DNA from: Candidatus Zixiibacteriota bacterium
GTDB taxonomy: Bacteria > Zixibacteria > MSB-5A5 > DG-27
Direction: 5' to 3'
Assembly: GCA_030605835.1 (NCBI GenBank)
Contig: JAUWHO010000011.1
Coordinates: 1 to 60,332, forward strand
DNA: 60,332 bases
Shown here: positions 1 to 60,332 of the stretch, piece by piece
How positions within the stretch are numbered: the stretch's first letter is position 1
Layout: the number at the start of each line of letters is the position of its first letter
Made by a program: the position numbers and the translations under genes
The notes under the pieces: model-generated
What the model was told of the DNA's origin: nothing
Database searches by the model: none
The model's input: the letters and a program-made list of their open reading frames with translations, nothing else

Positions 1-1446
<1,446 letters not shown>

Positions 1447-1541
1447 GGAAATCCTACCTCCGATCTATCTGAAAGACTCTGAAACTGACTACGCTGAAGT
1501 TCGTTGCTCCGGTAACGTAAGAGTCGGCTTTAAATCCTCTT

Positions 1542-1772
1542 TCACTCCTCCTTTGCCGATCTCTTAATCAGCTCATAAACCTCCTTGCCGGCGGCAACAA
1601 AGCCAAAGACTATGAACACGATCATCAAATAGGGCTCCGTCCCCAACTTCTCGTCGAGAAAAGAGCCAAGGAAATAGCCCAGAAGCGGGGCGACCACCAT
1701 AATGATGGGGATGAGAGTGAGAAACCCGATTTGGCGGTAACCGGCAGACTTGTCATCTTTCCTTTTAAGCAA
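1542..1772 (-). CDS. AtpZ/AtpI-like membrane protein of the ATP synthase operon
   Basis: A 76-residue protein with two predicted membrane segments (about residues 16-36 and 46-65) separated by the short polar loop LDEKLGTEP, and charged ends. This matches the small AtpZ/AtpI family (ATPase gene 1) that sits at the head of F-type ATPase operons and is implicated in rotor-ring assembly or Mg2+/Ca2+ supply. It starts at a TTG (MLKRKDDK); no ATG suits better. The next gene, 95 bases downstream, is atpA. A TTGACA box lies about 50 bases upstream. The family call rests on size, topology and neighbour rather than on a catalytic motif. Confidence 0.75.
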   Translation of the reverse strand: MLKRKDDKSAGYRQIGFLTLIPIIMVVAPLLGYFLGSFLDEKLGTEPYLMIVFIVFGFVAAGKEVYELIKRSAKEE

Positions 1773-1797
1773 CGCTGACCAACTTCAAACGGTTAGC

Positions 1798-1826
1798 AAG
1801 TAAATATCTTGCTCACCTTTTGTCAA
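1798..1826 (-). promoter_or_regulatory. candidate sigma70 promoter for atpZ-atpA
   Basis: On the minus strand TTGACA (1821-1826) is followed after 17 bases by TTACTT (1798-1803). The -35 is perfect, the -10 is poor, so the assignment is tentative. It sits 26 bases in front of the AtpZ-like start. The rest of 1773-2005 shows no gene. Confidence 0.4.
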
Positions 1827-2005
1827 GGGAGAATGGTCCCCCGGGAGATCCTGGGCCTCACCGAACCGCTGCTCAGAAGGCTCCGCTGGTGGCACTCCGA
1901 CCGTCCCGGTCCTGTTCATAATAGATACGCTCTGTTTCCTGTCCTCAAAATCCGCCGATAAAAAAGGGTAGCAGCAAATACAAAGAACGTTCGGCCATCA
2001 CGGCA

Positions 2006-5000
2006 ATGATAAGAAACGGGACAGGTCAGCCCCAGAGAGGGTTATCGGAACATCCGAGTCGGCACTGGCTCAACTCCGTTCCCTTAGGAATTTTCGTATA
2101 CGAGCGGGGAGAATTCAGCTTTGCCAACCACCAATTCATGGAGTTGACGGGATTTCAAGAGGGGAAGTCTCTCCCAGGGGAAATGGAGCAGCTCTTTCCA
2201 GAGGATTTCCTCTCCCTCCTGCAGGAGTTATCCCAACGCGAGGAGAGAGACAAGATCTTCCTGAGCCTCGAATTGAGATCTGAACAAGGGAGCATACCGG
2301 TGGAGGTCACCCTAGTTCAGGCAGACCATCAGGGACAGACATCACTCTGGGGCTACGTGCGCTCTCTCCCCGAATCTAGGTCTTGGGAAAGTCGCAAGTT
2401 GCGAGCACTCTATAGATTGGCCAAGATTACCTCCTCCACGGTGGAGTTGGACAATCTGCTGGAATTGGTAGCCTCCTGCGCCGAGGAGCTCACCGGCGCC
2501 GACGAATGCAACATCTTTACACTGGAAGCCGCTTCCAGGCGCCTGAAGCCAATTTACACCGACAATAAGGAGTTCAAAGAGCAGATCCTTTCGTTCTTTC
2601 TGAAGATGGATGAGGGGCTCGTAGGTTGGGTGGCCTCTCATGGCGAGGGGCGCATCGTTAACTACAACGACCCCGACAAGATCTCCAAGCAGATCCCGGG
2701 AACGCCGGAGGAGGTGGAATCCTTGGCGGCCGCTCCGCTGATCGCCAGGGGACGCGTCATCGGAGTAATCATACTCTATAAGCTGGGCGAGAGGGAGTTC
2801 CTGCAGGGGGATTTAGAGTTACTGACAATCCTTGCAGAGCAGATCGCCGGAGCCGTCGACAAGGCCCTGCTGGTTCAAACCGCGGAAAAATATGCTGCCA
2901 AATCGCGTCTGGTAGGAGAAATAGGTCTTCACATCAACTCCCTGTTAGACAGCGACCAGGTGCTGAAGCAGGTGGTCAGACTAATACTGGAGAGCTTCGG
3001 CTACCAGAGCGTCACCATCGCCCTGAGAGAGAAAGAGAGACTGCTGGTGAAAGCTATCGCCTCCAAGTCTGGAAGCACCGTTAAGATCGGGAAGGAGCTG
3101 GACCTCGGTGGCCCCGGGATAATAGCGGCAGTGGCTCGGGAGGGAAGTTTCCACAACTGTCCGGAGGCCAGCAAAGACCCCCTTTTCCTGGATCTGGGTA
3201 AGGACTCAAGGGTGCGTTCGGAGCTGGCGGTGCCAATAATCAGTAAGGGTGAGCTCCTCGGCGTCCTCGATCTCCAGAGCCAGCAGGAATATGCTTTCTC
3301 CGGAGAAGAAGTCGCGACCGCTCACGATTTAGCCAACCAGGCAGCCCTGGCGCTGGAGAACGCCAAGCTCTACTCTCAGACCAGACTGCGCAACGAGCAG
3401 ATAAACTTAGCCTGGGAAATCGGCAAGAAGATAAACAGTATCCTGAATGTGGACAGCCTCCTAAGCGAGGTTGTGAAATTGATTGCGGAATCGTTCGACT
3501 ATTACTATGTCAGCATCCGCTTAGTAGAGGGTGATTACCTTGTGCCCCAAAAAGGGCTTGGCAGAGAAAAGCGCGACTTAAGTGAGAAAGCCCCCAGATT
3601 CAAGATCGGCGAACAGGGAATCTGCGGCTGGGTAGCGAAACACGGCCAACCCCTCTTGGTGCCGGACGTCTCCAAGGAGCCCCGCTATTTACTTGCAGAG
3701 GAATTAAAGGAGACTAAATCAGAGCTCTGTGTTCCGCTGAAGAGCCAGGAGAAAACCATTGGGGTTATGAATGTCGAAAGCGACGAAGTGGGAGCGTTTG
3801 ACTCCAGTGACCTCCATCTCATCGAACTCATCGCCTCCCAAGTCTCCATAGCACTGGAGAACGCCCGGCTGTTTGACAATTTGAAAGAGGCTTACGACAA
3901 GCTCAAGGAGACTCAAGCTCAGCTGGTGCAATCCGAGAAGCTCAAGGCCCTGGGGGAGATGGCCAGCGGGGTGGCTCACGACTTCAACAACGTCCTGGGG
4001 GCAATCCTGGGACGGGCTCAGCTAACACAGACAAAAACGGAAGATCCGGAGCTCCTGCGAAGCCTGAAGTTCATAGAATTAGCCGCCACCGACGGGGCAG
4101 AGACCGTCAAGAGAATTCAGGACTTCACCCGCACTCGCACCGAGAGGGATTTCCAGACGGTCGACATCAATTGGCTGATAGAAAGCGCTCTGGATATGAC
4201 CAGACACAAATGGAAAAATGAGATGGTCGAAAGAGGGAGCGTAGTTGAAGTGGAAACCGACCTTCAAGAACCATCCCCGCTCGTGAAGGGGAATCCAGCT
4301 GAGTTGAAAGAGGTGTTAACCAACCTCATCATCAACGCCCTGGAGGCAATGCCCAAAGGCGGCCGACTGAAGGTCTCCACCTCTCAAGAAGAGGACTTCG
4401 GGATTGTCGAGATTTCCGACACCGGGGTGGGCATGGCCGAAGCGGTCAAGAACAGAATCTTCGATCCCTTCTTCACCACCAAAGGGCCGGAGGGAACCGG
4501 TTTAGGTTTGAGCGTCACCTACGGTATTATCACCCGCCACAACGGAACGATAGAGGTTAGAAGCCAACCTCAAAAGGGATCTAAATTCACTATCAAGTTA
4601 CCCAAGGAGAAGGTGACTCTTGAATCCGAGAAGAAGGGGATGGTGGCCGAGATTCCCGATGCCTCGGCCAGGATTCTGCTGATAGACGACGAAGCCGCAA
4701 TCCTTGAGCTCACCTCCGAAATCCTGGAGGGGAACGGGCATAAGACTGTTTGCGCCCACTCCGGGAAGGAGGGAATTCAAAGATCGAAAGAAGAGGAGTT
4801 CGACATCGTGATCACCGACCTGGTGATGCCCGACCTTTCCGGCTGGCAGGTTGCCCAGGCCATCAAGAAGAACCGCGCCAACACTGTGGTCATACTGGCT
4901 ACCGGCTGGGGAACCCAACTGGATCGTGACAGGCTCTCCAGAAGCGATATCGACCTACTTCTGTCCAAACCCTCCAAACTCGACGATGTTCTGCAAGCGG

Positions 5001-5080
5001 TCAAAGAGGCATTGGTTCTGAAGATGAAAAGGGAAGAAACTGAAAAGACAGCCTCCTCTGAGGCCCCGAGACCGGTTTAA
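2006..5080 (+). CDS. PAS/triple-GAF hybrid sensor histidine kinase with receiver domain
   Basis: A 1024-residue soluble two-component hybrid kinase; no membrane segment is visible. Domains in order: PAS (about 20-125), three GAF domains (about 150-290, 315-455, 480-625), a coiled-coil linker, HisKA with phospho-acceptor His about 658 in the segment GVAHDFNNVLG, HATPase with N-box NLIINALEA (about 773), G-box DTGVGM and GTGLGL, then a receiver domain with acceptor Asp about 938 in ITDLVMPD. The short tail is rich in Lys/Glu. It likely senses small ligands or redox state through the GAF domains, but the ligand cannot be read. It stands alone on the plus strand; its TAA overlaps the stop of the convergent rfaE2 at the shared bases TTAA. 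The start has no strong ribosome-binding site. Confidence 0.95.
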   Translation: MIRNGTGQPQRGLSEHPSRHWLNSVPLGIFVYERGEFSFANHQFMELTGFQEGKSLPGEMEQLFPEDFLSLLQELSQREERDKIFLSLELRSEQGSIPVEVTLVQADHQGQTSLWGYVRSLPESRSWESRKLRALYRLAKITSSTVELDNLLELVASCAEELTGADECNIFTLEAASRRLKPIYTDNKEFKEQILSFFLKMDEGLVGWVASHGEGRIVNYNDPDKISKQIPGTPEEVESLAAAPLIARGRVIGVIILYKLGEREFLQGDLELLTILAEQIAGAVDKALLVQTAEKYAAKSRLVGEIGLHINSLLDSDQVLKQVVRLILESFGYQSVTIALREKERLLVKAIASKSGSTVKIGKELDLGGPGIIAAVAREGSFHNCPEASKDPLFLDLGKDSRVRSELAVPIISKGELLGVLDLQSQQEYAFSGEEVATAHDLANQAALALENAKLYSQTRLRNEQINLAWEIGKKINSILNVDSLLSEVVKLIAESFDYYYVSIRLVEGDYLVPQKGLGREKRDLSEKAPRFKIGEQGICGWVAKHGQPLLVPDVSKEPRYLLAEELKETKSELCVPLKSQEKTIGVMNVESDEVGAFDSSDLHLIELIASQVSIALENARLFDNLKEAYDKLKETQAQLVQSEKLKALGEMASGVAHDFNNVLGAILGRAQLTQTKTEDPELLRSLKFIELAATDGAETVKRIQDFTRTRTERDFQTVDINWLIESALDMTRHKWKNEMVERGSVVEVETDLQEPSPLVKGNPAELKEVLTNLIINALEAMPKGGRLKVSTSQEEDFGIVEISDTGVGMAEAVKNRIFDPFFTTKGPEGTGLGLSVTYGIITRHNGTIEVRSQPQKGSKFTIKLPKEKVTLESEKKGMVAEIPDASARILLIDDEAAILELTSEILEGNGHKTVCAHSGKEGIQRSKEEEFDIVITDLVMPDLSGWQVAQAIKKNRANTVVILATGWGTQLDRDRLSRSDIDLLLSKPSKLDDVLQAVKEALVLKMKREETEKTASSEAPRPV

Positions 5081-5559
5081 GATCTGGAGAAATCCCTGAG
5101 AATCGTCTGAATTATCTCCCTGGTCCCTCTCCCCTGGGTCAGCTTCACTCTCTTCACCCGACCTCCCCAGGATTTCACCTCCCTGGCGCCGACAATCTCG
5201 CTCAGCCTATAATCCGCCCCCTTGACCAAAATGTCGGGCTTCAACACATTGATTACCCTCAGAGGTGTTTCCTCGTTGAAGATAAAGACGTAGTCAACCG
5301 GCTCTAAAGCAGCGATGATTTCAGCACGGTCTTTCTGAGGTAAGATTGGGCGGCCCTTTCCTTTGACTTTTCTGACCGAGCTATCGCTATTGACGGCAAC
5401 AATCAATACATCCCCGAAGGATTTTGACTTCTTGAGGTAGTCCAGATGTCCCTTGTGAATCAGGTCGAAACAACCATTGGTGAAGACAACAGTTCTGCCC
5501 CTTTCTTTCAGTTTGGATCGAATAGACAGGAGTCGGTTCAGTGTAACAGTCTGCCCCAT
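5077..5559 (-). CDS. rfaE2: D-glycero-beta-D-manno-heptose 1-phosphate adenylyltransferase (HldE C-domain type)
   Basis: Transfers AMP from ATP to heptose-1-phosphate to give ADP-heptose for LPS inner core synthesis. The 160-residue protein is the stand-alone cytidylyltransferase-like domain: TNGCFDLIHKGHL (residues 27-39) carries the HxGH nucleotide-binding motif (HKGH), followed by VAVNSDSSVRKVKGKGRP and the family-typical ILVKGADY. In many proteobacteria this domain is fused to the kinase as HldE; here the kinase is a separate gene at 8.1 kb on the other strand. It follows the GH57 gene by 33 bases and is probably the last gene of the DUF3467-GH57-rfaE2 unit. It converges with the kinase-hybrid gene and shares its last bases. 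Confidence 0.93.
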   Translation of the reverse strand: MGQTVTLNRLLSIRSKLKERGRTVVFTNGCFDLIHKGHLDYLKKSKSFGDVLIVAVNSDSSVRKVKGKGRPILPQKDRAEIIAALEPVDYVFIFNEETPLRVINVLKPDILVKGADYRLSEIVGAREVKSWGGRVKRVKLTQGRGTREIIQTILRDFSRS

Positions 5560-5592
5560 AGGGACTTGCGCTTGACTACTTAAAGCAATAGG

Positions 5593-7344
5593 TCACCTCG
5601 GTGGAAACTCCACCTCGGCGAACCACTCCATTTTAATGTCCGGAAACACGGCGTCGCGCCTTTTGCAGTCGCCTAAGAAAATCCATTCCCCCTCGTCAAC
5701 GTGTTCACCATGACCATATCTCTCAACCATGTCTGCCAGACGGTTGAAGTCCGCGTGGTGCTGCGCCAGGCGCATCTCGGCATAATCGCGTGCCGCCCAG
5801 GTCGAGATCAGAAACTGCCAATCGGAGGCGGAAAGTAGCAAAAGCTCCCGCGCCGCCTGCTTCAAGATATCTTGCAGGTTCGTGTCCATGTTATCCTTGA
5901 ACTCCCGGGCCAGATTCTGCATCCTCAACTCATCCTCATAGATATGTTTCCAGGTCCACTCTGTCCATTCGTTGAGCCAGATGTAGTGGTAACCACCCTC
6001 CCCCCAACTCCCCTCCGGGATGGAGAGTGTCTGTGTCGGCTGGGCCTCATCGAGAAATTTGCTGCAGGTCGTCAACTCCAGCTCCGGGTCATCGTGGATG
6101 TATTTCAGAACCGACTTCAGAAACTGGGGACCCTCGAACCACCAGTGCCCGAAAAGCTCGCTGTCGAATGGGGCACACAGAATCCCCTTGCGACCGGTCG
6201 AATCATGGTGCTTTTTCAACAACTCCTTTATCATATGCTTGAAGTGACCAGCGTTCTCCGGGATTCGAGACTGAGCATTTTCGGGAATATAGACCTCTTT
6301 CTCCCCCAGATCGCTTTTCGGGGAGGTCACCTTCCAGTAGCGATGACCGCCGGGCCAATGCTTCTTGTGGAAATCGAGATAGTTACCGTCGCCAGGGTAG
6401 CCCCACTCCCCGGACCAGACCTGCAGACCGGTGTCCGGGTCGCGGGTGAAAATCGCCACCGGCTTTTTTCCCTCAGCGCTTCCAACCAGATAGACCTCCC
6501 TGGGGGTTCGCTCCTTCAGCTCCTCTCGGGGTTGAAACTGTTTTTCGAACTGTCCCCACAATCTCTGCAGAGCTTCGAAGCGATCAAGGTATACTCCAAT
6601 GGCCTTGCCGCCCTTCAGGAGAGCAGAGTCGATGAAGAAATAATCGAGCCCGTTTTCGGAGAGAAATTCCTCGACCCCTTTGCGCATGTAAGGTTCCTCC
6701 CCGAGAACCGAAGCTACCGGTGGTTTCCACTTGTAACTGGGCCTGTACGCACACTCCGGAAGCCAGAGGCCTCGGGGATCCCTATCGAAGTGTTGTCGAT
6801 AACTCTGAACTGCCTGCTTCACCTGCACCTGAACGGAGGTGTCCTGCGAAAGCAACGGCAGATATCCGTGGGTGGCGGCGCAGGTCATGATCTCAATGTG
6901 CCCATCATCCTGCAGCTTCTTGAAGCCGCCAAGTAGATCTCTCTCGTAGCGGAGCGCGAAATCATCACGGATTTTCTGATAGCGTTCCTCCCACATGTGC
7001 GCCAGTTTCAATTCCTGCTCTCGCCCATACCGGGTGAACTCCTTGACATCTTCCCTGGCTGCTCTGGTTCTGGTGTCAAGATAACTGGAGAACTCCTTCT
7101 TGAAGGCGTTGTCCGCTAGCTGCTCGCACAGAATCGGAGAGATGCCGATGGTGACCTGAGGTGAAATCCCCTCTTCGGTCAGCTCATTTAAGATGTTTAA
7201 GATCGGAAGATAGCACCCCGAGGCGGCTTCGTTCAACCAGTCCATACCGTGAGGCCACTTCCCATGGGCAATCACATAGGGGAGGTGCGAATGCAGCACT
7301 AAAGCGAAGCTTCCAATCTTTTGGGGAGGCACGGCTCTCCTCAC
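5593..7344 (-). CDS. GH57 1,4-alpha-glucan branching enzyme (DUF1957 type)
   Basis: Glycoside hydrolase family 57 enzyme that introduces alpha-1,6 branches into alpha-glucan (glycogen-like storage polymer); cytoplasmic, no signal peptide. The 583-residue protein opens with FALVLHSHLPYV (catalytic-domain His motif), has the nucleophile Glu197 in LWLPECAY and the acid Asp394 in FDSELFGHWWFEGP, and ends with the helical C-terminal domain rich in Trp typical of GH57 branching enzymes. The start is a GTG preceded by AAGGATCT. It lies 27 bases after the DUF3467 gene and 33 before rfaE2. An antisense 354-codon open frame within it is a shadow. Alternative: another GH57 glucanotransferase, less likely given the length and motifs. 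Confidence 0.9.
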   Translation of the reverse strand: MRRAVPPQKIGSFALVLHSHLPYVIAHGKWPHGMDWLNEAASGCYLPILNILNELTEEGISPQVTIGISPILCEQLADNAFKKEFSSYLDTRTRAAREDVKEFTRYGREQELKLAHMWEERYQKIRDDFALRYERDLLGGFKKLQDDGHIEIMTCAATHGYLPLLSQDTSVQVQVKQAVQSYRQHFDRDPRGLWLPECAYRPSYKWKPPVASVLGEEPYMRKGVEEFLSENGLDYFFIDSALLKGGKAIGVYLDRFEALQRLWGQFEKQFQPREELKERTPREVYLVGSAEGKKPVAIFTRDPDTGLQVWSGEWGYPGDGNYLDFHKKHWPGGHRYWKVTSPKSDLGEKEVYIPENAQSRIPENAGHFKHMIKELLKKHHDSTGRKGILCAPFDSELFGHWWFEGPQFLKSVLKYIHDDPELELTTCSKFLDEAQPTQTLSIPEGSWGEGGYHYIWLNEWTEWTWKHIYEDELRMQNLAREFKDNMDTNLQDILKQAARELLLLSASDWQFLISTWAARDYAEMRLAQHHADFNRLADMVERYGHGEHVDEGEWIFLGDCKRRDAVFPDIKMEWFAEVEFPPR

Positions 7345-7371
7345 AGATCCTTACCAGGGTCTTTGACGAGA

Positions 7372-7692
7372 CTATTCTTCTTTTTTCGGCTCTTGAGTGT
7401 ACTGGGATTGAAATCCGATGCTTTTGTCCGGCTTCCCGTGAACCATGATCGCTCCGAATTGGTCCTCGTATTTCTTGATGTTCCCCTCCAAGGCATTGAG
7501 AAACATCTTGGCGTGTTGAGGAGTCATGATCACGCGACTGTAAACCTTGGCCTTCGGCACACCCGGCATCATTCGGGCGAAATCGAATATGATCTCCGAA
7601 GGGGAATAGACGATCAGCGCCAGATTGGAATAGATTCCCTCGGATTCTTTTTCGCCCAACTGAACGTTTATCTGTTGTTGTTTCGGCTGCAT
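7372..7692 (-). CDS. DUF3467 family protein
   Basis: A 106-residue soluble protein beginning MQPKQQQINVQLGEKESEG. The core NLALIVYSPSEIIFDFARMMPG followed by VYSRVIMTPQHAKMFLNALEGNI matches the small DUF3467 family, found next to varied genes in many bacteria and of unknown function. The start was placed at the ATG with AAGGAA upstream rather than 18 codons earlier. The C-terminus is charged (EPKKEE). It is the first gene of the minus-strand unit leading into the GH57 enzyme and rfaE2. A 24-codon open frame with a strong ribosome-binding site precedes it. Confidence 0.85.
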   Translation of the reverse strand: MQPKQQQINVQLGEKESEGIYSNLALIVYSPSEIIFDFARMMPGVPKAKVYSRVIMTPQHAKMFLNALEGNIKKYEDQFGAIMVHGKPDKSIGFQSQYTQEPKKEE

Positions 7693-7726
7693 TTTCCTTC
7701 TTTCAGCAGAATGAGGCGTTAACAGT

Positions 7727-7801
7727 TCATATTCTGAGCCTCGCAAGCCAATTGTGGCTTAGAGCGACTCGCATCATTTGCAAGCGGCTTTCAATTTCCA
7801 T
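7727..7801 (-). CDS. possible 24-residue upstream peptide
   Basis: An ATG at 7801 follows GGAGGGG at ideal spacing and reads MEIESRLQMMRVALSHNWLARLRI before a TGA at 7727. It ends 35 bases before the DUF3467 start, so it could be a leader peptide. A TTGACA lies just upstream (complement of 7818-7823); if that is the promoter's -35, transcription would begin inside the peptide, which argues against translation. Weakly supported. Confidence 0.25.
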   Translation of the reverse strand: MEIESRLQMMRVALSHNWLARLRI

Positions 7802-7907
7802 ATAACCCCTCCCTTTGTCAAGCGAAAACTCCCTCAATCCGTTCAATCTGCCTAATCTGTTCAATCTGCCGTGAATGAACCTAAGAGGCTGACAACCAAA
7901 GCGGTGC

Positions 7908-7946
7908 TGTCGGATGCGCACATCCGACAGTGGCAGAGGCCACTGG
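7908..7946. repeat. two overlapping perfect palindromes (GGTAGCC-type element)
   Basis: CTGTCGGATG-CGCA-CATCCGACAG (7908-7931, 10-bp stem) overlaps CAGTGGC-AGAG-GCCACTG (7929-7946, 7-bp stem); they share three bases, so both hairpins cannot form fully together. On the minus strand the second stem is preceded by GGTAGCC, exactly as at 49701-49727, which suggests one dispersed repeat family. No T-run follows on either strand. Confidence 0.75.
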
Positions 7947-7996
7947 GCTACCCTGCTGTCTCCTGTTTACTGTTTGCCAATTCTCCTGCATACATC

Positions 7997-8025
7997 TTGC
8001 CTGTGATTCCTCATTTCAATATATT
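7997..8025 (+). promoter_or_regulatory. candidate sigma70 promoter for rfaE1-selB
   Basis: TTGCCT (7997-8002), 17-base spacer, TATATT (8020-8025). The transcript would begin near 8032 and leave a leader of about 60 bases before the ATG at 8093. Confidence 0.5.
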
Positions 8026-8092
8026 AACCTGAATTCTGATATTGAGCGATTTTCCGGAGACTATCTGTCTCTGGTCGGAGGATAAAGGGTTA

Positions 8093-9094
8093 ATGAAAAA
8101 ACTGAGTCCAAGACGATTGAGTAAGATCTTCAAGAACCTGGGAGAGAGCCGCATTCTCATCGTAGGCGATGTGATGCTGGATTGCTACCTCTGGGGGACC
8201 GTCGACCGCATCTCCCCGGAGGCTCCGGTGCCGGTGGTGAACATCCAGAAGGAGACCTGGACCCTTGGGGGGGCGGCAAATGTCGCCAATAACCTGCGCA
8301 AGCTCGAAGTGGAGCCGATTCTCATCGGGGTTGCGGGGAACGATGACAACTCCCTCAGGCTTCAATCCCTCCTGCGGAAATGGAAGATCTCATCGAGCTA
8401 TCTGGTGACCACCAATCGTCGCCCCACCACCCTCAAGACCAGAATCATCGCCCACAGCCAGCAAGTAGTGAGAGCCGACCGGGAAGAAACCAAGGAGGTC
8501 AGCCAGAGAACTCAGGAGAAGATTCTGGAGACTTTCGGAAAGAACCTGAACAAAACCAATGCCGTCATAATCTCCGATTACGGAAAAGGAGTGATTACCT
8601 ACACGCTTTTGAACGAAATCATCGACCTTGCGAGAAAAAAGGGGCTTTTTATCGCAGTCGACCCCAAGGAAAGCCACTTCATGAATTACAAAGGGGTCTC
8701 AATCATCACCCCCAACCATCACGAAGCTGCATTTGCCTATCGCAAGAAGATAGTCGATGAAAAAAGCCTCGAGACCGTCGGCTGGGGGCTTATGCAATTG
8801 CTGGAGTTGGAATCAGTCCTTATCACCAGAGGTGAGAAAGGGATGTCCCTGTTTGAGACCGGCAAAAAAGTCACTCACCTGCCCACGGTGGCAAAGGAGG
8901 TCTACGACGTCACCGGCGCCGGGGACACCGTAATAGCAACCCTGGTGGCAGCAAAGAGTGCCGGTGCAACTCTGCTGGAAGCGGCCAAGATTGCGAATTA
9001 CGCCGCCGGGATCGTGGTCGGCGAGGTGGGAACCGCACAGGTGATGAAAGAGGAACTGTACAGTCACATCATCAGCTCCCTCGAGTCTGACTAA
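8093..9094 (+). CDS. rfaE1: D-glycero-beta-D-manno-heptose-7-phosphate kinase (HldE N-domain type)
   Basis: PfkB-family sugar kinase that phosphorylates heptose-7-phosphate at C1 for ADP-heptose synthesis. The 333-residue protein shows [11 protein letters not shown], the substrate motif [10 protein letters not shown], and the C-terminal PfkB signature [11 protein letters not shown] with the catalytic Asp. The start was taken at the ATG (MKKLSPRRL) 11 bases after GGAGG; a TTG 17 codons earlier is possible. The adenylyltransferase partner domain is a separate gene on the opposite strand at 5.1-5.6 kb. The stop codon is followed after one base by the selB ATG, so the two are co-transcribed although functionally unrelated. 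Confidence 0.93.
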
Positions 9095-9095
9095 G

Positions 9096-10964
9096 ATGTA
9101 TGTAATTGGCACCGCCGGACACGTTGACCACGGGAAATCGGCGCTGGTTAAAGCTCTAACCGGCATCGATCCCGACCGCCTGCCGGAGGAAAAAGACCGG
9201 GGGATGACCATCGATCTGGGTTTCGCCTGGCTGACATTGCCCGACGGTGAGGAGGTTGGAATTGTCGATGTCCCCGGACACGAAAGGTTCATCAGGAATA
9301 TGATTGCCGGTGTCGGCGGCATCGATTTCGTCGTTCTCGTAATTGCCGCCGACGACGGCTGGATGCCTCAAACCGAGGAGCATCTGCAGATCATCAATTT
9401 CTTGGGGGTAAGACACGGCCTGGTGGTCTTGACGAAGATCGACCTGGTCAGGAAAGAGTGGCTGGAACTGGTCGAAGATGACATCAAGGCCAAGCTCGAA
9501 GGCACCTTCCTGGAGAATGCACCAATTGTAAGGACCTCTGTTGTCACCAAGGAGGGACTGGAAAAGCTGACATCAGAATTGGAGAGGAGTCTGAAGCTCA
9601 TCCCCCCTCGGCCGGATTTGGAAAAGCCGCGCCTCTACTTTGACCGCGTCTTTACTTTAGCCGGAAGGGGTACCATCGTCACCGGAACCCTGATTGACGG
9701 TCATCTGGAGGTTGGCCAAGGAGTCTTGATCTTACCCAAAGGTCGATATGCTCGCATACGAAGTCTGCAGACCCACAAGAAGGAGATCACCGGGGCCGTT
9801 CCCGGAAGCCGTGTCGCCATCAACCTCTCCGGAATCGAGAAGGAGCAGATCTCTCGCGGGGATATGCTTACCCTCCCCGAATTCGACCTCAGCAGCGATT
9901 TTATCTGCTGCCGGATAGAGAGCGTGCCCAACACAAGGTCTCTCCTCTCCCACGGAGGCAACTACCTGGTTCTCCTGGGAACCAGCGAGGTTCAGGGTAA
10001 GCTCCTGCTTCTGGAGGGCAAAAGAGTTCCCCCGGGGGAAAGTGGCTATGCGGTCTTGAAACTCAAGCACAAGATCCCCTGTCTAATCGGTGACCGTTTC
10101 ATCATCAGGCTCCCTTCCCCGGCGACAACCTTGGGGGGAGGGACAGTGTTGGCAATAGAGAAGCAGAGGTACAGCAGAAATCGTGAGAACTTACTCCAGT
10201 GGTTATCTGAACGTTTTCCTCCTGACGCCGAAAAGTTGATCGTCTCCGAGGTCAAGAAAAGAGGCGTTGCCTCCGTAAAAGTGCTTTCAAAGAATGCCCG
10301 TCTCCACCACCGGGAGATAGCCGAGACTGCGACCCTGCTGGCGGAGGATGGAAAGCTCGTCAGATTAGGAGACCTTTATGGTGATCCTGCCCATATAGAC
10401 GAGATCGAGAGACAGACGATCGACTCCCTCCAGAAGGAGCACCAGGAAAGACCCCATCTGCCGGGGATAAAAGTGGCGGAGTTCGTCAGCAGATACCGGC
10501 TCGATGCTTCCCTCGCCGAGAAGCTCCTTTCCCACTTCGAATCCAGAGGAACAATATCTCGACAGGGGGCATTCCTGAAGTTGAGCGAGTTCGCCCCCCA
10601 GTTGACGGAGGAGCAAAAGGAGATTGCAGACAAGCTGTTGAAGTCGATCGCCTCCTCCCCCCTGGCGAACCCCACCAGGGAGGAGCTGTTAAAGATGTAT
10701 CCCGGAAGCTTCGAGGTCCTGAAATTCTTGATTGCGCACGGCGAGGTCGTGGAGTTCAGAGGCGGAATTCTGCTCACCACTAAGGACTTTGAAGAGGTCA
10801 AAAAGACAGTGCTCGAACATCTGAGAGAGAAGGGCAAAGCCACTGCCGGCGAACTGCGCAAACTGCTCAACACCAGCAGAAAATATATGATCCCGGTTCT
10901 CGAGAAGCTCGACGAGTTGAAAATCACGGCCCGCGAGGGTGACTACAGAAGGTTGAGAAACTGA
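9096..10964 (+). CDS. selB: selenocysteine-specific translation elongation factor SelB
   Basis: Delivers Sec-tRNA(Sec) to UGA codons by binding GTP and a SECIS hairpin. The 622-residue protein starts [21 protein letters not shown] (G1 loop), has [11 protein letters not shown], the G3 motif DVPGHERF and the G4 motif TKID, then EF-Tu-like domains II/III and C-terminal winged-helix repeats (about 370-620) that bind SECIS RNA; this C-terminal part separates it from EF-Tu and IF2. Length fits the family. It is translationally coupled to rfaE1 (one base between stop and start). Neither selA, selD nor tRNA-Sec was found in the window, and no selenoprotein was recognised. Confidence 0.95.
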
Positions 10965-11009
10965 CGAGAATCCGGGAACAGGGAAACTTGAAGCTGTATC
11001 TCTGAGACC

Positions 11010-12455
11010 CTATTCCCCCGCCTTCACGCCCAGGAACGATTTCAGAACCCCCAGCTCCACGGAGTCAAAACTCCTCAAGATGAACAGAAGGGCGGTGAAC
11101 GTCACGCCGCCCAGAATCGCCGAGAGGATGAAATGCAACTCCAGCACGGAAAGCATTACCACCAGAGCTATTGCCATTGACACCAGCGGCTTGACAAACA
11201 CATTGCTCCAACTCATCTCTCCGGAGACAAGCTTCCTTATCAGTGCGAAATTCAAGGCAAAAAGAAGAAGCTCGGTCGAGACCAAGGCGATGGCGGTTCC
11301 GTGGTAACTCCACCTGGGGACCAACGCCAGGTTCAAACTCAGATTGAAAAGCACCCCGACGAAGGCAAGAAGCGCCAGTTTCTTTTCTTTTCCAACGGAG
11401 ACGGCGGTGTTGACCAGCGCAAAGTTCAGAAAGGAGATGAGCATCCCCCAGGCCAAAATCCGAAGTGGATATGCAGATTCGAGGAACTGATTCCCGTATA
11501 AGAAAACCACTAACCGATCAGCGATTACCTGTCCCGTGACCGCAAGAAAAATTCCTACGATGAAAAGGTACTTGAAGGCGTACCAGTATATCTTCGCAAA
11601 ATCCGTGGAGTTTTCCTGAAAACGGCGACTCATAGTCGGAAGATAGACTCCCATCATCCCTGCAGGAATGAAAACGAAGACCATCCAGATTTTGGCGGCG
11701 GCGGTGTAAATCCCGGTGGAATAGTCCCCCTTCATTTGCGAAAGGACTATCACTCCAATTGAAACGTAAAGCATCACTAAAACGCCCAAAAGAACTAACG
11801 GGAGCGCCGATTTCAGAACTGATGTCGCCTCCCTGAGCTTCAGGCCGAAGTGGAACGGGGCGATTTTTCTTCCAACAATCAAATTGGAGAGGAAAAGACA
11901 GAGCAGTGTCGAGACCAGTTGTGAAATCACAAATCCAGGAAGACCGTAACCGGAATAGAGAACGTAGAGCCCAAGACCGGTCGTAACGAGGCTCAATGAT
12001 ATCCGTACTATCGCCTCATATTCAACCTTCGAGAAGGTCCGATAGAAAGCGTTGTAATAGGTGATGAAGGTTTGAGAGAAGATAGTAGCGCAGACCACCA
12101 TCACTATCCATCCCCGGTCGAACTCATAACCCATCACGATCAGAGCCGGGACGATTAGAACCAATCCCATGATCGCCAGGATGGTTTTCAAAATGACCAC
12201 CCGCCCCAGATAGAACCCTGCCCTGCTCAGATCTTTGGCTACCTCTCTTGAGATCAGCTTCTCAAATCCGAAAAGTGGTAACTGAGAGAATATGCCTCCC
12301 AGCGCGAGAGCGAGACCGTAAAGACCAATGCCTTCCGGCCCCAGTTTCCTCCCGGCGACCATGAAGAGAATGATCCCCACAAACCTGGAGAAGACCTCCA
12401 CGTTAAGAAGGATGCCGGTGTTTCTGACTAATCTGGGAATACGTGAATCAGCCAT
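11010..12455 (-). CDS. flippase / polysaccharide biosynthesis protein (MOP superfamily)
   Basis: A 481-residue integral membrane protein with about 12-14 hydrophobic helices, opening RNTGILLNVEVFSRFVGIILFMVAG and containing the family-typical FGFEKLISREVAKD segment. It belongs to the MATE/Wzx-like polysaccharide transporters that move lipid-linked oligosaccharide across the inner membrane. Substrate cannot be read. It converges with selB (45 bases apart) and lies downstream of a PMT-type glycosyltransferase on the same strand, with 370 bases of decayed sequence between them. The ATG start (MADSRIPRL) is clear. Confidence 0.88.
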   Translation of the reverse strand: MADSRIPRLVRNTGILLNVEVFSRFVGIILFMVAGRKLGPEGIGLYGLALALGGIFSQLPLFGFEKLISREVAKDLSRAGFYLGRVVILKTILAIMGLVLIVPALIVMGYEFDRGWIVMVVCATIFSQTFITYYNAFYRTFSKVEYEAIVRISLSLVTTGLGLYVLYSGYGLPGFVISQLVSTLLCLFLSNLIVGRKIAPFHFGLKLREATSVLKSALPLVLLGVLVMLYVSIGVIVLSQMKGDYSTGIYTAAAKIWMVFVFIPAGMMGVYLPTMSRRFQENSTDFAKIYWYAFKYLFIVGIFLAVTGQVIADRLVVFLYGNQFLESAYPLRILAWGMLISFLNFALVNTAVSVGKEKKLALLAFVGVLFNLSLNLALVPRWSYHGTAIALVSTELLLFALNFALIRKLVSGEMSWSNVFVKPLVSMAIALVVMLSVLELHFILSAILGGVTFTALLFILRSFDSVELGVLKSFLGVKAGE

Positions 12456-12825
12456 GGGATATTATCAGCCGGAGGCAATGGCCCTATCTGTCTTGGGCAG
12501 GCGTCCGGCGGCAAAGTTAGCTGAATAATTAAGATAAAATTGCTCAATAAGGAAAGGGGTTTTTCTCAAGGAAGAGTCAGAGATTCAAATCCGGGGCAAA
12601 AGCGCAATGTCGTTGCTCTTTGCCCTTACACCGCTGCTTTGGAAATGATGTAGCGGAATACTTCAGCTTTCCATCTACCTGAGGAGCATTAGCTTCTTGG
12701 TCTCAGAGAAATCTCCGGCGGTCAACTTGCAGAAGTGGATACCTGAAGAGACCTCGGAAGCATCCCTGATGCGGGAATGATGTCTTGCAGCAACCATAAC
12801 GATCGTAGACTATTAAGGACCACAT
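12456..12825. other. 370-base intergenic stretch with decayed sequence
   Basis: Holds the sorting-domain remnant at 12675-12797 and an imperfect inverted repeat, GGGCAAA (12594-12600) with TTTGCCC (12619-12625). Nothing else recognisable. Confidence 0.7.
12675..12797 (-). pseudogene. remnant of a C-terminal (Por/T9SS-type) sorting domain
   Basis: A 40-codon open frame reads, after a few divergent residues, DASEVSSGIHFCKLTAGDF and SETKKLMLLR, then stops. This is the last strand pair of the type A C-terminal sorting domain; the intact LVIVD protein at 36.4-38.6 kb ends KVSSGIYFYKLTSGDF and VEVKRMTVLK. The rest of the parent gene is missing and a TAG lies a few codons upstream in frame, so this is the tail of a deleted secreted-protein gene. 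Confidence 0.8.
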
Positions 12826-14298
12826 CTAAAGGTTTGCTTCATCTCTTCCCACCCACCTCCAAATAGCCTTGCTCGCCAGAATGATTATAAGAGGCACTAT
12901 GGGGAAGTGATAACGATCAATTGTGAAGAGAAAAATGTGAAAGAAAACCCAGTAGCCTAAGACCCAGCAAATGAGCTTCATTCCACTCCGACTCTCATCC
13001 CTTAACGGCAGAAGAATCCCCGCCACACCTAGAAGGAGAATCAGCAAATAGTACAGTTCAAATAACACCCCACCGACAGCCGCAAGCCACCCGGTGCTGC
13101 TTTTGCCGGCGGAAGTCAGAAGATAATAAAAGCTGAAAGTATCAGTCAGAAAAAGGTAAAAAAGCTTCCTGGGAATGAGCAACAGGAACTTATCCGGTCG
13201 ATTGAGAATGAAGTTGAAGCCCTCTCGGTATCCGAGGTAATACCTTTCGACCTCATCATCGATCACATTCAATACCTCCGCCACCTCGGGAGTGAAAGTC
13301 CCCTTGGCCTCGGGATTGTTACCAATCCAGAAATTGTAACCGGAATTGGTGGAGACCAATATCCAGTGTCCCAAAACGTTCTTATTCCGGACCGTCCAGG
13401 GAACAAGCAAAAGCAAAATCCCGAAGATAACCAATGCTGTTCTCAGAAGAGAGCTCTTAAACGACTGCTTCTTAATCCGGAGCAAGAAGATGAAAATCAC
13501 CACCGGGAAAAGCAGGGTCACCGGTCTCACCAATATCGAGGCACCGCAGAGCAAGCCCACGACCAGCCAAAGCCATCCACCTTTTTCTCCTTCCGCGAGC
13601 TTCATCGTGAAATAGACGACGGTCAGGAAAAGGGCGCTGAACAAAACCTCAGAGAAGAAGAGGCTGGAGAAAAATATCTGGCTGGGGAATGTCGCTATCA
13701 AAAGAAGGGCAACTAATGACCCCGAATTCCCCAGCACTGTTTTGCCAATCCGATAGGTGAGAAAACAGATGTAGAGGCTCAGGATTACAGTCCAAAACCG
13801 AGCCACGAAGAGAGAATGACCGAAGATGAAATAGACTATCCCCAGGAAAAGTGGATAACCCACAGGCCAGAAGGCAGTCGCTTTGCCTGCAATGGTGTAT
13901 CCCTCCCCCTTGGCGATGTTGTAACCCCCCTGTTCATACCAGATGGAGTCTCCCAGCGGTTCGACGTCCAACAATATCAGAGGCAGAAATCTCAAGAGGA
14001 GGGCAAGCCCGAACAGAACATATATGAGCCTTTTATTATCTGCCCCGAAATGTCGTCTGACTGCTCCAGATAACCTCGACAGCAGACTCGGCAGAAACGG
14101 GAACAGAAGTCCAATGAGCATCAAGAAGTATGGTAAGACTTTAACCGTCTCAATGGTGTGAGGCAGGAAGCTTTTGTCGGAGCTGAAAATCAGGAGAAGC
14201 CTGAATAAGTAATCGTGTCTGAAAGCGAAAAGGAGCCCTATCGCGGTTATCAGAAGGGCAACTGACAGGACTATTCTTCTGCTCCTTAGAAACATCAT
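12826..14298 (-). CDS. PMT/ArnT-like membrane glycosyltransferase (GT39/GT83 type)
   Basis: A 490-residue polytopic membrane protein. After two N-terminal helices the segment LRFLPLILLDVEPLGDSIWYEQGGY has the acidic pair of the first periplasmic loop expected in dolichyl/undecaprenyl-phosphate-sugar dependent transferases (PF13231/PF02366 fold); ATFPSQIFFSSLFFSEVLF and the repeated hydrophobic helices fit the family. It probably transfers a sugar from a polyprenyl phosphate donor to lipid A, glycan or protein at the periplasmic face. It ends with a charged tail (GRDEANL). It lies in a small envelope-polysaccharide cluster with the flippase. Confidence 0.82.
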   Translation of the reverse strand: MMFLRSRRIVLSVALLITAIGLLFAFRHDYLFRLLLIFSSDKSFLPHTIETVKVLPYFLMLIGLLFPFLPSLLSRLSGAVRRHFGADNKRLIYVLFGLALLLRFLPLILLDVEPLGDSIWYEQGGYNIAKGEGYTIAGKATAFWPVGYPLFLGIVYFIFGHSLFVARFWTVILSLYICFLTYRIGKTVLGNSGSLVALLLIATFPSQIFFSSLFFSEVLFSALFLTVVYFTMKLAEGEKGGWLWLVVGLLCGASILVRPVTLLFPVVIFIFLLRIKKQSFKSSLLRTALVIFGILLLLVPWTVRNKNVLGHWILVSTNSGYNFWIGNNPEAKGTFTPEVAEVLNVIDDEVERYYLGYREGFNFILNRPDKFLLLIPRKLFYLFLTDTFSFYYLLTSAGKSSTGWLAAVGGVLFELYYLLILLLGVAGILLPLRDESRSGMKLICWVLGYWVFFHIFLFTIDRYHFPIVPLIIILASKAIWRWVGRDEANL

Positions 14299-14457
14299 AT
14301 TAGTCGGTCATTAACGGAGATCAACCTAGTATCTTGAATGCATTGACGCAAGCATCTGATGAGCGTTGCTGGGGAGCGCTTTGGTGTTCTCTTTCCACCG
14401 GTGTTACTGCCTCCCACTCCTGCCGATTTCAATTTCATTTTCAGACAGAATTCAAAA

Positions 14458-14481
14458 GGCAGGGTTTCCCCAAACCCTGCC
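14458..14481. terminator. bidirectional hairpin terminator
   Basis: GGCAGGGTTT-CCCC-AAACCCTGCC (10-bp stem). On the minus strand it is followed by TTTTGAATT, fitting termination of the barrel-protein gene that ends at 14505; on the plus strand CTGTTTTTC follows. Confidence 0.75.
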
Positions 14482-14504
14482 CTGTTTTTCTGTGTCGCTG
14501 AAAT

Positions 14505-15161
14505 TCAGAAACCTATCGGGATATCGAAGAGAACCGCTCCTTCGATGGTCAAATAATAAAAGTTCCCGCTTATCTCCGAGGGGGGAGCAACAAAGAACTC
14601 ATATCGGGGAGCCAGGTCGTCCTCCTCAATTGTGAAACGATAGAACTTGACCGCCGATTCATACACCACCCCACCTCGGCCTGCGCTCTTCAGCCCCAAG
14701 CCTCCGTACAGCCCAAAACTGCGCTCGTAGGAAAGAATCGAGTCATCCGACGGCGTCGAGACTTTCAAATCCGGCCAGAAGGTCCCTCCCCCCAGTTCCA
14801 AATAGGGGATATAGGGACCAATCATGCCCCGGCTTAGGCGCAAGCCATCGGTGAGACTTAAGACGCACCAGCTCCCCCCCAGAGAGTCGGAGAGGAGATC
14901 GGCGCCGAAATGGCGATAGCTAAAATTCCCGCAGAGAGCCACACCACCACTTAGGTCATACAACAGCCCCGCTCCCAGACAACCGCTGGTCAGCGCCAGA
15001 GCTTTATCCTTCTGAGCAAACTCCCCCAGCGGGAGAGTTATACCAAAGTTGACCATCCTCTCAAGCCCACATCGTCCTGCCGTGCTCAGAGAGAAGAAAA
15101 GCAAGACAAACAAAGCTGCCACCAAAGAAATCTTTCTTCTCACACCCAACCTCTGTTTCAT
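14505..15161 (-). CDS. predicted outer-membrane beta-barrel protein
   Basis: A 218-residue exported protein. Residues 1-31 form a signal peptide (MKQRLGVRRK, a hydrophobic core, then STAGRCG). The rest alternates polar and hydrophobic residues in strands with many Gly/aromatic residues (for example GGVALCGNFSYRHFGADLL) and ends ...AVLFDIPIGF with a C-terminal Phe, the usual barrel-assembly signal. This looks like an 8-strand OmpA/OmpX-size barrel. The start was placed at the ATG rather than a TTG four codons earlier. No specific function recognised; followed by a hairpin terminator. Confidence 0.7.
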   Translation of the reverse strand: MKQRLGVRRKISLVAALFVLLFFSLSTAGRCGLERMVNFGITLPLGEFAQKDKALALTSGCLGAGLLYDLSGGVALCGNFSYRHFGADLLSDSLGGSWCVLSLTDGLRLSRGMIGPYIPYLELGGGTFWPDLKVSTPSDDSILSYERSFGLYGGLGLKSAGRGGVVYESAVKFYRFTIEEDDLAPRYEFFVAPPSEISGNFYYLTIEGAVLFDIPIGF

Positions 15162-15268
15162 CGAACCGAGCAAGTATCAGTGATTCCCCAAAAGTCTCAT
15201 CAGCCACATCCCCGGATGGCGTGGGACTGCCGGGAGTTAGCCATCAGGCAGCACCGGCGGCGCTCCAG

Positions 15269-15508
15269 CTATTCGATCTCGAAGGCAATCAGGGTGGTGG
15301 TTTTCACCAACCCCTCGAGCTCATGGACCTCGTCCGTGATTATCTTGGAGATGGTGTTGTGGTTATCAGCCTCCAAGGTGACGACGATGTCGTATGCTCC
15401 CGCGACGGCGGTGGCTGCTCTTACGTTGGGATTACCCTTCAGAATTCGCAGCGCATCCCTGACTTTGCCGGGAGCCATCTCCACCAAAACGAAAGCGCTT
15501 GTCGACAT
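15269..15508 (-). CDS. stand-alone Lrp/AsnC ligand-binding (RAM) domain protein
   Basis: A 79-residue protein starting MSTSAFVLVEMAPGKV. The sequence corresponds to the AsnC-type effector-binding domain alone: an alpha/beta ferredoxin-like fold with GAYDIVVTLEADN in the middle and IITDEVHELEGLVKTTTLI at the end. It has no helix-turn-helix, so it is not itself a repressor; such stand-alone domains bind amino acids or modulate full-length Lrp proteins by co-assembly. GAGAGGAAAAG upstream of the ATG decides the start. It lies between the barrel gene and a tRNA, all on the minus strand. Confidence 0.88.
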   Translation of the reverse strand: MSTSAFVLVEMAPGKVRDALRILKGNPNVRAATAVAGAYDIVVTLEADNHNTISKIITDEVHELEGLVKTTTLIAFEIE

Positions 15509-15780
15509 AACTTTTCCTCTCAAAACCTCTTCCGGTGGTTAACCTCTGTCAACAAATAGAATCTTCGCCTTTGAGAACCAACTTCTCTGCTGTAGTCTCT
15601 CGACCTTGAGCTCTTCCAGTAAATGGATCCACTGGGAGCATGCAGGTATCTCTGCGACCATACAGCCTCGGCCGCAATTCGGCTTCGCTCAGATTATAAA
15701 CACAAATGCGAACAGAATCAACAAAAAAAGATAACGCCTATCCTGGCGAGAAGACCGAACGTGAGATGACAGAAAGAAAA

Positions 15781-15853
15781 TACCCCCGACAGGACTTGAA
15801 ACTGTGCACCCGGCTCCGGAGGCCGGTGCTCTATCCACCTGAGCTACGGGGGC
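15781..15853 (-). tRNA. tRNA-Arg (anticodon CCG)
   Basis: The minus strand folds as a cloverleaf: acceptor GCCCCCG with CGGGGGT, D arm containing AGCTCAGGTGGATAGAGC, anticodon stem CCGGC/GCCGG with loop CTCCGGA (anticodon CCG, reading CGG), and T loop TTCAAGT. The 3' CCA is not encoded. One T-stem pair is mismatched and the first acceptor pair is G-U, otherwise canonical. Confidence 0.93.
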
Positions 15854-15865
15854 TCTTTTCCGTCC

Positions 15866-15894
15866 ACAATAACGGCGCCATTTGCGAATGTCAA
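15866..15894 (-). promoter_or_regulatory. promoter of the tRNA-Arg gene
   Basis: On the minus strand TTGACA (15889-15894), 17-base spacer, TATTGT (15866-15871), 12 bases in front of the tRNA 5' end. The spacing fits a start just upstream of the mature tRNA. Confidence 0.75.
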
Positions 15895-16032
15895 GAAGAA
15901 TGTGGCTGCTGGTGAGGGGTGAGCTGTTAGTAGCTTAGGTGAACAGCCTACCTCCATCGGGACATTGCGTTTATCCCCTGTCTCCCGTTACCATCTCGCT
16001 GACAGCAGGTCAGCTAAAGGAGAACTTTCCTG

Positions 16033-16061
16033 TTGACACCGCTCCCCTCTGGATGTAGAAT
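16033..16061 (+). promoter_or_regulatory. promoter of the YhhQ-type gene
   Basis: TTGACA (16033-16038), 17-base spacer, TAGAAT (16056-16061). The leader would be about 57 bases; no preQ1 riboswitch fold was recognised in it. Confidence 0.75.
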
Positions 16062-16124
16062 CAGTCTACTCGATGCCGCCGAGCTTTGGGCTTCCAGAGG
16101 CTGAGGTAGGAGGAGCACGTCCGG

Positions 16125-16823
16125 TTGACAAAAACTGCCCCTTTCAAATACTTCGACGTGGTAGTGGGGGCGTTCGTGGCTGTCATTTTGATCTCTAACG
16201 TCGCCTCCACCAAGATTCTTCTTCTGGGCCCCTTCACCTTCGATGGGGGCACGATCCTTTTCCCGATCAGCTACATTTTCGGGGACATCCTGACCGAGGT
16301 TTATGGTTACCGGCGTTCCCGGCGGGTGATCTGGATCGGCTTTGGGTCTGCCTTCTTGATGTCTGCGGTCTTTATAATAGTGGGCAAACTCCCCGCAGGT
16401 CCCGGCTGGGAAAACCAGGAGGCCTACGACAAGATTCTGGGGCTCACCCCTCGTATCGTCCTGGCCAGTTTGGTGGCATACTTCTCGGGGGAGTTTTCAA
16501 ACTCCTTCACTTTGGCGAAAATGAAGGTTTTGACCAACGGTCGCTGGCTGTGGACTCGAACCATCGGCTCCACCCTGATTGGTGAAGGAGTGGACACGGT
16601 GCTGTTTGTGGCCATTGCATTCGCTGGACTCTGGCCGGTTCCGCTGCTGCTGAGTGTCCTGGTTTCAAACTACGTCTTCAAGGTGCTCTTCGAGGCCGCT
16701 GCAACTCCCTTCACCTACCTCTTGGTCAATTTCCTCAAGCGAAATGAGGGGATTGACGTCTTCGATCGCCACCGGGATTTCAACCCGTTCCGCCTGCGAT
16801 TGGAAGAGAAAGTGAGCACTTAG
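16125..16823 (+). CDS. yhhQ: queuosine precursor transporter (YhhQ/QPTR, Vut_1 family)
   Basis: A 232-residue inner-membrane protein of the family that imports queuosine precursors (preQ0/preQ1). It has about six helices, the early motif ISNVASTKILLLGPFTFDGGTILFPISYIFGDILTEVYGY being split over helices 1-2 with the family hallmark FGDILTEVYG, and later the EFSNSF and GEGVDTVLF segments. The start is a TTG preceded by AGGAGGAG; no ATG is available. A near-consensus promoter lies upstream. A single-gene unit by spacing; substrate is assigned by family, so alternatives within the family remain. Confidence 0.88.
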   Translation: MTKTAPFKYFDVVVGAFVAVILISNVASTKILLLGPFTFDGGTILFPISYIFGDILTEVYGYRRSRRVIWIGFGSAFLMSAVFIIVGKLPAGPGWENQEAYDKILGLTPRIVLASLVAYFSGEFSNSFTLAKMKVLTNGRWLWTRTIGSTLIGEGVDTVLFVAIAFAGLWPVPLLLSVLVSNYVFKVLFEAAATPFTYLLVNFLKRNEGIDVFDRHRDFNPFRLRLEEKVST

Positions 16824-17122
16824 GCGCCTCCAGCCTCTTCAATATGTCTAACACAGACTTCTCCTGAACCCAAAGATGCCAAAAACTCAACAGCCGAAAT
16901 GGGCAGTGAGTATTGAGTGGTTACTGCCTACTGTTTACTATTTACCATTTACCATTTACCGTTTACCATCTGCTATCTGCGATTTACGGCATTGCCAATT
17001 GCTGACCATTGACAGAAATTTAGGCATCCCCCTTGAGGTCGTTAAGCACTTACCTGCCTCGCCGATAAGAGTTACGAACGTAAGAACCGTGTGGCCAGAG
17101 TTGACATGCGAAGCGAGGGGAA
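16824..17122. other. 299-base intergenic region with a 7-base repeat array
   Basis: No gene. Its centre is the TTTACCA-type heptanucleotide array (16927-16989). A TTGACA at 17100 lies only 17 bases before the next ATG and is not a usable promoter. Confidence 0.75.
16927..16989. repeat. degenerate 7-base tandem repeat, TTTACCA type
   Basis: Nine consecutive heptamers in strict phase: CCTACTG, TTTACTA, TTTACCA twice, TTTACCG, TTTACCA, TCTGCTA, TCTGCGA, TTTACGG. The same 7-base periodicity with other consensus sequences occurs at 30574-30744, 57085-57112, 57246-57294 and 57316-57343. Confidence 0.85.
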
Positions 17123-17890
17123 ATGCGCCCAGAAGAACTGAGAATCCTGCTTATCGAGGATGACCGCTATCACGCTGTTCTGGTGGAAAAAGCCCTGATG
17201 TTCAGCCACCTCAACTGTACCGTGGACAAAGCCTTTTCCGCCTCCGAGGGGTTGCAGATGCTTTCCGAGAAGGAATACGATCTCTTGCTCCTTGATTATG
17301 GTTTGCCGGACAGCAATGGGCTGGTCGCAATCAGAGAAATCAAGGCTTGTGGCTTTAAGAAACCGATCATCATTACCACCGGGGAGGGAAACGAAAAGAT
17401 AGCGGTGGAATTCATGAAGTCAGACGTGTGCGAGTACATCGTAAAGGATGAACAGTATCCTCGGATTGTTCCCTACGTTATCTCCCAGGTTCTGGAGAAG
17501 GATCGTCTGAGGAGAAAAAACGAAGAACTTGAGAGCCGAGCGTTAGAGACCGAAAAGATCTCGGCGGTGGTGAAAACCATCAGAACCCTGAATCACGAGA
17601 TAAATAATCCCTTAATGACAGTCCTGGGCAATGCCCAGCTGCTCCGGACTCCCAAATATGAGCTCAGCCAGGGGGCAGCGCAAAAGGTAAAAACAATTGA
17701 GGAGGGCGCTCTCCGTATAAAAGAGATAACCAAGGAGCTAGCCAACGTCGTCCGGCTTCAGTGGAGGCAGACCCCCAACGGAGACATCATCGACATAGGG
17801 AACTCCACCCGCCAGAGCGAGGTTTCCCTGCCCCCCTCCGGGAAACCGGTGGAGACGAAAGGGTTGACTAACCCTGCCTCTCCTTCTTGA
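17123..17890 (+). CDS. response regulator with HisKA-like domain but no ATPase domain
   Basis: A 255-residue soluble protein. Residues 1-125 are a receiver domain: acidic pocket IEDD, acceptor Asp58 in LLLDYGL, Thr in ITTGEGN and Lys in YIVKDE. A coiled-coil helix follows (125-150), then a HisKA-type dimerisation helix with His158 in TLNHEINNPLMTVLGNAQL. The protein then ends in a polar tail (about 215-255) where a kinase would carry its HATPase domain. It may act as a phosphotransfer or dimerising partner for a separate kinase, or be a truncated kinase. GAGGGGAA precedes the ATG. Its last 23 bases overlap the convergent CorC/HlyC gene, consistent with a late truncation or readthrough into the neighbour's 3' end. 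Confidence 0.85.
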   Translation: MRPEELRILLIEDDRYHAVLVEKALMFSHLNCTVDKAFSASEGLQMLSEKEYDLLLLDYGLPDSNGLVAIREIKACGFKKPIIITTGEGNEKIAVEFMKSDVCEYIVKDEQYPRIVPYVISQVLEKDRLRRKNEELESRALETEKISAVVKTIRTLNHEINNPLMTVLGNAQLLRTPKYELSQGAAQKVKTIEEGALRIKEITKELANVVRLQWRQTPNGDIIDIGNSTRQSEVSLPPSGKPVETKGLTNPASPS

Positions 17891-19178
17891 CGACCTTGAT
17901 CTTCAGGATTCGGTGCCCGCTTTTCTCTACAACTCTTAGACTGTAAGAGCTGATCTCAACCGCTTCGTTAAGCGAGAGAACCCTTCCCAGAGTGTTGACC
18001 AGGTAACCTCCCATGGTGTCGGCAAGCTCCTCCTCCAGCCCGGCATTGAACCTGGCGTTAAAATCACCCACCTCCATGGTGGCCAAGATCAGAGCGCTGC
18101 CGTCGGGCAGAATCTCGCACTCCTTCTGTTCCTGGTCATACTCATCCTCGATTTCGCCGACGATCTCCTCCAGAACATCCTCCAGAGTCACAAGTCCAGC
18201 GGTGCCGCCGAATTCGTCCAGAACCATTGCCATGTGGATCTTTTTCCTCTGAAAATCCCTGAGAAGCTCCGAGATGTTCTTTGAGTCCGGCACGAAAAAG
18301 GCTTCTCTGATGAGGTCCTCCAGGATAATCGTCTCCGAGTGTCGAAGCATGATGGTGACGTCCTTAGTATGGATTATGCCGACAATGTCGTCCAGGTTCT
18401 CAGAGTAGACCGGAAAGCGGGTGTATTGCTCCTCGGTGACTGTGCTCAGAATCTCGTCGCTGCTGGCGCCGATGCTGATGGCGGAGATGTCCGGTCGCGG
18501 GGTCATCACTTTGCGCACAATGGTGTCGGTGAACTCAAAAACCCCGTGAATCAGGTCCCGTTCGGTTTTCTCGAAGACCCCGCTCTCTAGGCCCTCGGTC
18601 AGAAGGATCTTCACCTCCTCCTCGGTTACGTCGCTCTCTCCAAAATATCTCCTCCCCACTCCGAAGGCTCTCAAGACCAGATTAGTCGAAGCTGACAGAA
18701 GACGGATAATGAGAGAGGTGAAAACCAAACTCAGGTAAATCGACTTTCCGACGATCAGGGCAATTCCTTCGGCAAATCGTATCGCCAGTGCTTTTGGAGC
18801 CAGCTCCCCCAATACCAGAAAAACATATGAAATCGTGATTATGACTAGGACCAGAGCGATGGATTCGCTCCCTGCCTTAACGGCCTCATTGGGGATTGCC
18901 TCCACCAGAGGTTTGATTACCTGAACAGCGATAGCGCCTCCCAGGGCCGAAGCCGCCGAACCACTGACAGTTATCCCAATCTGGATCATGGCGAAAAACT
19001 TATCGGGATCCTTTCTCAGCTTCTCCACGAAAACCGCTCTTGGATTCCTCTCTTCCACCAATTGTCTTATCCGACTTTTGCGAACCGCAATCACCGCTAT
19101 CTCCGAGGCCGCAAAGAAACCGGAGAGCAAAATTAGAAGAAAGATTAAGATTACTTCTAGAAGGAAGGTCAGGTTCAT
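17868..19178 (-). CDS. CorC/HlyC (CNNM) family membrane protein with CBS domains
   Basis: A 436-residue protein: an N-terminal DUF21/CNNM membrane domain with four helices (about 5-185, including FAASEIAVIAVRKSRI), two CBS domains (about 215-335; TRFPVYSENLDDIVGIIHTKD and VLDEFGGTAGLVTLEDVLEEIVGEI), and a C-terminal CorC_HlyC domain (about 350-430). Members act in Mg2+/Na+ or Co2+ homeostasis; older annotations call them hemolysins. The order is complete and the length is normal. It overlaps the end of the convergent receiver protein by 23 bases and lies 121 bases upstream of htpX's stop on the same strand. Confidence 0.93.
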   Translation of the reverse strand: MNLTFLLEVILIFLLILLSGFFAASEIAVIAVRKSRIRQLVEERNPRAVFVEKLRKDPDKFFAMIQIGITVSGSAASALGGAIAVQVIKPLVEAIPNEAVKAGSESIALVLVIITISYVFLVLGELAPKALAIRFAEGIALIVGKSIYLSLVFTSLIIRLLSASTNLVLRAFGVGRRYFGESDVTEEEVKILLTEGLESGVFEKTERDLIHGVFEFTDTIVRKVMTPRPDISAISIGASSDEILSTVTEEQYTRFPVYSENLDDIVGIIHTKDVTIMLRHSETIILEDLIREAFFVPDSKNISELLRDFQRKKIHMAMVLDEFGGTAGLVTLEDVLEEIVGEIEDEYDQEQKECEILPDGSALILATMEVGDFNARFNAGLEEELADTMGGYLVNTLGRVLSLNEAVEISSYSLRVVEKSGHRILKIKVVKKERQG

Positions 19179-19299
19179 TTATCTTCGAAAATAAAATATC
19201 TCCCCGTCCCCAAAATGGGCAAGAGAGATATTACGGTTCAGAAACTCCCGATTCTACTTCGTGAAGGATCCTGAGGAGATGGTTCCTCTTCCAACTTCG

Positions 19300-20142
19300 T
19301 TAAGACCTCCTCGCAAGTGCCTCTAAACGTTTTATTCTCTCCTCCAACGGGGGATGGGTGGAAAACAGGCTCGCCAAACCTCGACCCGATAGAGGGTTAA
19401 CAATGAACAGATGAGCGGTCGCCGGTTGAGCCGCCAGCGGTACCTTCCGGGAGTAGGCGTGCAGCTTCTTTAGGGCATTGGCCAAAGATAAGGGCTTGTG
19501 AGAGATCCTGGCTGCACCTTCATCGGCGGCATATTCGCGCGAACGGGATATTGCCATCTGCACCACTACCGCGGCGATCGGTGCCAGAATTGCCACCGCC
19601 AGCAAGCCCAAGATGCCGCCTTTATCATCGTCCCGCCCGCCTCTGAAGAAAGCGGCCCAGCGGGCCATGAAGGCCAGATAAGAGATAGCTCCTGCGATGG
19701 TGGCCGCAATGGTCTGAATCAGAATATCCCGATTCCTGATGTGAGCGAACTCGTGAGAGAGCACTCCCTCCAACTCGTCGTCGTCGAGGGCTTTGAGGAT
19801 TCCCTCGGTAACCGCCACCGCGGCGTTGTCTGGATTCCTCCCGGTCGCGAAGGCATTGGGAGACTCGGAGGGAATGATGTAGAGCCTGGGCATCGGCAGG
19901 CTGGCCTTCTGGCTGACGCTTCTGACCAGGCTGTAGAGTCGGGGATTGTCGGCTTCGTTTATCTGTCGGGCGCGATACATCGCCAGGACGATCTTGTCCG
20001 AGAACCAGTAGCTGATGAAGTTGATCCCCAGGGCGAAAATCAAAGCTACCGTCATTCCGCCTTTTCCCCCCATGGCCTGGCCCACCAGAAGAAGAATGAC
20101 TGTCAGGATTGTCAATAAAACTGCGGTCTTGACCCCGTTCAT
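19300..20142 (-). CDS. htpX: membrane zinc metalloprotease HtpX
   Basis: M48-family inner-membrane protease that degrades misfolded membrane proteins. The 280-residue protein has two N-terminal helices (4-24, 28-48), the zinc-binding HEFAH motif (His130, Glu131, His134) preceded by DDELEGVLS, and two further helices (about 145-195). [13 protein letters not shown] supplies the third metal ligand region, and the end reads [17 protein letters not shown], the family's C-terminal signature. Length matches E. coli HtpX. A strong promoter lies 35 bases upstream. Confidence 0.96.
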
Positions 20143-20176
20143 ATTTCTCTTCTCAAACCTCTCTCTCCAGATGACA

Positions 20177-20205
20177 ATTCTAACTTAAGAAGTCCGCCGT
20201 GTCAA
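20177..20205 (-). promoter_or_regulatory. promoter of htpX
   Basis: On the minus strand TTGACA (20200-20205), 17-base spacer, TAGAAT (20177-20182). The start would be near 20170, about 27 bases before the ATG. Confidence 0.75.
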
Positions 20206-20311
20206 GAGATGACTCCGGCAATCGCCTCTCCCACAGAACACAACGTCACGGCCGAGAGAATGTTCCAATCTAATATCGGAGCCTCTCAGAGGTTTTTAAC
20301 CCACGGTGAGA

Positions 20312-20950
20312 TCAGAGATTCTTGACCACGATGGCCTCGATGACGTTGGCAACATCCTCGCAGCGGTCCGCGGCCACCTCCATTCGGGAGTAAATCTCCT
20401 TCCACTTAAGGAGCTTGCGAATATCCTCCTCCTCCTCAAACATCCTGCCAATCAGGCTCTCGACAATATCGTCGGCCTCGTTCTCTAAGCGATTTATCTC
20501 CACGCAGAATGGGAGAGTGTGATCTAGGTCCTTCAGGTTTCCGAGGGCTTTGTTGATTTCCTCCGCCGCCCGATAAATGATATCCACCAGATCCTTAGCC
20601 TCCGGGGTGGGCTCGGTGATCTTGAAATTCAGGAAACGAGATGCTATCCCTTCAACCGCGTCCAGAACGTCGTCCAGTTGCGAGGTCAAGCTGTAGATGT
20701 CTTCGCTGTCTATGGGGGTGATGAAGGTCTTGTTGAGCTTATCGAAGATCCGGTGAGTGATCTGGTCTCCCTCATGTTCGATCTCCTGAATCCTTTTGAC
20801 CTTAGTCTCGACCTCGGTGTAGTTCTCCATCAATTCCTTCAGGGCTCTTGCTCCCTCCAAGACATTCGCGGAGGACTCCCGGAGCATCTTGAAGAAGTCA
20901 ACCTCCTTTGGCGTAAGACTAATTTTCTTCAGCCACCTCACCTTTGCCAT
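20312..20950 (-). CDS. DUF47 / PhoU-like phosphate transport accessory protein
   Basis: A 212-residue, almost wholly helical protein of the DUF47 (TIGR00153, PhoU-like) family. Segments IQEIEHEGDQITHRIFDKLNKTFITP and YSLTSQLDDVLDAVEGIASRFL carry the E/DxxxD metal-cluster motifs of PhoU helices. Such genes are regularly paired with Pit transporters and regulate phosphate uptake. Here it follows pit by 87 bases on the same strand, which supports that role. The ATG (MAKVRWLKK) is clear. Confidence 0.92.
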   Translation of the reverse strand: MAKVRWLKKISLTPKEVDFFKMLRESSANVLEGARALKELMENYTEVETKVKRIQEIEHEGDQITHRIFDKLNKTFITPIDSEDIYSLTSQLDDVLDAVEGIASRFLNFKITEPTPEAKDLVDIIYRAAEEINKALGNLKDLDHTLPFCVEINRLENEADDIVESLIGRMFEEEEDIRKLLKWKEIYSRMEVAADRCEDVANVIEAIVVKNL

Positions 20951-21037
20951 ATTCTTCTCCTCTGTAACCCATGCTCGCTTCGTCCCGATCTAAGATACGC
21001 TCATCACTCCACTTGGAAAATAACACTGTCAATAGCT

Positions 21038-22030
21038 CTAGCCAAAGAGTTTATTCAACAATAAATATGATATCGCCGCGGTGATTGCAGCCGCTGGAAT
21101 TGTAATAATCCAGGCAATGACGATATTCCGAACGATCCCCCAACGAACCGCCGAGAGCCTTTTCGTGGATCCAACTCCCATTATGGCGGTGGAGATAACG
21201 TGGGTGGTGGAGATGGGAGCCCCGATCAGTGACATTGCGGAGATCACTATGGAGGCTGAAGTCTCGGCGGCAAATCCATGCACCGGTTTCAAGTTAAACA
21301 CTTTCTTGCCCATGGTCTTAATCACTCTCCATCCCCCGACGCTGGTTCCCAGAGCCATAGCCAACGCACAGGCCACCATCACCCAGATGGGAACCTTGAA
21401 GAACGGAAGAAAACCGTAGGTCACCAAGGCCATGGTAATGATACCCATAGCATTTTGGGCGTCGTTCATTCCATGGCTGAAGGACATCCACGCCGCAGAC
21501 AACACCTGTAGCCGCCTAAAATTCTTATTTACCTTATGAGGAGTAGCCTTTCTCGAAATCCGATAGAGCAGGAGAATCAAGAGCCCTCCCCCAACAAACC
21601 CTGCGACAGGAGAGAAGATCATGGCCAAGAAAATCTTTTTCATTCCGCCGAACATGATGATCTCAGTGCCTGCGGCGGCTATCCCCGCCCCCAAAAGTCC
21701 CCCCACCAGCGAATGGGTCACGCTTATCGGAATCCCCTGGTAGCTCGCGAGGGCAGTCCAGGCAGCCGCTCCCATCAGAGCCGCTATGATCAGCACCAGA
21801 CTGGTGCTTTCGGGATCGATTATCCCCTTACCGAAGGTGGCTGCAACCGCGGTGTGAGATAAGGCTCCGAGGAAATTCAGACTGAGAGCCATGAGGATTG
21901 CACTTCGGGGAGAGAGGGCCTTGGTGGAAACGCAGGTGGCAATAGCATTGGCACAATCATTGACGCCGTTGAAGAAATCGAAGATCAGAGCGAACAGGAT
22001 GACAGCTAGAAGCAAGACAATATCGGGCAT
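21038..22030 (-). CDS. pit: low-affinity inorganic phosphate transporter, PiT family
   Basis: A 330-residue inner-membrane permease (about 10 helices) that imports phosphate or metal phosphate with H+ or Na+. Both inverted-repeat signatures are present: FDFFNGVNDCANAIAT near residue 18 and SHGMNDAQNAMGII near residue 184, plus ISVTHSLVGGLLG and ISTTHVISTAIMGVG. Complete at both ends. Together with the downstream DUF47 gene it forms a phosphate-uptake pair. A broken porin gene lies 203 bases upstream on the same strand, possibly the outer-membrane partner before it decayed. Confidence 0.95.
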   Translation of the reverse strand: MPDIVLLLAVILFALIFDFFNGVNDCANAIATCVSTKALSPRSAILMALSLNFLGALSHTAVAATFGKGIIDPESTSLVLIIAALMGAAAWTALASYQGIPISVTHSLVGGLLGAGIAAAGTEIIMFGGMKKIFLAMIFSPVAGFVGGGLLILLLYRISRKATPHKVNKNFRRLQVLSAAWMSFSHGMNDAQNAMGIITMALVTYGFLPFFKVPIWVMVACALAMALGTSVGGWRVIKTMGKKVFNLKPVHGFAAETSASIVISAMSLIGAPISTTHVISTAIMGVGSTKRLSAVRWGIVRNIVIAWIITIPAAAITAAISYLLLNKLFG

Positions 22031-22233
22031 TCTCTATTCAATCCTCCCTTCTTTTGTGAGGCCAACCTGGCGTCGAACACCGGAGGTGCAAAAAGACCCG
22101 TCTTGTGATAGTGACTGCCGCTGCCGAACAGCAAACCCCTGGTTGACACGTAATTGTTGAGGCGTTGGTGGCACCTCGAAAACCGCTAATGAACTCGAAA
22201 GACGAAGCTGCAACTTGATGACCAAAAGCAAGA
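22031..22233. other. unassigned 203 bases between porin fragment and pit
   Basis: Two overlapping open frames cross this stretch but neither continues the porin or resembles a known protein. It may be inserted or rearranged DNA that truncated the porin. Confidence 0.5.
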
Positions 22234-22647
22234 TTATGTCTGGCCTCCTGTGTGGTCAGTCTGGTGCAGGCCGAACTTGAACTTGGAGTATATTTTCCTG
22301 TTACTGTATTCCACGTAAGCATACTTGAGGCGGATGAGAGTGTTACTTTCGGAATAAGTGGTAACCGTATCTAACGTGGTCCCATCCCACAGCTCTATTT
22401 CCCTATCCTTTGGATAGTAGATATCGCAGGTGAGCCGACCCTTGATCCGATCGGTGAATTCCGATTTTAAGGTTAGATAGCCGCGGGTGATCTCGAAGAG
22501 GCTGGCCTCCTCCTGAGAGTTGCTGGGGATGGCATACTTGTAATCGAGAAAAAGGCATCCACCAGGCTTCACCTCGATAGCCATTGCCTGAAGGGGTGCA
22601 AAGATACAGAATGACAGGAGAAAACCGAACATCAATTTCCTAGCCAA
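22234..22647 (-). pseudogene. truncated porin (phosphate-selective porin-like N-terminus)
   Basis: From a TTG at 22647 with AGAGGAAC upstream the frame gives a signal peptide (MARKLMFGF, hydrophobic core, PLQAMA) and then barrel-like strands: SLFEITRGYLTLKSEFTDRI, GRLTCDIYYP and LIRLKYAYVEY, ending KFKFGLHQTDHTGGQT after 137 residues. FEITRGY...RLKYAYVEY...KFGLHQT is the N-terminal pattern of porins of about 400 residues (OprO/OprP-like). The frame then runs into about 200 bases of unrelated sequence before pit, so most of the barrel is gone. The position next to pit suggests a former phosphate porin. Confidence 0.65.
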
Positions 22648-22851
22648 ACAAAGTTCCTCTTCAAATTGTGGTTTCTGTTTTGACTGACCCCGAGACCTCA
22701 ATCCTGCTTTTGCTACCTTGTAGATTTTTCCCCATGTTCCTCCGTAGTTTGTGCTTTCTGGTTTAGCGGATTTCAAAATGCCTATACCTCGAACTGATTA
22801 GCCCTCGTCACAGCCATTCAACAGATTAGCTCGCTTGCTCTCACTTCCAAT

Positions 22852-22877
22852 AAAAAAAGGCGCCAATCATTGGCGCC
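22852..22877 (-). terminator. intrinsic terminator of the small transcription unit
   Basis: GGCGCCA-ATCAT-TGGCGCC (22859-22877) followed on the minus strand by seven Ts (22852-22858). It overlaps the stop codon of the 47-codon frame. Confidence 0.88.
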
Positions 22878-23010
22878 TTCGGGTTCTGCGATAAGGCGAT
22901 CGACAACTCATGCACTTTCTAACGGCCTCACAATAGCTGGCCGTGCCACGCATCAGTTTGATCTTGTCAAGCTGTTTCTCTTGCTGCATCGTTGTGACCG
23001 GGCAGGCCAT
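22867..23010 (-). CDS. small Cys-containing protein (47 residues) or small RNA
   Basis: An ATG at 23010, preceded by CAGAGAGTAAAAAA, reads MACPVTTMQQEKQLDKIKLM and continues through ASYCEAVRKCMSCRSPY to a basic end, RRTRRRQ, with TGA inside the terminator stem. Cysteines fall at C3 and as C-x5-C-x2-C. The frame is exactly enclosed by a near-perfect promoter (23068-23096) and an intrinsic terminator, giving a transcript of about 210 bases. No family recognised. The basic Cys-rich composition suits a small metal- or nucleic-acid-binding protein; a regulatory small RNA that merely contains the frame is the alternative. Confidence 0.5.
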   Translation of the reverse strand: MACPVTTMQQEKQLDKIKLMRGTASYCEAVRKCMSCRSPYRRTRRRQ

Positions 23011-23067
23011 TTTTTTACTCTCTGACAGGGTAAATCCTTTGCCTCGGTTCTAACTGAAAAGGGCGCA

Positions 23068-23096
23068 AATATAATCCACCCTTTTCCCCTTGTCAA
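23068..23096 (-). promoter_or_regulatory. strong sigma70 promoter of the small transcription unit
   Basis: On the minus strand TTGACA (23091-23096), 17-base spacer, TATATT (23068-23073). One of the best promoter matches in the window; the predicted start is near 23061. Confidence 0.82.
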
Positions 23097-23125
23097 GGAA
23101 AAAATTCAATAAATTGATAAAATTC

Positions 23126-24322
23126 TTACTTGGTATACAATATGTGGTTGCGAATGATTCTCCTGAATTCCCCGAAGGCGTTCAGTCTCCTTTTGCCGGC
23201 GACCGCAAGAGCTAACTCGATGGCTATCCAGGCTCCGTAGACAAGGAGGATTTCCTCCCGGATGCTCGGATAGAGAAACTGCGCAAACCACAGCCCGAAA
23301 AGTCCCAGGGCCTCATACCATCTGAGCTCCAAGTTAGCCAAAAGCACGAATCCCAGAAGGGCCTGCAGTGCCGTGAGCAGGATCTCCACCCGATGGTGAA
23401 AATCAAACTCGATGGTATAGATGCCTCCACGACTGATGCAATACACAATGGGAATAAGGGATACCAGAAGCGTCAACTCTGCGATGCTGGAGGAGACCAT
23501 ATTCATCAGCGATATCGGAGCCTTAACCACCGTCCGAGCCCAGTAGAAGGCGGAGATCTTTTCGGGGAACTGCGAGAGGAACGGCGCCACCCACTGGACA
23601 AAGACGAAACTGGAGACGCCCAAGAGGGTGGCCAGCCCCAACATGCTCTCCAGAAAGGATTCAGCAACCAGCATGATGCCAGTTCCACCCACCACAAAAC
23701 AGGTCAGGACCAGCGTGTTGCGAGTCCACCTTTTCTGTCGGAGAATGAAACGAGGTACCGGTTCCACCTCCTCGACTTTTTCCTGTGATCGAGGAGGCAG
23801 TCTCAGAAGGATCAGGACATATATAGTGTATAATGGTAGAAGTACTAAAAGGTCGTAAAGGCTCAAGGTGCCCTTAAGGACTATCACCACCATGTACAGG
23901 CTGGGGAGCAAGAGTCCCATCACTTCCACAGAATGTTCCTGCTCCAATTTGATGTTTGCTAGCTTCTTGAGAGAGTGTTTCCTTATGTTGCATACCACTG
24001 TTATGAAATAGACCAGCGGCCAACCCAGGCCGATCAAGAGTCTCAAGGCCCCGGTGAAATTTGCGGTCATAAGTCCGATATTCTCGGAGGTGGGGAACTG
24101 ACCCGCCCTCCAGGCGATCACCCCTTCGATTGCGAATTCCGGTAGCGTCTGAATCAGAGCCAGAAGAGTCAGGGCCAGGGCCTGAGAGACCAAGAACTGG
24201 GCCGATTCCGCCCCCCAGGCGATGACGATGGCAGAGGCTAAAATTGAGGGAAAGGTCCAGAAAGCCGTGAGGGCTTTAGCTTTGGCGGCTGCCAGGGTGA
24301 GAGTTTTTCCCTCGATGCTCAT
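23126..24322 (-). CDS. sodium/calcium exchanger-like membrane protein
   Basis: A 398-residue polytopic membrane protein with about 10 helices in two halves joined by a hydrophilic loop (about 180-205, PPRSQEKVEEVEPVPR). The first half has QTLPEFAIEGVIAWRAGQ and ANFTGALRLLIGLGWP, which correspond to the alpha-1 repeat of the CaCA exchanger superfamily (LPE..., N-x-x-G). The second half contains VSSSIAELTLLVSLIPIV, a plausible second alpha repeat. Ion specificity cannot be told. It stands alone on the minus strand. Confidence 0.72.
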   Translation of the reverse strand: MSIEGKTLTLAAAKAKALTAFWTFPSILASAIVIAWGAESAQFLVSQALALTLLALIQTLPEFAIEGVIAWRAGQFPTSENIGLMTANFTGALRLLIGLGWPLVYFITVVCNIRKHSLKKLANIKLEQEHSVEVMGLLLPSLYMVVIVLKGTLSLYDLLVLLPLYTIYVLILLRLPPRSQEKVEEVEPVPRFILRQKRWTRNTLVLTCFVVGGTGIMLVAESFLESMLGLATLLGVSSFVFVQWVAPFLSQFPEKISAFYWARTVVKAPISLMNMVSSSIAELTLLVSLIPIVYCISRGGIYTIEFDFHHRVEILLTALQALLGFVLLANLELRWYEALGLFGLWFAQFLYPSIREEILLVYGAWIAIELALAVAGKRRLNAFGEFRRIIRNHILYTK

Positions 24323-24480
24323 CTTTCTGAAAAAGAAAGGACAGGAGTGCTTGTCCCATCCTCTCTCTTTTCCTTAAGAGTTCCCAACTCAGGTTAAGCG
24401 TGAAAACTTCTGCTTAGAGTTTAGATCGGTGCTGGCGAAACCTAACCCCTCCGATAGAGAGGATTCTCAGGTTTACTGTT

Positions 24481-24513
24481 CCGTCAGGACCGAAGCGTAG
24501 CGTGTCCTGACGG
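24481..24513. repeat. perfect palindrome with GC-rich loop
   Basis: CCGTCAGGAC (24481-24490) and GTCCTGACGG (24504-24513) flank the loop CGAAGCGTAGCGT. No T-run follows, so it looks like a dispersed palindromic element rather than a terminator. Just upstream AAACCT and AGGTTT form a looser inverted repeat (about 24438-24476). Confidence 0.7.
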
Positions 24514-24527
24514 TCAGTTGCTTTCAA

Positions 24528-25439
24528 CTACCCTCGTATTATTTTCGATATTATATCCGAGCGCAGAACCTCTCCCACGAACCTGCCTTCCCTCATAACC
24601 GCCACCCTGGATGCTTTTTTAAACAGCATCATTGCTGCCACCTCAACCACGGGGGCATTCTCTTCGACGGTGCGCACGCTTCGGCTAAACACCTCTCGCA
24701 CTTTGATCTCATCTTGTTTCCTGAGAAGATCGTCGAAGGGCTCCAATTCCGGGAGGTTGGCGAGATTGGCAATAAGGCTCCCATAGTCGGGGAGAGCGGC
24801 TTTAATCAACTCCTCCTCGGTGATCTCCCCTAGAAGTTTACCGGCCCTATCGACCACTAAAACCCCGTTTAGATGATGTTTGAAGAGGAGATTGGCAACC
24901 TCCTTCAGGGAGTCCTGGGGGGTTACCGTCACCGGTCTGGTGTTCATTATGTCTTTGACGGTGAGCTCCTCCTTGACGTCTAAGCCGGTGCCGCCGATTA
25001 TGTCTATCGCCCCCTGCGGTGTTTCCGCCTTCAGAAAGGCCTGAAGGCTTTCGGGCCTGCGGGCTAGATTCGCCAGCGCCGACAGGGTCTGTAAATATAG
25101 CCGGGAGATATTTCGAGGGGTCATGAGGAGAAAAAAGACATGCAGCGCTATCTGGTCCGGAGTTTCGGCCCTGATCCCTTCTCTGGAAATCCCCACGGCG
25201 ACAATCATATCTCTCACCTCGTCGGTGCGGGCGTGGGGAAAGCAGAACCCCCGTCCGAAGGAGGTCGGGCCCAATTCCTCCCGCTCGTGGATGGCTCGAA
25301 CTACGGTCTCCTTCTCAATCCCAGGATACTTGCTGGCGACCCGATTGATAATCTCCTCGATCGCCTCCGACTTGCTTTTGGCCTTGAGATCTGTTAGAAT
25401 CAGCTCCGGGTCGAAAAAGTTGGAAAGCTTCAGGGGCAT
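24528..25439 (-). CDS. EIIA-Ntr-like PTS domain fused to CBS domains
   Basis: A 303-residue cytoplasmic protein. Residues 1-150 are a PtsN-like EIIA domain with phospho-accepting His69 in GFCFPHARTDEV and the typical start LSNFFDPELILTDL. Residues 160-303 hold a CBS pair: VKDIMNTRPVTVTPQDSL, VVDRAGKLLGEITEEELI, and REVFSRSVRTVEENAPVVE. EIIA-Ntr proteins report phosphotransfer state to transporters and kinases; the CBS pair usually binds adenine nucleotides, so this protein may link energy charge to ion or metabolite transport. No other PTS gene is in the window. A promoter with a palindrome in its spacer lies upstream. Confidence 0.88.
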   Translation of the reverse strand: MPLKLSNFFDPELILTDLKAKSKSEAIEEIINRVASKYPGIEKETVVRAIHEREELGPTSFGRGFCFPHARTDEVRDMIVAVGISREGIRAETPDQIALHVFFLLMTPRNISRLYLQTLSALANLARRPESLQAFLKAETPQGAIDIIGGTGLDVKEELTVKDIMNTRPVTVTPQDSLKEVANLLFKHHLNGVLVVDRAGKLLGEITEEELIKAALPDYGSLIANLANLPELEPFDDLLRKQDEIKVREVFSRSVRTVEENAPVVEVAAMMLFKKASRVAVMREGRFVGEVLRSDIISKIIRG

Positions 25440-25483
25440 GGGAACTTTTCGCTTTGGTTAACCCGCTTTCACCTCTTTGTCAC

Positions 25484-25511
25484 ACTATATATCTTTGAGC
25501 CTCAAAGTCAA
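25484..25511 (-). promoter_or_regulatory. promoter of the EIIA-CBS gene with operator-like palindrome
   Basis: On the minus strand TTGACT (25506-25511), 16-base spacer, TATAGT (25484-25489). The perfect 15-base palindrome CTTTGAG-C-CTCAAAG (25493-25507) fills the spacer and touches the -35, a classic place for an operator. Confidence 0.65.
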
Positions 25512-25514
25512 ATG

Positions 25515-25553
25515 AAAAAGCCCCCTGGGGGCGCCTCGACCACTCTCCAGGGG
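25515..25553 (-). terminator. terminator of the nuo operon
   Basis: CCCCTGG (25522-25528) pairs with CCAGGGG (25547-25553); on the minus strand a run of five Ts follows (25515-25519). It lies just after the nuoN stop. Confidence 0.75.
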
Positions 25554-25560
25554 TCTTACT

Positions 25561-26982
25561 CTAATAGACGAAGACCGAGGCCGCCTTGGAGATGAGGCTC
25601 ACAAACGGATCGGGATAGACACCCACCGCAATCACGCCGATTAGAGAGAGAACCAAAGCCAACCTCAAAGACCAGGAGACCTTCACCGGGTCGTTTTTGG
25701 TCGGCTTCCGGAAATACATCTGTCTGACCACATTCATATAGTAAAACAGGGAGATCACGCTGGTCAAGACCGCCACCCCCACCAACCAGTAATACCCTTT
25801 CTGGATGGCGGCCAGGAAGAGAAGATACTTGCCCACAAAGCCGGCTAAAGGGGGAATCCCGACTAAGGAGAGAAAAAATATCACCAGCGAGATCGCCAGA
25901 AACGGGGAGCGCCGGGACAGTCCGGCATATTCGCAGATCTCATCGGTCCCGGAATGGTTGTAGAAGGCAATGACGACCGCGAAGGCTCCGATATTGGCAA
26001 ACATGTAGACCAGAAGATAGAGTATCATGGAGGTAGTGGCCAGCTCCGAGGCCGCCGAAAGCGCCACTAGAATATACCCCACCTGGGCGATGGATGAATA
26101 AGCTAACATCCTCTTGATGTTGGATTGTCTGATGGCAACGATGTTTCCTAAGACCATGGTCATGGTCGCCAGAGCCATAAAAAGGGGAATCCACTCGGAG
26201 GTGACCGGCAGAAGGGAACCGAAGAAGACCCGCACCATCGCCGCCAATCCCGCTCCCTTGGAGGCGACCGAGAGGTAAGCGGTGATGGGTGTAGGAGCCC
26301 CCTCGTAAACGTCAGGAGCCCACATGTGGAAGGGAACTGCCGCCAACTTGAAGCTGAAGCCGGCGATGATGAAGACCAACGAGATCACCAGAAGCGGTCC
26401 CGGAAAAGCAGAGCCAACCAGCTCCGCCTGGATCCCTTTCAGAACCGTGGTGCCGGTGATGCCGTAAAGCAGGCTGATGCCGTAAAGCAGTATCGCCGAG
26501 GAGGCCGCTCCCAATATCATATACTTCAACCCGGCCTCGCTCGACTTCAAATCCGTCTTCAGGTAGGCAGACAGTACAAAGAGGCTGATGGTAGTCAACT
26601 CCAGGGAGACATACATGCTCAGAAGCTCCCGGGAGGCCGCCAAAAACATCATGCCCACCGTCGAGAGAAGGATGAGAGCATAATACTCTCCCTGATGCTT
26701 TATCCTCTCCCTGGCGAAGTCTATGGAGGTGCATATGGCCAGGAACGCTGAACCCAAAAAGATGATGGCAAAAGAGAGAGAGTAGTAATCGGCGCTGAAC
26801 ATCTCTCCGAAGGCCTGCCCCTGCCCGGAGAATACAACTAAGACAACGGTTATAACTATCCCCACGAGCGACAGAGGTCCGAGGCGGTGTTTCTTCTCCT
26901 CGGCGGTGAAGAAATCCACAAACAGGATCAGAAGCGCCCACAGAAAAAGAAAGATTTCCGGTATTATCAAAGTCAAATTCAT
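25561..26982 (-). CDS. nuoN: NADH-quinone oxidoreductase subunit N
   Basis: Antiporter-like proton-pumping subunit of complex I. The 473-residue protein has about 14 helices; SREEL-like start LLSMYVSLELTTISLFVLSAYLK (helix with the conserved Glu), KLAAVPFHMWAPDVYEGAPTPITAYLSVASKGAG (helix 7-8 lysines, broken-helix region) and IKRMLAYSSIAQVGYIL identify a NuoL/M/N protein, and the position as last gene with the N-type DVYEGAPTP motif fixes it as N. Last gene of the minus-strand nuo operon; a terminator follows 8 bases after the stop. Confidence 0.96.
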   Translation of the reverse strand: MNLTLIIPEIFLFLWALLILFVDFFTAEEKKHRLGPLSLVGIVITVVLVVFSGQGQAFGEMFSADYYSLSFAIIFLGSAFLAICTSIDFARERIKHQGEYYALILLSTVGMMFLAASRELLSMYVSLELTTISLFVLSAYLKTDLKSSEAGLKYMILGAASSAILLYGISLLYGITGTTVLKGIQAELVGSAFPGPLLVISLVFIIAGFSFKLAAVPFHMWAPDVYEGAPTPITAYLSVASKGAGLAAMVRVFFGSLLPVTSEWIPLFMALATMTMVLGNIVAIRQSNIKRMLAYSSIAQVGYILVALSAASELATTSMILYLLVYMFANIGAFAVVIAFYNHSGTDEICEYAGLSRRSPFLAISLVIFFLSLVGIPPLAGFVGKYLLFLAAIQKGYYWLVGVAVLTSVISLFYYMNVVRQMYFRKPTKNDPVKVSWSLRLALVLSLIGVIAVGVYPDPFVSLISKAASVFVY

Positions 26983-27057
26983 CGAAGTAGTCTTCTGACT
27001 GTCTTTCTAGTTCCTTTTCCTTATCCCGATCCGTCCGGAAAGAGACTGCTTGTCAGC

Positions 27058-28536
27058 TTACATGCCCATCACACGAATCAGATTCTCGAGAGTCGCCGAG
27101 ATGATGTCGACCAGCGGCTTGGGATAGACGCCCACCAGAATCGTCAGAATTCCTAGCGGCACCAAGGTGAAGATCTCGCGACCGTTGATCTCGGTGAGCC
27201 CCTCCCACTTAGTGTTGAAGGGACCCAGAAATATCCGCTGGACCATCCGCAAAATATATCCGGCGGTTAGCACCACGCCTAAGACCGCCAGCACCACCAT
27301 CCAGGTGGGAACGAAGCTGGAGCCGAAAGCCCCGATGAAGATCATGAATTCGGACACGAAGCCTGAGAGTCCCGGAAGGCCTAAGGAGCCCATGGCAAAG
27401 AGGGTGAATATGCCGGTGTACAAGGGAAGTTTTACTCCCAGGCCTCCGAAGGCGGCAATCTCCCTGGTGTGGGCTCGGTCGTATAGGATCCCGACCAGCA
27501 AAAACATCGCCCCGGTGAGGCAGCCGTGAGAGAACATCTGGAAGACACAGCCGGCAAATCCGGTGACTGAGAGGGCGGCTAAACCCAGGACGCAAAAGCC
27601 CATGTGTGAGACTGAAGAGTAAGCCACCAGCTTTTTCAAGTCCTTCTGAGCCATCGAGACCAAAGCTCCATATACGATACCTATCACCGCGATCACCCCT
27701 ATCGGTATGGCGTAATAGACCGCCGCCTCCGGAAACATCGGGTAACCGATCCGGAGCAGACCATACAGTCCCATCTTCAAGAGAATCCCCGCCAGGATGA
27801 CGGAGACGGCCGTGGGCGCTTCGACGTGAGCGTCCGGCAACCAGGTATGAAACGGCCACATGGGAACCTTGATAGCGAAAGCGATGAAGAAAAGCGGAAA
27901 CAGCACGATCTGGAAGGCGTGAGTGTAAGTGCTGTTATACTCGATGAGGGTCAGCATGTTCAGGGTGTGCGGCTCCACCGCGAAGTAGAGCACCAGGATT
28001 CCCACCAGCATGAAGACCGATCCGAACAGGGTGTATAGAAAGAATTTTATGGCCGCATATTCCTTTCTGGGTCCACCCCAGACTCCGATCAGAAAATACA
28101 TCGGCACCAGCATCACTTCCCAGAAGACGTAGAATAAGAAGAAATCCAGGGCACAAAAGACCCCCATCATGCCGGTTTCCAAAAGAAGGAAGAAGGCGAA
28201 GTACTCCTTAACTCTCTCCTGAATGTTGAAGGAGGCCACTATGGAGACGAAAGACAAGAGTGCGGTGAGAAACAGCATCGGCACCGAGATGCCGTCGGCA
28301 CCCATAAAGTAGCTGATGCCGATGGAGGGGATCCACTCGTGCTGCTCGATGAACTGAAAGTCGGGAACCGAGCCGTTGTATTTGGCCAACATCACAATCG
28401 AGAGCACCAAGGGTATGAAGCTGAAAAAGGCCGACTCCCAGCGGATCAGTTGAACGCTCTCCTTCCTGGTGAACATCACCACAATCATCCCCAGAAGGGG
28501 AATGAAGGTCATGTAGGTCAATATGGGGAAATCCAT
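27058..28536 (-). CDS. nuoM: NADH-quinone oxidoreductase subunit M
   Basis: Proton-pumping antiporter-like subunit. The 492-residue protein shows LDFFLFYVFWEVMLVPMYFLIGVWGG (conserved Glu in helix 5), KVPMWPFHTWLPDAHVEAPTAVSVILAGILLKMG (the M-type AHVEAPT motif) and KKLVAYSSVSHMGFCVLG. Length and the AHVEAP motif match NuoM. It lies 75 bases before nuoN and 62 after nuoL. The short upstream spacer is AT-rich and shows nothing else. Confidence 0.97.
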   Translation of the reverse strand: MDFPILTYMTFIPLLGMIVVMFTRKESVQLIRWESAFFSFIPLVLSIVMLAKYNGSVPDFQFIEQHEWIPSIGISYFMGADGISVPMLFLTALLSFVSIVASFNIQERVKEYFAFFLLLETGMMGVFCALDFFLFYVFWEVMLVPMYFLIGVWGGPRKEYAAIKFFLYTLFGSVFMLVGILVLYFAVEPHTLNMLTLIEYNSTYTHAFQIVLFPLFFIAFAIKVPMWPFHTWLPDAHVEAPTAVSVILAGILLKMGLYGLLRIGYPMFPEAAVYYAIPIGVIAVIGIVYGALVSMAQKDLKKLVAYSSVSHMGFCVLGLAALSVTGFAGCVFQMFSHGCLTGAMFLLVGILYDRAHTREIAAFGGLGVKLPLYTGIFTLFAMGSLGLPGLSGFVSEFMIFIGAFGSSFVPTWMVVLAVLGVVLTAGYILRMVQRIFLGPFNTKWEGLTEINGREIFTLVPLGILTILVGVYPKPLVDIISATLENLIRVMGM

Positions 28537-28598
28537 AATGGCGTATTCTCCTGCTTTATTTTCTCAACACCGATATTTCCAGATTCAGATGTTACCTA

Positions 28599-30524
28599 TT
28601 ATAAAAACCTCAGAAGGATGAACACCACTAATCCTAAGAAGATCACAAAGGCGTAATTCTGCAGCTGTCCGGTCTGAATTCTCCTCAGGCCCCCTCCGAA
28701 GGCACGAATGGTGTAACCCAAACCGTTGACGGCGCCGTCGACCACATAGGTGTCGAACCTCTCCTGGATCCAAGACAGAAAGACCGTGAAGTCCCCAAAG
28801 AAGTTCACCAGCCAGTCGATCACTCCCAGGTCAAACTTGTATAGCTTCTCCGTCAGGCGATAGGTCGGCTCGATGATTGTAGCCATATACAGCTCATCAA
28901 AGTAATACTTGTTGAACAAGACCCTGTATATCCGCTTGAATCTCTCCGCCATCTTAACCGGCGAGATGGAGCCTTTGTAATACATCAGGTATGCTAGATA
29001 GATTCCCGAGAGAGCCACGATGGTCGAGATTACCATCAGTATGTAGTTGGGCGCAACGTGGTGGGGATGTTCAAAGAAGACGAAGGAGCCGTATCCGTGC
29101 TTTAACCAGGGTATCCCCACCCAACCCACAGTTATCGATAAGAATGCGAGTATGACCAACGGGATTGTCATGTTCTTCGGCGACTCCCGGGCGTGGTCAT
29201 ACTTTTCCTGATCTCGAGGTTTGCCGGTGAAGACCATGAAGCACAGCCGAAACATGTAGAAGGCGGTCATGAAGGCGGCCAAGACCGCTACCACCAGCAG
29301 AATGTAATGTCCACCCTCCCAGGCCACCGCAAAGATCTCATCCTTGCTCCAGAAGCCGGAGAGGGGGAAGATTCCAGCGATGGAGAAAGAGGCTATGAAA
29401 AAAGTCGCCGCCGTGGTTTTCATCTTCCGGCCCAACCCTCCCATCTCCTGAATGTCGTTGGTGTGGACGGCGTGGATGACGGAACCGGCGCCCAGAAACA
29501 GAAGCGCCTTGAAGCAGGCATGGGTCATCAGGTGAAAAGTCCCAGCGGTGTAACCGCCCATACCTAAAGCCAGAATCATGTAACCCAACTGTGATATGGT
29601 GGAATAAGCCAATACTCTCTTGATATCGTTCTGAACCAGGCCGATGGAGGCCGCCATGAGAGCAGTAAAGGCCCCGATTATGGCCACCACCATCGCCATC
29701 GTATGGGAGGTTATAACAAGTGGCATGAGGCGCGCCGTCAGGTATACTCCGGCGGCGACCATGGTGGCAGCGTGAATCAACGCCGAGACTGGTGTCGGAC
29801 CCTCCATAGCATCTGGCAACCACACGTGCAACGGAAACTGCGCCGACTTTCCGATGGCACCGCAGAACATGAGAAGTCCGGCCGCAGTTATTGTCCCCAG
29901 GGCAATCTCGTGATGATGCACCTTGTCGAAAATCTCCGCCATGTTGAGGGTGCCGGCGGCGAAGAACATCACCAGAAGACCAATCAGGAACCCGAAGTCG
30001 CCGATCTTGGTGGTTATAAACGCCTTCTTGCCGGCGTCGGAGGCGATCTTTTTCTCGAACCAGAAACCGATCAGAAGGTAGGAGGTCAGCCCCACCAGCT
30101 CCCAGAAGATAAACATCGTGAAGAAACTGCCGGCCACCACCAGGCCCAACATCGAGAAGGCGAAGAGCGACATATAGGCATAATAGCGAGCGAAACGCGG
30201 GTCTCCATGCATGTAGCCGAGAGAGTAAATCTGGATTAAGGAGGCCACCAGCGACACCATCACCACCATCACCGCCGTCAGGGGGTCGATATACATCACC
30301 ATCGGGAGCTTGAAGGACTCCATGAATATCCAGTTGATAGCGAATTCCTGGGGCTGCGGATTCCCTAAGACCTCAGCCAAGACGGCAACGGAGAGCGCCA
30401 GTGAGCCTAATATGGCCGCAATGGAGGTGTAAGAGGAGGCCTTGTTGCTCCGGATCAAGAAGAAAACGATCAGGACGAATGAAAGAAGCGGCAAGGCCGG
30501 TATCAGCCAGCTATACGGAAGCAT
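28599..30524 (-). CDS. nuoL: NADH-quinone oxidoreductase subunit L
   Basis: Largest antiporter-like subunit of complex I. The 641-residue protein contains FTMFIFWELVGLTSYLLIGFW, KSAQFPLHVWLPDAMEGPTPVSALIHAATMVAAGVY (the L-type DAMEGPTPVSALIHAAT motif) and IKRVLAYSTISQLGYMILALG, and has the long C-terminal extension (about 500-641) with the lateral helix expected in NuoL. Normal length. Between it and nuoK upstream lie 214 bases occupied largely by 7-base repeats, unusual for the inside of this operon. Confidence 0.97.
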   Translation of the reverse strand: MLPYSWLIPALPLLSFVLIVFFLIRSNKASSYTSIAAILGSLALSVAVLAEVLGNPQPQEFAINWIFMESFKLPMVMYIDPLTAVMVVMVSLVASLIQIYSLGYMHGDPRFARYYAYMSLFAFSMLGLVVAGSFFTMFIFWELVGLTSYLLIGFWFEKKIASDAGKKAFITTKIGDFGFLIGLLVMFFAAGTLNMAEIFDKVHHHEIALGTITAAGLLMFCGAIGKSAQFPLHVWLPDAMEGPTPVSALIHAATMVAAGVYLTARLMPLVITSHTMAMVVAIIGAFTALMAASIGLVQNDIKRVLAYSTISQLGYMILALGMGGYTAGTFHLMTHACFKALLFLGAGSVIHAVHTNDIQEMGGLGRKMKTTAATFFIASFSIAGIFPLSGFWSKDEIFAVAWEGGHYILLVVAVLAAFMTAFYMFRLCFMVFTGKPRDQEKYDHARESPKNMTIPLVILAFLSITVGWVGIPWLKHGYGSFVFFEHPHHVAPNYILMVISTIVALSGIYLAYLMYYKGSISPVKMAERFKRIYRVLFNKYYFDELYMATIIEPTYRLTEKLYKFDLGVIDWLVNFFGDFTVFLSWIQERFDTYVVDGAVNGLGYTIRAFGGGLRRIQTGQLQNYAFVIFLGLVVFILLRFL

Positions 30525-30573
30525 CTTTGTTTCTCTTTTCTACCATGGGAGAGGACGCTGAGCTACGCCGACA

Positions 30574-30744
30574 GGTTCACTGTTCGTGGTTCATGGTTCA
30601 CGGTTCACAGTCACCGATTGGCGGTCATAACTTTCCCTATCTACTTCCTACTACTTACTGTCTACTGTTTCCTGTTCCCTATTCCCTGTTTCCTATTCCC
30701 TGTTTCCTGTTCCCTGTCCCCTGTCTCCTGTTTCCTATCTACCA
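30574..30744. repeat. two degenerate 7-base tandem arrays inside the nuo operon
   Basis: Array one (30574-30608): GGTTCAC, TGTTCGT, GGTTCAT, GGTTCAC, GGTTCAC. Array two (30661-30744): twelve heptamers in perfect phase with consensus TTYCCTR, from TCTACTG through repeated TTTCCTG/TTCCCTG to TCTACCA, running into the nuoK stop codon (30739-30741). The region between is looser but similar in composition. Insertion-like growth by slippage is plausible; the arrays separate nuoK from nuoL. Confidence 0.88.
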
Positions 30745-31044
30745 TTTCATGAAGTTGATGTTGTCAACTTCTATTCCCTTATAGTTCCTGTATATCAAGA
30801 GCACAATTGCCAGACCGACAGCGGCCTCGGCGGCGGCGATGGTGATCACGAAAATCGAAAAGATCTGCCCGATGAACTCGTTCGGGGTGATAAACTTCGA
30901 GAAGGCCACGAAATTGATGTTGGCGGCATTGAACATCAGCTCTATCGACATCAAAACCCCGACCGCATTCCTTCTGGTCAAAAGACCATACATCCCTATC
31001 ACGAAAAGGATTGCGCTTAGTATAAGATAGTGATACAGAGTCAC
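30739..31044 (-). CDS. nuoK: NADH-quinone oxidoreductase subunit K
   Basis: Small membrane subunit of complex I (101 residues, three helices). GVLMSIELMFNAANINFVAF has the conserved Glu in helix 2 and AAAEAAVGLAIVLLIYRN the conserved Glu in helix 3, both needed for proton transfer. The start is a GTG one base after the nuoJ stop. The last codons (MKW-stop) abut the 7-base repeat array. Confidence 0.97.
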   Translation of the reverse strand: MTLYHYLILSAILFVIGMYGLLTRRNAVGVLMSIELMFNAANINFVAFSKFITPNEFIGQIFSIFVITIAAAEAAVGLAIVLLIYRNYKGIEVDNINFMKW

Positions 31045-31045
31045 C

Positions 31046-31531
31046 CTAATCTCCCCTGCTTATCACGATGGCACCGACCAGCGCCACCAGCAAAACCACA
31101 GACACGACCTCGAAAGGCAAAACATATACGGTCATTAAAGCTCGCCCCAGCTCCGTCGCCGAGGGGCTCACTCCCGAGGAACTTGCGACCTCCCAGGTGG
31201 TCTTTGAGAGAGCCAAAAGCGTCAGAACTAGGAGCGATGAAATGATGAAAAGCGCCGCTATCGGCTGATCGTTCACCTGCCGGATGGTCTTGCCGGTCAA
31301 CTGATGAGTCAGCATCACCGCGAAAATCATAAGGATGGTCACCGCCCCCACATATATCAGAACCTGCACCGCGGCGATGAACTCCGCCTCCAGAAGAATG
31401 TATATTCCGGCAATGCTGAACATACACAAGACTAAAAAGAGTGCGCAGTGGAAAATGTTCCTTAAGGTGACTACCATCAAGGCTGAGCCGAGGATCAAGA
31501 CTGCCAATATGTAGAAGGCTAAGTCAAACAT
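31046..31531 (-). CDS. nuoJ: NADH-quinone oxidoreductase subunit J
   Basis: Membrane subunit of complex I (161 residues, five helices). NIFHCALFLVLCMFSIAGIYILLEAEFIAAVQVLIYVGAVTILMIFAVML is the family hallmark, split here over helices 2 and 3 (the YVGAV pi-bulge region). A loop with WEVASSSG and ATELGRALMTVYVLPFE precedes the last helix. It sits tightly between nuoI and nuoK. Confidence 0.96.
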   Translation of the reverse strand: MFDLAFYILAVLILGSALMVVTLRNIFHCALFLVLCMFSIAGIYILLEAEFIAAVQVLIYVGAVTILMIFAVMLTHQLTGKTIRQVNDQPIAALFIISSLLVLTLLALSKTTWEVASSSGVSPSATELGRALMTVYVLPFEVVSVVLLVALVGAIVISRGD

Positions 31532-31534
31532 GGA

Positions 31535-32128
31535 TTAGGCCTCGGGCTTATCCTCCCCTGGTGATTCCTCTGGACTCTCCTCGGGCTTTGGAGATGCTGG
31601 TTCTTCGGGCTTGGGTGAAGTTGGATCTGCCTTCGGAGCAGCCTTGGCCTTCGGCAGCGGTTTCTTTTTCTTCTCGTAGGGAACGTCTCGACCCAGTTCC
31701 TGCAGAAAATCCCTATCGTAAAGAAGCGTCTTCTGGTCATACACCGAGAACTCGTATTTGCCGGTTAGTTTGATGGCGTCGAAATTGCAGGCTTCCTCGC
31801 AGAGCCCGCAGAAGGCGCAGGTGGTGTTATCGATCTCGAACTTCACCGGGTATCTCTTCTTCGTCTCGGGATCCGGCTCCTCAGACCTCTCCAGATCGAT
31901 GGCGTAGACCGGACAGATCCGAGCACACACCATGCACGCGGTACAGTTCAGCTTGCCGGTCTCCGGGTCTGAGAGCAGAACCACCACTCCCCTAGAGCGC
32001 TCGAACATCGGCATCCGCTCATCCGGATACTGCAGCGTGATGGCCTTGTGCCCCAGATGCTTGAAGACCGTCACAAGCCCCAGAACGAGGTTATAAACTC
32101 CCGACCAAACCTGTCTTGCTGCTCTCAT
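31535..32128 (-). CDS. nuoI: NADH-quinone oxidoreductase subunit I with extended acidic tail
   Basis: Peripheral-arm subunit carrying two [4Fe-4S] clusters (N6a/N6b). CTACMVCARICP (about residues 58-69) and CAFCGLCEEACN (about 99-110) supply the eight cysteines. The ferredoxin-like core ends near residue 150; beyond it lies a low-complexity tail of about 45 residues rich in Lys/Pro/Ala then Glu/Pro/Ser (KKKKPLPKAKAAPK, then PKPEEPASPKPEESPEE). Such a tail is not part of the usual 150-180 residue NuoI. Its start overlaps the nuoH stop by four bases (ATGA). Confidence 0.95.
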   Translation of the reverse strand: MRAARQVWSGVYNLVLGLVTVFKHLGHKAITLQYPDERMPMFERSRGVVVLLSDPETGKLNCTACMVCARICPVYAIDLERSEEPDPETKKRYPVKFEIDNTTCAFCGLCEEACNFDAIKLTGKYEFSVYDQKTLLYDRDFLQELGRDVPYEKKKKPLPKAKAAPKADPTSPKPEEPASPKPEESPEESPGEDKPEA

Positions 32129-33168
32129 TCGAACAGATAGATCAAAAAGCCAGTTACAATTATGTTCAAAAAGGCCAAAGGTAACAGGAACTTCCAGGCG
32201 AAGGCCATCAGTTGATCAACCCGCAGACGTGGATAAGTCCATCTGAACCACATCAGGATGAAGACCAAAAACAAGCTCTTGCCCAAAAACCAGACCCAAC
32301 TGGGGATGAACGATAAAAACTCGAAGGGAGGATTCCAGCCTCCCAAGAACAGCGTGGCAGCGATGGCGCAGACCGTGAACATATTGATGAACTCCGCTAA
32401 GAAAAACATCGCGAATTTCATCCCGGAATACTCGATGTTGTAACCTGCCACCAGCTCCTGCTCCGCCTCCGGGATGTCGAACGGGGTGCGGTTTACCTCC
32501 GCAGTTGCCGCCGTTACGTAAAGGAGAAACCCCAACGGCTGCCGCCAGATATACCAGTGGAGAAAACTCCCACCCTGTCCTTGCACGATTGTCACCATCG
32601 ACAAGGATTGCGCTAGCATCACCGCTCCCAAAAGGGACAGGCTGAGCGGCACCTCGTAAGAAATAATCTGAGCCGCCGACCTCATCCCTCCCAGAAGCGA
32701 ATATTTGTTGTTGGAGGCCCACCCCGCCATAAGCAGGCTTATCACCGTGAAGGTGGTGATTGCCACTATGTACAGTATACCTATATTCAGGTCTCGAACG
32801 ATCAGCCCTTTTCCGAATGGCATACATATATAAGCCAAAAAGCAGGTCACGAAGCATATCACCGGCGCCCAGAAGAAGACTTTCTTATCAGCGGTGAGAG
32901 GAACGATGTCCTCCTTTTGAAGAAGTTTTAAGGCATCAGCTATGGTCTGGAGCACGCCGTGAGGCCCGGTCCTCATCGGACCTATGCGCACCTGGAAATC
33001 GGCAGAGAGCTTCCTCTCCCACCAAACCAAAAAGAGCGCCAGCACCATCAGAAAACCGATCACCACCCCGGCGACTGCTATTATGGAGACAATCTGAAGC
33101 AGCGGCGCCCCCAAGAAAGAGGCTAAAAAGTCACCAACGGCGCTGAATATTCCCTCGAGTTCAAACAT
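32125..33168 (-). CDS. nuoH: NADH-quinone oxidoreductase subunit H
   Basis: Quinone-site membrane subunit of complex I (347 residues, eight helices). WWERKLSADFQVRIGPMRTGPHGVLQ contains the ERK and RxGP motifs of the quinone channel; EVNRTPFDIPEAEQELVAGYNIEYSGMKFAMFFLAEF is the conserved acidic loop (split over two segments), and LRVDQLMAFAWKFLLPLA the last signature. It follows nuoD by 15 bases and overlaps nuoI by four. Confidence 0.97.
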   Translation of the reverse strand: MFELEGIFSAVGDFLASFLGAPLLQIVSIIAVAGVVIGFLMVLALFLVWWERKLSADFQVRIGPMRTGPHGVLQTIADALKLLQKEDIVPLTADKKVFFWAPVICFVTCFLAYICMPFGKGLIVRDLNIGILYIVAITTFTVISLLMAGWASNNKYSLLGGMRSAAQIISYEVPLSLSLLGAVMLAQSLSMVTIVQGQGGSFLHWYIWRQPLGFLLYVTAATAEVNRTPFDIPEAEQELVAGYNIEYSGMKFAMFFLAEFINMFTVCAIAATLFLGGWNPPFEFLSFIPSWVWFLGKSLFLVFILMWFRWTYPRLRVDQLMAFAWKFLLPLAFLNIIVTGFLIYLFE

Positions 33169-33183
33169 CTGCCGCCAAGAAAG

Positions 33184-34329
33184 CTACCTGTCCACCTCCG
33201 GCAAGATTATGTCTAAAGACCCGAATATCGCCACGATGTCCGCTATTTTCCAACCTCTGGCCATCACCGGCAATGCCTGCAGATTGCAGAAGGAGGCGGT
33301 CCTGATTTTCACCCGATAGGGTTTGGTGGAACCATCGGAGACGATGAAATAAGCCATCTCTCCCCTGGGAGCCTCGATGCGAGCGAAAGCTTCCCCCTGG
33401 GGGGGACGGAACCGAGCCGGGACTTTAGCCTTGATCCCCCCCTCCGGCAGACCCTCCAGGGCCTGCTCGACTATTCTGGCCGATTGCCTCATCTCCTCAA
33501 TGCGGACCTTATAGCGGTCCCAGGTGTCACCATTCTCTCCGGTGGGTATGTCGAAATCGAACTTTTCATAGGCGGAGTAAGGTTCGTCCTTGCGTATGTC
33601 CCATTTGAGACCGCTGCCACGCAGAGGTGGCCCGGACACAGAGTAGTTTATAGCAGTGGGTAAATCCAGAAGACCTATCCCCTTAGTCCGCCCCAAAAAG
33701 ATCGGGTTCTCGGTCAGGATGGCCTCGTATTCGTCCACCCGGGGGTAGAGATAGCTGCAGAACTTCTTTGTCTCGGAGACGAAATCCTTGGGAACGTCCT
33801 TTGAGACTCCGCCGATGCGCATATAGTTATAGGTCAACCTCTGACCGCAGGTCATTTCGAAAAGGTCGACAATCCGCTCTCTCTCCCTGAAGGCATAGAG
33901 AAACGGTGTGACCGCGCCCAAATCGATGGCGAAGCTCGCCAAAAAAACCAGATGGCTGGCGATGCGGTTGAGCTCCGCCATTATTACCCGAAGATATTCG
34001 GCCCTCTCCGGGACTTCGATGCCGGCAAGTTTCTCGACCGCAACACACCAGGCGTGATTGGCGTTCATGGAGGAGACATAGTCGATCCTGTCGGTGTAAA
34101 TCATGAACTGGTGATAGGTGCGGTTCTCGGCGATCTTCTCGATGGAGCGATGAAGGAAACCGATATCAGGGACTACCTTTTTAATCACCTCTCCGTCCAT
34201 GGTGAGTATGAGGCGGCAAACCCCGTGGGTGGAGGGGTGCTGTGGTCCCATGTTGACCACGAACTCTTCCGTCTCGAGGTTCCTGTCGCCGGTCAGGGGT
34301 TCTGGTCTGTCTGGGGAATCAACCATCAT
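33184..34329 (-). CDS. nuoD: NADH-quinone oxidoreductase subunit D
   Basis: 49-kDa-type subunit forming the quinone-reduction pocket (381 residues). NMGPQHPSTHGVCRL near residue 26 is the beta1-beta2 loop with the catalytic His; NHAWCVAVEKLAGIEVPERAEYLRV, TCGQRLTYNYMRIGGV and the C-terminal SLDIILPEVDR are diagnostic. It starts at ATG 34329 (a second ATG follows) with GGAGAAAT upstream, touching the nuoC stop. NuoC and NuoD are separate genes here, not fused. Confidence 0.97.
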   Translation of the reverse strand: MMVDSPDRPEPLTGDRNLETEEFVVNMGPQHPSTHGVCRLILTMDGEVIKKVVPDIGFLHRSIEKIAENRTYHQFMIYTDRIDYVSSMNANHAWCVAVEKLAGIEVPERAEYLRVIMAELNRIASHLVFLASFAIDLGAVTPFLYAFRERERIVDLFEMTCGQRLTYNYMRIGGVSKDVPKDFVSETKKFCSYLYPRVDEYEAILTENPIFLGRTKGIGLLDLPTAINYSVSGPPLRGSGLKWDIRKDEPYSAYEKFDFDIPTGENGDTWDRYKVRIEEMRQSARIVEQALEGLPEGGIKAKVPARFRPPQGEAFARIEAPRGEMAYFIVSDGSTKPYRVKIRTASFCNLQALPVMARGWKIADIVAIFGSLDIILPEVDR

Positions 34330-34818
34330 CTATTTCTCCTGGCCCGTCTCCGGCATCCGAATGAAATCCTTCCCCTCCCAATCCCTTCTCATTGGATACC
34401 CTTCGTCCCACTCCTCTATCAAAAGGAGCGGACGGGGGTCCGGATGGTCTTTGAACTTTATCCCGAAGAGCTCCGCGGTCTCCCGCTCAAACCAGTCGGC
34501 CGCCACCCAGAACTTGGAGACCGAAATCACCTCGGGGTTGTCCCGAGGCATAATCACTCTCAAGTTCAAATGATGTCTCTTGGCAAAGGAAAAGAGACAA
34601 TAGACGACTCCGATCTCGTTTGTCTCGGGATAGTCAATCCCGCCCAGGCAGGGAAGATTGTCGAAGTTGAGTTCGGGATCGGAAACCAGAGTTGTGCATA
34701 CCTCTTCTAAGTGCTCCGGCTTGACCTTGAAGGCGGGAATGCCGGTCACCGCGGGTAGCTCTTCAACCTTTTCAGCGAAAGTTGCCTTGATCTTGGAGGT
34801 CAGTTCCTCAGGTGTCAT
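34330..34818 (-). CDS. nuoC: NADH-quinone oxidoreductase subunit C
   Basis: 30-kDa-type peripheral subunit (162 residues). The signature ERETAELFGIKFKDHPDPRPLLL near residue 110 and EGYPMRRDW at the end identify it. It lies directly before nuoD (stop and start adjacent) and 77 bases after nuoB; that spacer has no gene. The ATG start (MTPEELTSKIK) has ACCTGAGG nearby. Confidence 0.95.
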   Translation of the reverse strand: MTPEELTSKIKATFAEKVEELPAVTGIPAFKVKPEHLEEVCTTLVSDPELNFDNLPCLGGIDYPETNEIGVVYCLFSFAKRHHLNLRVIMPRDNPEVISVSKFWVAADWFERETAELFGIKFKDHPDPRPLLLIEEWDEGYPMRRDWEGKDFIRMPETGQEK

Positions 34819-34895
34819 TGGCTAAATGGGGGTGCTTTAATCCAGTTTGCTACGATTATGCTGCTCTTCGGGTGATTATATCGTCTTAATAAGGA

Positions 34896-35435
34896 TTACT
34901 TCGGTTCGGGAATGAACTTCTCGGTCTTTGACCAGTCGCTCACCTTTTGCTTCTTGATCTTTTGCTGGAGCTTCAGGCAACCCTCCAGGATCGACTCCGG
35001 GCGAGGCGGGCAACCGGGGACATAGACATCGACCGGTATGACCAGATCAACCCCCCGCAGAACGCTGTAACAATCGTAATAGAAAGGTCCACCCCTGATA
35101 GCGCATCCCCCCATGGCGATGACGTATTTCGGCTCCGACATCTGCTCGTATAAGATTTTCACCCTCTTGGCCATCTTGTTGGTAATGGTGCCGGCAACGA
35201 TCATCAGGTCTGCCTGTCTCGGGGAGGCTCTGAATATCATCCCGAAGCGGTCATAGTCGTACCGCGAAGCCCCGGTACACATCAGACCCTCGATGGCACA
35301 GCAGGCAGTCCCGAAAAGGAGATACCACAAGGAGGAGGCTCTCGACCAGTTGAGCACCGCATCTAAAGAGGTAGTGATCAGCCCCCCGCCGGGTATCTTT
35401 TCCAAGTATACCGGAACCTTCTGGACTACACCCAT
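34896..35435 (-). CDS. nuoB: NADH-quinone oxidoreductase subunit B
   Basis: PSST-type subunit that holds cluster N2 and passes electrons to quinone. The 179-residue protein contains [14 protein letters not shown] (the tandem Cys pair and third region), [20 protein letters not shown], and [10 protein letters not shown] with the last ligand; MGGC supplies the other. The start was placed at ATG 35435, whose bases overlap the nuoA stop (ATGGGTGTAG) and follow GGAGGAAGGGAG, instead of an ATG 7 codons earlier inside nuoA. The C-terminal tail is basic. Confidence 0.96.
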
Positions 35436-35782
35436 TTCAAGGCTCCCTTCCTCCAAGCGTAAGCTAGGCCGAAGACTAAAATCATAATGAAGATGAACAT
35501 CTCCACGAAGGCAAAAAGCCCCAGGCTCCTGTAAGCCGCCGCCCAGGGGAAAAGGAAAACGAGCTCGACATCAAAGATGACGAATATGAGGGCATAGATG
35601 TAATAGCTGACGTTATACTGCACCCAGGCGCTTCCCACCGCTGTCTCTCCGCACTCGTAACTGCGATTCTTGATGGGATTAGGCCTGGAGGGCCTGAGCA
35701 ACCTCGCGAAAAAGAAGGTGATCAAAACGAAAGCCACCCCGAAAATGAGAAACAGACCAACGTAAGCGTAATCAGAGGGCAT
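35426..35782 (-). CDS. nuoA: NADH-quinone oxidoreductase subunit A
   Basis: First gene of the operon; a 118-residue, three-helix membrane subunit. [43 protein letters not shown] is the family hallmark with the conserved Cys-Gly loop and the acidic FDVE stretch (quoted in full only by key residues: YECGE and [11 protein letters not shown]). It overlaps nuoB by ten bases. Upstream are an AT-rich promoter region and a 600-base stretch without a gene. Confidence 0.96.
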
Positions 35783-35829
35783 TGTCTACCAAGTGATTTT
35801 TTTCACTTTCTCCAAAGAATTGGCACAAA

Positions 35830-35856
35830 AAAATAGAAATAATCTCTTCTTGTCAA
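35830..35856 (-). promoter_or_regulatory. candidate nuo operon promoter
   Basis: On the minus strand TTGACA (35851-35856), 15-base spacer, TATTTT (35830-35835). The spacing is short, but this is the only good -35 in the AT-rich stretch directly before nuoA. Confidence 0.45.
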
Positions 35857-36317
35857 GATTTTTCTGTTCTTTTTATGAAATTTTTGTGTGGAGACTGTCT
35901 CAAGCAGTCCAAGGGTCGGCCGCGGCCATCCGTTTCGGTCGGAGTTGAACCTCCACCGCAACGTTGGAGCTGGGCCTCAGCTTCGCTCCCGCTGGAAAGG
36001 CGCGTGCCCGCCGTATATTGAGGGATGCGAAGTGAGAGTCCCGTCAAAAGCGGAAAAGAGGAAAACAACCCAACAGGTCTGGATGACGACCATTGGCTTT
36101 CGCATCGGCCGACAAAGTCTGCACAGTAGACGAGGCCAATCGCCCTGAATTGGAGCAGCCAATTAAGCTAAGCAGAGAAGGGAGGCACGAGCCGAACCGA
36201 GCACACAACCCAGGTTAGGGGCTGCACCAGCATTTGGCTCCGCATGAGGTTTGGCCCCAAGCGCTTCAAAAGGCCGCCTGATCAAGTCCTGAACAGGAAA
36301 TGGGGTCAAATTTTTGC

Positions 36318-36345
36318 TTGACAAACGCTTCTGTGTATGTATATT
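36318..36345 (+). promoter_or_regulatory. promoter of the LVIVD protein gene
   Basis: TTGACA (36318-36323), 16-base spacer, TATATT (36340-36345); predicted start near 36352, giving a leader of about 55 bases. Confidence 0.75.
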
Positions 36346-36406
36346 CCTCTTGACTGTATTGATGTATGCGGCCAGATGTTTTACCCTTCTATGGGGGAAC
36401 GAAGCT

Positions 36407-38557
36407 ATGAATAGAGCCATCCTGCTTTTGGTCATTTCATTGTTGGTCTTTTCGGGCACTTCATCCAGCGCGGCACAGGAGTTCGAATACCTCTCCAGCA
36501 CCCTGTGGACGGATGTCAACGACGTGGTGGTAGACAGCACCAGAGATTATGCCTATTGCTCCCTCGCCAACGGTCTGGTAATACTGGATCTGTCTGATCC
36601 CGAGAGCTTGACCGTAGTGAGCCAATTCTATCTACAGGGGGAGGGCAACGGGATTTTCGCCGACAGTCAATATGTCTATCTTGCCGATGGTCGTTCGGGA
36701 ATGCGGATCGTCGATATTTCCGACCCCTCCGATCCCGCTCTCAGTGGATCGCTGGATGTCAGTTCCTACGTGGTGGACGTGTTCGTCTCTCGTGAATATG
36801 CTTACTTGGCCACCAGCAGCCGAGGCTTAGTAGCAGCTAACGTCTCTGATCCCTCCAAGCCTTTCTCAGTGGGAAACATAGACACCTTGGATCCGCCTCT
36901 GCGGATTGATATAGGGGGTGACTATGCCTATCTTGCCGCTCAAGATTCCGGCTTGGTTATAGTCAATATCACAGATCCTTTCAACCTCTCTTTTGTCGGC
37001 AGATATGACACCCCCGGCACTGCCTCCGGGATTTACCTCTCTGGAGATTATGCCTATGTTGCCGATGGCAACTCTGGATTGCAGATCATTGATGTTTCCA
37101 ACCCCAACGAACCTGAATTCGAGGCAGGTTACGACACTCCCGGTTACGCCTGGGATGTCCAGGTCATTGGCGGATACGCTTATGTGGCCATCGAGTTCGG
37201 CTTACGGATAATAGACGTCAGTGACCCTGGCAATCCAGGCCCCCACGCCGATCTGTATAGTAAAGGAGAGACCCACGGAGTCTGTGTCCTAGATACGTTG
37301 GCTTATCTGGCCAACGTTCTATATGGGGTGAAAGCAGTTGATATTTCCAGCCCCTTAAGCCCTAGCCTCATAGGAGAGTATGCCACCCCGGAGCAGGTTA
37401 GCGACGTCTTCGTCAGTAATGGCTATGCTTATGTTGCGGCACGTCACTCGGGGGTGTATCTGGTCGACGTCTCCGACCCTTTGGCCCCAGAAGTCATCGC
37501 TAATTACATTACCGGGTGGAAGACCAAAAGCGTCTACGTCAGCGGCAGATATTGCTATGTGGCTGACCATCGACCCGGGCTGAAGATACTTGACTTCTTT
37601 CACCCACCCGGGGACAGCACCCTGGTGGGAGAATGTAATACAGCCGGGAAAGCCTCCCACGTTTACGTTAGTGGCGAGTTTGCATACATTGCTGATTCAA
37701 AAAAGGGCTTAGCAAAAGTCGATGTCTCTGACCCCTCAGATCCCTATGTTCGACCAAAGAATTGCCCAACTCCGGGTGCAGCTCACCGTGTTCAAGTTGT
37801 GGACACCCTCGCCTACGTGGCTTATGGTGAAAACAATAACGGCGGTTTGCAGATAGTAGACGTCTCCGACCCTGATACCCTCATCTTTGTCAGCAACTGC
37901 CCCACCCCGGGAGAAGCTCAAAGTCTGCACCTTGTCGATACCCTCACCTACGTCGCCGTCCTTGGCACCACTTACAACGGATTGTATGTAATCAACGTAT
38001 CTGATCCCAGGAGCCCTTTCATCGTAGGTAGTTGCCACACCCCGGGAAGTGCCCGCGGTGTCTATATCGATGGTGACTTTGCTTACCTCTCCGATGGTTG
38101 GACGGGCATACATATTCTTGACATCTCCGATCCTAAACACCCCCTTCTCGTGAGTAGCTACGACACCCCGGGTAGCGGCTCTGGGGTCTTTGTCGAGAAC
38201 GGCTATGTCTACTTAGCAGATAAAAACTCTTTGATGATCTTTCGGCTCACTTGGACGGGGGTAGACGACCAAACTGGGAGTCCTACTGTTCCCTCTGCGT
38301 TTCACTTAGAGCAGAACTTCCCCAATCCCTTCAATGCAAAAACCGCGATAAATTACCAGTTGCCACATCGCAGCAAAGTGAGGCTGGAGGTTTTTGATCT
38401 CTTGGGGCGAAAGGTTGTAACCTTAGTTGACAGCAAACAAGACGCTGGATACTGGTCCGTGAGCTGGGAGGCTTCAAAGGTCAGCTCCGGTATTTATTTC
38501 TACAAGTTGACCAGCGGCGATTTTGTCGAAGTCAAGAGGATGACGGTTTTAAAATAG
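36407..38557 (+). CDS. secreted LVIVD-repeat beta-propeller with C-terminal sorting domain
   Basis: A 716-residue exported protein. Residues 1-23 are a signal peptide (MNRAILLLVISLLVFSGTSS). Thirteen LVIVD repeats of about 43 residues follow, each with a core like GDYAYVADGNSGLQIIDVSDP and a linker such as YDTPG, plus a shortened last blade; these should fold into propeller blades. The final 85 residues (QNFPNPFN, then LEVFDLLGRKVVTLVD and KVSSGIYFYKLTSGDF) are a type A Por/T9SS C-terminal sorting domain, so the protein is probably moved to the cell surface. The start at ATG 36407 is set by the signal peptide and GGGGGAACGAAG. A hairpin terminator follows. Ligand unknown; likely surface adhesion or binding. 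Confidence 0.92.
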   Translation: MNRAILLLVISLLVFSGTSSSAAQEFEYLSSTLWTDVNDVVVDSTRDYAYCSLANGLVILDLSDPESLTVVSQFYLQGEGNGIFADSQYVYLADGRSGMRIVDISDPSDPALSGSLDVSSYVVDVFVSREYAYLATSSRGLVAANVSDPSKPFSVGNIDTLDPPLRIDIGGDYAYLAAQDSGLVIVNITDPFNLSFVGRYDTPGTASGIYLSGDYAYVADGNSGLQIIDVSNPNEPEFEAGYDTPGYAWDVQVIGGYAYVAIEFGLRIIDVSDPGNPGPHADLYSKGETHGVCVLDTLAYLANVLYGVKAVDISSPLSPSLIGEYATPEQVSDVFVSNGYAYVAARHSGVYLVDVSDPLAPEVIANYITGWKTKSVYVSGRYCYVADHRPGLKILDFFHPPGDSTLVGECNTAGKASHVYVSGEFAYIADSKKGLAKVDVSDPSDPYVRPKNCPTPGAAHRVQVVDTLAYVAYGENNNGGLQIVDVSDPDTLIFVSNCPTPGEAQSLHLVDTLTYVAVLGTTYNGLYVINVSDPRSPFIVGSCHTPGSARGVYIDGDFAYLSDGWTGIHILDISDPKHPLLVSSYDTPGSGSGVFVENGYVYLADKNSLMIFRLTWTGVDDQTGSPTVPSAFHLEQNFPNPFNAKTAINYQLPHRSKVRLEVFDLLGRKVVTLVDSKQDAGYWSVSWEASKVSSGIYFYKLTSGDFVEVKRMTVLK

Positions 38558-38584
38558 ACTACCGATCTCTTAGATGATATAAGA

Positions 38585-38617
38585 AAGACCGGTTCTCTCA
38601 AAAGGAGAACCGGTCTT
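38585..38617. terminator. bidirectional terminator between LVIVD gene and pyrD
   Basis: A perfect 13-bp stem, AAGACCGGTTCTC (38585-38597) and GAGAACCGGTCTT (38605-38617), with a 7-base loop. It serves the two convergent genes; T-content after the stem is better on the minus strand (TTTCTTAT). Confidence 0.8.
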
Positions 38618-38653
38618 CTTGTTGTGCCTCTGCTGCTGTGTCCGGAGTAAACT

Positions 38654-39592
38654 CTATCCCTCGAAGTCCGCAGCGATCTTCGATATATTGCTGAGCCTGT
38701 TTCTCTTACAATACCTCTTCAACCCCGCAATTATCTCCAGAGGTGCCTTGGGATTTGTGAAGTTTGCTGTCCCAACCTGAACTGCTTTTGCCCCCGCGAG
38801 AAAGAACTGCAGGGCATCGTCGGTATTCGTTATCCCACCTATACCGATGACCGGGATTTGAACAGTTCTGGCAACTTTATATACCATGGCGACTGCAATC
38901 GGTCGAATTGCCGGCCCCGAGAGACCGCCGGTCAGGTTTGACAACGCAGGTTTTTTCTTGTCAACATCTATCACCATTCCCACGAGGGTGTTGATGAGCG
39001 AGATGCCATCGGCACCACCATCCTCCACTGCTCTGGCGATTACGGTAATGTCGGTCACATTAGGAGACAGCTTGGCGATTACAGGAAAGGAGCTTGCCTT
39101 TTTCACCATTGCTATGGTCTTAAGGGCCTGCTTGGGGTCACTGCCAATTTCGATGCCGCCGGCTTTCACATTCGGGCAGGAGATATTGACCTCCAAGGCA
39201 TCAATTCCCCGTTTACGGCTCAGACGCTCGGTTACCTTGACATATTCGTTAATACTACTCCCCGCTATGTTGACGATCACTCGGGTCTTCAGCCTCCTCA
39301 GATAGGGCAACTTTTCTTTGATGAAATTGTCAACTCCGACATTCTGCAAGCCGATGGCGTTCAGCATTCCGGACGGAGTCTCCACCACTCGTGGTGGAGG
39401 ATGTCCCTGTCGAGGCTCAAGAGTTATGGACTTGGTGACAATCGCGCCCAGCTTGCTCACATCGTAGAGCTCAGCATACTCCTCCCCATACCCGAAAGTG
39501 CCAGAAGCCACCCAGACAGGATTTTTGAACGACTTCCCAAAGAGCTTAGTTTTGAGAATGTCTTCTGTCCCTTGCGGCATACACAATCTCAT
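38654..39592 (-). CDS. pyrD: dihydroorotate dehydrogenase, class 1B catalytic subunit
   Basis: Oxidises dihydroorotate to orotate in pyrimidine synthesis; cytosolic FMN enzyme. The 312-residue protein has NPVWVASGTFGYG, NAIGLQNVGVDNF, and the active-site Cys139 in VNISCPNVKAGG (Cys marks class 1; class 2 has Ser), then GGLSGPAIRPIAV and IGIGGITNTDDALQF for phosphate binding. Class 1B enzymes need the Fe-S/FAD partner PyrK, which is not in the window. The ATG at 39592 or the one four codons later could be used. Ten bases upstream ends an unknown membrane-protein gene. Confidence 0.94.
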   Translation of the reverse strand: MRLCMPQGTEDILKTKLFGKSFKNPVWVASGTFGYGEEYAELYDVSKLGAIVTKSITLEPRQGHPPPRVVETPSGMLNAIGLQNVGVDNFIKEKLPYLRRLKTRVIVNIAGSSINEYVKVTERLSRKRGIDALEVNISCPNVKAGGIEIGSDPKQALKTIAMVKKASSFPVIAKLSPNVTDITVIARAVEDGGADGISLINTLVGMVIDVDKKKPALSNLTGGLSGPAIRPIAVAMVYKVARTVQIPVIGIGGITNTDDALQFFLAGAKAVQVGTANFTNPKAPLEIIAGLKRYCKRNRLSNISKIAADFEG

Positions 39593-39601
39593 GTGAAGCC
39601 A

Positions 39602-40141
39602 TTATAGACCAAAAAACCAAAGAATGACTCGCGCTAGCGCGAGGGTGAGTACGCCGAGAAAGAAATACTTGAGTGCATCCTGCTGTTTCCCCTTAATAAG
39701 CGAATCGATAGAGGACGTGACTTCAATCGATATTCTCTCTTCCATTATGACCTTAAACTTAGACATTTCTCCTTCAATCCATTCAAGTTTGTCTTGCGCG
39801 AAGCTTGGCAACGGACCCCTATAATATCTATTTTGTACGGCTTCATCCAATGCTGAGATAACGACCTTTTTTACTCGTTCGGTCCAAGGACACCACTCGA
39901 TCCATCTATTAGTGACAATGACAGTTAATCTCAATAACGTAGCATTTATGGTGCTCTCAATCTGTTTTTTTCTTAGCTCGAGATATGCTTGCATTTGTGC
40001 ACCACTGCCCAGGGCACCTCTTGCAGCTAACTCTCCAGCTGCGCGCTTTTCTTCTCCTCTTGCCTCCTCGGCTGTTTTGTCAGCTTCTGCCCGGAATGTG
40101 TCTCTTACTATGTTCCTGAGTTTTTTCTCTCGTTTCCTCAT
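39602..40141 (-). CDS. unknown protein with coiled coil and C-terminal membrane anchor
   Basis: A 179-residue protein starting MRKREKKLRNIVRDTFRAEADK. The first 60 residues are highly charged and helical, then come amphipathic helices including NRWIEWCPWTERVKKVVISALDEAVQNRYY (three Trp close together), and the last 20 residues (YFFLGVLTLALARVILWFFGL) form one membrane helix with no tail beyond it. This is the layout of a tail-anchored protein with a cytoplasmic helical domain. No family recognised. The start was chosen at the ATG after GGGGACGTT rather than a GTG seven codons earlier. It lies 9 bases before pyrD, so the two may be co-transcribed. Confidence 0.65.
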   Translation of the reverse strand: MRKREKKLRNIVRDTFRAEADKTAEEARGEEKRAAGELAARGALGSGAQMQAYLELRKKQIESTINATLLRLTVIVTNRWIEWCPWTERVKKVVISALDEAVQNRYYRGPLPSFAQDKLEWIEGEMSKFKVIMEERISIEVTSSIDSLIKGKQQDALKYFFLGVLTLALARVILWFFGL

Positions 40142-40228
40142 AACGTCCCCAGATTCTGTCACTAATAGAGCAAGCTAGACCCGACAGTCTGTAAGCCCAG
40201 CCTCTCCTTGTCCTATCTTGGGCAAGAC

Positions 40229-40252
40229 AAAAAGGACGGGACTAACCCGCCC
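40229..40252 (-). terminator. terminator of the HMGS-thiolase-DUF35 operon
   Basis: GGGCGGG-TTAGT-CCCGTCC on the minus strand (40234-40252, one G-U pair) followed by five Ts (40229-40233), starting 8 bases after the DUF35 stop. Confidence 0.8.
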
Positions 40253-40259
40253 TATCTGG

Positions 40260-40655
40260 TCAATCTCTCACCGGCACACACTTATAGCCGTACGCGTGCA
40301 CTCCTGCTTTTCCGTCCGACTGGATCTTGCGGAACTCGATTTTCACCTTCATGCCGATCTTCAATTCCTCGATTTGGGCATCCGCAATCTGGCACATCAT
40401 CTTTGCACCGTCGTCCAATTTGACAATCCCGACCGGATATGGCGCCTCGTCGGTGAAGGCCGAGGGAGCCACCCTGATTACCGTGAAGCTCTCCACCGTG
40501 CCGGTCTCTGCCAGCTTGACCGGCTCTAACTCTACACACTTTCCTTCAGGGCAGACCAACCGTGGAGGGAAGTATATCTCTCCGGTCTGGGGACACCTGT
40601 TGGCCTCTAATCTGTATCTCTGCGGAATCTCTCTCCAGATTCTTGCCGGAAACAT
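40260..40655 (-). CDS. DUF35 zinc-ribbon/OB-fold protein of the thiolase-HMGS complex
   Basis: A 131-residue protein. Cys21, Cys35 and Cys40 (RCPQTGEIYFPPRLVCPEGKC region) form a rubredoxin-like zinc ribbon, possibly with one ligand altered; the rest is the OB-fold with GTVESFTVIRVAPSAF and PYPVGIVKLDDGAKMMCQI. In archaea DUF35 proteins hold acetoacetyl-CoA thiolase and HMG-CoA synthase together in a channelling complex. Here it is directly downstream of the thiolase (stop and start adjacent), which supports the same role. It is the last gene of the operon. Confidence 0.9.
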   Translation of the reverse strand: MFPARIWREIPQRYRLEANRCPQTGEIYFPPRLVCPEGKCVELEPVKLAETGTVESFTVIRVAPSAFTDEAPYPVGIVKLDDGAKMMCQIADAQIEELKIGMKVKIEFRKIQSDGKAGVHAYGYKCVPVRD

Positions 40656-41813
40656 CTACATCACCTCCAATATATGAACCACTGCGGAGCCGCCTGATCC
40701 ACCCATGTTTTGAGTCAATCCAACTTTGGGGTTTTTCAACTGCCTCTCCCCTGCCTCCCCACGAAGCTGTTTGACCACCTCAGCTATCTGCCCAACGCCG
40801 GTGGCTCCCACCGGATGGCCTTTTGACTTGAGACCTCCAGAAGTGTTGATCGGCTTCTCGCCGTCCAATGCGGTCTTGCCCTCCAAGGCCGCGTGTCCAC
40901 CTTTGCCCTTTTCAAAAAAGCCCAAATCCTCGGTGACCATGATTTCCGCGATGGTGAAACAATCGTGTACTTCGGCAAAGTCGATGTCTTTGGGGCTCTT
41001 TCCAGCCATCTCGTAAGCTCGCTTGGAAGCCTCCACGGTAGCATTCAAGGTGGTCAAGGATTTCCTGGAGTGAAGCGCAATACGATCGGTGGCGTTGCCA
41101 ACTCCGAGAATCTTCACCAGAGGATTCTTGGAAATCTCTTTGGCTTTGTCAACTGAAGCTAAAATGGCACAGGCAGCTCCATCGGTTATCGGGGAGCAGT
41201 CCATCAAAGTCAGTGGGTCGGCAACCATAACGGCTTTAGCCACACCCTCCAGGGTAGTTTTGGACTGAAACTGGGCTAAGGGGTTTTTGCTGCCGTTGTC
41301 GTGGTTTTTGACCGCAACTGCGGAGAGCATATCCCTGGTGGTGCCGAACTCGTGCATGTGTCTCTTTGCCATCAGGGCGTAAAGCCCGGGGAAAGTAGCG
41401 CCGTGGAAGACCTCATATTCCTGGTCGGCGGCGGTGGCCAGAGCGTAGGTAGCACCATCGCCGGAGACGTCGGTCATCTTCTCCACTCCTCCGACGAGGA
41501 CAACGTCACTCATTCCGGAGGCGACCTCTATGAAACCACATCTCACCGCTAGACCTCCGGAGGCGCAGGCGGACTCAACTCTGGTGGAGGGAATCGGAAC
41601 CTTTCCGAGATAGTCAGCTAAGAGTGAGGCCAGATGTTCTTGGCCGACGAACAGCCCACTGGTCATACAGCCGACATACATCGAATCGATTTTGTCCACA
41701 CCAGCGTCTTTAATGGCCAGAAGAGCCGACTCCACGAAGATGTCCCGAATCGATTTACCCCACAGCTCTCCCCACTTGTTCATCCCCACGCCAATTACAC
41801 AAACCTCTCTCAT
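40656..41813 (-). CDS. acetoacetyl-CoA thiolase (archaeal type)
   Basis: Condenses two acetyl-CoA to acetoacetyl-CoA. The 385-residue thiolase has the acylated Cys83 in [23 protein letters not shown] with the catalytic His region, and [17 protein letters not shown]; the C-terminal Cys of classic thiolases is replaced by [11 protein letters not shown], as in the SCP2/archaeal-type subfamily. Sandwiched between HMG-CoA synthase (14 bases upstream) and DUF35, in the same order as the archaeal gene cluster. By itself it could be a generic SCP2-type thiolase; context decides. Confidence 0.92.
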
Positions 41814-41827
41814 ATTTTCAGTCTCCT

Positions 41828-42877
41828 CTATTCAGCAGTTAAGATTTTGCCGCGGTATTTGGCGTAGGTGCCGTAGTCGATGTATCTCTTATTGTTGTCG
41901 AGCATGTACCGGGTGTTCAGTGCCAGATCCCTGACCTCGTTGATTCTCTCGGTGACGGTGAAGATAAAACCATCCGAGCCGGCACCGGAACCGTATGAGA
42001 CCAACATGATCTTATCGCCCGGCTTGGAAATATCTAAGGTAGAGGTCAATCCCATCGGGGAGGAACCGGAGTAAGTGTTACCCAAAAGAGGGCAGAGCAG
42101 ACCAGGCTCGATCTGTTCCGGTGTGAAGCCCAGCATCTTCCCCACCCTTTGGGGGAATTTCCCATTGGGCTGGTGGAAGATCACGTAGTCAAAATCTTTC
42201 GGCTCCGTCCCGGCTTTCTTCATTAATCCCTCGGCGCAGCCGGTGATGTGCTTGAAATAGGCCGGCTGGCCGGTGAAACGACCCCCGTGCCGCGGATAGA
42301 ATTCTTGCTCCCGCCTCCAGAAATCTGGGGTGTCGGTCATGAAGGAGAAGGTTTCGTTACACTCTGCCAAGACCTTATCGTTGCCGAAGATGAAGGAAGC
42401 CGCGCCGGCGGCGGCGGAGTATTCTAAGGCATCGCCGGGAGCACCCTGAGAGGTGTCGGCGCCGATTCCCAGACCGTATTCTATCAATGCAGCCTTGACC
42501 AGACCGTAAACCACAAACATCCCCTCTGTCCCGGCCTTACAGGCGAACTCAAAATCGGCGCAGTGAATATCGGGGGTGGCCCCGATCGCTTCGGCAACGG
42601 TGGTGCCGGAAGGTTTCACCGCGTAAGGGTGTGATTCGGAGCCGATGTAGATTGCTCCGATCTTCTTGGGGTCGACATGCGGCCCTCGTTTGAGGGCGTT
42701 CTTGGTCGCCTCCACCGACATCGTGATGGTGTCCTGATCCGGCTGGGGAACCGATTTCTCCTGAAGCCCCAGACCGCGTTTGTATGAGGGGGCATCCGCT
42801 CCCCAGACCTTGGCGATCTCCTCCACCTTGATCCGGCACCTGGGGATGTAAGCCCCGTATCCGACAATTCCAACCAT
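41828..42877 (-). CDS. hydroxymethylglutaryl-CoA synthase (archaeal type)
   Basis: Adds acetyl-CoA to acetoacetyl-CoA to give HMG-CoA, the first committed precursor of the mevalonate pathway. The 349-residue protein begins [20 protein letters not shown]; Cys113 in [12 protein letters not shown] is the acyl-carrying residue, [12 protein letters not shown] and [14 protein letters not shown] carry the Glu and His regions, and YSGSSPMGL closes the thiolase fold. Length and motifs match the archaeal TIGR00748 type rather than the longer bacterial/eukaryotic form. The start was set at ATG 42877 (after GTGAGG); the open frame extends 69 codons upstream but through the promoter. First gene of the three-gene operon. 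Confidence 0.93.
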
Positions 42878-42997
42878 CAAAACCTCACTCTTTATTGGTT
42901 CATCCTTCTTGACTTCTTCGAATGGTGGATCAGACAACAACTCCCACCCAATAACCCACCCAGTGAAGCGAAAAAGGTTCGCTCCAAAAGTAGGCAA

Positions 42998-43026
42998 TAT
43001 ATAGCCAAAACCGCACTTATTGTCAA
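42998..43026 (-). promoter_or_regulatory. promoter of the HMGS-thiolase-DUF35 operon
   Basis: On the minus strand TTGACA (43021-43026), 17-base spacer, TATATA (42998-43003). Predicted start near 42991, leaving a 5' leader of about 114 bases in which no known riboswitch was recognised. Confidence 0.75.
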
Positions 43027-43069
43027 GGTGATCAGAGCTGCGAGCCGGAGAGACATTCTGAGAATAAGC

Positions 43070-43100
43070 TTGACACGCAGACAAATCTGAGCAATAATAA
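43070..43100 (+). promoter_or_regulatory. candidate promoter of the nuclease-like gene
   Basis: TTGACA (43070-43075) followed by AATAAT (43093-43098, 17-base spacer) or the overlapping TAATAA (43095-43100). It is divergent from the HMGS promoter, 44 bases away. Confidence 0.6.
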
Positions 43101-43132
43101 AACGAGCAATTGTGACCGGTTGATGTGGTAAT

Positions 43133-44446
43133 ATGATTTCAAAAAAACGCAAGGTCCTGATGTTCGGACAGAAGGTCTTTGGCTCCCAAAGGCCCACTGT
43201 ATCAATTGACTATTGTGATGTTCATACTTCTCTCTTTCCAGAAGAGTATGAGAAGCTACCTCGGCTTGTCGATTATGATTTAGTGCTTCTGGACTATTCG
43301 GCGTTTGATTTGGCGGGAACAGTATACGAGAGTCAACAGGAGATTTTTGAGAAGCAAATGCTGGAGGCGCTCTCCAAAGGGACGTGTTTCTGCATCCTGC
43401 ATTATGAGGAGGATGTGCCTGCGCACGACCAGTACAACCGAGAGGATGGCTATATGGACAAGAAAGCAATTGAGTTCTGTATGAAGCGCCAAATAGGCTT
43501 TCGCTGGCTCAAGATGTTCGATATCCGCCCTTACAAGATCGAGCGTCCGATAATGTCAGGTCTCATTAATCGAAACGAATTCAAGGTGTACATCGAACGT
43601 TGGGGTGCCACTAAGAATGCATTTAAGGCCTACGGCGAGACACACTTTGAAGATGTAATATTCTCGCTTAGCGGTGGGTTGGCTCTCGGCTTCGCTATCT
43701 CAGGGAAAAGGAGAAAAGGAAAGCTTCTGTATTTGCCCTGTCAAAGGGACTTCGACCGACCCCAAGCAACCGTAGATTGTCTCACAACCCTAATCAAAAG
43801 CACGATAACTTATCTGACGCGCTCTTCGATAGAGTTGCCCCCTTGGGCCGAGACCCCTCTGTTCACCAAAGAGAAAGATTTGCACACGGAAACATCAACG
43901 TTGCAGTCAAGAATAGAAGAGCTCCAGACTTCGCTTCAACCCTACGAGATCGCTAAAGTACTCGCCTTTAAGAGTGAATACGACTTCGAAGAAGCTGTGC
44001 CACAGTTTTTCACAGGCCACCTAGGTATTTCCACGACACGTGACGAAGCGTTTAAGGAAGACTTCTGGATTCTCAATCAGAAGTCCGAGAAAATTGTTAT
44101 AGCTGAAACTAAGACTTACGTCGGAGGATTGAAAAGGGGAGGCATTTACTCACTCTATAACCATAGACAAGACCGCGACCTTGACACAGCCTTCCCAGCT
44201 CTGCTTGTGGTGAACGCGCATCTGAAAGCGGGCTCGTGGAAGGAGAAGACAAGACCCATAGATGGTGAAGACTGCAAATGCGCAGCCAAGGAGAACATCC
44301 TGGTGATGCGGACTGAAGACCTTCTGTTTTTCTGGAACTCAATAGTAGAAAAACGACATAACAAGAATGACCTGTTGGCCATGATTCTTAAGCAAAAGGG
44401 CTGGGCTGAAGTCTCAGCAGACGGTAATATCACTCTCCACCACTAG
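43133..44446 (+). CDS. unknown two-domain protein with PD-(D/E)XK nuclease-like C-terminus
   Basis: A 437-residue soluble protein. The N-terminal half (1-210) looks Rossmann-like: a strand KVLMFGQ, then DYDLVLLDYSAFD, ALSKGTCFCILHYEED, and later FSLSGGLALGFAIS and KLLYLPCQRDF. A coiled-coil stretch follows (TETSTLQSRIEELQTSL, about 255-272). The C-terminal half has FEEAVPQFF, then EDFWILNQKSEKIVIAETKTYVGG: Asp, then Glu-x-Lys on a strand, the spacing of PD-(D/E)XK nuclease cores, followed by ALLVVNAHL and NILVMRTEDLLFFW. Similar cores occur in stand-alone proteins of unknown, possibly defensive, function. Codon use appears more AT-rich than neighbours. No partner gene is adjacent. Nuclease fold is an inference. 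Confidence 0.6.
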   Translation: MISKKRKVLMFGQKVFGSQRPTVSIDYCDVHTSLFPEEYEKLPRLVDYDLVLLDYSAFDLAGTVYESQQEIFEKQMLEALSKGTCFCILHYEEDVPAHDQYNREDGYMDKKAIEFCMKRQIGFRWLKMFDIRPYKIERPIMSGLINRNEFKVYIERWGATKNAFKAYGETHFEDVIFSLSGGLALGFAISGKRRKGKLLYLPCQRDFDRPQATVDCLTTLIKSTITYLTRSSIELPPWAETPLFTKEKDLHTETSTLQSRIEELQTSLQPYEIAKVLAFKSEYDFEEAVPQFFTGHLGISTTRDEAFKEDFWILNQKSEKIVIAETKTYVGGLKRGGIYSLYNHRQDRDLDTAFPALLVVNAHLKAGSWKEKTRPIDGEDCKCAAKENILVMRTEDLLFFWNSIVEKRHNKNDLLAMILKQKGWAEVSADGNITLHH

Positions 44447-44501
44447 CTACAGGGCATGTCGCTCTGCTCTTCCCAACACATTTTCTCCCATAGGATTTCT
44501 A

Positions 44502-44530
44502 TTGACAGCTGAGTTGAAAAGCCCTTATAT
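44502..44530 (+). promoter_or_regulatory. candidate promoter of the LPP20-like gene
   Basis: TTGACA (44502-44507), 17-base spacer, TTATAT (44525-44530). The predicted start is only about 12 bases before the first ATG, so either the leader is very short or the later ATG at 44561 is used. Confidence 0.5.
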
Positions 44531-44548
44531 GGAGGTGAATTTCTCAGG

Positions 44549-45460
44549 ATGGTGCAGTCAATGAAAAAGAGAGTCACTGCAATAATCCTTTCCTCTTTTT
44601 TCCTGCTTAATCTTTATCCTCTCTGCTTAATAAGTTTTTGTTATGCCGGCGAGAAGATACTCACCTTGAACGGCGACATGTTTTCGCCTCTTTCAGTCGG
44701 AGCGTACAGTTCGACTCAGCTTTCTGGTCATAGCTGCAAGCTTTTCGGGATATTACAGTCCGCCTATGTAATTTACGATTTCAGAGTGCCGAAATATCTG
44801 GACAGCTTCGCCGCCACCGCCAGAGTGAAAAACCCCCGAGCGAAAAAGATAGACGTTTACCTATACAACTATGGGAGCAAACAGGAACAGCAAATGCTCT
44901 CCAAGCCGGACTTAGACAGCAAATGGATCCGCTGGGAGTCCGTTCTCATAGACGGCGACTGGAGAAGCAGAAGCCCGGAGTTCATCTGGGCGAGGTCAAA
45001 AACCGGCGCTTTAGACTTTCTTGGCACTTACGGAGTCGTCAGGCTTATGTTTTACGCCGATGGCGGGCTCCCTCCGGACGAGGACGAGATCTACTTCATT
45101 GACAAGGTCAGCTTGATCTGGTCTGAGGACATCAACATCGATTCTTTGCTTCAGGCTCTTTCATCCGACAAGGTCTGGCGCGAAGGCGATTTCCTTGTGA
45201 CGGAGGGGATTGGCATTCGACCTCAGGGAGTTCCCCCGGGACAAGCTCGAGCCATGGCAATGAGAGCCGCCACCGTCGGCGCCCAGAGGAATTTTGCTGA
45301 GGTGTTGGGTGAAATCGAGACGGTCAAAAGCGGCTCTCAAGCAAAGAGCATCGCCGCTACCACCGTCCGCGGTGCCCGCATCCGCGAGACGAAATACTTG
45401 GATGACGGTTCCGTCAAAGTGATTGTGGAACTGCCCCTCAGCGCCCTGAAGCAAAAATAA
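44549..45460 (+). CDS. exported protein with C-terminal LPP20-like domain
   Basis: A 303-residue exported protein; the signal peptide is MKKRVTAIILSSFFLLNL followed by a second hydrophobic stretch and CYAGEK. The middle (about 40-200) is a beta-rich domain of unknown type with YDFRVPKYLDSFAATARV and the jelly-roll-like RLMFYADGG. The end (about 220-303) reads GIGIRPQGVPPGQARAMAMRAATVGAQR, then VRGARIRETKYLDDGSVKVIVELPL, the pattern of LPP20-type envelope domains in which an Ala-rich helix follows a GxG strand. Start at 44549 or four codons later. Function unknown; envelope location. Confidence 0.7.
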   Translation: MVQSMKKRVTAIILSSFFLLNLYPLCLISFCYAGEKILTLNGDMFSPLSVGAYSSTQLSGHSCKLFGILQSAYVIYDFRVPKYLDSFAATARVKNPRAKKIDVYLYNYGSKQEQQMLSKPDLDSKWIRWESVLIDGDWRSRSPEFIWARSKTGALDFLGTYGVVRLMFYADGGLPPDEDEIYFIDKVSLIWSEDINIDSLLQALSSDKVWREGDFLVTEGIGIRPQGVPPGQARAMAMRAATVGAQRNFAEVLGEIETVKSGSQAKSIAATTVRGARIRETKYLDDGSVKVIVELPLSALKQK

Positions 45461-45518
45461 ACCTCCGCGACTGTCCTCAAAGTCATCGGGGCATTCCGTT
45501 CCTTTTTTGCAGATATTG

Positions 45519-46691
45519 CTATCTTCCGAAAATATGTCTTAGTTCTAAAAGCAGTCTGGGGTCCCTTGACAATGCCGTGAAGAATACCCTCTTTATTGTC
45601 CTCTTCTCCGGTGGGAGATCCGACAAGAGGTGGGCAACGCGGTTCAAGCTATCATCTGACAACTTTATCACCCCCTCCTTTATTATGTAGTAAGCGCGAT
45701 GAATCTTGCCCACCCTCTGATGCCAGAGTTTGTGGTACTCCTGCAATCTTTCCTTGGAGGTATCTCCCTGCTTAATGGCAGAGGCAGCCACCTCTCCGGC
45801 CAATTTCCCCGCTATCATGCCGTTTAAGATACCGGCCCCGGTCATGGGATTGACCTGACGGGCGGCGTCGCCGACTAACATAATCCCATCTCCGACGATC
45901 TCCTTCAAAGTAACAGAGACCGGAATGCCACCCGCAACCATGGAGATAATCCTGGCGTTCGGGAATTTTTCGTGGAGGAAATCGTCCAAAAAACTCCTGG
46001 CGGTTTTCCCCTTGAGACGATCAGCGGCAAGCCCGACGCCAACAGACCCCACCCCCTCCCCCTTGGGGAAGCACCACAGGTAACCTCCAGGGGCAACCTC
46101 TTCTCCAAAATACAATTCGCTAAAGTTCTGGTCGACGCTCTCATCGTAAATCTGGTATTGCAGTCCGGATTCGATATTGTGAAGCGAAAGCGCAGTTTTG
46201 AAACCAGCCCAGCGCCCCACCCGCGATTCCACCCCGTCGGCGGCAATGATGATTCTCGATGTGACTTTTTTCTCAGTCCCGTTCTGAGAGATTTTTGTGC
46301 GCCAGCGGTGATCGCCAGCTCGCTCAATCGAAGTCACCTGAGAATTCAACCGGATTTCAGTTCCAGCCTCTCCCGCAAGCTCCGCCAACTTTCGGTCGAA
46401 TATCTTTCGTTCCAAGATCAATCCACTTCCCTCGACGGTAAGTTCAACCGCGGTTCCATCCGGAGAGATTAAACGGGCGCCTTTCAACCTTCTAGAGATC
46501 AAAGAAGGGTCAGGCTTCAAGAATTCTGCCAGACTCGTCTCCCCTACACCCTCAGCGCACCTGGTCGGAACCCCAAACTCCCTTCTGCGCTCCACCAAGA
46601 GAACCTCGGCACCTCCGATGCAGGCGAATCGAGCCGCGGTAGTCCCCGCCGGGCCACCTCCTATGACCACAATTTCAAAATCGGTCTTCAT
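45519..46691 (-). CDS. geranylgeranyl reductase family flavoprotein
   Basis: FAD enzyme of the geranylgeranyl reductase family, which saturates isoprenoid chains in archaeal lipids, chlorophyll side chains or quinone tails. The 390-residue protein starts MKTDFEIVVIGGGPAGTTAARFA (dinucleotide-binding fold), has TRCAEGVGETSL (family motif with Cys), FSELYFGEEVAPGGYLWCFPKGEG (PGGYxWxFP motif) and DGIMLVGDAARQVNPMTGAGIL (second FAD motif). The ATG at 46691 lies inside the end of the ferredoxin gene (17-base overlap), so translation is coupled. Substrate could be an isoprenoid lipid, a polyprenol or a menaquinone chain. Confidence 0.9.
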   Translation of the reverse strand: MKTDFEIVVIGGGPAGTTAARFACIGGAEVLLVERRREFGVPTRCAEGVGETSLAEFLKPDPSLISRRLKGARLISPDGTAVELTVEGSGLILERKIFDRKLAELAGEAGTEIRLNSQVTSIERAGDHRWRTKISQNGTEKKVTSRIIIAADGVESRVGRWAGFKTALSLHNIESGLQYQIYDESVDQNFSELYFGEEVAPGGYLWCFPKGEGVGSVGVGLAADRLKGKTARSFLDDFLHEKFPNARIISMVAGGIPVSVTLKEIVGDGIMLVGDAARQVNPMTGAGILNGMIAGKLAGEVAASAIKQGDTSKERLQEYHKLWHQRVGKIHRAYYIIKEGVIKLSDDSLNRVAHLLSDLPPEKRTIKRVFFTALSRDPRLLLELRHIFGR

Positions 46692-46863
46692 CGGAAACCT
46701 CCCGCATAGCCCCCAGCGGGCAGGCAATCACGCAGTTCTCGCAGTCGGTGCATTTCTCCAGGTCAATCCTGATATCTCTCTCGGCCAGAAAAATTGCATC
46801 CGGCTGGCAAACGGCCACACAGGTACCACAAAAGTCGCAGAGCTCTCTATCGACTGCAATCAT
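46675..46863 (-). CDS. 2[4Fe-4S] ferredoxin coupled to geranylgeranyl reductase
   Basis: A 62-residue bacterial-type ferredoxin. Cys9, 12, 15, 19 (CDFCGTCVAVCQP) and Cys38, 41, 44, 48 (CTDCENCVIACPL) ligate two [4Fe-4S] clusters. Its end overlaps the reductase start by 17 bases, so the two are made together and the ferredoxin is the likely electron donor to the reductase. The promoter region is shared with the divergent Wzi-like gene. Confidence 0.95.
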   Translation of the reverse strand: MIAVDRELCDFCGTCVAVCQPDAIFLAERDIRIDLEKCTDCENCVIACPLGAMREVSDEDRF

Positions 46864-46880
46864 TTTCTCGAAGTGATAAG

Positions 46881-46909
46881 TTGACGCTCATCTTCAAAAA
46901 AACTATATT
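46881..46909 (+). promoter_or_regulatory. promoter of the Wzi-like barrel gene
   Basis: TTGACG (46881-46886), 17-base spacer, TATATT (46904-46909); predicted start near 46916, about 28 bases before the ATG. Confidence 0.75.
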
Positions 46910-46943
46910 GGCACTCCGAACGTTTTCGGGTCATGTGGAATAT

Positions 46944-48623
46944 ATGTCGATAAACAAATCTCGGCAATTATCTTTTGCCCTTATCATAATCATCTTGACA
47001 CTCGTTTTCTCCTCTCGTACTTACGGACAGAAAACCGTGACCTTACCTCTCGACCACTGGGCTTACAAGATTGTCGAAAGGTTTCAAACAAAAGGATACT
47101 TGACAAACATCGCTGACCTTACCAAGCCTTACACTCGAGAGGAGTTCGTCAATTTCATCCTGAAGGCAGATTCTAGCATAACCGAAACCTCAAACCGAAT
47201 CGACCACAAGCTCCTGCAGAAACTAAAAGCGGAGTTCAACGAGGACTTGCAGGACCGGGGAATGTGGGAAACTGACCTCAAGGAGCAATCGCATTTGGTG
47301 AAATGGTACGGGGAGGATTACCGCTTCTTTTTTGACCCAGTTGTGAGGTTAGAGGGTTTTTCCAATTGGGGTGACAACTACGGGGAAGCTGAGAAAAACT
47401 ATCGCCACACCGTGGGTTTAATTGCCAGAGGTTATATTAGAAACTCCCTCGATTTCTATCTTTACACTCACGACAATCGTTTGGGGGGAGACCACGTTTA
47501 CACCGATCGCTCCGAGATCGACGATAAGGGCGTGGGATATGTTAGTTTCGAGGACGGCGACGTCGACTACGATAAAACGGATGCCTCGGTCTCCTTCAAA
47601 ACGAAATGGTTCGATTTCACCCTGGGGCGAAACTCCCTACAGTGGGGTCCGGGCTCCTCGGGTCAACTCTTACTCTCAGATCAAAGTCCCGCTTTCGACA
47701 TGATAAGGCTCACGACCACCGTCGGCAGAGTCAAGTTCACCTACCTCGCCGGGGTTCTGCAAACCGACCTGGTTGACTCCACCTTGAGCTACACTCCGGT
47801 CTCCGGGAGATTCCGAGGCATCAAAAAAGAGAAAAGGATTGCCGCCCATCGCCTGGAATTTCGACCGCACCGCAATCTTGACCTTTGCCTCTCGGAGGTG
47901 GTGATCTACGGGGAGCGAGATTGGGAACTGGGCTATCTAATCCCGGTGGTTTTCCTGTGGTCCGAACAGCACAACTTACAAGACCGTGACAATCTCCTCA
48001 TGGGTTTCGACTTCCGCTGGAATTTCCGCCCGGGATGGAGAGTCTATGGAGAGATCGTGGTTGACGACATCTTCATCAGCAAGCTAGCCTCTGATTGGTA
48101 CGGCAACAAGTGGGGAGCTACTTTGGGACTCTCCGCGGTTGACCCTTCAGGTTTGACGGCGACGGACTTTGCCGCAGAGTACACCCGTTTAGAACCCTAT
48201 CTTTACACCCACTTCTTCCCCGTCAACGTTTACAAGAATTACCACTCCCCTCTGGGACACTGGCTCCAACCCAATTCCGACCTGATATACTTAAAGGGTG
48301 GTTGGTGGATTTCGCCATATCTGAGAGATGAGATTCAACTCTCCTACATGCGTCACGGCGCCAATCCTCCGGGCGGAAACGTCGGCGGTGATATCGACCT
48401 CTCTCACCGGACCGGTGACCCCACAGAAAAGAAGTTCTTAGATGGCATTCGCGAGAAGAGACTCACTCTTGAGGACCACATAACCTACGAACCTTATCCG
48501 GAGCTCTTCGTTCACCTCCGGGGGGGAGTCTCCAGCTCGAAGAACATCGTCAAGCCGGATGGCAACCGCGGAGACTTCACCGATTATAGGATCGCAATCG
48601 GCCTCACTTACAGGTATTATTGA
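46944..48623 (+). CDS. Wzi-like capsule-assembly outer-membrane barrel
   Basis: A 559-residue exported barrel. Residues 1-33 are a signal peptide (MSINKSRQLSFALIIIIL, ending SSRTYGQ). A helical plug-like region follows (LPLDHWAYKIVERFQTKGYL, SLH-like), then barrel strands; the segment FTLGRNSLQWGPGSSGQLLLSDQ with AFDMIRL is characteristic of the Wzi/Caps_assemb family, where it lines the barrel interior. It ends in IAIGLTYRYY, a barrel C-terminus. Wzi anchors capsular or surface polysaccharide. A radical SAM gene begins 5 bases after its stop. Confidence 0.85.
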   Translation: MSINKSRQLSFALIIIILTLVFSSRTYGQKTVTLPLDHWAYKIVERFQTKGYLTNIADLTKPYTREEFVNFILKADSSITETSNRIDHKLLQKLKAEFNEDLQDRGMWETDLKEQSHLVKWYGEDYRFFFDPVVRLEGFSNWGDNYGEAEKNYRHTVGLIARGYIRNSLDFYLYTHDNRLGGDHVYTDRSEIDDKGVGYVSFEDGDVDYDKTDASVSFKTKWFDFTLGRNSLQWGPGSSGQLLLSDQSPAFDMIRLTTTVGRVKFTYLAGVLQTDLVDSTLSYTPVSGRFRGIKKEKRIAAHRLEFRPHRNLDLCLSEVVIYGERDWELGYLIPVVFLWSEQHNLQDRDNLLMGFDFRWNFRPGWRVYGEIVVDDIFISKLASDWYGNKWGATLGLSAVDPSGLTATDFAAEYTRLEPYLYTHFFPVNVYKNYHSPLGHWLQPNSDLIYLKGGWWISPYLRDEIQLSYMRHGANPPGGNVGGDIDLSHRTGDPTEKKFLDGIREKRLTLEDHITYEPYPELFVHLRGGVSSSKNIVKPDGNRGDFTDYRIAIGLTYRYY

Positions 48624-48627
48624 AACC

Positions 48628-49680
48628 GTGAAATCCAACTCCTTCAGAATGAGGTGGCATCAGTTTAAGGGAAACCTTCCCCGGTTCTCTCAGTTGCTCA
48701 ACCTTTTCAAGGTCGCCGGTGGATATTGTTTGACTTATCTCACCAAGAGGGATTTCCACTGGGGATTGCCTGTTGTCCTGATGGTGGAACCCTCCAGTCT
48801 GTGCAACCTGAGATGCCCTCTCTGCCCGGCCGGGACGAAAGAACTCAAAAGAACCGAGGCCTTCCTATCAATCGATTATTTCAGAGATGTTTTGGAAGAT
48901 GTCGGGCACCAGATCAAGCTCCTGCTCTTGTGGAATCAGGGGGAGCCTTTTCTCCATAAGGACCTTTTGGAGATGATACGCCTCGCCAAGCACAGAGAAA
49001 TCTACGTCAAAACCAGCACCAATGGACATTTCATAAACACAGAGGAGCAAGCCGGGGAGATAATCGAGTCTGGGTTGGACGAGATAATTGTCTCTATCGA
49101 TGGTGCTGACAGTGAGACTTACCGAAAATATCGTCTAGGAGGGGACTTTGAGAGGGTCACCAGAGGAGTCCAACTTCTGGCCTCTCAAAAAAGAGAACGG
49201 AAATCTCTGACACCGATTATCGACCTGCAGATGCTTCTGACTAAAGACACCGAAGGACAAGTAGAGGAGATGAAAGGATTCACTCGCAATTTGGGCGCGA
49301 ATATCCTCTCCCTGAAAACCCTGCAGGTTACGAATCTGAAAGAGGCAGAAGAATTTCTCCCGGAGGATGCTTCTAAGTGGCGATACAAGAAGACCGAGGA
49401 GGGACTGAAGACCAAGTCGAAAAATCACAAAGGCTGTCGACGACTGTACTACAGTCTGGTCATAAACTCTGACGGAAAGGTCTCTCCCTGCTGCTTCGAC
49501 AAATTCGGCAAATACAGCTTCGGGGACCTTGACCAAAACGGAAACCTTCCCGGAATCTGGAGAGGAGGAAAATTCAAAAGCTTCAGAACCGCCTTATTGG
49601 ACAACTCCCACGCTTTTGACATCTGCAGAAATTGCTCCGAGGGTCTGGAAAATCTGTATTATCGAAGGTTTTACCTATAG
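48628..49680 (+). CDS. radical SAM enzyme with SPASM-type C-terminal cluster domain
   Basis: A 350-residue enzyme. CNLRCPLCP near residue 59 carries the CxxxCxxC motif for the SAM-binding [4Fe-4S] cluster, after LMVEPSSL; LLLWNQGEPFLHKDLLEMI and KTSTNGHFI are the next strands of the barrel. The C-terminal part has GCRRLYYSLVINSDGKVSPCCFDKFGKYSFGDL and ICRNCSEG, a SPASM/twitch-like auxiliary cluster site (key Cys: GC, PCC, CRNC). Such enzymes modify peptides, sugars or lipids; the substrate cannot be read. The start is uncertain: GTG 48628 (5 bases after the barrel gene's stop) or ATG 48649. A palindromic repeat follows. Confidence 0.88.
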   Translation: MKSNSFRMRWHQFKGNLPRFSQLLNLFKVAGGYCLTYLTKRDFHWGLPVVLMVEPSSLCNLRCPLCPAGTKELKRTEAFLSIDYFRDVLEDVGHQIKLLLLWNQGEPFLHKDLLEMIRLAKHREIYVKTSTNGHFINTEEQAGEIIESGLDEIIVSIDGADSETYRKYRLGGDFERVTRGVQLLASQKRERKSLTPIIDLQMLLTKDTEGQVEEMKGFTRNLGANILSLKTLQVTNLKEAEEFLPEDASKWRYKKTEEGLKTKSKNHKGCRRLYYSLVINSDGKVSPCCFDKFGKYSFGDLDQNGNLPGIWRGGKFKSFRTALLDNSHAFDICRNCSEGLENLYYRRFYL

Positions 49681-49700
49681 CTATGAGAGCCTAACCGCAG

Positions 49701-49727
49701 GGTAGCCCCCTGGCCTCGGCCAGGGGG
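49701..49727. repeat. GGTAGCC-flanked perfect palindrome
   Basis: GGTAGCC overlaps CCCCCTGGCC-TC-GGCCAGGGGG (10-bp stem, 2-base loop). The same GGTAGCC-stem layout occurs in reverse orientation at 7908-7946. No T-run follows. Confidence 0.75.
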
Positions 49728-49752
49728 AACGTCACAAAGGTCGCTGAAAAGA

Positions 49753-51405
49753 ATGGCTTCATCCAAAAAAAGAAAAGAAACTGCTGAACCGAAAAAGCAG
49801 ACTCAAAAGAGAAGGCCCAAGTTCCTCCGCACTTGGGTTGGACTAGCGCTTCTCTGGGGAGCAATTGCTGGCGTTGTGCTCTCGTTGTATCACTACCTCT
49901 ACCTCAACCGATTCACCGATTTCAGCTATCTTCTGTCCCTGTTCGCAGTCGACTTGGTATTCAGCTTTGTGGCTGCCTTTATCCTCTCTTTTGTTCTTGC
50001 AAGGCTTTTCTTCAACACTCCAAAGAAGAGGAGAGGCAAATCTCTCTTATTCTACAACCTGATCGTGGTTCTGCTGGTGGCGGCCACAGTTTATGGTTAC
50101 AATAACTGGAATGTCAATCGGCAATTCAACGTCATCCTCATCGTCAGCGACGCCACCCGCGCCGATCATCTATCCTGTTACGGTTACGAGCTCGAGACCA
50201 CCCCAAACATTGACCAGTTTGCCCGGGAGGGGATTCGGTTTGAAAACCCGGTTGCACAGGGATCACATACAATCGTTGCCACTCCGGCGATACTGGCCTC
50301 GGTCTATCCCACCATTCACGGACTGACGCACTACCGGGCGGTGCTTTCAGATTCCATCACTCTGATTTCGGAGCTATTGAAAAAGGCGGGATATCGAACC
50401 TTCGGCATTAGCACAAATCCGCACGTCACGGAGAACAACGGGTTCGCCCAGGGCTTCGACTACTATGAATCAGATCGGGGCTGGCAAAACACCGATGCCG
50501 AGGTAGTAAATCAGAAATTCCTTCGCATCTTGGACGAATATCAAACCAAAAAATCCCTTGCCTTTCTCTTCTATATAGATCCGCATACTCCATACGATCC
50601 GCCTCAAGCTTATCTGCGAAAGTTCCACGTCGACCCGAATGTGAAGATCACAAACTGGGGTTCTGACAACCTGCTCCCGATGAGTGAAGCGGAACGACGC
50701 GACATTGTCGCCAGATACGACGGCGAGGTCAATTACTTCGATAACGAGTTCGGAAATCTGATGCAGGAGTTGAAGAAAAGAGGGCTCTATGACCGCTCGC
50801 TGATAATCTATACCTCCGACCATGGCGAGGGTTTCTGGGATCACGGCTTAGTGGGTCACGGTAACTCTCTTTATGAAGAGTTGTTGCGAGTGCCACTCGT
50901 GATGAGATTCCCGGTAATGGTGAAGTTTCCCAAGTTCCAGTTAGGCGGCAAGGTCTTAACCCAACCCGTTCGCCAGATCGACATAGTGCCGACCATTCTG
51001 GATTTCCTCGCAATTGAGAGGCAGGGGCTGATCTTCGGAACCAGTCTTTTGCCTTTGATTTCCGGAAAGAGGGAGAGTTTACAAGAGCTGGAATACGTCA
51101 TCAGCGAGGAAATCCTGCAGCAACCGGAATTGCATGACATCAGGTCAATCCGCTCTGGCCCCTGGAAATACATCATCACTCGAGATTTCGAGAATAACGA
51201 ATATAGGCGGGAGCTTTATAACTTATCTCAAGACCCCGCTGAAACCGTCAATCTGTTCGAGCAGAAAACCTCACTGGCGATGGAACTGCAAGGCAGATTG
51301 TTCTCCGAACTTTCCCATTTGGAAAGGCTCAAAACCAGACCCAAGATCTATATCCCCGACAAAGAGACTCTCGAAAGGCTGAAAGCCCTCGGATACATTA
51401 AGTAG
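49753..51405 (+). CDS. membrane-anchored sulfatase-fold (alkaline phosphatase superfamily) protein
   Basis: A 550-residue inner-membrane protein. After a basic start (SSKKRKETAEPKKQTQKRR) come three helices (about 28-48, 55-80, 98-115), then a periplasmic domain of the sulfatase/phosphopentomutase fold: LIVSDATRADHLSCYGY (metal Asp), FYIDPHTPYDPP, and YTSDHGEGFWDHGLVGHG (metal Asp-His). The usual Cys/Ser-x-Pro-x-Arg nucleophile motif is replaced by GSHTIVATPAILASVYP, so a Thr would be the nucleophile and formylglycine is not expected. It may transfer or hydrolyse phosphoglycerol, phosphoethanolamine or sulfate groups on envelope glycans. Next to Wzi-like and radical SAM genes. Confidence 0.82.
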   Translation: MASSKKRKETAEPKKQTQKRRPKFLRTWVGLALLWGAIAGVVLSLYHYLYLNRFTDFSYLLSLFAVDLVFSFVAAFILSFVLARLFFNTPKKRRGKSLLFYNLIVVLLVAATVYGYNNWNVNRQFNVILIVSDATRADHLSCYGYELETTPNIDQFAREGIRFENPVAQGSHTIVATPAILASVYPTIHGLTHYRAVLSDSITLISELLKKAGYRTFGISTNPHVTENNGFAQGFDYYESDRGWQNTDAEVVNQKFLRILDEYQTKKSLAFLFYIDPHTPYDPPQAYLRKFHVDPNVKITNWGSDNLLPMSEAERRDIVARYDGEVNYFDNEFGNLMQELKKRGLYDRSLIIYTSDHGEGFWDHGLVGHGNSLYEELLRVPLVMRFPVMVKFPKFQLGGKVLTQPVRQIDIVPTILDFLAIERQGLIFGTSLLPLISGKRESLQELEYVISEEILQQPELHDIRSIRSGPWKYIITRDFENNEYRRELYNLSQDPAETVNLFEQKTSLAMELQGRLFSELSHLERLKTRPKIYIPDKETLERLKALGYIK

Positions 51406-51476
51406 GATACAAGAAGCAAGATACAGAGGAAAGGAATCCAGAAATCGTTTTTCCTACAGAAAGCCTCAAAAAAATC

Positions 51477-51505
51477 TTGTGAAATTTTTCTTTAAGTCTT
51501 ATATT
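51477..51505 (+). promoter_or_regulatory. candidate promoter of the sdh operon
   Basis: TTGTGA (51477-51482), 17-base spacer, TATATT (51500-51505). The leader to the sdhC ATG is about 65 bases. Confidence 0.6.
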
Positions 51506-51576
51506 CCCGCCGAATTGCTTTTGGGATTGAAGACGGCAGCGCTTTTAGAAGTTTCAAAACTGGATAGGAGGTAATA

Positions 51577-51945
51577 ATGGCCACCAAACCCGGTTTCCCC
51601 GGACTTACCAGTTGGCTATTACAACGCCTGACCGGGCTTTTTCTAGTGGTGGGACTCTTTATTCACGTAAACGTCATCCACTTCACCACCGAGGCCCGCC
51701 TGATCGATTTCTCTTCAGTCACCACCCGTCTGGCCGAGAACCCCACCGGCTGGGGGATATTCTATGTGATCTTCCTTTTTGCTTGTATCTATCACGGCCT
51801 TAATGGAATTTGGGCAATAATACTGGACTTCAAACCCGGAGCGGGACTTTTGAGATTCTACCTGGTTGCCCTTTGGCTCATAGGGATCTTCTTCAGCGCT
51901 TACGGACTCTTCGGTATCTTCGGGCTGGTTCGTGCAGGAGCCTAA
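51577..51945 (+). CDS. sdhC: succinate dehydrogenase membrane anchor (SdhC-like)
   Basis: First gene of the sdh operon; 122 residues, three helices (about 20-40, 62-84, 94-115). TSWLLQRLTGLFLVVGLFIHVNVIHF has the RLTG and His signature of the first helix, and CIYHGLNGIWAIILDF the HGLNG motif of the second, both haem-ligand positions in cytochrome b556 anchors. GGAGGT lies 6 bases before the ATG. The next gene encodes a second protein with the same two motifs, so the anchors look homologous to each other. Confidence 0.88.
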   Translation: MATKPGFPGLTSWLLQRLTGLFLVVGLFIHVNVIHFTTEARLIDFSSVTTRLAENPTGWGIFYVIFLFACIYHGLNGIWAIILDFKPGAGLLRFYLVALWLIGIFFSAYGLFGIFGLVRAGA

Positions 51946-51965
51946 AAAGAAAACAAGGAGTAACA

Positions 51966-52397
51966 ATGAACATATTCAAAGCTATTGGTGGAACTTACAA
52001 TGAGGTCAGGCTGAACCCCAACGTCGGCACCTGGTCGTTTCTGCTTCACCGACTCTCGGGGATATTGCTGGCCTTCTATCTGTTCATGCACTTGATTGTG
52101 ATTGCCACCTCTCCAGGAAATGCCGGCGCCTTCGACTCCCGGCTGGCTGCGGTGCAGACCAGGCTCTTCCACCTTCTGGAGATCGGACTGGTGGGAGTAA
52201 TCTTTTTTCACATGCTCAATGGTCTGCGTATCCTCGTGGCCGACTTCTTCTACCTGACCAGACAACATCAGAAACTGCTCTGGATCGTGGTGATAATCTT
52301 CATCATCATCATGGCTTACGCCACCGCGGTTATGTTGCCGAAGGTCTTTCACCGGGAGGTCACTGAGGTAGCCCAGATTGTGGGAGGGCTGAGATGA
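51966..52397 (+). CDS. sdhD: succinate dehydrogenase second membrane anchor
   Basis: A 143-residue, three-helix anchor starting [42 protein letters not shown] and [16 protein letters not shown] repeat the RLxG/His and HxLNG motifs of the preceding gene, indicating both are SdhC-type. AAGGAGTAACA sets the start. Its stop overlaps the sdhA start by four bases (ATGA). Confidence 0.88.
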
Positions 52398-54100
52398 TTT
52401 TCCACGACATCATAGTAGTTGGAGGAGGGTTGGCGGGCTTGAGGGCCGCCATCGCCGCCAAAATGAATGGGGTTGACGTCGCGGTTATCTCGAAACTGCA
52501 CCCGGTCAGATCTCACTCCGGGGCCGCCCAGGGAGGCATCAACGCCGCCCTGGCCAACAATCCCGAAGGCAAGGACGATACCCCTGAACGACACGCCTAC
52601 GATACCATTAAAGGCTCGGATTTCCTTGCGGATCAGGAAGCGGCCTTCATTATGACGAGCACCGCTCCCGAGATAATACGCGAGATGGAACATTGGGGAT
52701 GTCCTTTCTCTCGATTTGAAGATGGTTCCGTCGCCCAGAGGCCTTTCGGCGGCGCTGGTTTCCCCAGAACCTGCTACGGAGCCGACAGAACCGGCCATTA
52801 CCTTCTGCAGACCCTTTTCGAGCAGTGCGTCAAGCACCAGGTCAAGATCATGGAGGAGTGGTTCGTCCTGGGACTCTCGATTGATGACAACCGCACCTGC
52901 CGCGGAGTTGTCTGCCTCGACCTGCACAACGGCAATCTCGAGATGGTCGGTGCCAATGCGGTGATATTCGCAACCGGCGGCTCCGGCAGGATGTATGGAA
53001 CCAAAACCTCCAATGCCCTGACCTCCACCGGGCTGGGAATCGCAATGCCTTTCTGGGCTGGAGTTCCGATAAAGGATATCGAGTTCGTGCAGTTCCATCC
53101 CACCACCCTCTTCAAAAACAACGTCTTGATGACCGAGGGCTGTCGTGGTGAGGGAGGATATTTGATAAACAAGGACGGCGAACGCTACATGGGCCGGTAT
53201 GTTTCCGAAAAGGTTATGGAACTGGGGCCCCGGGATATTGTCTCCCGGAGTACCCAAACCGAGATTGAGGAGGGGCGTGGGGTTGAGGGGAAATACGTCT
53301 ATTTAGACCTTCGCCACTTAGGGGCCCAAAAGATCATGGAACGGCTTCCCGGCATCAGGGAAATCTGCATTGACTTCATCGGCATCGACCCCATCGAGGA
53401 GCCAATCCCCATTGTCCCCGGCATGCATTACACCATGGGGGGAATCGATTGCGACCAGGACGGGAAGACCGAGGTCCCGGGATTCTATGCCGCCGGAGAG
53501 TGCGCCTGTGTCTCCGTTCACGGCGCCAATCGTCTGGGAGGCAACTCTCTCTTGGAGACGGTAGTCTTCGGTCGTCGCTCCGGAGAGGATGCCAGCAAAT
53601 ATGTCAAAGACAAAGAGAAGAAGGCACAGGAATCAGCACTCAAAAAGAGTCTGGAGGAGGTCAAAGGGCAGCTCAACACCATCGGCGGCGGAAACGGTAA
53701 GGAAAATCCCTACGAGATAAGGGATGAACTCGGCGACGTGATGGTCAAGCACTTCGGGATTTTCCGCACCGGGGAGGAAATGAAAGAGGGTCTTGAAAAA
53801 CTCAACGGGCTGATCGAGCGCTTCAAAAAGATAAGGCCCATTGACAACTGTAAAGCATGGAACTTCGACAAACTCTGGATAATGGAGCTTGCCGGCAATC
53901 TATGCCTCACCGAATGTATTGCCCTCGGAGCCCTGAATCGTACTGAGAGTCGTGGCGCTCACTTCCGCCGTGACTTTAGCAAACGCGACGATGCCAACTG
54001 GTTGAAGCACACCCTCTATCGACATACCCCCGAAGGACCTCAGATTGGTTACAAGGAGGTCCAGCTTGGCCGCTTCGAACCCGAAGAGAGGAAGTATTAG
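52394..54100 (+). CDS. sdhA: succinate dehydrogenase/fumarate reductase flavoprotein
   Basis: Catalytic flavoprotein (568 residues) that oxidises succinate or reduces fumarate. [19 protein letters not shown] binds [21 protein letters not shown] carries the His expected to bond FAD covalently; [10 protein letters not shown] and [21 protein letters not shown] hold active-site His/Arg, and [38 protein letters not shown] closes the FAD site (motif [10 protein letters not shown]). Complete and of normal length. It overlaps sdhD by four bases and precedes sdhB by 11. Direction of the reaction cannot be told from sequence. Confidence 0.97.
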
Positions 54101-54111
54101 AGGAGACCCAA

Positions 54112-54843
54112 ATGGCATATTTGAAGATTTTCAGATACGATCCCTCCGGGGGGGTTGAACCCCACTTCAAGAGATACGAGCTCCCCCCCGAAAAGGGGAT
54201 GACGATTCTGGAGGCCCTCTTCTGGATACTGGAGAACAAGGACCCCTCCCTGGCCTTCCGTTGCAGTTGTCGAGAGGCAGTTTGTGGCTCCTGCGCGGTG
54301 CACATAAACGGCGAATACCGTCTGGCCTGCAAAACTCAGGTTGACCCTCTGGGCGAGGAGATCACCATTCGTCCCCTCACTCATCTACCCATCTTCAAGG
54401 ACTTGGTAGTCGACATGAAGCCCTTCTTCGATCAATATGAGAAGATAAAGCCCTACCTGATGCCCAAGGAGGAACCACCCGAGAGCAAGGAGTATTTCCA
54501 GAGCGTCAAAGACCGCAAGAAGATCGATAGTCTCGTGGATTGCATTCTCTGTGGGGCCTGTTACGGGAGTTGCCCGGTGGCAATGGGCGATCCCGACTAT
54601 CTGGGCCCGCATGCACTGCTGAAGGCTTTGCGCTTCGTACAGGATACCCGCGACGGTGCTAAGACTGAACGCCTGGCAATCGTCGCCACCGAGCACGGGG
54701 TCTTCCGCTGTCACACCATTTTCAATTGCCAGAAGGTTTGTCCTAAGGACTTAGACCCCACCGGCGCAATTGCTAAACTGAAAATGAAGTCAATCGGCTT
54801 CAAGCTGAAAAGCATGTTCGGCTTCGCTCGCTCAGCAGGCTAA
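54112..54843 (+). CDS. sdhB: succinate dehydrogenase/fumarate reductase iron-sulfur subunit
   Basis: Electron-transfer subunit (243 residues). CSCREAVCGSC with a downstream Cys (RLACKT) binds [2Fe-2S]; CILCGACYGSCP binds [4Fe-4S]; CHTIFNCQKVCPKDLDP completes the third cluster, with Cys at all usual places. The C-terminal tail is basic and hydrophobic (KLKMKSIGFKLKSMFGF). GGAGACCCAA precedes the ATG. Last gene of sdhCDAB. Confidence 0.97.
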   Translation: MAYLKIFRYDPSGGVEPHFKRYELPPEKGMTILEALFWILENKDPSLAFRCSCREAVCGSCAVHINGEYRLACKTQVDPLGEEITIRPLTHLPIFKDLVVDMKPFFDQYEKIKPYLMPKEEPPESKEYFQSVKDRKKIDSLVDCILCGACYGSCPVAMGDPDYLGPHALLKALRFVQDTRDGAKTERLAIVATEHGVFRCHTIFNCQKVCPKDLDPTGAIAKLKMKSIGFKLKSMFGFARSAG

Positions 54844-55207
54844 GTGACTCACAGGGCAACTTCTCTGGCAGCTGCCATGCCAGACAAGATTCTCACTCTT
54901 CAAGCAGAAACAGGGAGGTTCCCTATTGTAACCTCCTTCACCGGCAATATTCATATCTGTCAATCGGCCTCATAGCAGTCATCCTCTCTGTTTCTCACAC
55001 CAACCGTACAGGAAACAAGCATATGAACTCCGTTCCGGCAATGGTGCGACTACAAATTTGTGACTCACGCGAAATGGATCCGGAATTCAGAAGATTGCCA
55101 AGCCACTACCAAGCAGGATTTCTTCAACGGACTTGTCAAAATATGTTTGCCCCTACTTCCGTTTTTCGTATATATGTATGAGAACATGAAAGAATGAGGT
55201 ATGGACT
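54844..55207. other. 364-base intergenic region with two hairpins
   Basis: After sdhB come CTGGCA/TGCCAG (54865-54870 and 54878-54883) and GGAGGTT-CCCTATTGT-AACCTCC (54914-54936); either could end the sdh transcript although no T-run follows. The rest holds no gene; near the end TTTGCC, 17 bases, TATATA (55146-55174) is a weak promoter candidate for the peptidase. Confidence 0.55.
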
Positions 55208-57085
55208 ATGAAAACCCACCTGATTAGACTTGCCACTTTGGTCATCATTATCCCCCTGTTTTGGGCAAAGCCTGGGAATCCCATTGAAGCCGTCGAGGAG
55301 CCTTATATCCCCGACATAGAGACCTTCATGCAGATCGGTTATTGCGCTAGCCCGGCAATCTCCGAGGATGGGAGAGAAATCTTTTTCACCTCGAATATGT
55401 CCGGAGTCAGTCAATTGTATCGCCTGACGGAAGGAGGCTGGCCTTACCAACTAACTCTCTTCCCCGACGGCATTGATTTCTACATCATCTCTCCCGATGG
55501 AGAGTTCGCAATCGTTGGAGCCTCAACGGGTGGCAGCGAACAATCCCAACTTCACTGGGTGGATGGGAGAACCGGTCGAGCAAAAGTCCTCACAAATAAG
55601 CCTGAGGTTAGATATGGCACCATCGTGATCGGTCCCGATAAGACCCACATCTATTATCGCAGCAACGAAAGGAACGGGAGAGATTTCGACATCTACTTGA
55701 TGAACCTCGCCACTGCAGAAGAGACTGTGATCGCAGAACTGGAAGGTGCCAATGCCGTCGAGGACATCACCAACGACGGCAAGACCCTCCTGCTCTCCCA
55801 CTGGACTTCGAACTACAACTCCGACCTGTATCTATTCGAAATCGATTCGAGACACAGAGAGCATCTCACCCCTCACAAAGGCAACGTCATCTACGACTAC
55901 CCAGCGTTTTCGGCGGACGGTCGCTTCATCTATCTGATTACAAACGACAACAAGGCAGGCCTTCTGCGAGTCGCCAAAATTGAGGTTGCCACCAAAGGAA
56001 TTGATTACCTCCAGGAGGAGACAACCTGGGAGACAGAGGAGATGGTCCTAAGCCCGGAGGGGAAATACCTCGCCTGGGTCTTGAACGAGGATGGCTACGG
56101 CAATCTCCACATAAAGGATTTAGTGACCGGAGAGATGTTACCCACTCCACCTCTGAGCGGGCTGGTCACAGAGCCGTATTTCGCCAGAGACGGAAAGCTG
56201 CTCTTTGTCTTCAACAGCCCCACCAAGACCGAGGACGTCTGGATGTGGGATCTTCACAACTTGGAACTGAAGAAGCTGACCAACTCCATCTACGCCGGGA
56301 TTGACCCCTCCCTGTTCGTCGAGCCGCAACTGGTCAGATACAAGACCTTCGACAAACGAAAGATCCCGGGGTTACTGTATCTGCCGCCAACTTACAGTGG
56401 TGAGCCAATCCCGTTTATCGTTCACGCCCACGGAGGTCCGGAGTCACAGTTCCGCCCCTATTTCTATCGCCACTTTCAATACCTCCTCCTGAACGGTTAC
56501 GGAGTCTTCGCTCCCAACGTCAGAGGCAGCTCCGGCTACGGCAAGGAGTATATGGCCCTGGACAACTACAAGAAACGACTCGATTCCGTCAAGGATCTCA
56601 AATACGCGGTGGAATGGCTGATTAAGAAGCGCTACACCAGAAAAGGGATCGTGGGTATCAAGGGCGGGAGCTACGGCGGTTACATGGTCTTGGCGGGAAT
56701 CACTGAATATCCGGATCTCTTCTCGGCGGCATTTGAGAGTGTGGGAATCGCCAACTTCGTCAGCTTTCTGGAGAATACCCGCGCCTATCGTCGCGCCCTC
56801 CGAGAGGCCGAATACGGACCATTAACCGACCGTAAGTTCCTGAGAAAAATCTCCCCCATCCACAAGGTCGATAAGATCGAAACCCCCCTTCTGGTTGTTC
56901 ACGGCGAAAATGACCCCCGGGTGCCGGTTGGGGAGGCCCGGCAGATAATAAAGGCTTTGTCAGACCGAGGAGTTGCCGTCGACAGCCTCATATTTCCCGA
57001 CGAGGGACACGGTGTCTCCAAGAGAAAGAACAACCTCATCCTCTACCGTCGCATGGTCGATTTCTTCGACAAACACTTAAAATAG
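55208..57085 (+). CDS. secreted prolyl-oligopeptidase family (S9) peptidase
   Basis: A 625-residue exported serine peptidase. The signal peptide is MKTHLIRLATLVIIIPLFWA. Residues 40-370 are WD40-like/TolB-type propeller repeats (for example SPAISEDGREIFFTSN, SPDGEFAIVG). The C-terminal alpha/beta hydrolase has Ser488 in GIKGGSYGGYMVLAG, Asp569 in NDPRVP and His601 in DEGHGVSKRKN, with the oxyanion region HAHGGPE. This layout fits the S9C acylaminoacyl-peptidase/dipeptidyl-peptidase group. The stop codon abuts a 7-base repeat array. It is a single gene by spacing. Confidence 0.94.
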   Translation: MKTHLIRLATLVIIIPLFWAKPGNPIEAVEEPYIPDIETFMQIGYCASPAISEDGREIFFTSNMSGVSQLYRLTEGGWPYQLTLFPDGIDFYIISPDGEFAIVGASTGGSEQSQLHWVDGRTGRAKVLTNKPEVRYGTIVIGPDKTHIYYRSNERNGRDFDIYLMNLATAEETVIAELEGANAVEDITNDGKTLLLSHWTSNYNSDLYLFEIDSRHREHLTPHKGNVIYDYPAFSADGRFIYLITNDNKAGLLRVAKIEVATKGIDYLQEETTWETEEMVLSPEGKYLAWVLNEDGYGNLHIKDLVTGEMLPTPPLSGLVTEPYFARDGKLLFVFNSPTKTEDVWMWDLHNLELKKLTNSIYAGIDPSLFVEPQLVRYKTFDKRKIPGLLYLPPTYSGEPIPFIVHAHGGPESQFRPYFYRHFQYLLLNGYGVFAPNVRGSSGYGKEYMALDNYKKRLDSVKDLKYAVEWLIKKRYTRKGIVGIKGGSYGGYMVLAGITEYPDLFSAAFESVGIANFVSFLENTRAYRRALREAEYGPLTDRKFLRKISPIHKVDKIETPLLVVHGENDPRVPVGEARQIIKALSDRGVAVDSLIFPDEGHGVSKRKNNLILYRRMVDFFDKHLK

Positions 57086-57112
57086 GGAACAGGGGACAGG
57101 AAACAGGGAATT
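57085..57112. repeat. 7-base tandem array at the S9 peptidase stop
   Basis: GGGAACA, GGGGACA, GGAAACA, GGGAATT, beginning with the last base of the peptidase stop codon. It is the reverse-complement type of the TTYCCTR array in the nuo operon. Confidence 0.8.
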
Positions 57113-57145
57113 ATCTGTAAATCAATAACTCATTCTAACCCATAG

Positions 57146-57243
57146 GGCGGTGAATTTATCACCGCCGTTCCTTTGGACAGAGGGAGGGTCGGATAAATTC
57201 CGACCCCTACGGGTTTATTTATAGCGGAAACCTTCAGGTTTCC
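57146..57243. repeat. cluster of three perfect palindromes
   Basis: GGCGGTGA-ATTTA-TCACCGCC (57146-57166), GGGTCGGA-TAAAT-TCCGACCC (57186-57206) and GGAAACCT-TC-AGGTTTCC (57226-57243), each with an 8-bp stem, within 100 bases. They look like separate copies of dispersed palindromic elements that have collected between two convergent genes. Confidence 0.8.
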
Positions 57244-57245
57244 AA

Positions 57246-57343
57246 AGACAGCAAACAGGAGACAGGAAACAGGAATTAGGATTTAGGAATTTGGGAGCAG
57301 AAAGCGCATAGTTGCCATTCACTATTCACCATTCACCATTGAC
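57246..57343. repeat. two further 7-base tandem arrays
   Basis: 57246-57294: AGACAGC, AAACAGG, AGACAGG, AAACAGG, AATTAGG, ATTTAGG, AATTTGG. 57316-57343: CATTCAC, TATTCAC, CATTCAC, CATTGAC. Both keep strict 7-base phase and lie directly before the TPR gene's 3' end. Confidence 0.8.
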
Positions 57344-57348
57344 GATCT

Positions 57349-59253
57349 CTAAGACACCCCTAGAGCCCTCAATCTCTGCCGGGCCTCTTCGGATACGAGA
57401 GAATCTTCGTAGTTCTCCATTATCTCTTTGTAGACTTGACCAGCCTCCTCCTCCTTTCCCAAATCTTCTGACAGTATTTTGGCTTTCAAAAGCAATGAGA
57501 AAGGAGCATAGAATCCATCGGGGGAACTATCGATGATTTCGTCGAGCGATTTCAGAGCATCCTTGGGTCTCTCCAATTGCTGATTTGTCGAGGCACGACG
57601 ATAGGAGAGCATATCCCTCAAAAAAGCATTTTGGGAATAGTCAAGCGATTCTATGTGAGCAAGAACTCGGTCAAATTTCCTCTGTGCTTCCAAAAGAAAG
57701 AGGTTCGCCAGAGGGATCAGTTGACTCGAACTCGTATCCTGCAGTTCGATGAGGAGGAACTGTCTCTCGAGACAGTCATTTATGAAAAAGCCTTTGGGGA
57801 AGTCTCGGATTAGTCTACCGTATATTCTCTTCGCGTCCTGGTAATTGCCGGAATAGAGCTCTAGGTCTCCGCGGCGCAACCGCGCCTCCTCCACTGCCGG
57901 CGACTTCTCTCGACGGGAGGCCACCTCTTCGTAGAGTTCTGAGGCCATCTCAAGCTCATTCATCATCAAAAGGCAATCGGCACTGCGCAGTTTGGATTGC
58001 AGGCGATAAGCGCCCAGGGGGTAATCCCGGATGACCTTCTGGAAATCCTCTAACGCTCTCTCTGGATCGTTCAACTCATAGAGCTCGATCTCGGCGACGG
58101 CGAAGCTGGCCTCCGCCTTCAACTTCAAATGTGCCTTGGATTCGACCACCTCCCGATAAGTCTCTATAGCCCTCTGGCTTTGCCCGAGACCCTGATAGGC
58201 CTTCGCCATGTTGACGAGAGCCCGATGTCTTGAGGGACCAGAGGGCGGTTTCTTGTCAAACAGATATTTGATGGCCTCCCGCGCAGTTCTGTAAGCCTTA
58301 TATTCTAAGCATCTGGAGGAGAAATCGAGCAGAGGAGTGCTCTTCCTCTCGGAGAGCAGTTCACAGATCTTGTAGTGCTCCAGGGCCTGGTCGAACTCTC
58401 CGGCCCCCAGCAGAATCTCACCGTATAGCCGATACAGGGTCACATCCTTAGGACTCCGGCGGATGGCACTCGAGATGGCAGACTTGACCTCCCCCTGGTC
58501 GGCGCCGGTCTGAATTATGGACGATAGCCTCAGGCTCACACTCCTCAGCTTCTGTGGGTTGCCCCGAAGGTGAAGCAGATACTCCTGGGAGGCCTCCTTC
58601 CACTCTCCCATGTTCTCATACATGCCTGCGATCTCGAAGGCGAAGGCGTAAGGCTTCTTGAGGTTTTTGCGGGCCAAACGATAAGTCTCTATCGCCTCTG
58701 AGAACTTCCTGTTTCGGGCGTACGTCTCTGCGACCACTCTATAGGTGTTGATCTCCCGGGGTTTGCTTCTTAAAGCCCCCTCCAGAAGGGCTCTTCCCTC
58801 CTTGGTGCGTTCCTGCTTGAAGTAGAGGTCCGCCAACTCCGAGAGAAGTTGTGCGCTCCCCGGGTTCTTCCTCAACTCCTCTTTGAGAAAGAGCTCCAGC
58901 TTCTCATATTCTTTCAGATTCAGGTAAGCCTCTCTGAGTAGCTCTCTGGCGAATGAGTCCTTTGGATTGGTCTCTAAGACCTTCTCTAAGATCTCTAGCG
59001 CCTCCTCATATTTGCCCTGATCTATCAGTCTGCCTGCGTGATGCACCCTGGGGTTATCGGTGAGGTGAAGCCGGAAGGGGAAAAACAGCTCCTCTTGTTG
59101 TCCCAACGCCTCTTGCACAAACAAACAGCAAACAATTGCCAAGACAAAAAACAGAGCCAATTCCGCAGGCGCTTTTCGAAGAACAACCCCCCTCCCGGTA
59201 AGTTCTTGAAACCTATTTAGAGAGTGACTTGACATTCTCTTCTGGAGACTCAC
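57349..59253 (-). CDS. exported tetratricopeptide-repeat protein
   Basis: A 634-residue exported protein of TPR helical repeats. The N-terminus (about 1-51) has a basic region then ALFFVLAIVCCLFVQEALGQ, a signal or anchor helix. From residue 70 on at least a dozen 34-residue helix pairs follow, for example YEEALEILEKVLETNPKD, AKAYQGLGQSQRAIETYREV and YAPFSLLLKAKILSEDLG. It is probably a periplasmic scaffold. The GTG at 59253 directly follows the stop of the DUF4175-like gene; an ATG six codons later is equally possible. Translation coupling suggests the two proteins work together in the envelope. Confidence 0.87.
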   Translation of the reverse strand: MSLQKRMSSHSLNRFQELTGRGVVLRKAPAELALFFVLAIVCCLFVQEALGQQEELFFPFRLHLTDNPRVHHAGRLIDQGKYEEALEILEKVLETNPKDSFARELLREAYLNLKEYEKLELFLKEELRKNPGSAQLLSELADLYFKQERTKEGRALLEGALRSKPREINTYRVVAETYARNRKFSEAIETYRLARKNLKKPYAFAFEIAGMYENMGEWKEASQEYLLHLRGNPQKLRSVSLRLSSIIQTGADQGEVKSAISSAIRRSPKDVTLYRLYGEILLGAGEFDQALEHYKICELLSERKSTPLLDFSSRCLEYKAYRTAREAIKYLFDKKPPSGPSRHRALVNMAKAYQGLGQSQRAIETYREVVESKAHLKLKAEASFAVAEIELYELNDPERALEDFQKVIRDYPLGAYRLQSKLRSADCLLMMNELEMASELYEEVASRREKSPAVEEARLRRGDLELYSGNYQDAKRIYGRLIRDFPKGFFINDCLERQFLLIELQDTSSSQLIPLANLFLLEAQRKFDRVLAHIESLDYSQNAFLRDMLSYRRASTNQQLERPKDALKSLDEIIDSSPDGFYAPFSLLLKAKILSEDLGKEEEAGQVYKEIMENYEDSLVSEEARQRLRALGVS

Positions 59254-60332
59254 CTATTCTCGTTCAGACTCTCCGAAAGCCTTTTGAAATAAGCCTTGAC
59301 CAACTCCTCGTATTGCAATGGATAGCTCTCTTTCAAAGCCTTCTTAATCTCCTCTTTCCTTTCATCCTTGGTTTCACCCAGGTCGGTCAACTCTGGAGGA
59401 CTCCGCCTGAGCATATCTTCGGCGGTGTCGGCTCTTCTTTTCTGGGTATAATCCTGGCGATGAAGCGACTTCTGGTAATCCAACAGGCGCGTCAGAATTC
59501 TCTCTTGTCGGTCGACCACCTCTTGATTGAGTCTCCTTCGTTTCAGGTCCTCAATGACCTTACTCATCTCCTCCTCGGTCCCCTCCAGGCGCCCCAGAGT
59601 TTGACCCTCTCCCTGCATCTGTTCGAAGAGTTCCCTCAGAGACTCCCTTATGGCCTCCTGTTCAGCGGCCAGCCGTCCCAACATATCCTGGTGGCTCATA
59701 GAGAGGCGCTGTTGACTTCCAAGGGCCTGTGCGGTCTGTTGATTGAGGCTCCCCTGTCTCTGGCCCAAGCTCTGAAGCTGCTGGAGCATCTGGGAGGCAC
59801 CGCTGGCGCTCCCGGAGCTCTTGATCTGGTCTAAGGCCCTGAGCAACATATCCACCGCCCGGTTCAGATTTGCCATCGCTCTTACCTGGCTGACCCTGGC
59901 GTTGGGGTTTTTAGCGTCCAGCCTTTTTGTTGCCGCCTCCATCTCTCCGGCCGCAAGTGAGATAGCCTTTGACACCTCAAAGGGTATGAACAGGCTGATC
60001 TCGGAGACCTCTCGGACATCCTCTAAGACCTTGTAAGTGCCGGACTCAAGATTCTGCTGCTCCCGCGCCAAGGGCCTCAGTTCCGGGTCGCGATGTTTCC
60101 TCTCCTTAACCTCATCGTGGAGCTCCTCCTGCCTCCCGGAAAGGTAGAGCAGGTCAAAAGTCGCTTTCTTGATCGCCCTTATTATCTCCGCCGAAAGACA
60201 GGAGCTCATGCACTGCTGCATACCTTGGAAGTCGGCAAGCATGGAGGCGAAGCTTTCTGACAGTTCCCCGCCACACTGCCCCGCCTTCTGCATCTGACCG
60301 CTTTGAAGGTTCTGTTGCATCTCGGAGATATT
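59250..60332 (-). CDS. DUF4175-like large envelope protein, C-terminal part (5' end beyond window)
   Basis: The open frame continues past base 60332, so only the C-terminal 360 residues are seen. They are strongly helical and rich in Gln, Met, Arg and Glu: MQQNLQSGQMQKAGQCGGEL, then long coiled coils such as LQQLQSLGQRQGSLNQQT and ERILTRLLDYQKSLHRQ, ending KAYFKRLSESLNENR. This Gln-rich coiled-coil end with RRSPPELTDLG matches the C-terminal region of DUF4175-type proteins (about 1000 residues, N-terminal helices) found in FCB bacteria near VWA/Bat genes. Function unknown. Its stop touches the TPR gene's start. Confidence 0.7.
   Translation of the reverse strand, partial: NISEMQQNLQSGQMQKAGQCGGELSESFASMLADFQGMQQCMSSCLSAEIIRAIKKATFDLLYLSGRQEELHDEVKERKHRDPELRPLAREQQNLESGTYKVLEDVREVSEISLFIPFEVSKAISLAAGEMEAATKRLDAKNPNARVSQVRAMANLNRAVDMLLRALDQIKSSGSASGASQMLQQLQSLGQRQGSLNQQTAQALGSQQRLSMSHQDMLGRLAAEQEAIRESLRELFEQMQGEGQTLGRLEGTEEEMSKVIEDLKRRRLNQEVVDRQERILTRLLDYQKSLHRQDYTQKRRADTAEDMLRRSPPELTDLGETKDERKEEIKKALKESYPLQYEELVKAYFKRLSESLNENR

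What the first reader, a model, noticed from the sequence alone, without database searches (positions are those of the whole stretch)
45519..46863. Ferredoxin translationally coupled to a geranylgeranyl reductase, near the mevalonate cluster
Seen: a 2[4Fe-4S] ferredoxin gene overlaps the reductase start by 17 bases. Known: archaeal geranylgeranyl reductases can take electrons from ferredoxin, and FCB-group genomes have been proposed to encode archaeal-like ether-lipid genes. Inference: the pair saturates isoprenoid chains, possibly of membrane lipids.
Basis: partly seen in the sequence, partly recalled or inferred. Interest (0 to 1): 0.65.

Follow-up and report, generated by a model that had tools for sequence, protein, structure and literature searches.

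The report
Ferredoxin-paired lipid-saturating enzyme in Zixibacteria
This bacterium carries an archaeal-type enzyme that removes double bonds from isoprenoid chains, encoded together with its probable electron donor, in a genome that also has the two enzymes that build archaeal-style ether lipids, so it may make saturated archaeal-like membrane lipids as already proposed for related bacteria.

Summary
On the minus strand, a 62-aa 2[4Fe-4S] ferredoxin (46675-46863) overlaps the start of a 390-aa geranylgeranyl reductase (GGR, 45519-46691) by 17 bases. The reductase belongs with archaeal membrane-lipid GGRs, not MenJ or BchP/ChlP. The genome, a 96%-complete Zixibacteria-class MAG, encodes GGGP synthase and a DGGGP-synthase-like UbiA elsewhere. 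A ferredoxin lies directly upstream of the GGR in 27 of 27 checkable Zixibacteria loci, and in Ignavibacteria, Chloroflexi, Methanosarcinales and a Thermoplasmatota relative. The closest worked-out system is Methanosarcina acetivorans MA_1484/MA_1485. The reading 'ferredoxin-driven saturation of archaeal-type ether-lipid chains' is well supported, though unproven biochemically.

Two corrections: the neighbouring 'mevalonate cluster' is only HMG-CoA synthase, thiolase and a DUF35 protein (HMG-CoA reductase not found; MEP enzyme IspG present), and archaeal G1P dehydrogenase was not found in any of 133 class genomes.

Two points go beyond what I found in print: about half of near-complete class genomes with both ether-bond synthases lack a GGR, and the window's GGR is of a different lineage from most Zixibacteria GGRs (AU p = 9e-5). 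FCB archaeal-lipid genes were already reported (PMC7852524, PMC6431249). Menaquinone remains a possible substrate.

The parts
46675..46863 (-). 2[4Fe-4S] ferredoxin, 62 aa (Cys 9,12,15,19 and 38,41,44,48), the probable electron donor of the reductase
45519..46691 (-). Geranylgeranyl reductase, 390 aa, FAD enzyme of the archaeal membrane-lipid (DGGGP/archaeol) type: GxGxxG near the N-terminus, conserved Cys45 (RCAEG), PGGYLWCFP at 201-209, LVGDAA FAD motif
46675..46691 (-). 17-base overlap of ferredoxin end and reductase start (translational coupling inferred)
46698..46703 (-). GGGAGG, Shine-Dalgarno-like site of the reductase, inside the ferredoxin codons
   Evidence: read directly from the sequence

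Best explanation
The pair is a ferredoxin-dependent geranylgeranyl reductase module. Reduced ferredoxin (46675-46863) passes low-potential electrons to the FAD of the reductase (45519-46691). The reductase hydrogenates the C=C bonds of geranylgeranyl chains of archaeal-type glycerol ether lipids, which are made from MEP-derived GGPP by a GGGP synthase and a DGGGP synthase encoded elsewhere in the genome. Shown here: gene anatomy, family and clade of the reductase, conserved pairing with a ferredoxin, presence of GGGP synthase and a DGGGP-synthase-like gene. Inferred: electron flow, translational coupling, and the substrate.
For: TIGR02032 GG-red-SF 219 bits (cut-off 159); best-scoring equivalog model is Thermoplasma digeranylgeranylglycerophospholipid reductase (274 bits), against 143 for BchP and 84 for MenJ. 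Best solved structure is 3oz2, T. acidophilum DGGGPL reductase, full length, with Cys45 and PxxYxWxFP kept. The tree places it with Ignavibacteria, Chloroflexi, Methanosarcinales and Thermoplasmata GGRs (98/92). Ferredoxin is upstream in 27/27 class loci and in Ignavibacteria, Chloroflexi, Methanolobus, Methanolliviera and a Thermoplasmatota relative; ferredoxin and GGR distances correlate, r = 0.80. GGGP synthase: TIGR01769 204 bits, cut-off 162. DGGGP synthase-like UbiA: best structure 6m31 DGGGPS. In M. acetivorans the neighbouring ferredoxin MA_1485 is required to activate GGR MA_1484 (PMC8941075, PMC9385802).
Against: No archaeal G1P dehydrogenase found, so the glycerol backbone is unclear. 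The DGGGPS call rests on similarity below the NCBIfam equivalog cut-offs. GGR, GGGPS and DGGGPS lie on three separate contigs. GGR presence is not associated with the two synthases across the class (p = 0.41). MenA-like and MenG-like genes are present, so menaquinone is an available alternative substrate.
Confidence: 0.65

Rival explanations
1. The pair saturates the side chain of menaquinone, like A. fulgidus AF_0648 or mycobacterial MenJ, and has nothing to do with ether lipids.
For: The genome has a MenA homologue over its cut-off (TIGR00751, 127 bits vs 102) and a MenG/UbiE-like gene beside a polyprenyl synthase. GGR-family enzymes are promiscuous (PMC9385802), and AF_0648 produced partly saturated menaquinone in E. 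coli (PMC10821996).
Against: MenJ model scores only 84 bits against 274 for the DGGGPL reductase model. The clade is that of Methanosarcinales and Thermoplasmata GGRs, and Methanosarcina uses methanophenazine rather than menaquinone (background knowledge). The T. acidophilum paralogue likened to AF_0648 (Ta0983) has no ferredoxin in its locus (PMC10821996). AF_0648 itself was not available for the tree.
Confidence: 0.2
2. The reductase acts on free GGPP, geranylgeraniol, polyprenol or another isoprenoid, giving phytyl-type precursors for unknown lipids.
For: Archaeal GGRs reduce GGPP (PMC10821996). About half of near-complete class genomes with both ether-bond synthases lack a GGR, and 6 of 37 near-complete GGR-bearing genomes lack one or both synthases.
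Against: No chlorophyll or tocopherol context was seen; ferredoxin pairing and clade match the membrane-lipid GGRs. The gaps could be missed genes in draft genomes.
Confidence: 0.1
3. GGGPS/DGGGPS/GGR homologues serve breakdown or recycling of archaeal lipids scavenged from the environment.
For: Reverse reaction proposed for FCB bacteria that lack G1PDH (PMC6431249); G1PDH not found in the class.
Against: A ferredoxin-fed reductase is expected to be a biosynthetic saturase (inference); Cloacimonetes homologues of the two synthases made unsaturated archaeol lipids in E. coli (PMC7852524).
Confidence: 0.03
4. The ferredoxin is an accidental neighbour and the reductase uses NAD(P)H or another donor.
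For: T. acidophilum GGR works with NAD(P)H in vitro (PMC10821996).
Against: Directly upstream in 27/27 class loci and across phyla; overlapping in 24 of 34 pairs.
Confidence: 0.02

Closest known systems
Methanosarcina acetivorans GGR MA_1484 with ferredoxin MA_1485 (PMC8941075, PMC9385802, PMC10821996)
   Same: GGR next to a small ferredoxin; the ferredoxin is needed for full GGR activity in E. coli; a Methanolobus relative of the same clade as the window's GGR shows ferredoxin-GGR with a 4-base overlap
   Different: Host is a bacterium without archaeal G1PDH, with the MEP pathway; about 39% identity to the Methanolobus GGR
Thermoplasma acidophilum digeranylgeranylglycerophospholipid reductase (3oz2)
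   Same: Full-length similarity with conserved Cys and substrate-cavity motif; a 4Fe-4S protein gene lies in its locus (PMC10821996)
   Different: Archaeal host; far below that model's equivalog cut-off (274 vs 780 bits)
Archaeal-lipid genes of FCB bacteria, Cloacimonetes and others (PMC7852524, PMC6431249)
   Same: GGGPS + DGGGPS + euryarchaeal-like GGR, MEP pathway with HMG-CoA synthase and thiolase, no G1PDH in the Black Sea MAGs
   Different: Here GGGPS and DGGGPS are unlinked; the ferredoxin partner is explicit (the main text of PMC7852524 holds the word ferredoxin only in a reference); GGR is optional and of two lineages across Zixibacteria
Menaquinone-specific prenyl reductase AF_0648 / MenJ
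   Same: Same flavoprotein superfamily
   Different: Far lower model score (MenJ 84 bits); the AF_0648-like paralogue Ta0983 has no ferredoxin in its locus (PMC10821996)

Membership tests
Geranylgeranyl reductase family (TIGR02032) | Model score over curated cut-off | tested here: met
   219 vs 158.8 bits; GGR_cat PF22578 76.7 vs 27
Geranylgeranyl reductase family (TIGR02032) | GxGxxG, conserved Cys, PxxYxWxFP, LxGD motifs | tested here: met
   motif definitions from PMC10821996
Archaeal membrane-lipid GGR (DGGGP/archaeol type) | Groups with archaeal lipid GGRs rather than MenJ/BchP | tested here: met
   model scores and tree; characterised AF_0648 and MA_1484 sequences themselves not in the tree
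Archaeal membrane-lipid GGR (DGGGP/archaeol type) | Equivalog cut-off of NF041160 / NF041080 / NF041385 | tested here: not met
   274 vs 780, 163 vs 580, 89 vs 700 bits; these models are narrow: a Methanolobus GGR also misses them
Archaeal membrane-lipid GGR (DGGGP/archaeol type) | Reduces GGGP/DGGGP-type lipids | not testable with these tools
   needs assay
GGR-ferredoxin pair (MA_1484/MA_1485 type) | 2[4Fe-4S] ferredoxin gene adjacent to GGR, same strand | tested here: met
GGR-ferredoxin pair (MA_1484/MA_1485 type) | Ferredoxin raises GGR activity | not testable with these tools
   needs co-expression
Archaeal-type ether-lipid pathway | GGGP synthase | tested here: met
   TIGR01769 204 vs 161.6 bits
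Archaeal-type ether-lipid pathway | DGGGP synthase (UbiA family) | tested here: inconclusive
   best structure 6m31 DGGGPS, E 5e-39; NF009521 199 vs cut-off 296
Archaeal-type ether-lipid pathway | G1P dehydrogenase | tested here: not met
   only a butanol-dehydrogenase-like Fe-ADH in this genome; NF002022 0/133 class genomes at E<=1e-20
Archaeal-type ether-lipid pathway | CDP-archaeol synthase CarS | not tested
Mevalonate pathway | HMG-CoA reductase | tested here: not met
   PF00368 not found in the genome; MEP IspG present
Menaquinone reductase MenJ | NF045655 cut-off | tested here: not met
   84 vs 700 bits

The most novel reading that the evidence does not exclude
Zixibacteria make saturated archaeol-type lipids without archaeal G1P dehydrogenase, and the saturation step was added as a two-gene ferredoxin-reductase cassette acquired at least twice (one lineage in most families, an archaeal/Ignavibacteria-like one in the window's family and a second family), so members differ in whether their archaeal-like lipids are saturated.
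Probability: 0.35. Interest if true: 0.75.

Novelty: new member of a known kind. Interest (0 to 1): 0.5.

Why it matters
It supplies a conserved candidate electron donor for the saturation step of the archaeal-like lipid pathway proposed in FCB bacteria, one of the few candidate natural cases of mixed archaeal/bacterial membranes. It also makes a testable prediction: Zixibacteria with the cassette should hold saturated archaeol-type lipids, and sister lineages without it unsaturated ones. The absence of archaeal G1P dehydrogenase across the class keeps the question of backbone stereochemistry open and testable.

Tried and rejected
A link to a mevalonate gene cluster was rejected: HMG-CoA reductase not found, IspG present. 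The only Fe-ADH_2 hit as G1P dehydrogenase was rejected: it is a butanol-dehydrogenase-like Fe-ADH. Other UbiA genes as DGGGPS were rejected: they are MenA-like and DPPR-synthase-like. The nearby radical SAM gene (48559-49680) as tetraether synthase was rejected: it is a 373-aa radical SAM/SPASM protein on the other strand, whereas Tes homologues were selected at over 400 aa (PMC8941075). A single-protein scan of genome contigs found nothing; the alignment-based scan worked. Co-occurrence of GGR with both synthases was tested and is not significant.

Full report
WHAT IS THERE. On the minus strand, a 62-aa 2[4Fe-4S] ferredoxin (46675-46863) is followed by a 390-aa FAD-dependent reductase (45519-46691) whose ATG lies 17 bases inside the ferredoxin gene. 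A GGGAGG site 6 nt before the ATG sits in the ferredoxin's last codons, so coupled translation is plausible (inference). Pfam gives GGR_cat and FAD domains, and Fer4 for the ferredoxin.

WHAT THE REDUCTASE IS. It passes the geranylgeranyl reductase subfamily model TIGR02032 (219 vs 158.8 bits). Its best-scoring equivalog model is the Thermoplasma digeranylgeranylglycerophospholipid reductase (274 bits, below that narrow model's cut-off of 780). BchP-ChlP (143) and MenJ (84) score far lower. A Methanolobus GGR with the same kind of ferredoxin neighbour also misses the narrow cut-off (327 vs 780). The best solved structure is 3oz2, full length, with the conserved Cys (Cys45 here) and the PxxYxWxFP cavity motif kept (motif meaning from PMC10821996).

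WHICH ORGANISM. The window is contig 22 of a 2.68-Mb, 96%-complete genome. Genomes of its class carry GGR proteins identical to those on contigs named Zixibacteria SM23_73_2 and Ca. Zixiibacteriota (rows L053/G118 and L052/G109). The host is therefore placed in Zixibacteria at class level (inference from shared class).

ETHER-LIPID GENES. The genome has one GGGP synthase (G000:C31:48431-49222; TIGR01769 204 vs 161.6 bits). It has three UbiA-family genes: one DGGGP-synthase-like (G000:C34:744-1586; best structure DGGGPS 6m31, E 5e-39), one MenA-like and one decaprenyl-phosphate phosphoribosyltransferase-like. It has two polyprenyl synthases. No archaeal G1P dehydrogenase was found: the only Fe-ADH_2 hit is a butanol-dehydrogenase-like protein, and NF002022 gives no hit in 133 class genomes at E<=1e-20. 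HMG-CoA reductase was not found while IspG of the MEP pathway is present, so the HMG-CoA synthase/thiolase/DUF35 trio at 40260-43084 is not a mevalonate pathway. The same combination was reported for Cloacimonetes MAGs (PMC7852524), and PMC6431249 reports GGGPS and DGGGPS in all 12 FCB phyla surveyed, with G1PDH in only two.

CONSERVATION OF THE PAIR. In a survey of 133 class genomes, 55 have a GGR at E<=1e-35. Of 29 relatives' loci fetched, 27 have upstream DNA, and in all 27 a 2[4Fe-4S] ferredoxin lies directly upstream. The same holds for Ignavibacteria, two Chloroflexi, Methanolobus, another Methanosarcinaceae archaeon, Methanolliviera, one Thermoplasmatota archaeon and one Bacteroidetes contig. 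It is not universal: an Edwardsbacteria and a Thermoplasmata GGR of the same two groups showed no ferredoxin by this motif. Of 34 pairs scored for spacing, 24 overlap. More distant GGR paralogues in other archaea and bacteria showed none. Ferredoxin and GGR distances correlate (Mantel r = 0.80, 0 of 2000 permutations). That fits joint inheritance, but shared species history contributes. The known precedent is M. acetivorans, where the neighbouring ferredoxin is required to activate the GGR (PMC8941075, PMC9385802, citing Isobe 2014, which is not held here).

TWO LINEAGES. In the tree the window's GGR and those of two genomes of another family form a clade (100/98) whose sister is Ignavibacteria (100/96), inside a group with Methanosarcinales, Thermoplasmata, Chloroflexi and an Acidobacteria MAG (98/92). 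The other Zixibacteria GGRs lie elsewhere. A single Zixibacteria clade is rejected (AU p = 9.4e-5, log-likelihood 75 lower). This means two lineages; whether by transfer or by old duplication and loss, and in which direction, is not settled. Reference sequences of AF_0648 and MA_1484 were not available for the tree, and the locus sampling was limited by the pattern scan.

OPTIONAL STEP. Among 79 genomes at least 90% complete and at most 5% contaminated, 62 have both GGGPS and a DGGGPS-like gene. Only 31 of these have a GGR. GGR presence is not associated with having both synthases (p = 0.41). Many members would therefore make unsaturated lipids, use another reductase, or not make such lipids at all. 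DGGGPS was called by similarity to the window genome's gene, so some of the weaker hits may be other UbiA proteins.

MECHANISM. Most likely, reduced ferredoxin donates electrons to the reductase's FAD, which hydrogenates geranylgeranyl chains of archaeal-type ether lipids. The main rival is menaquinone side-chain saturation, since MenA-like and MenG-like genes are present. It is disfavoured by model scores, clade and ferredoxin pairing, but not excluded. The review PMC9385802 stresses that GGRs are promiscuous.

NOVELTY. FCB archaeal-lipid genes and GGRs were published in 2019-2020, and GGR-ferredoxin synteny is known in Euryarchaeota (PMC9385802). Literature searches found no report of the conserved ferredoxin-GGR cassette in Zixibacteria, its optional distribution, or its two lineages. 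The library holds only open-licence papers, so this is a limited negative. The finding is graded as a new member of a known kind.

Noticed in passing
window 40260-43084 (-): Archaeal-type HMG-CoA synthase (TIGR00748, 537 vs 353 bits), thiolase and DUF35/OB-fold protein in a row, matching the archaeal thiolase/HMGCS/DUF35 complex (recalled), in a genome where HMG-CoA reductase was not found; what the HMG-CoA is for is unexplained.
   Followed up: partly
window 25561-35456 (-): Complex I genes nuoB,C,D,H,I,J,L,M,N in a row with no nuoE,F,G between them among the listed ORFs (assigned by eye): possibly an 11-subunit complex I that takes electrons from ferredoxin; NuoI has a Pro/Lys/Glu-rich tail.
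   Followed up: no
window 44549-45460 (+): 303-aa protein with signal-like start and no Pfam match, converging on the reductase gene.
   Followed up: partly
L021 6220-8509 (G000:C23): Butanol-dehydrogenase-like iron alcohol dehydrogenase directly before a decaprenyl-phosphate phosphoribosyltransferase-like UbiA gene.
   Followed up: partly
L156 1396-3177 (G000:C25): Polyprenyl synthase directly before a MenG/UbiE-like methyltransferase (by eye), pointing to menaquinone synthesis.
   Followed up: no
window 9096-10964 (+): SelB-like selenocysteine elongation factor (by eye); selenoproteins in the genome were not looked for.
   Followed up: no
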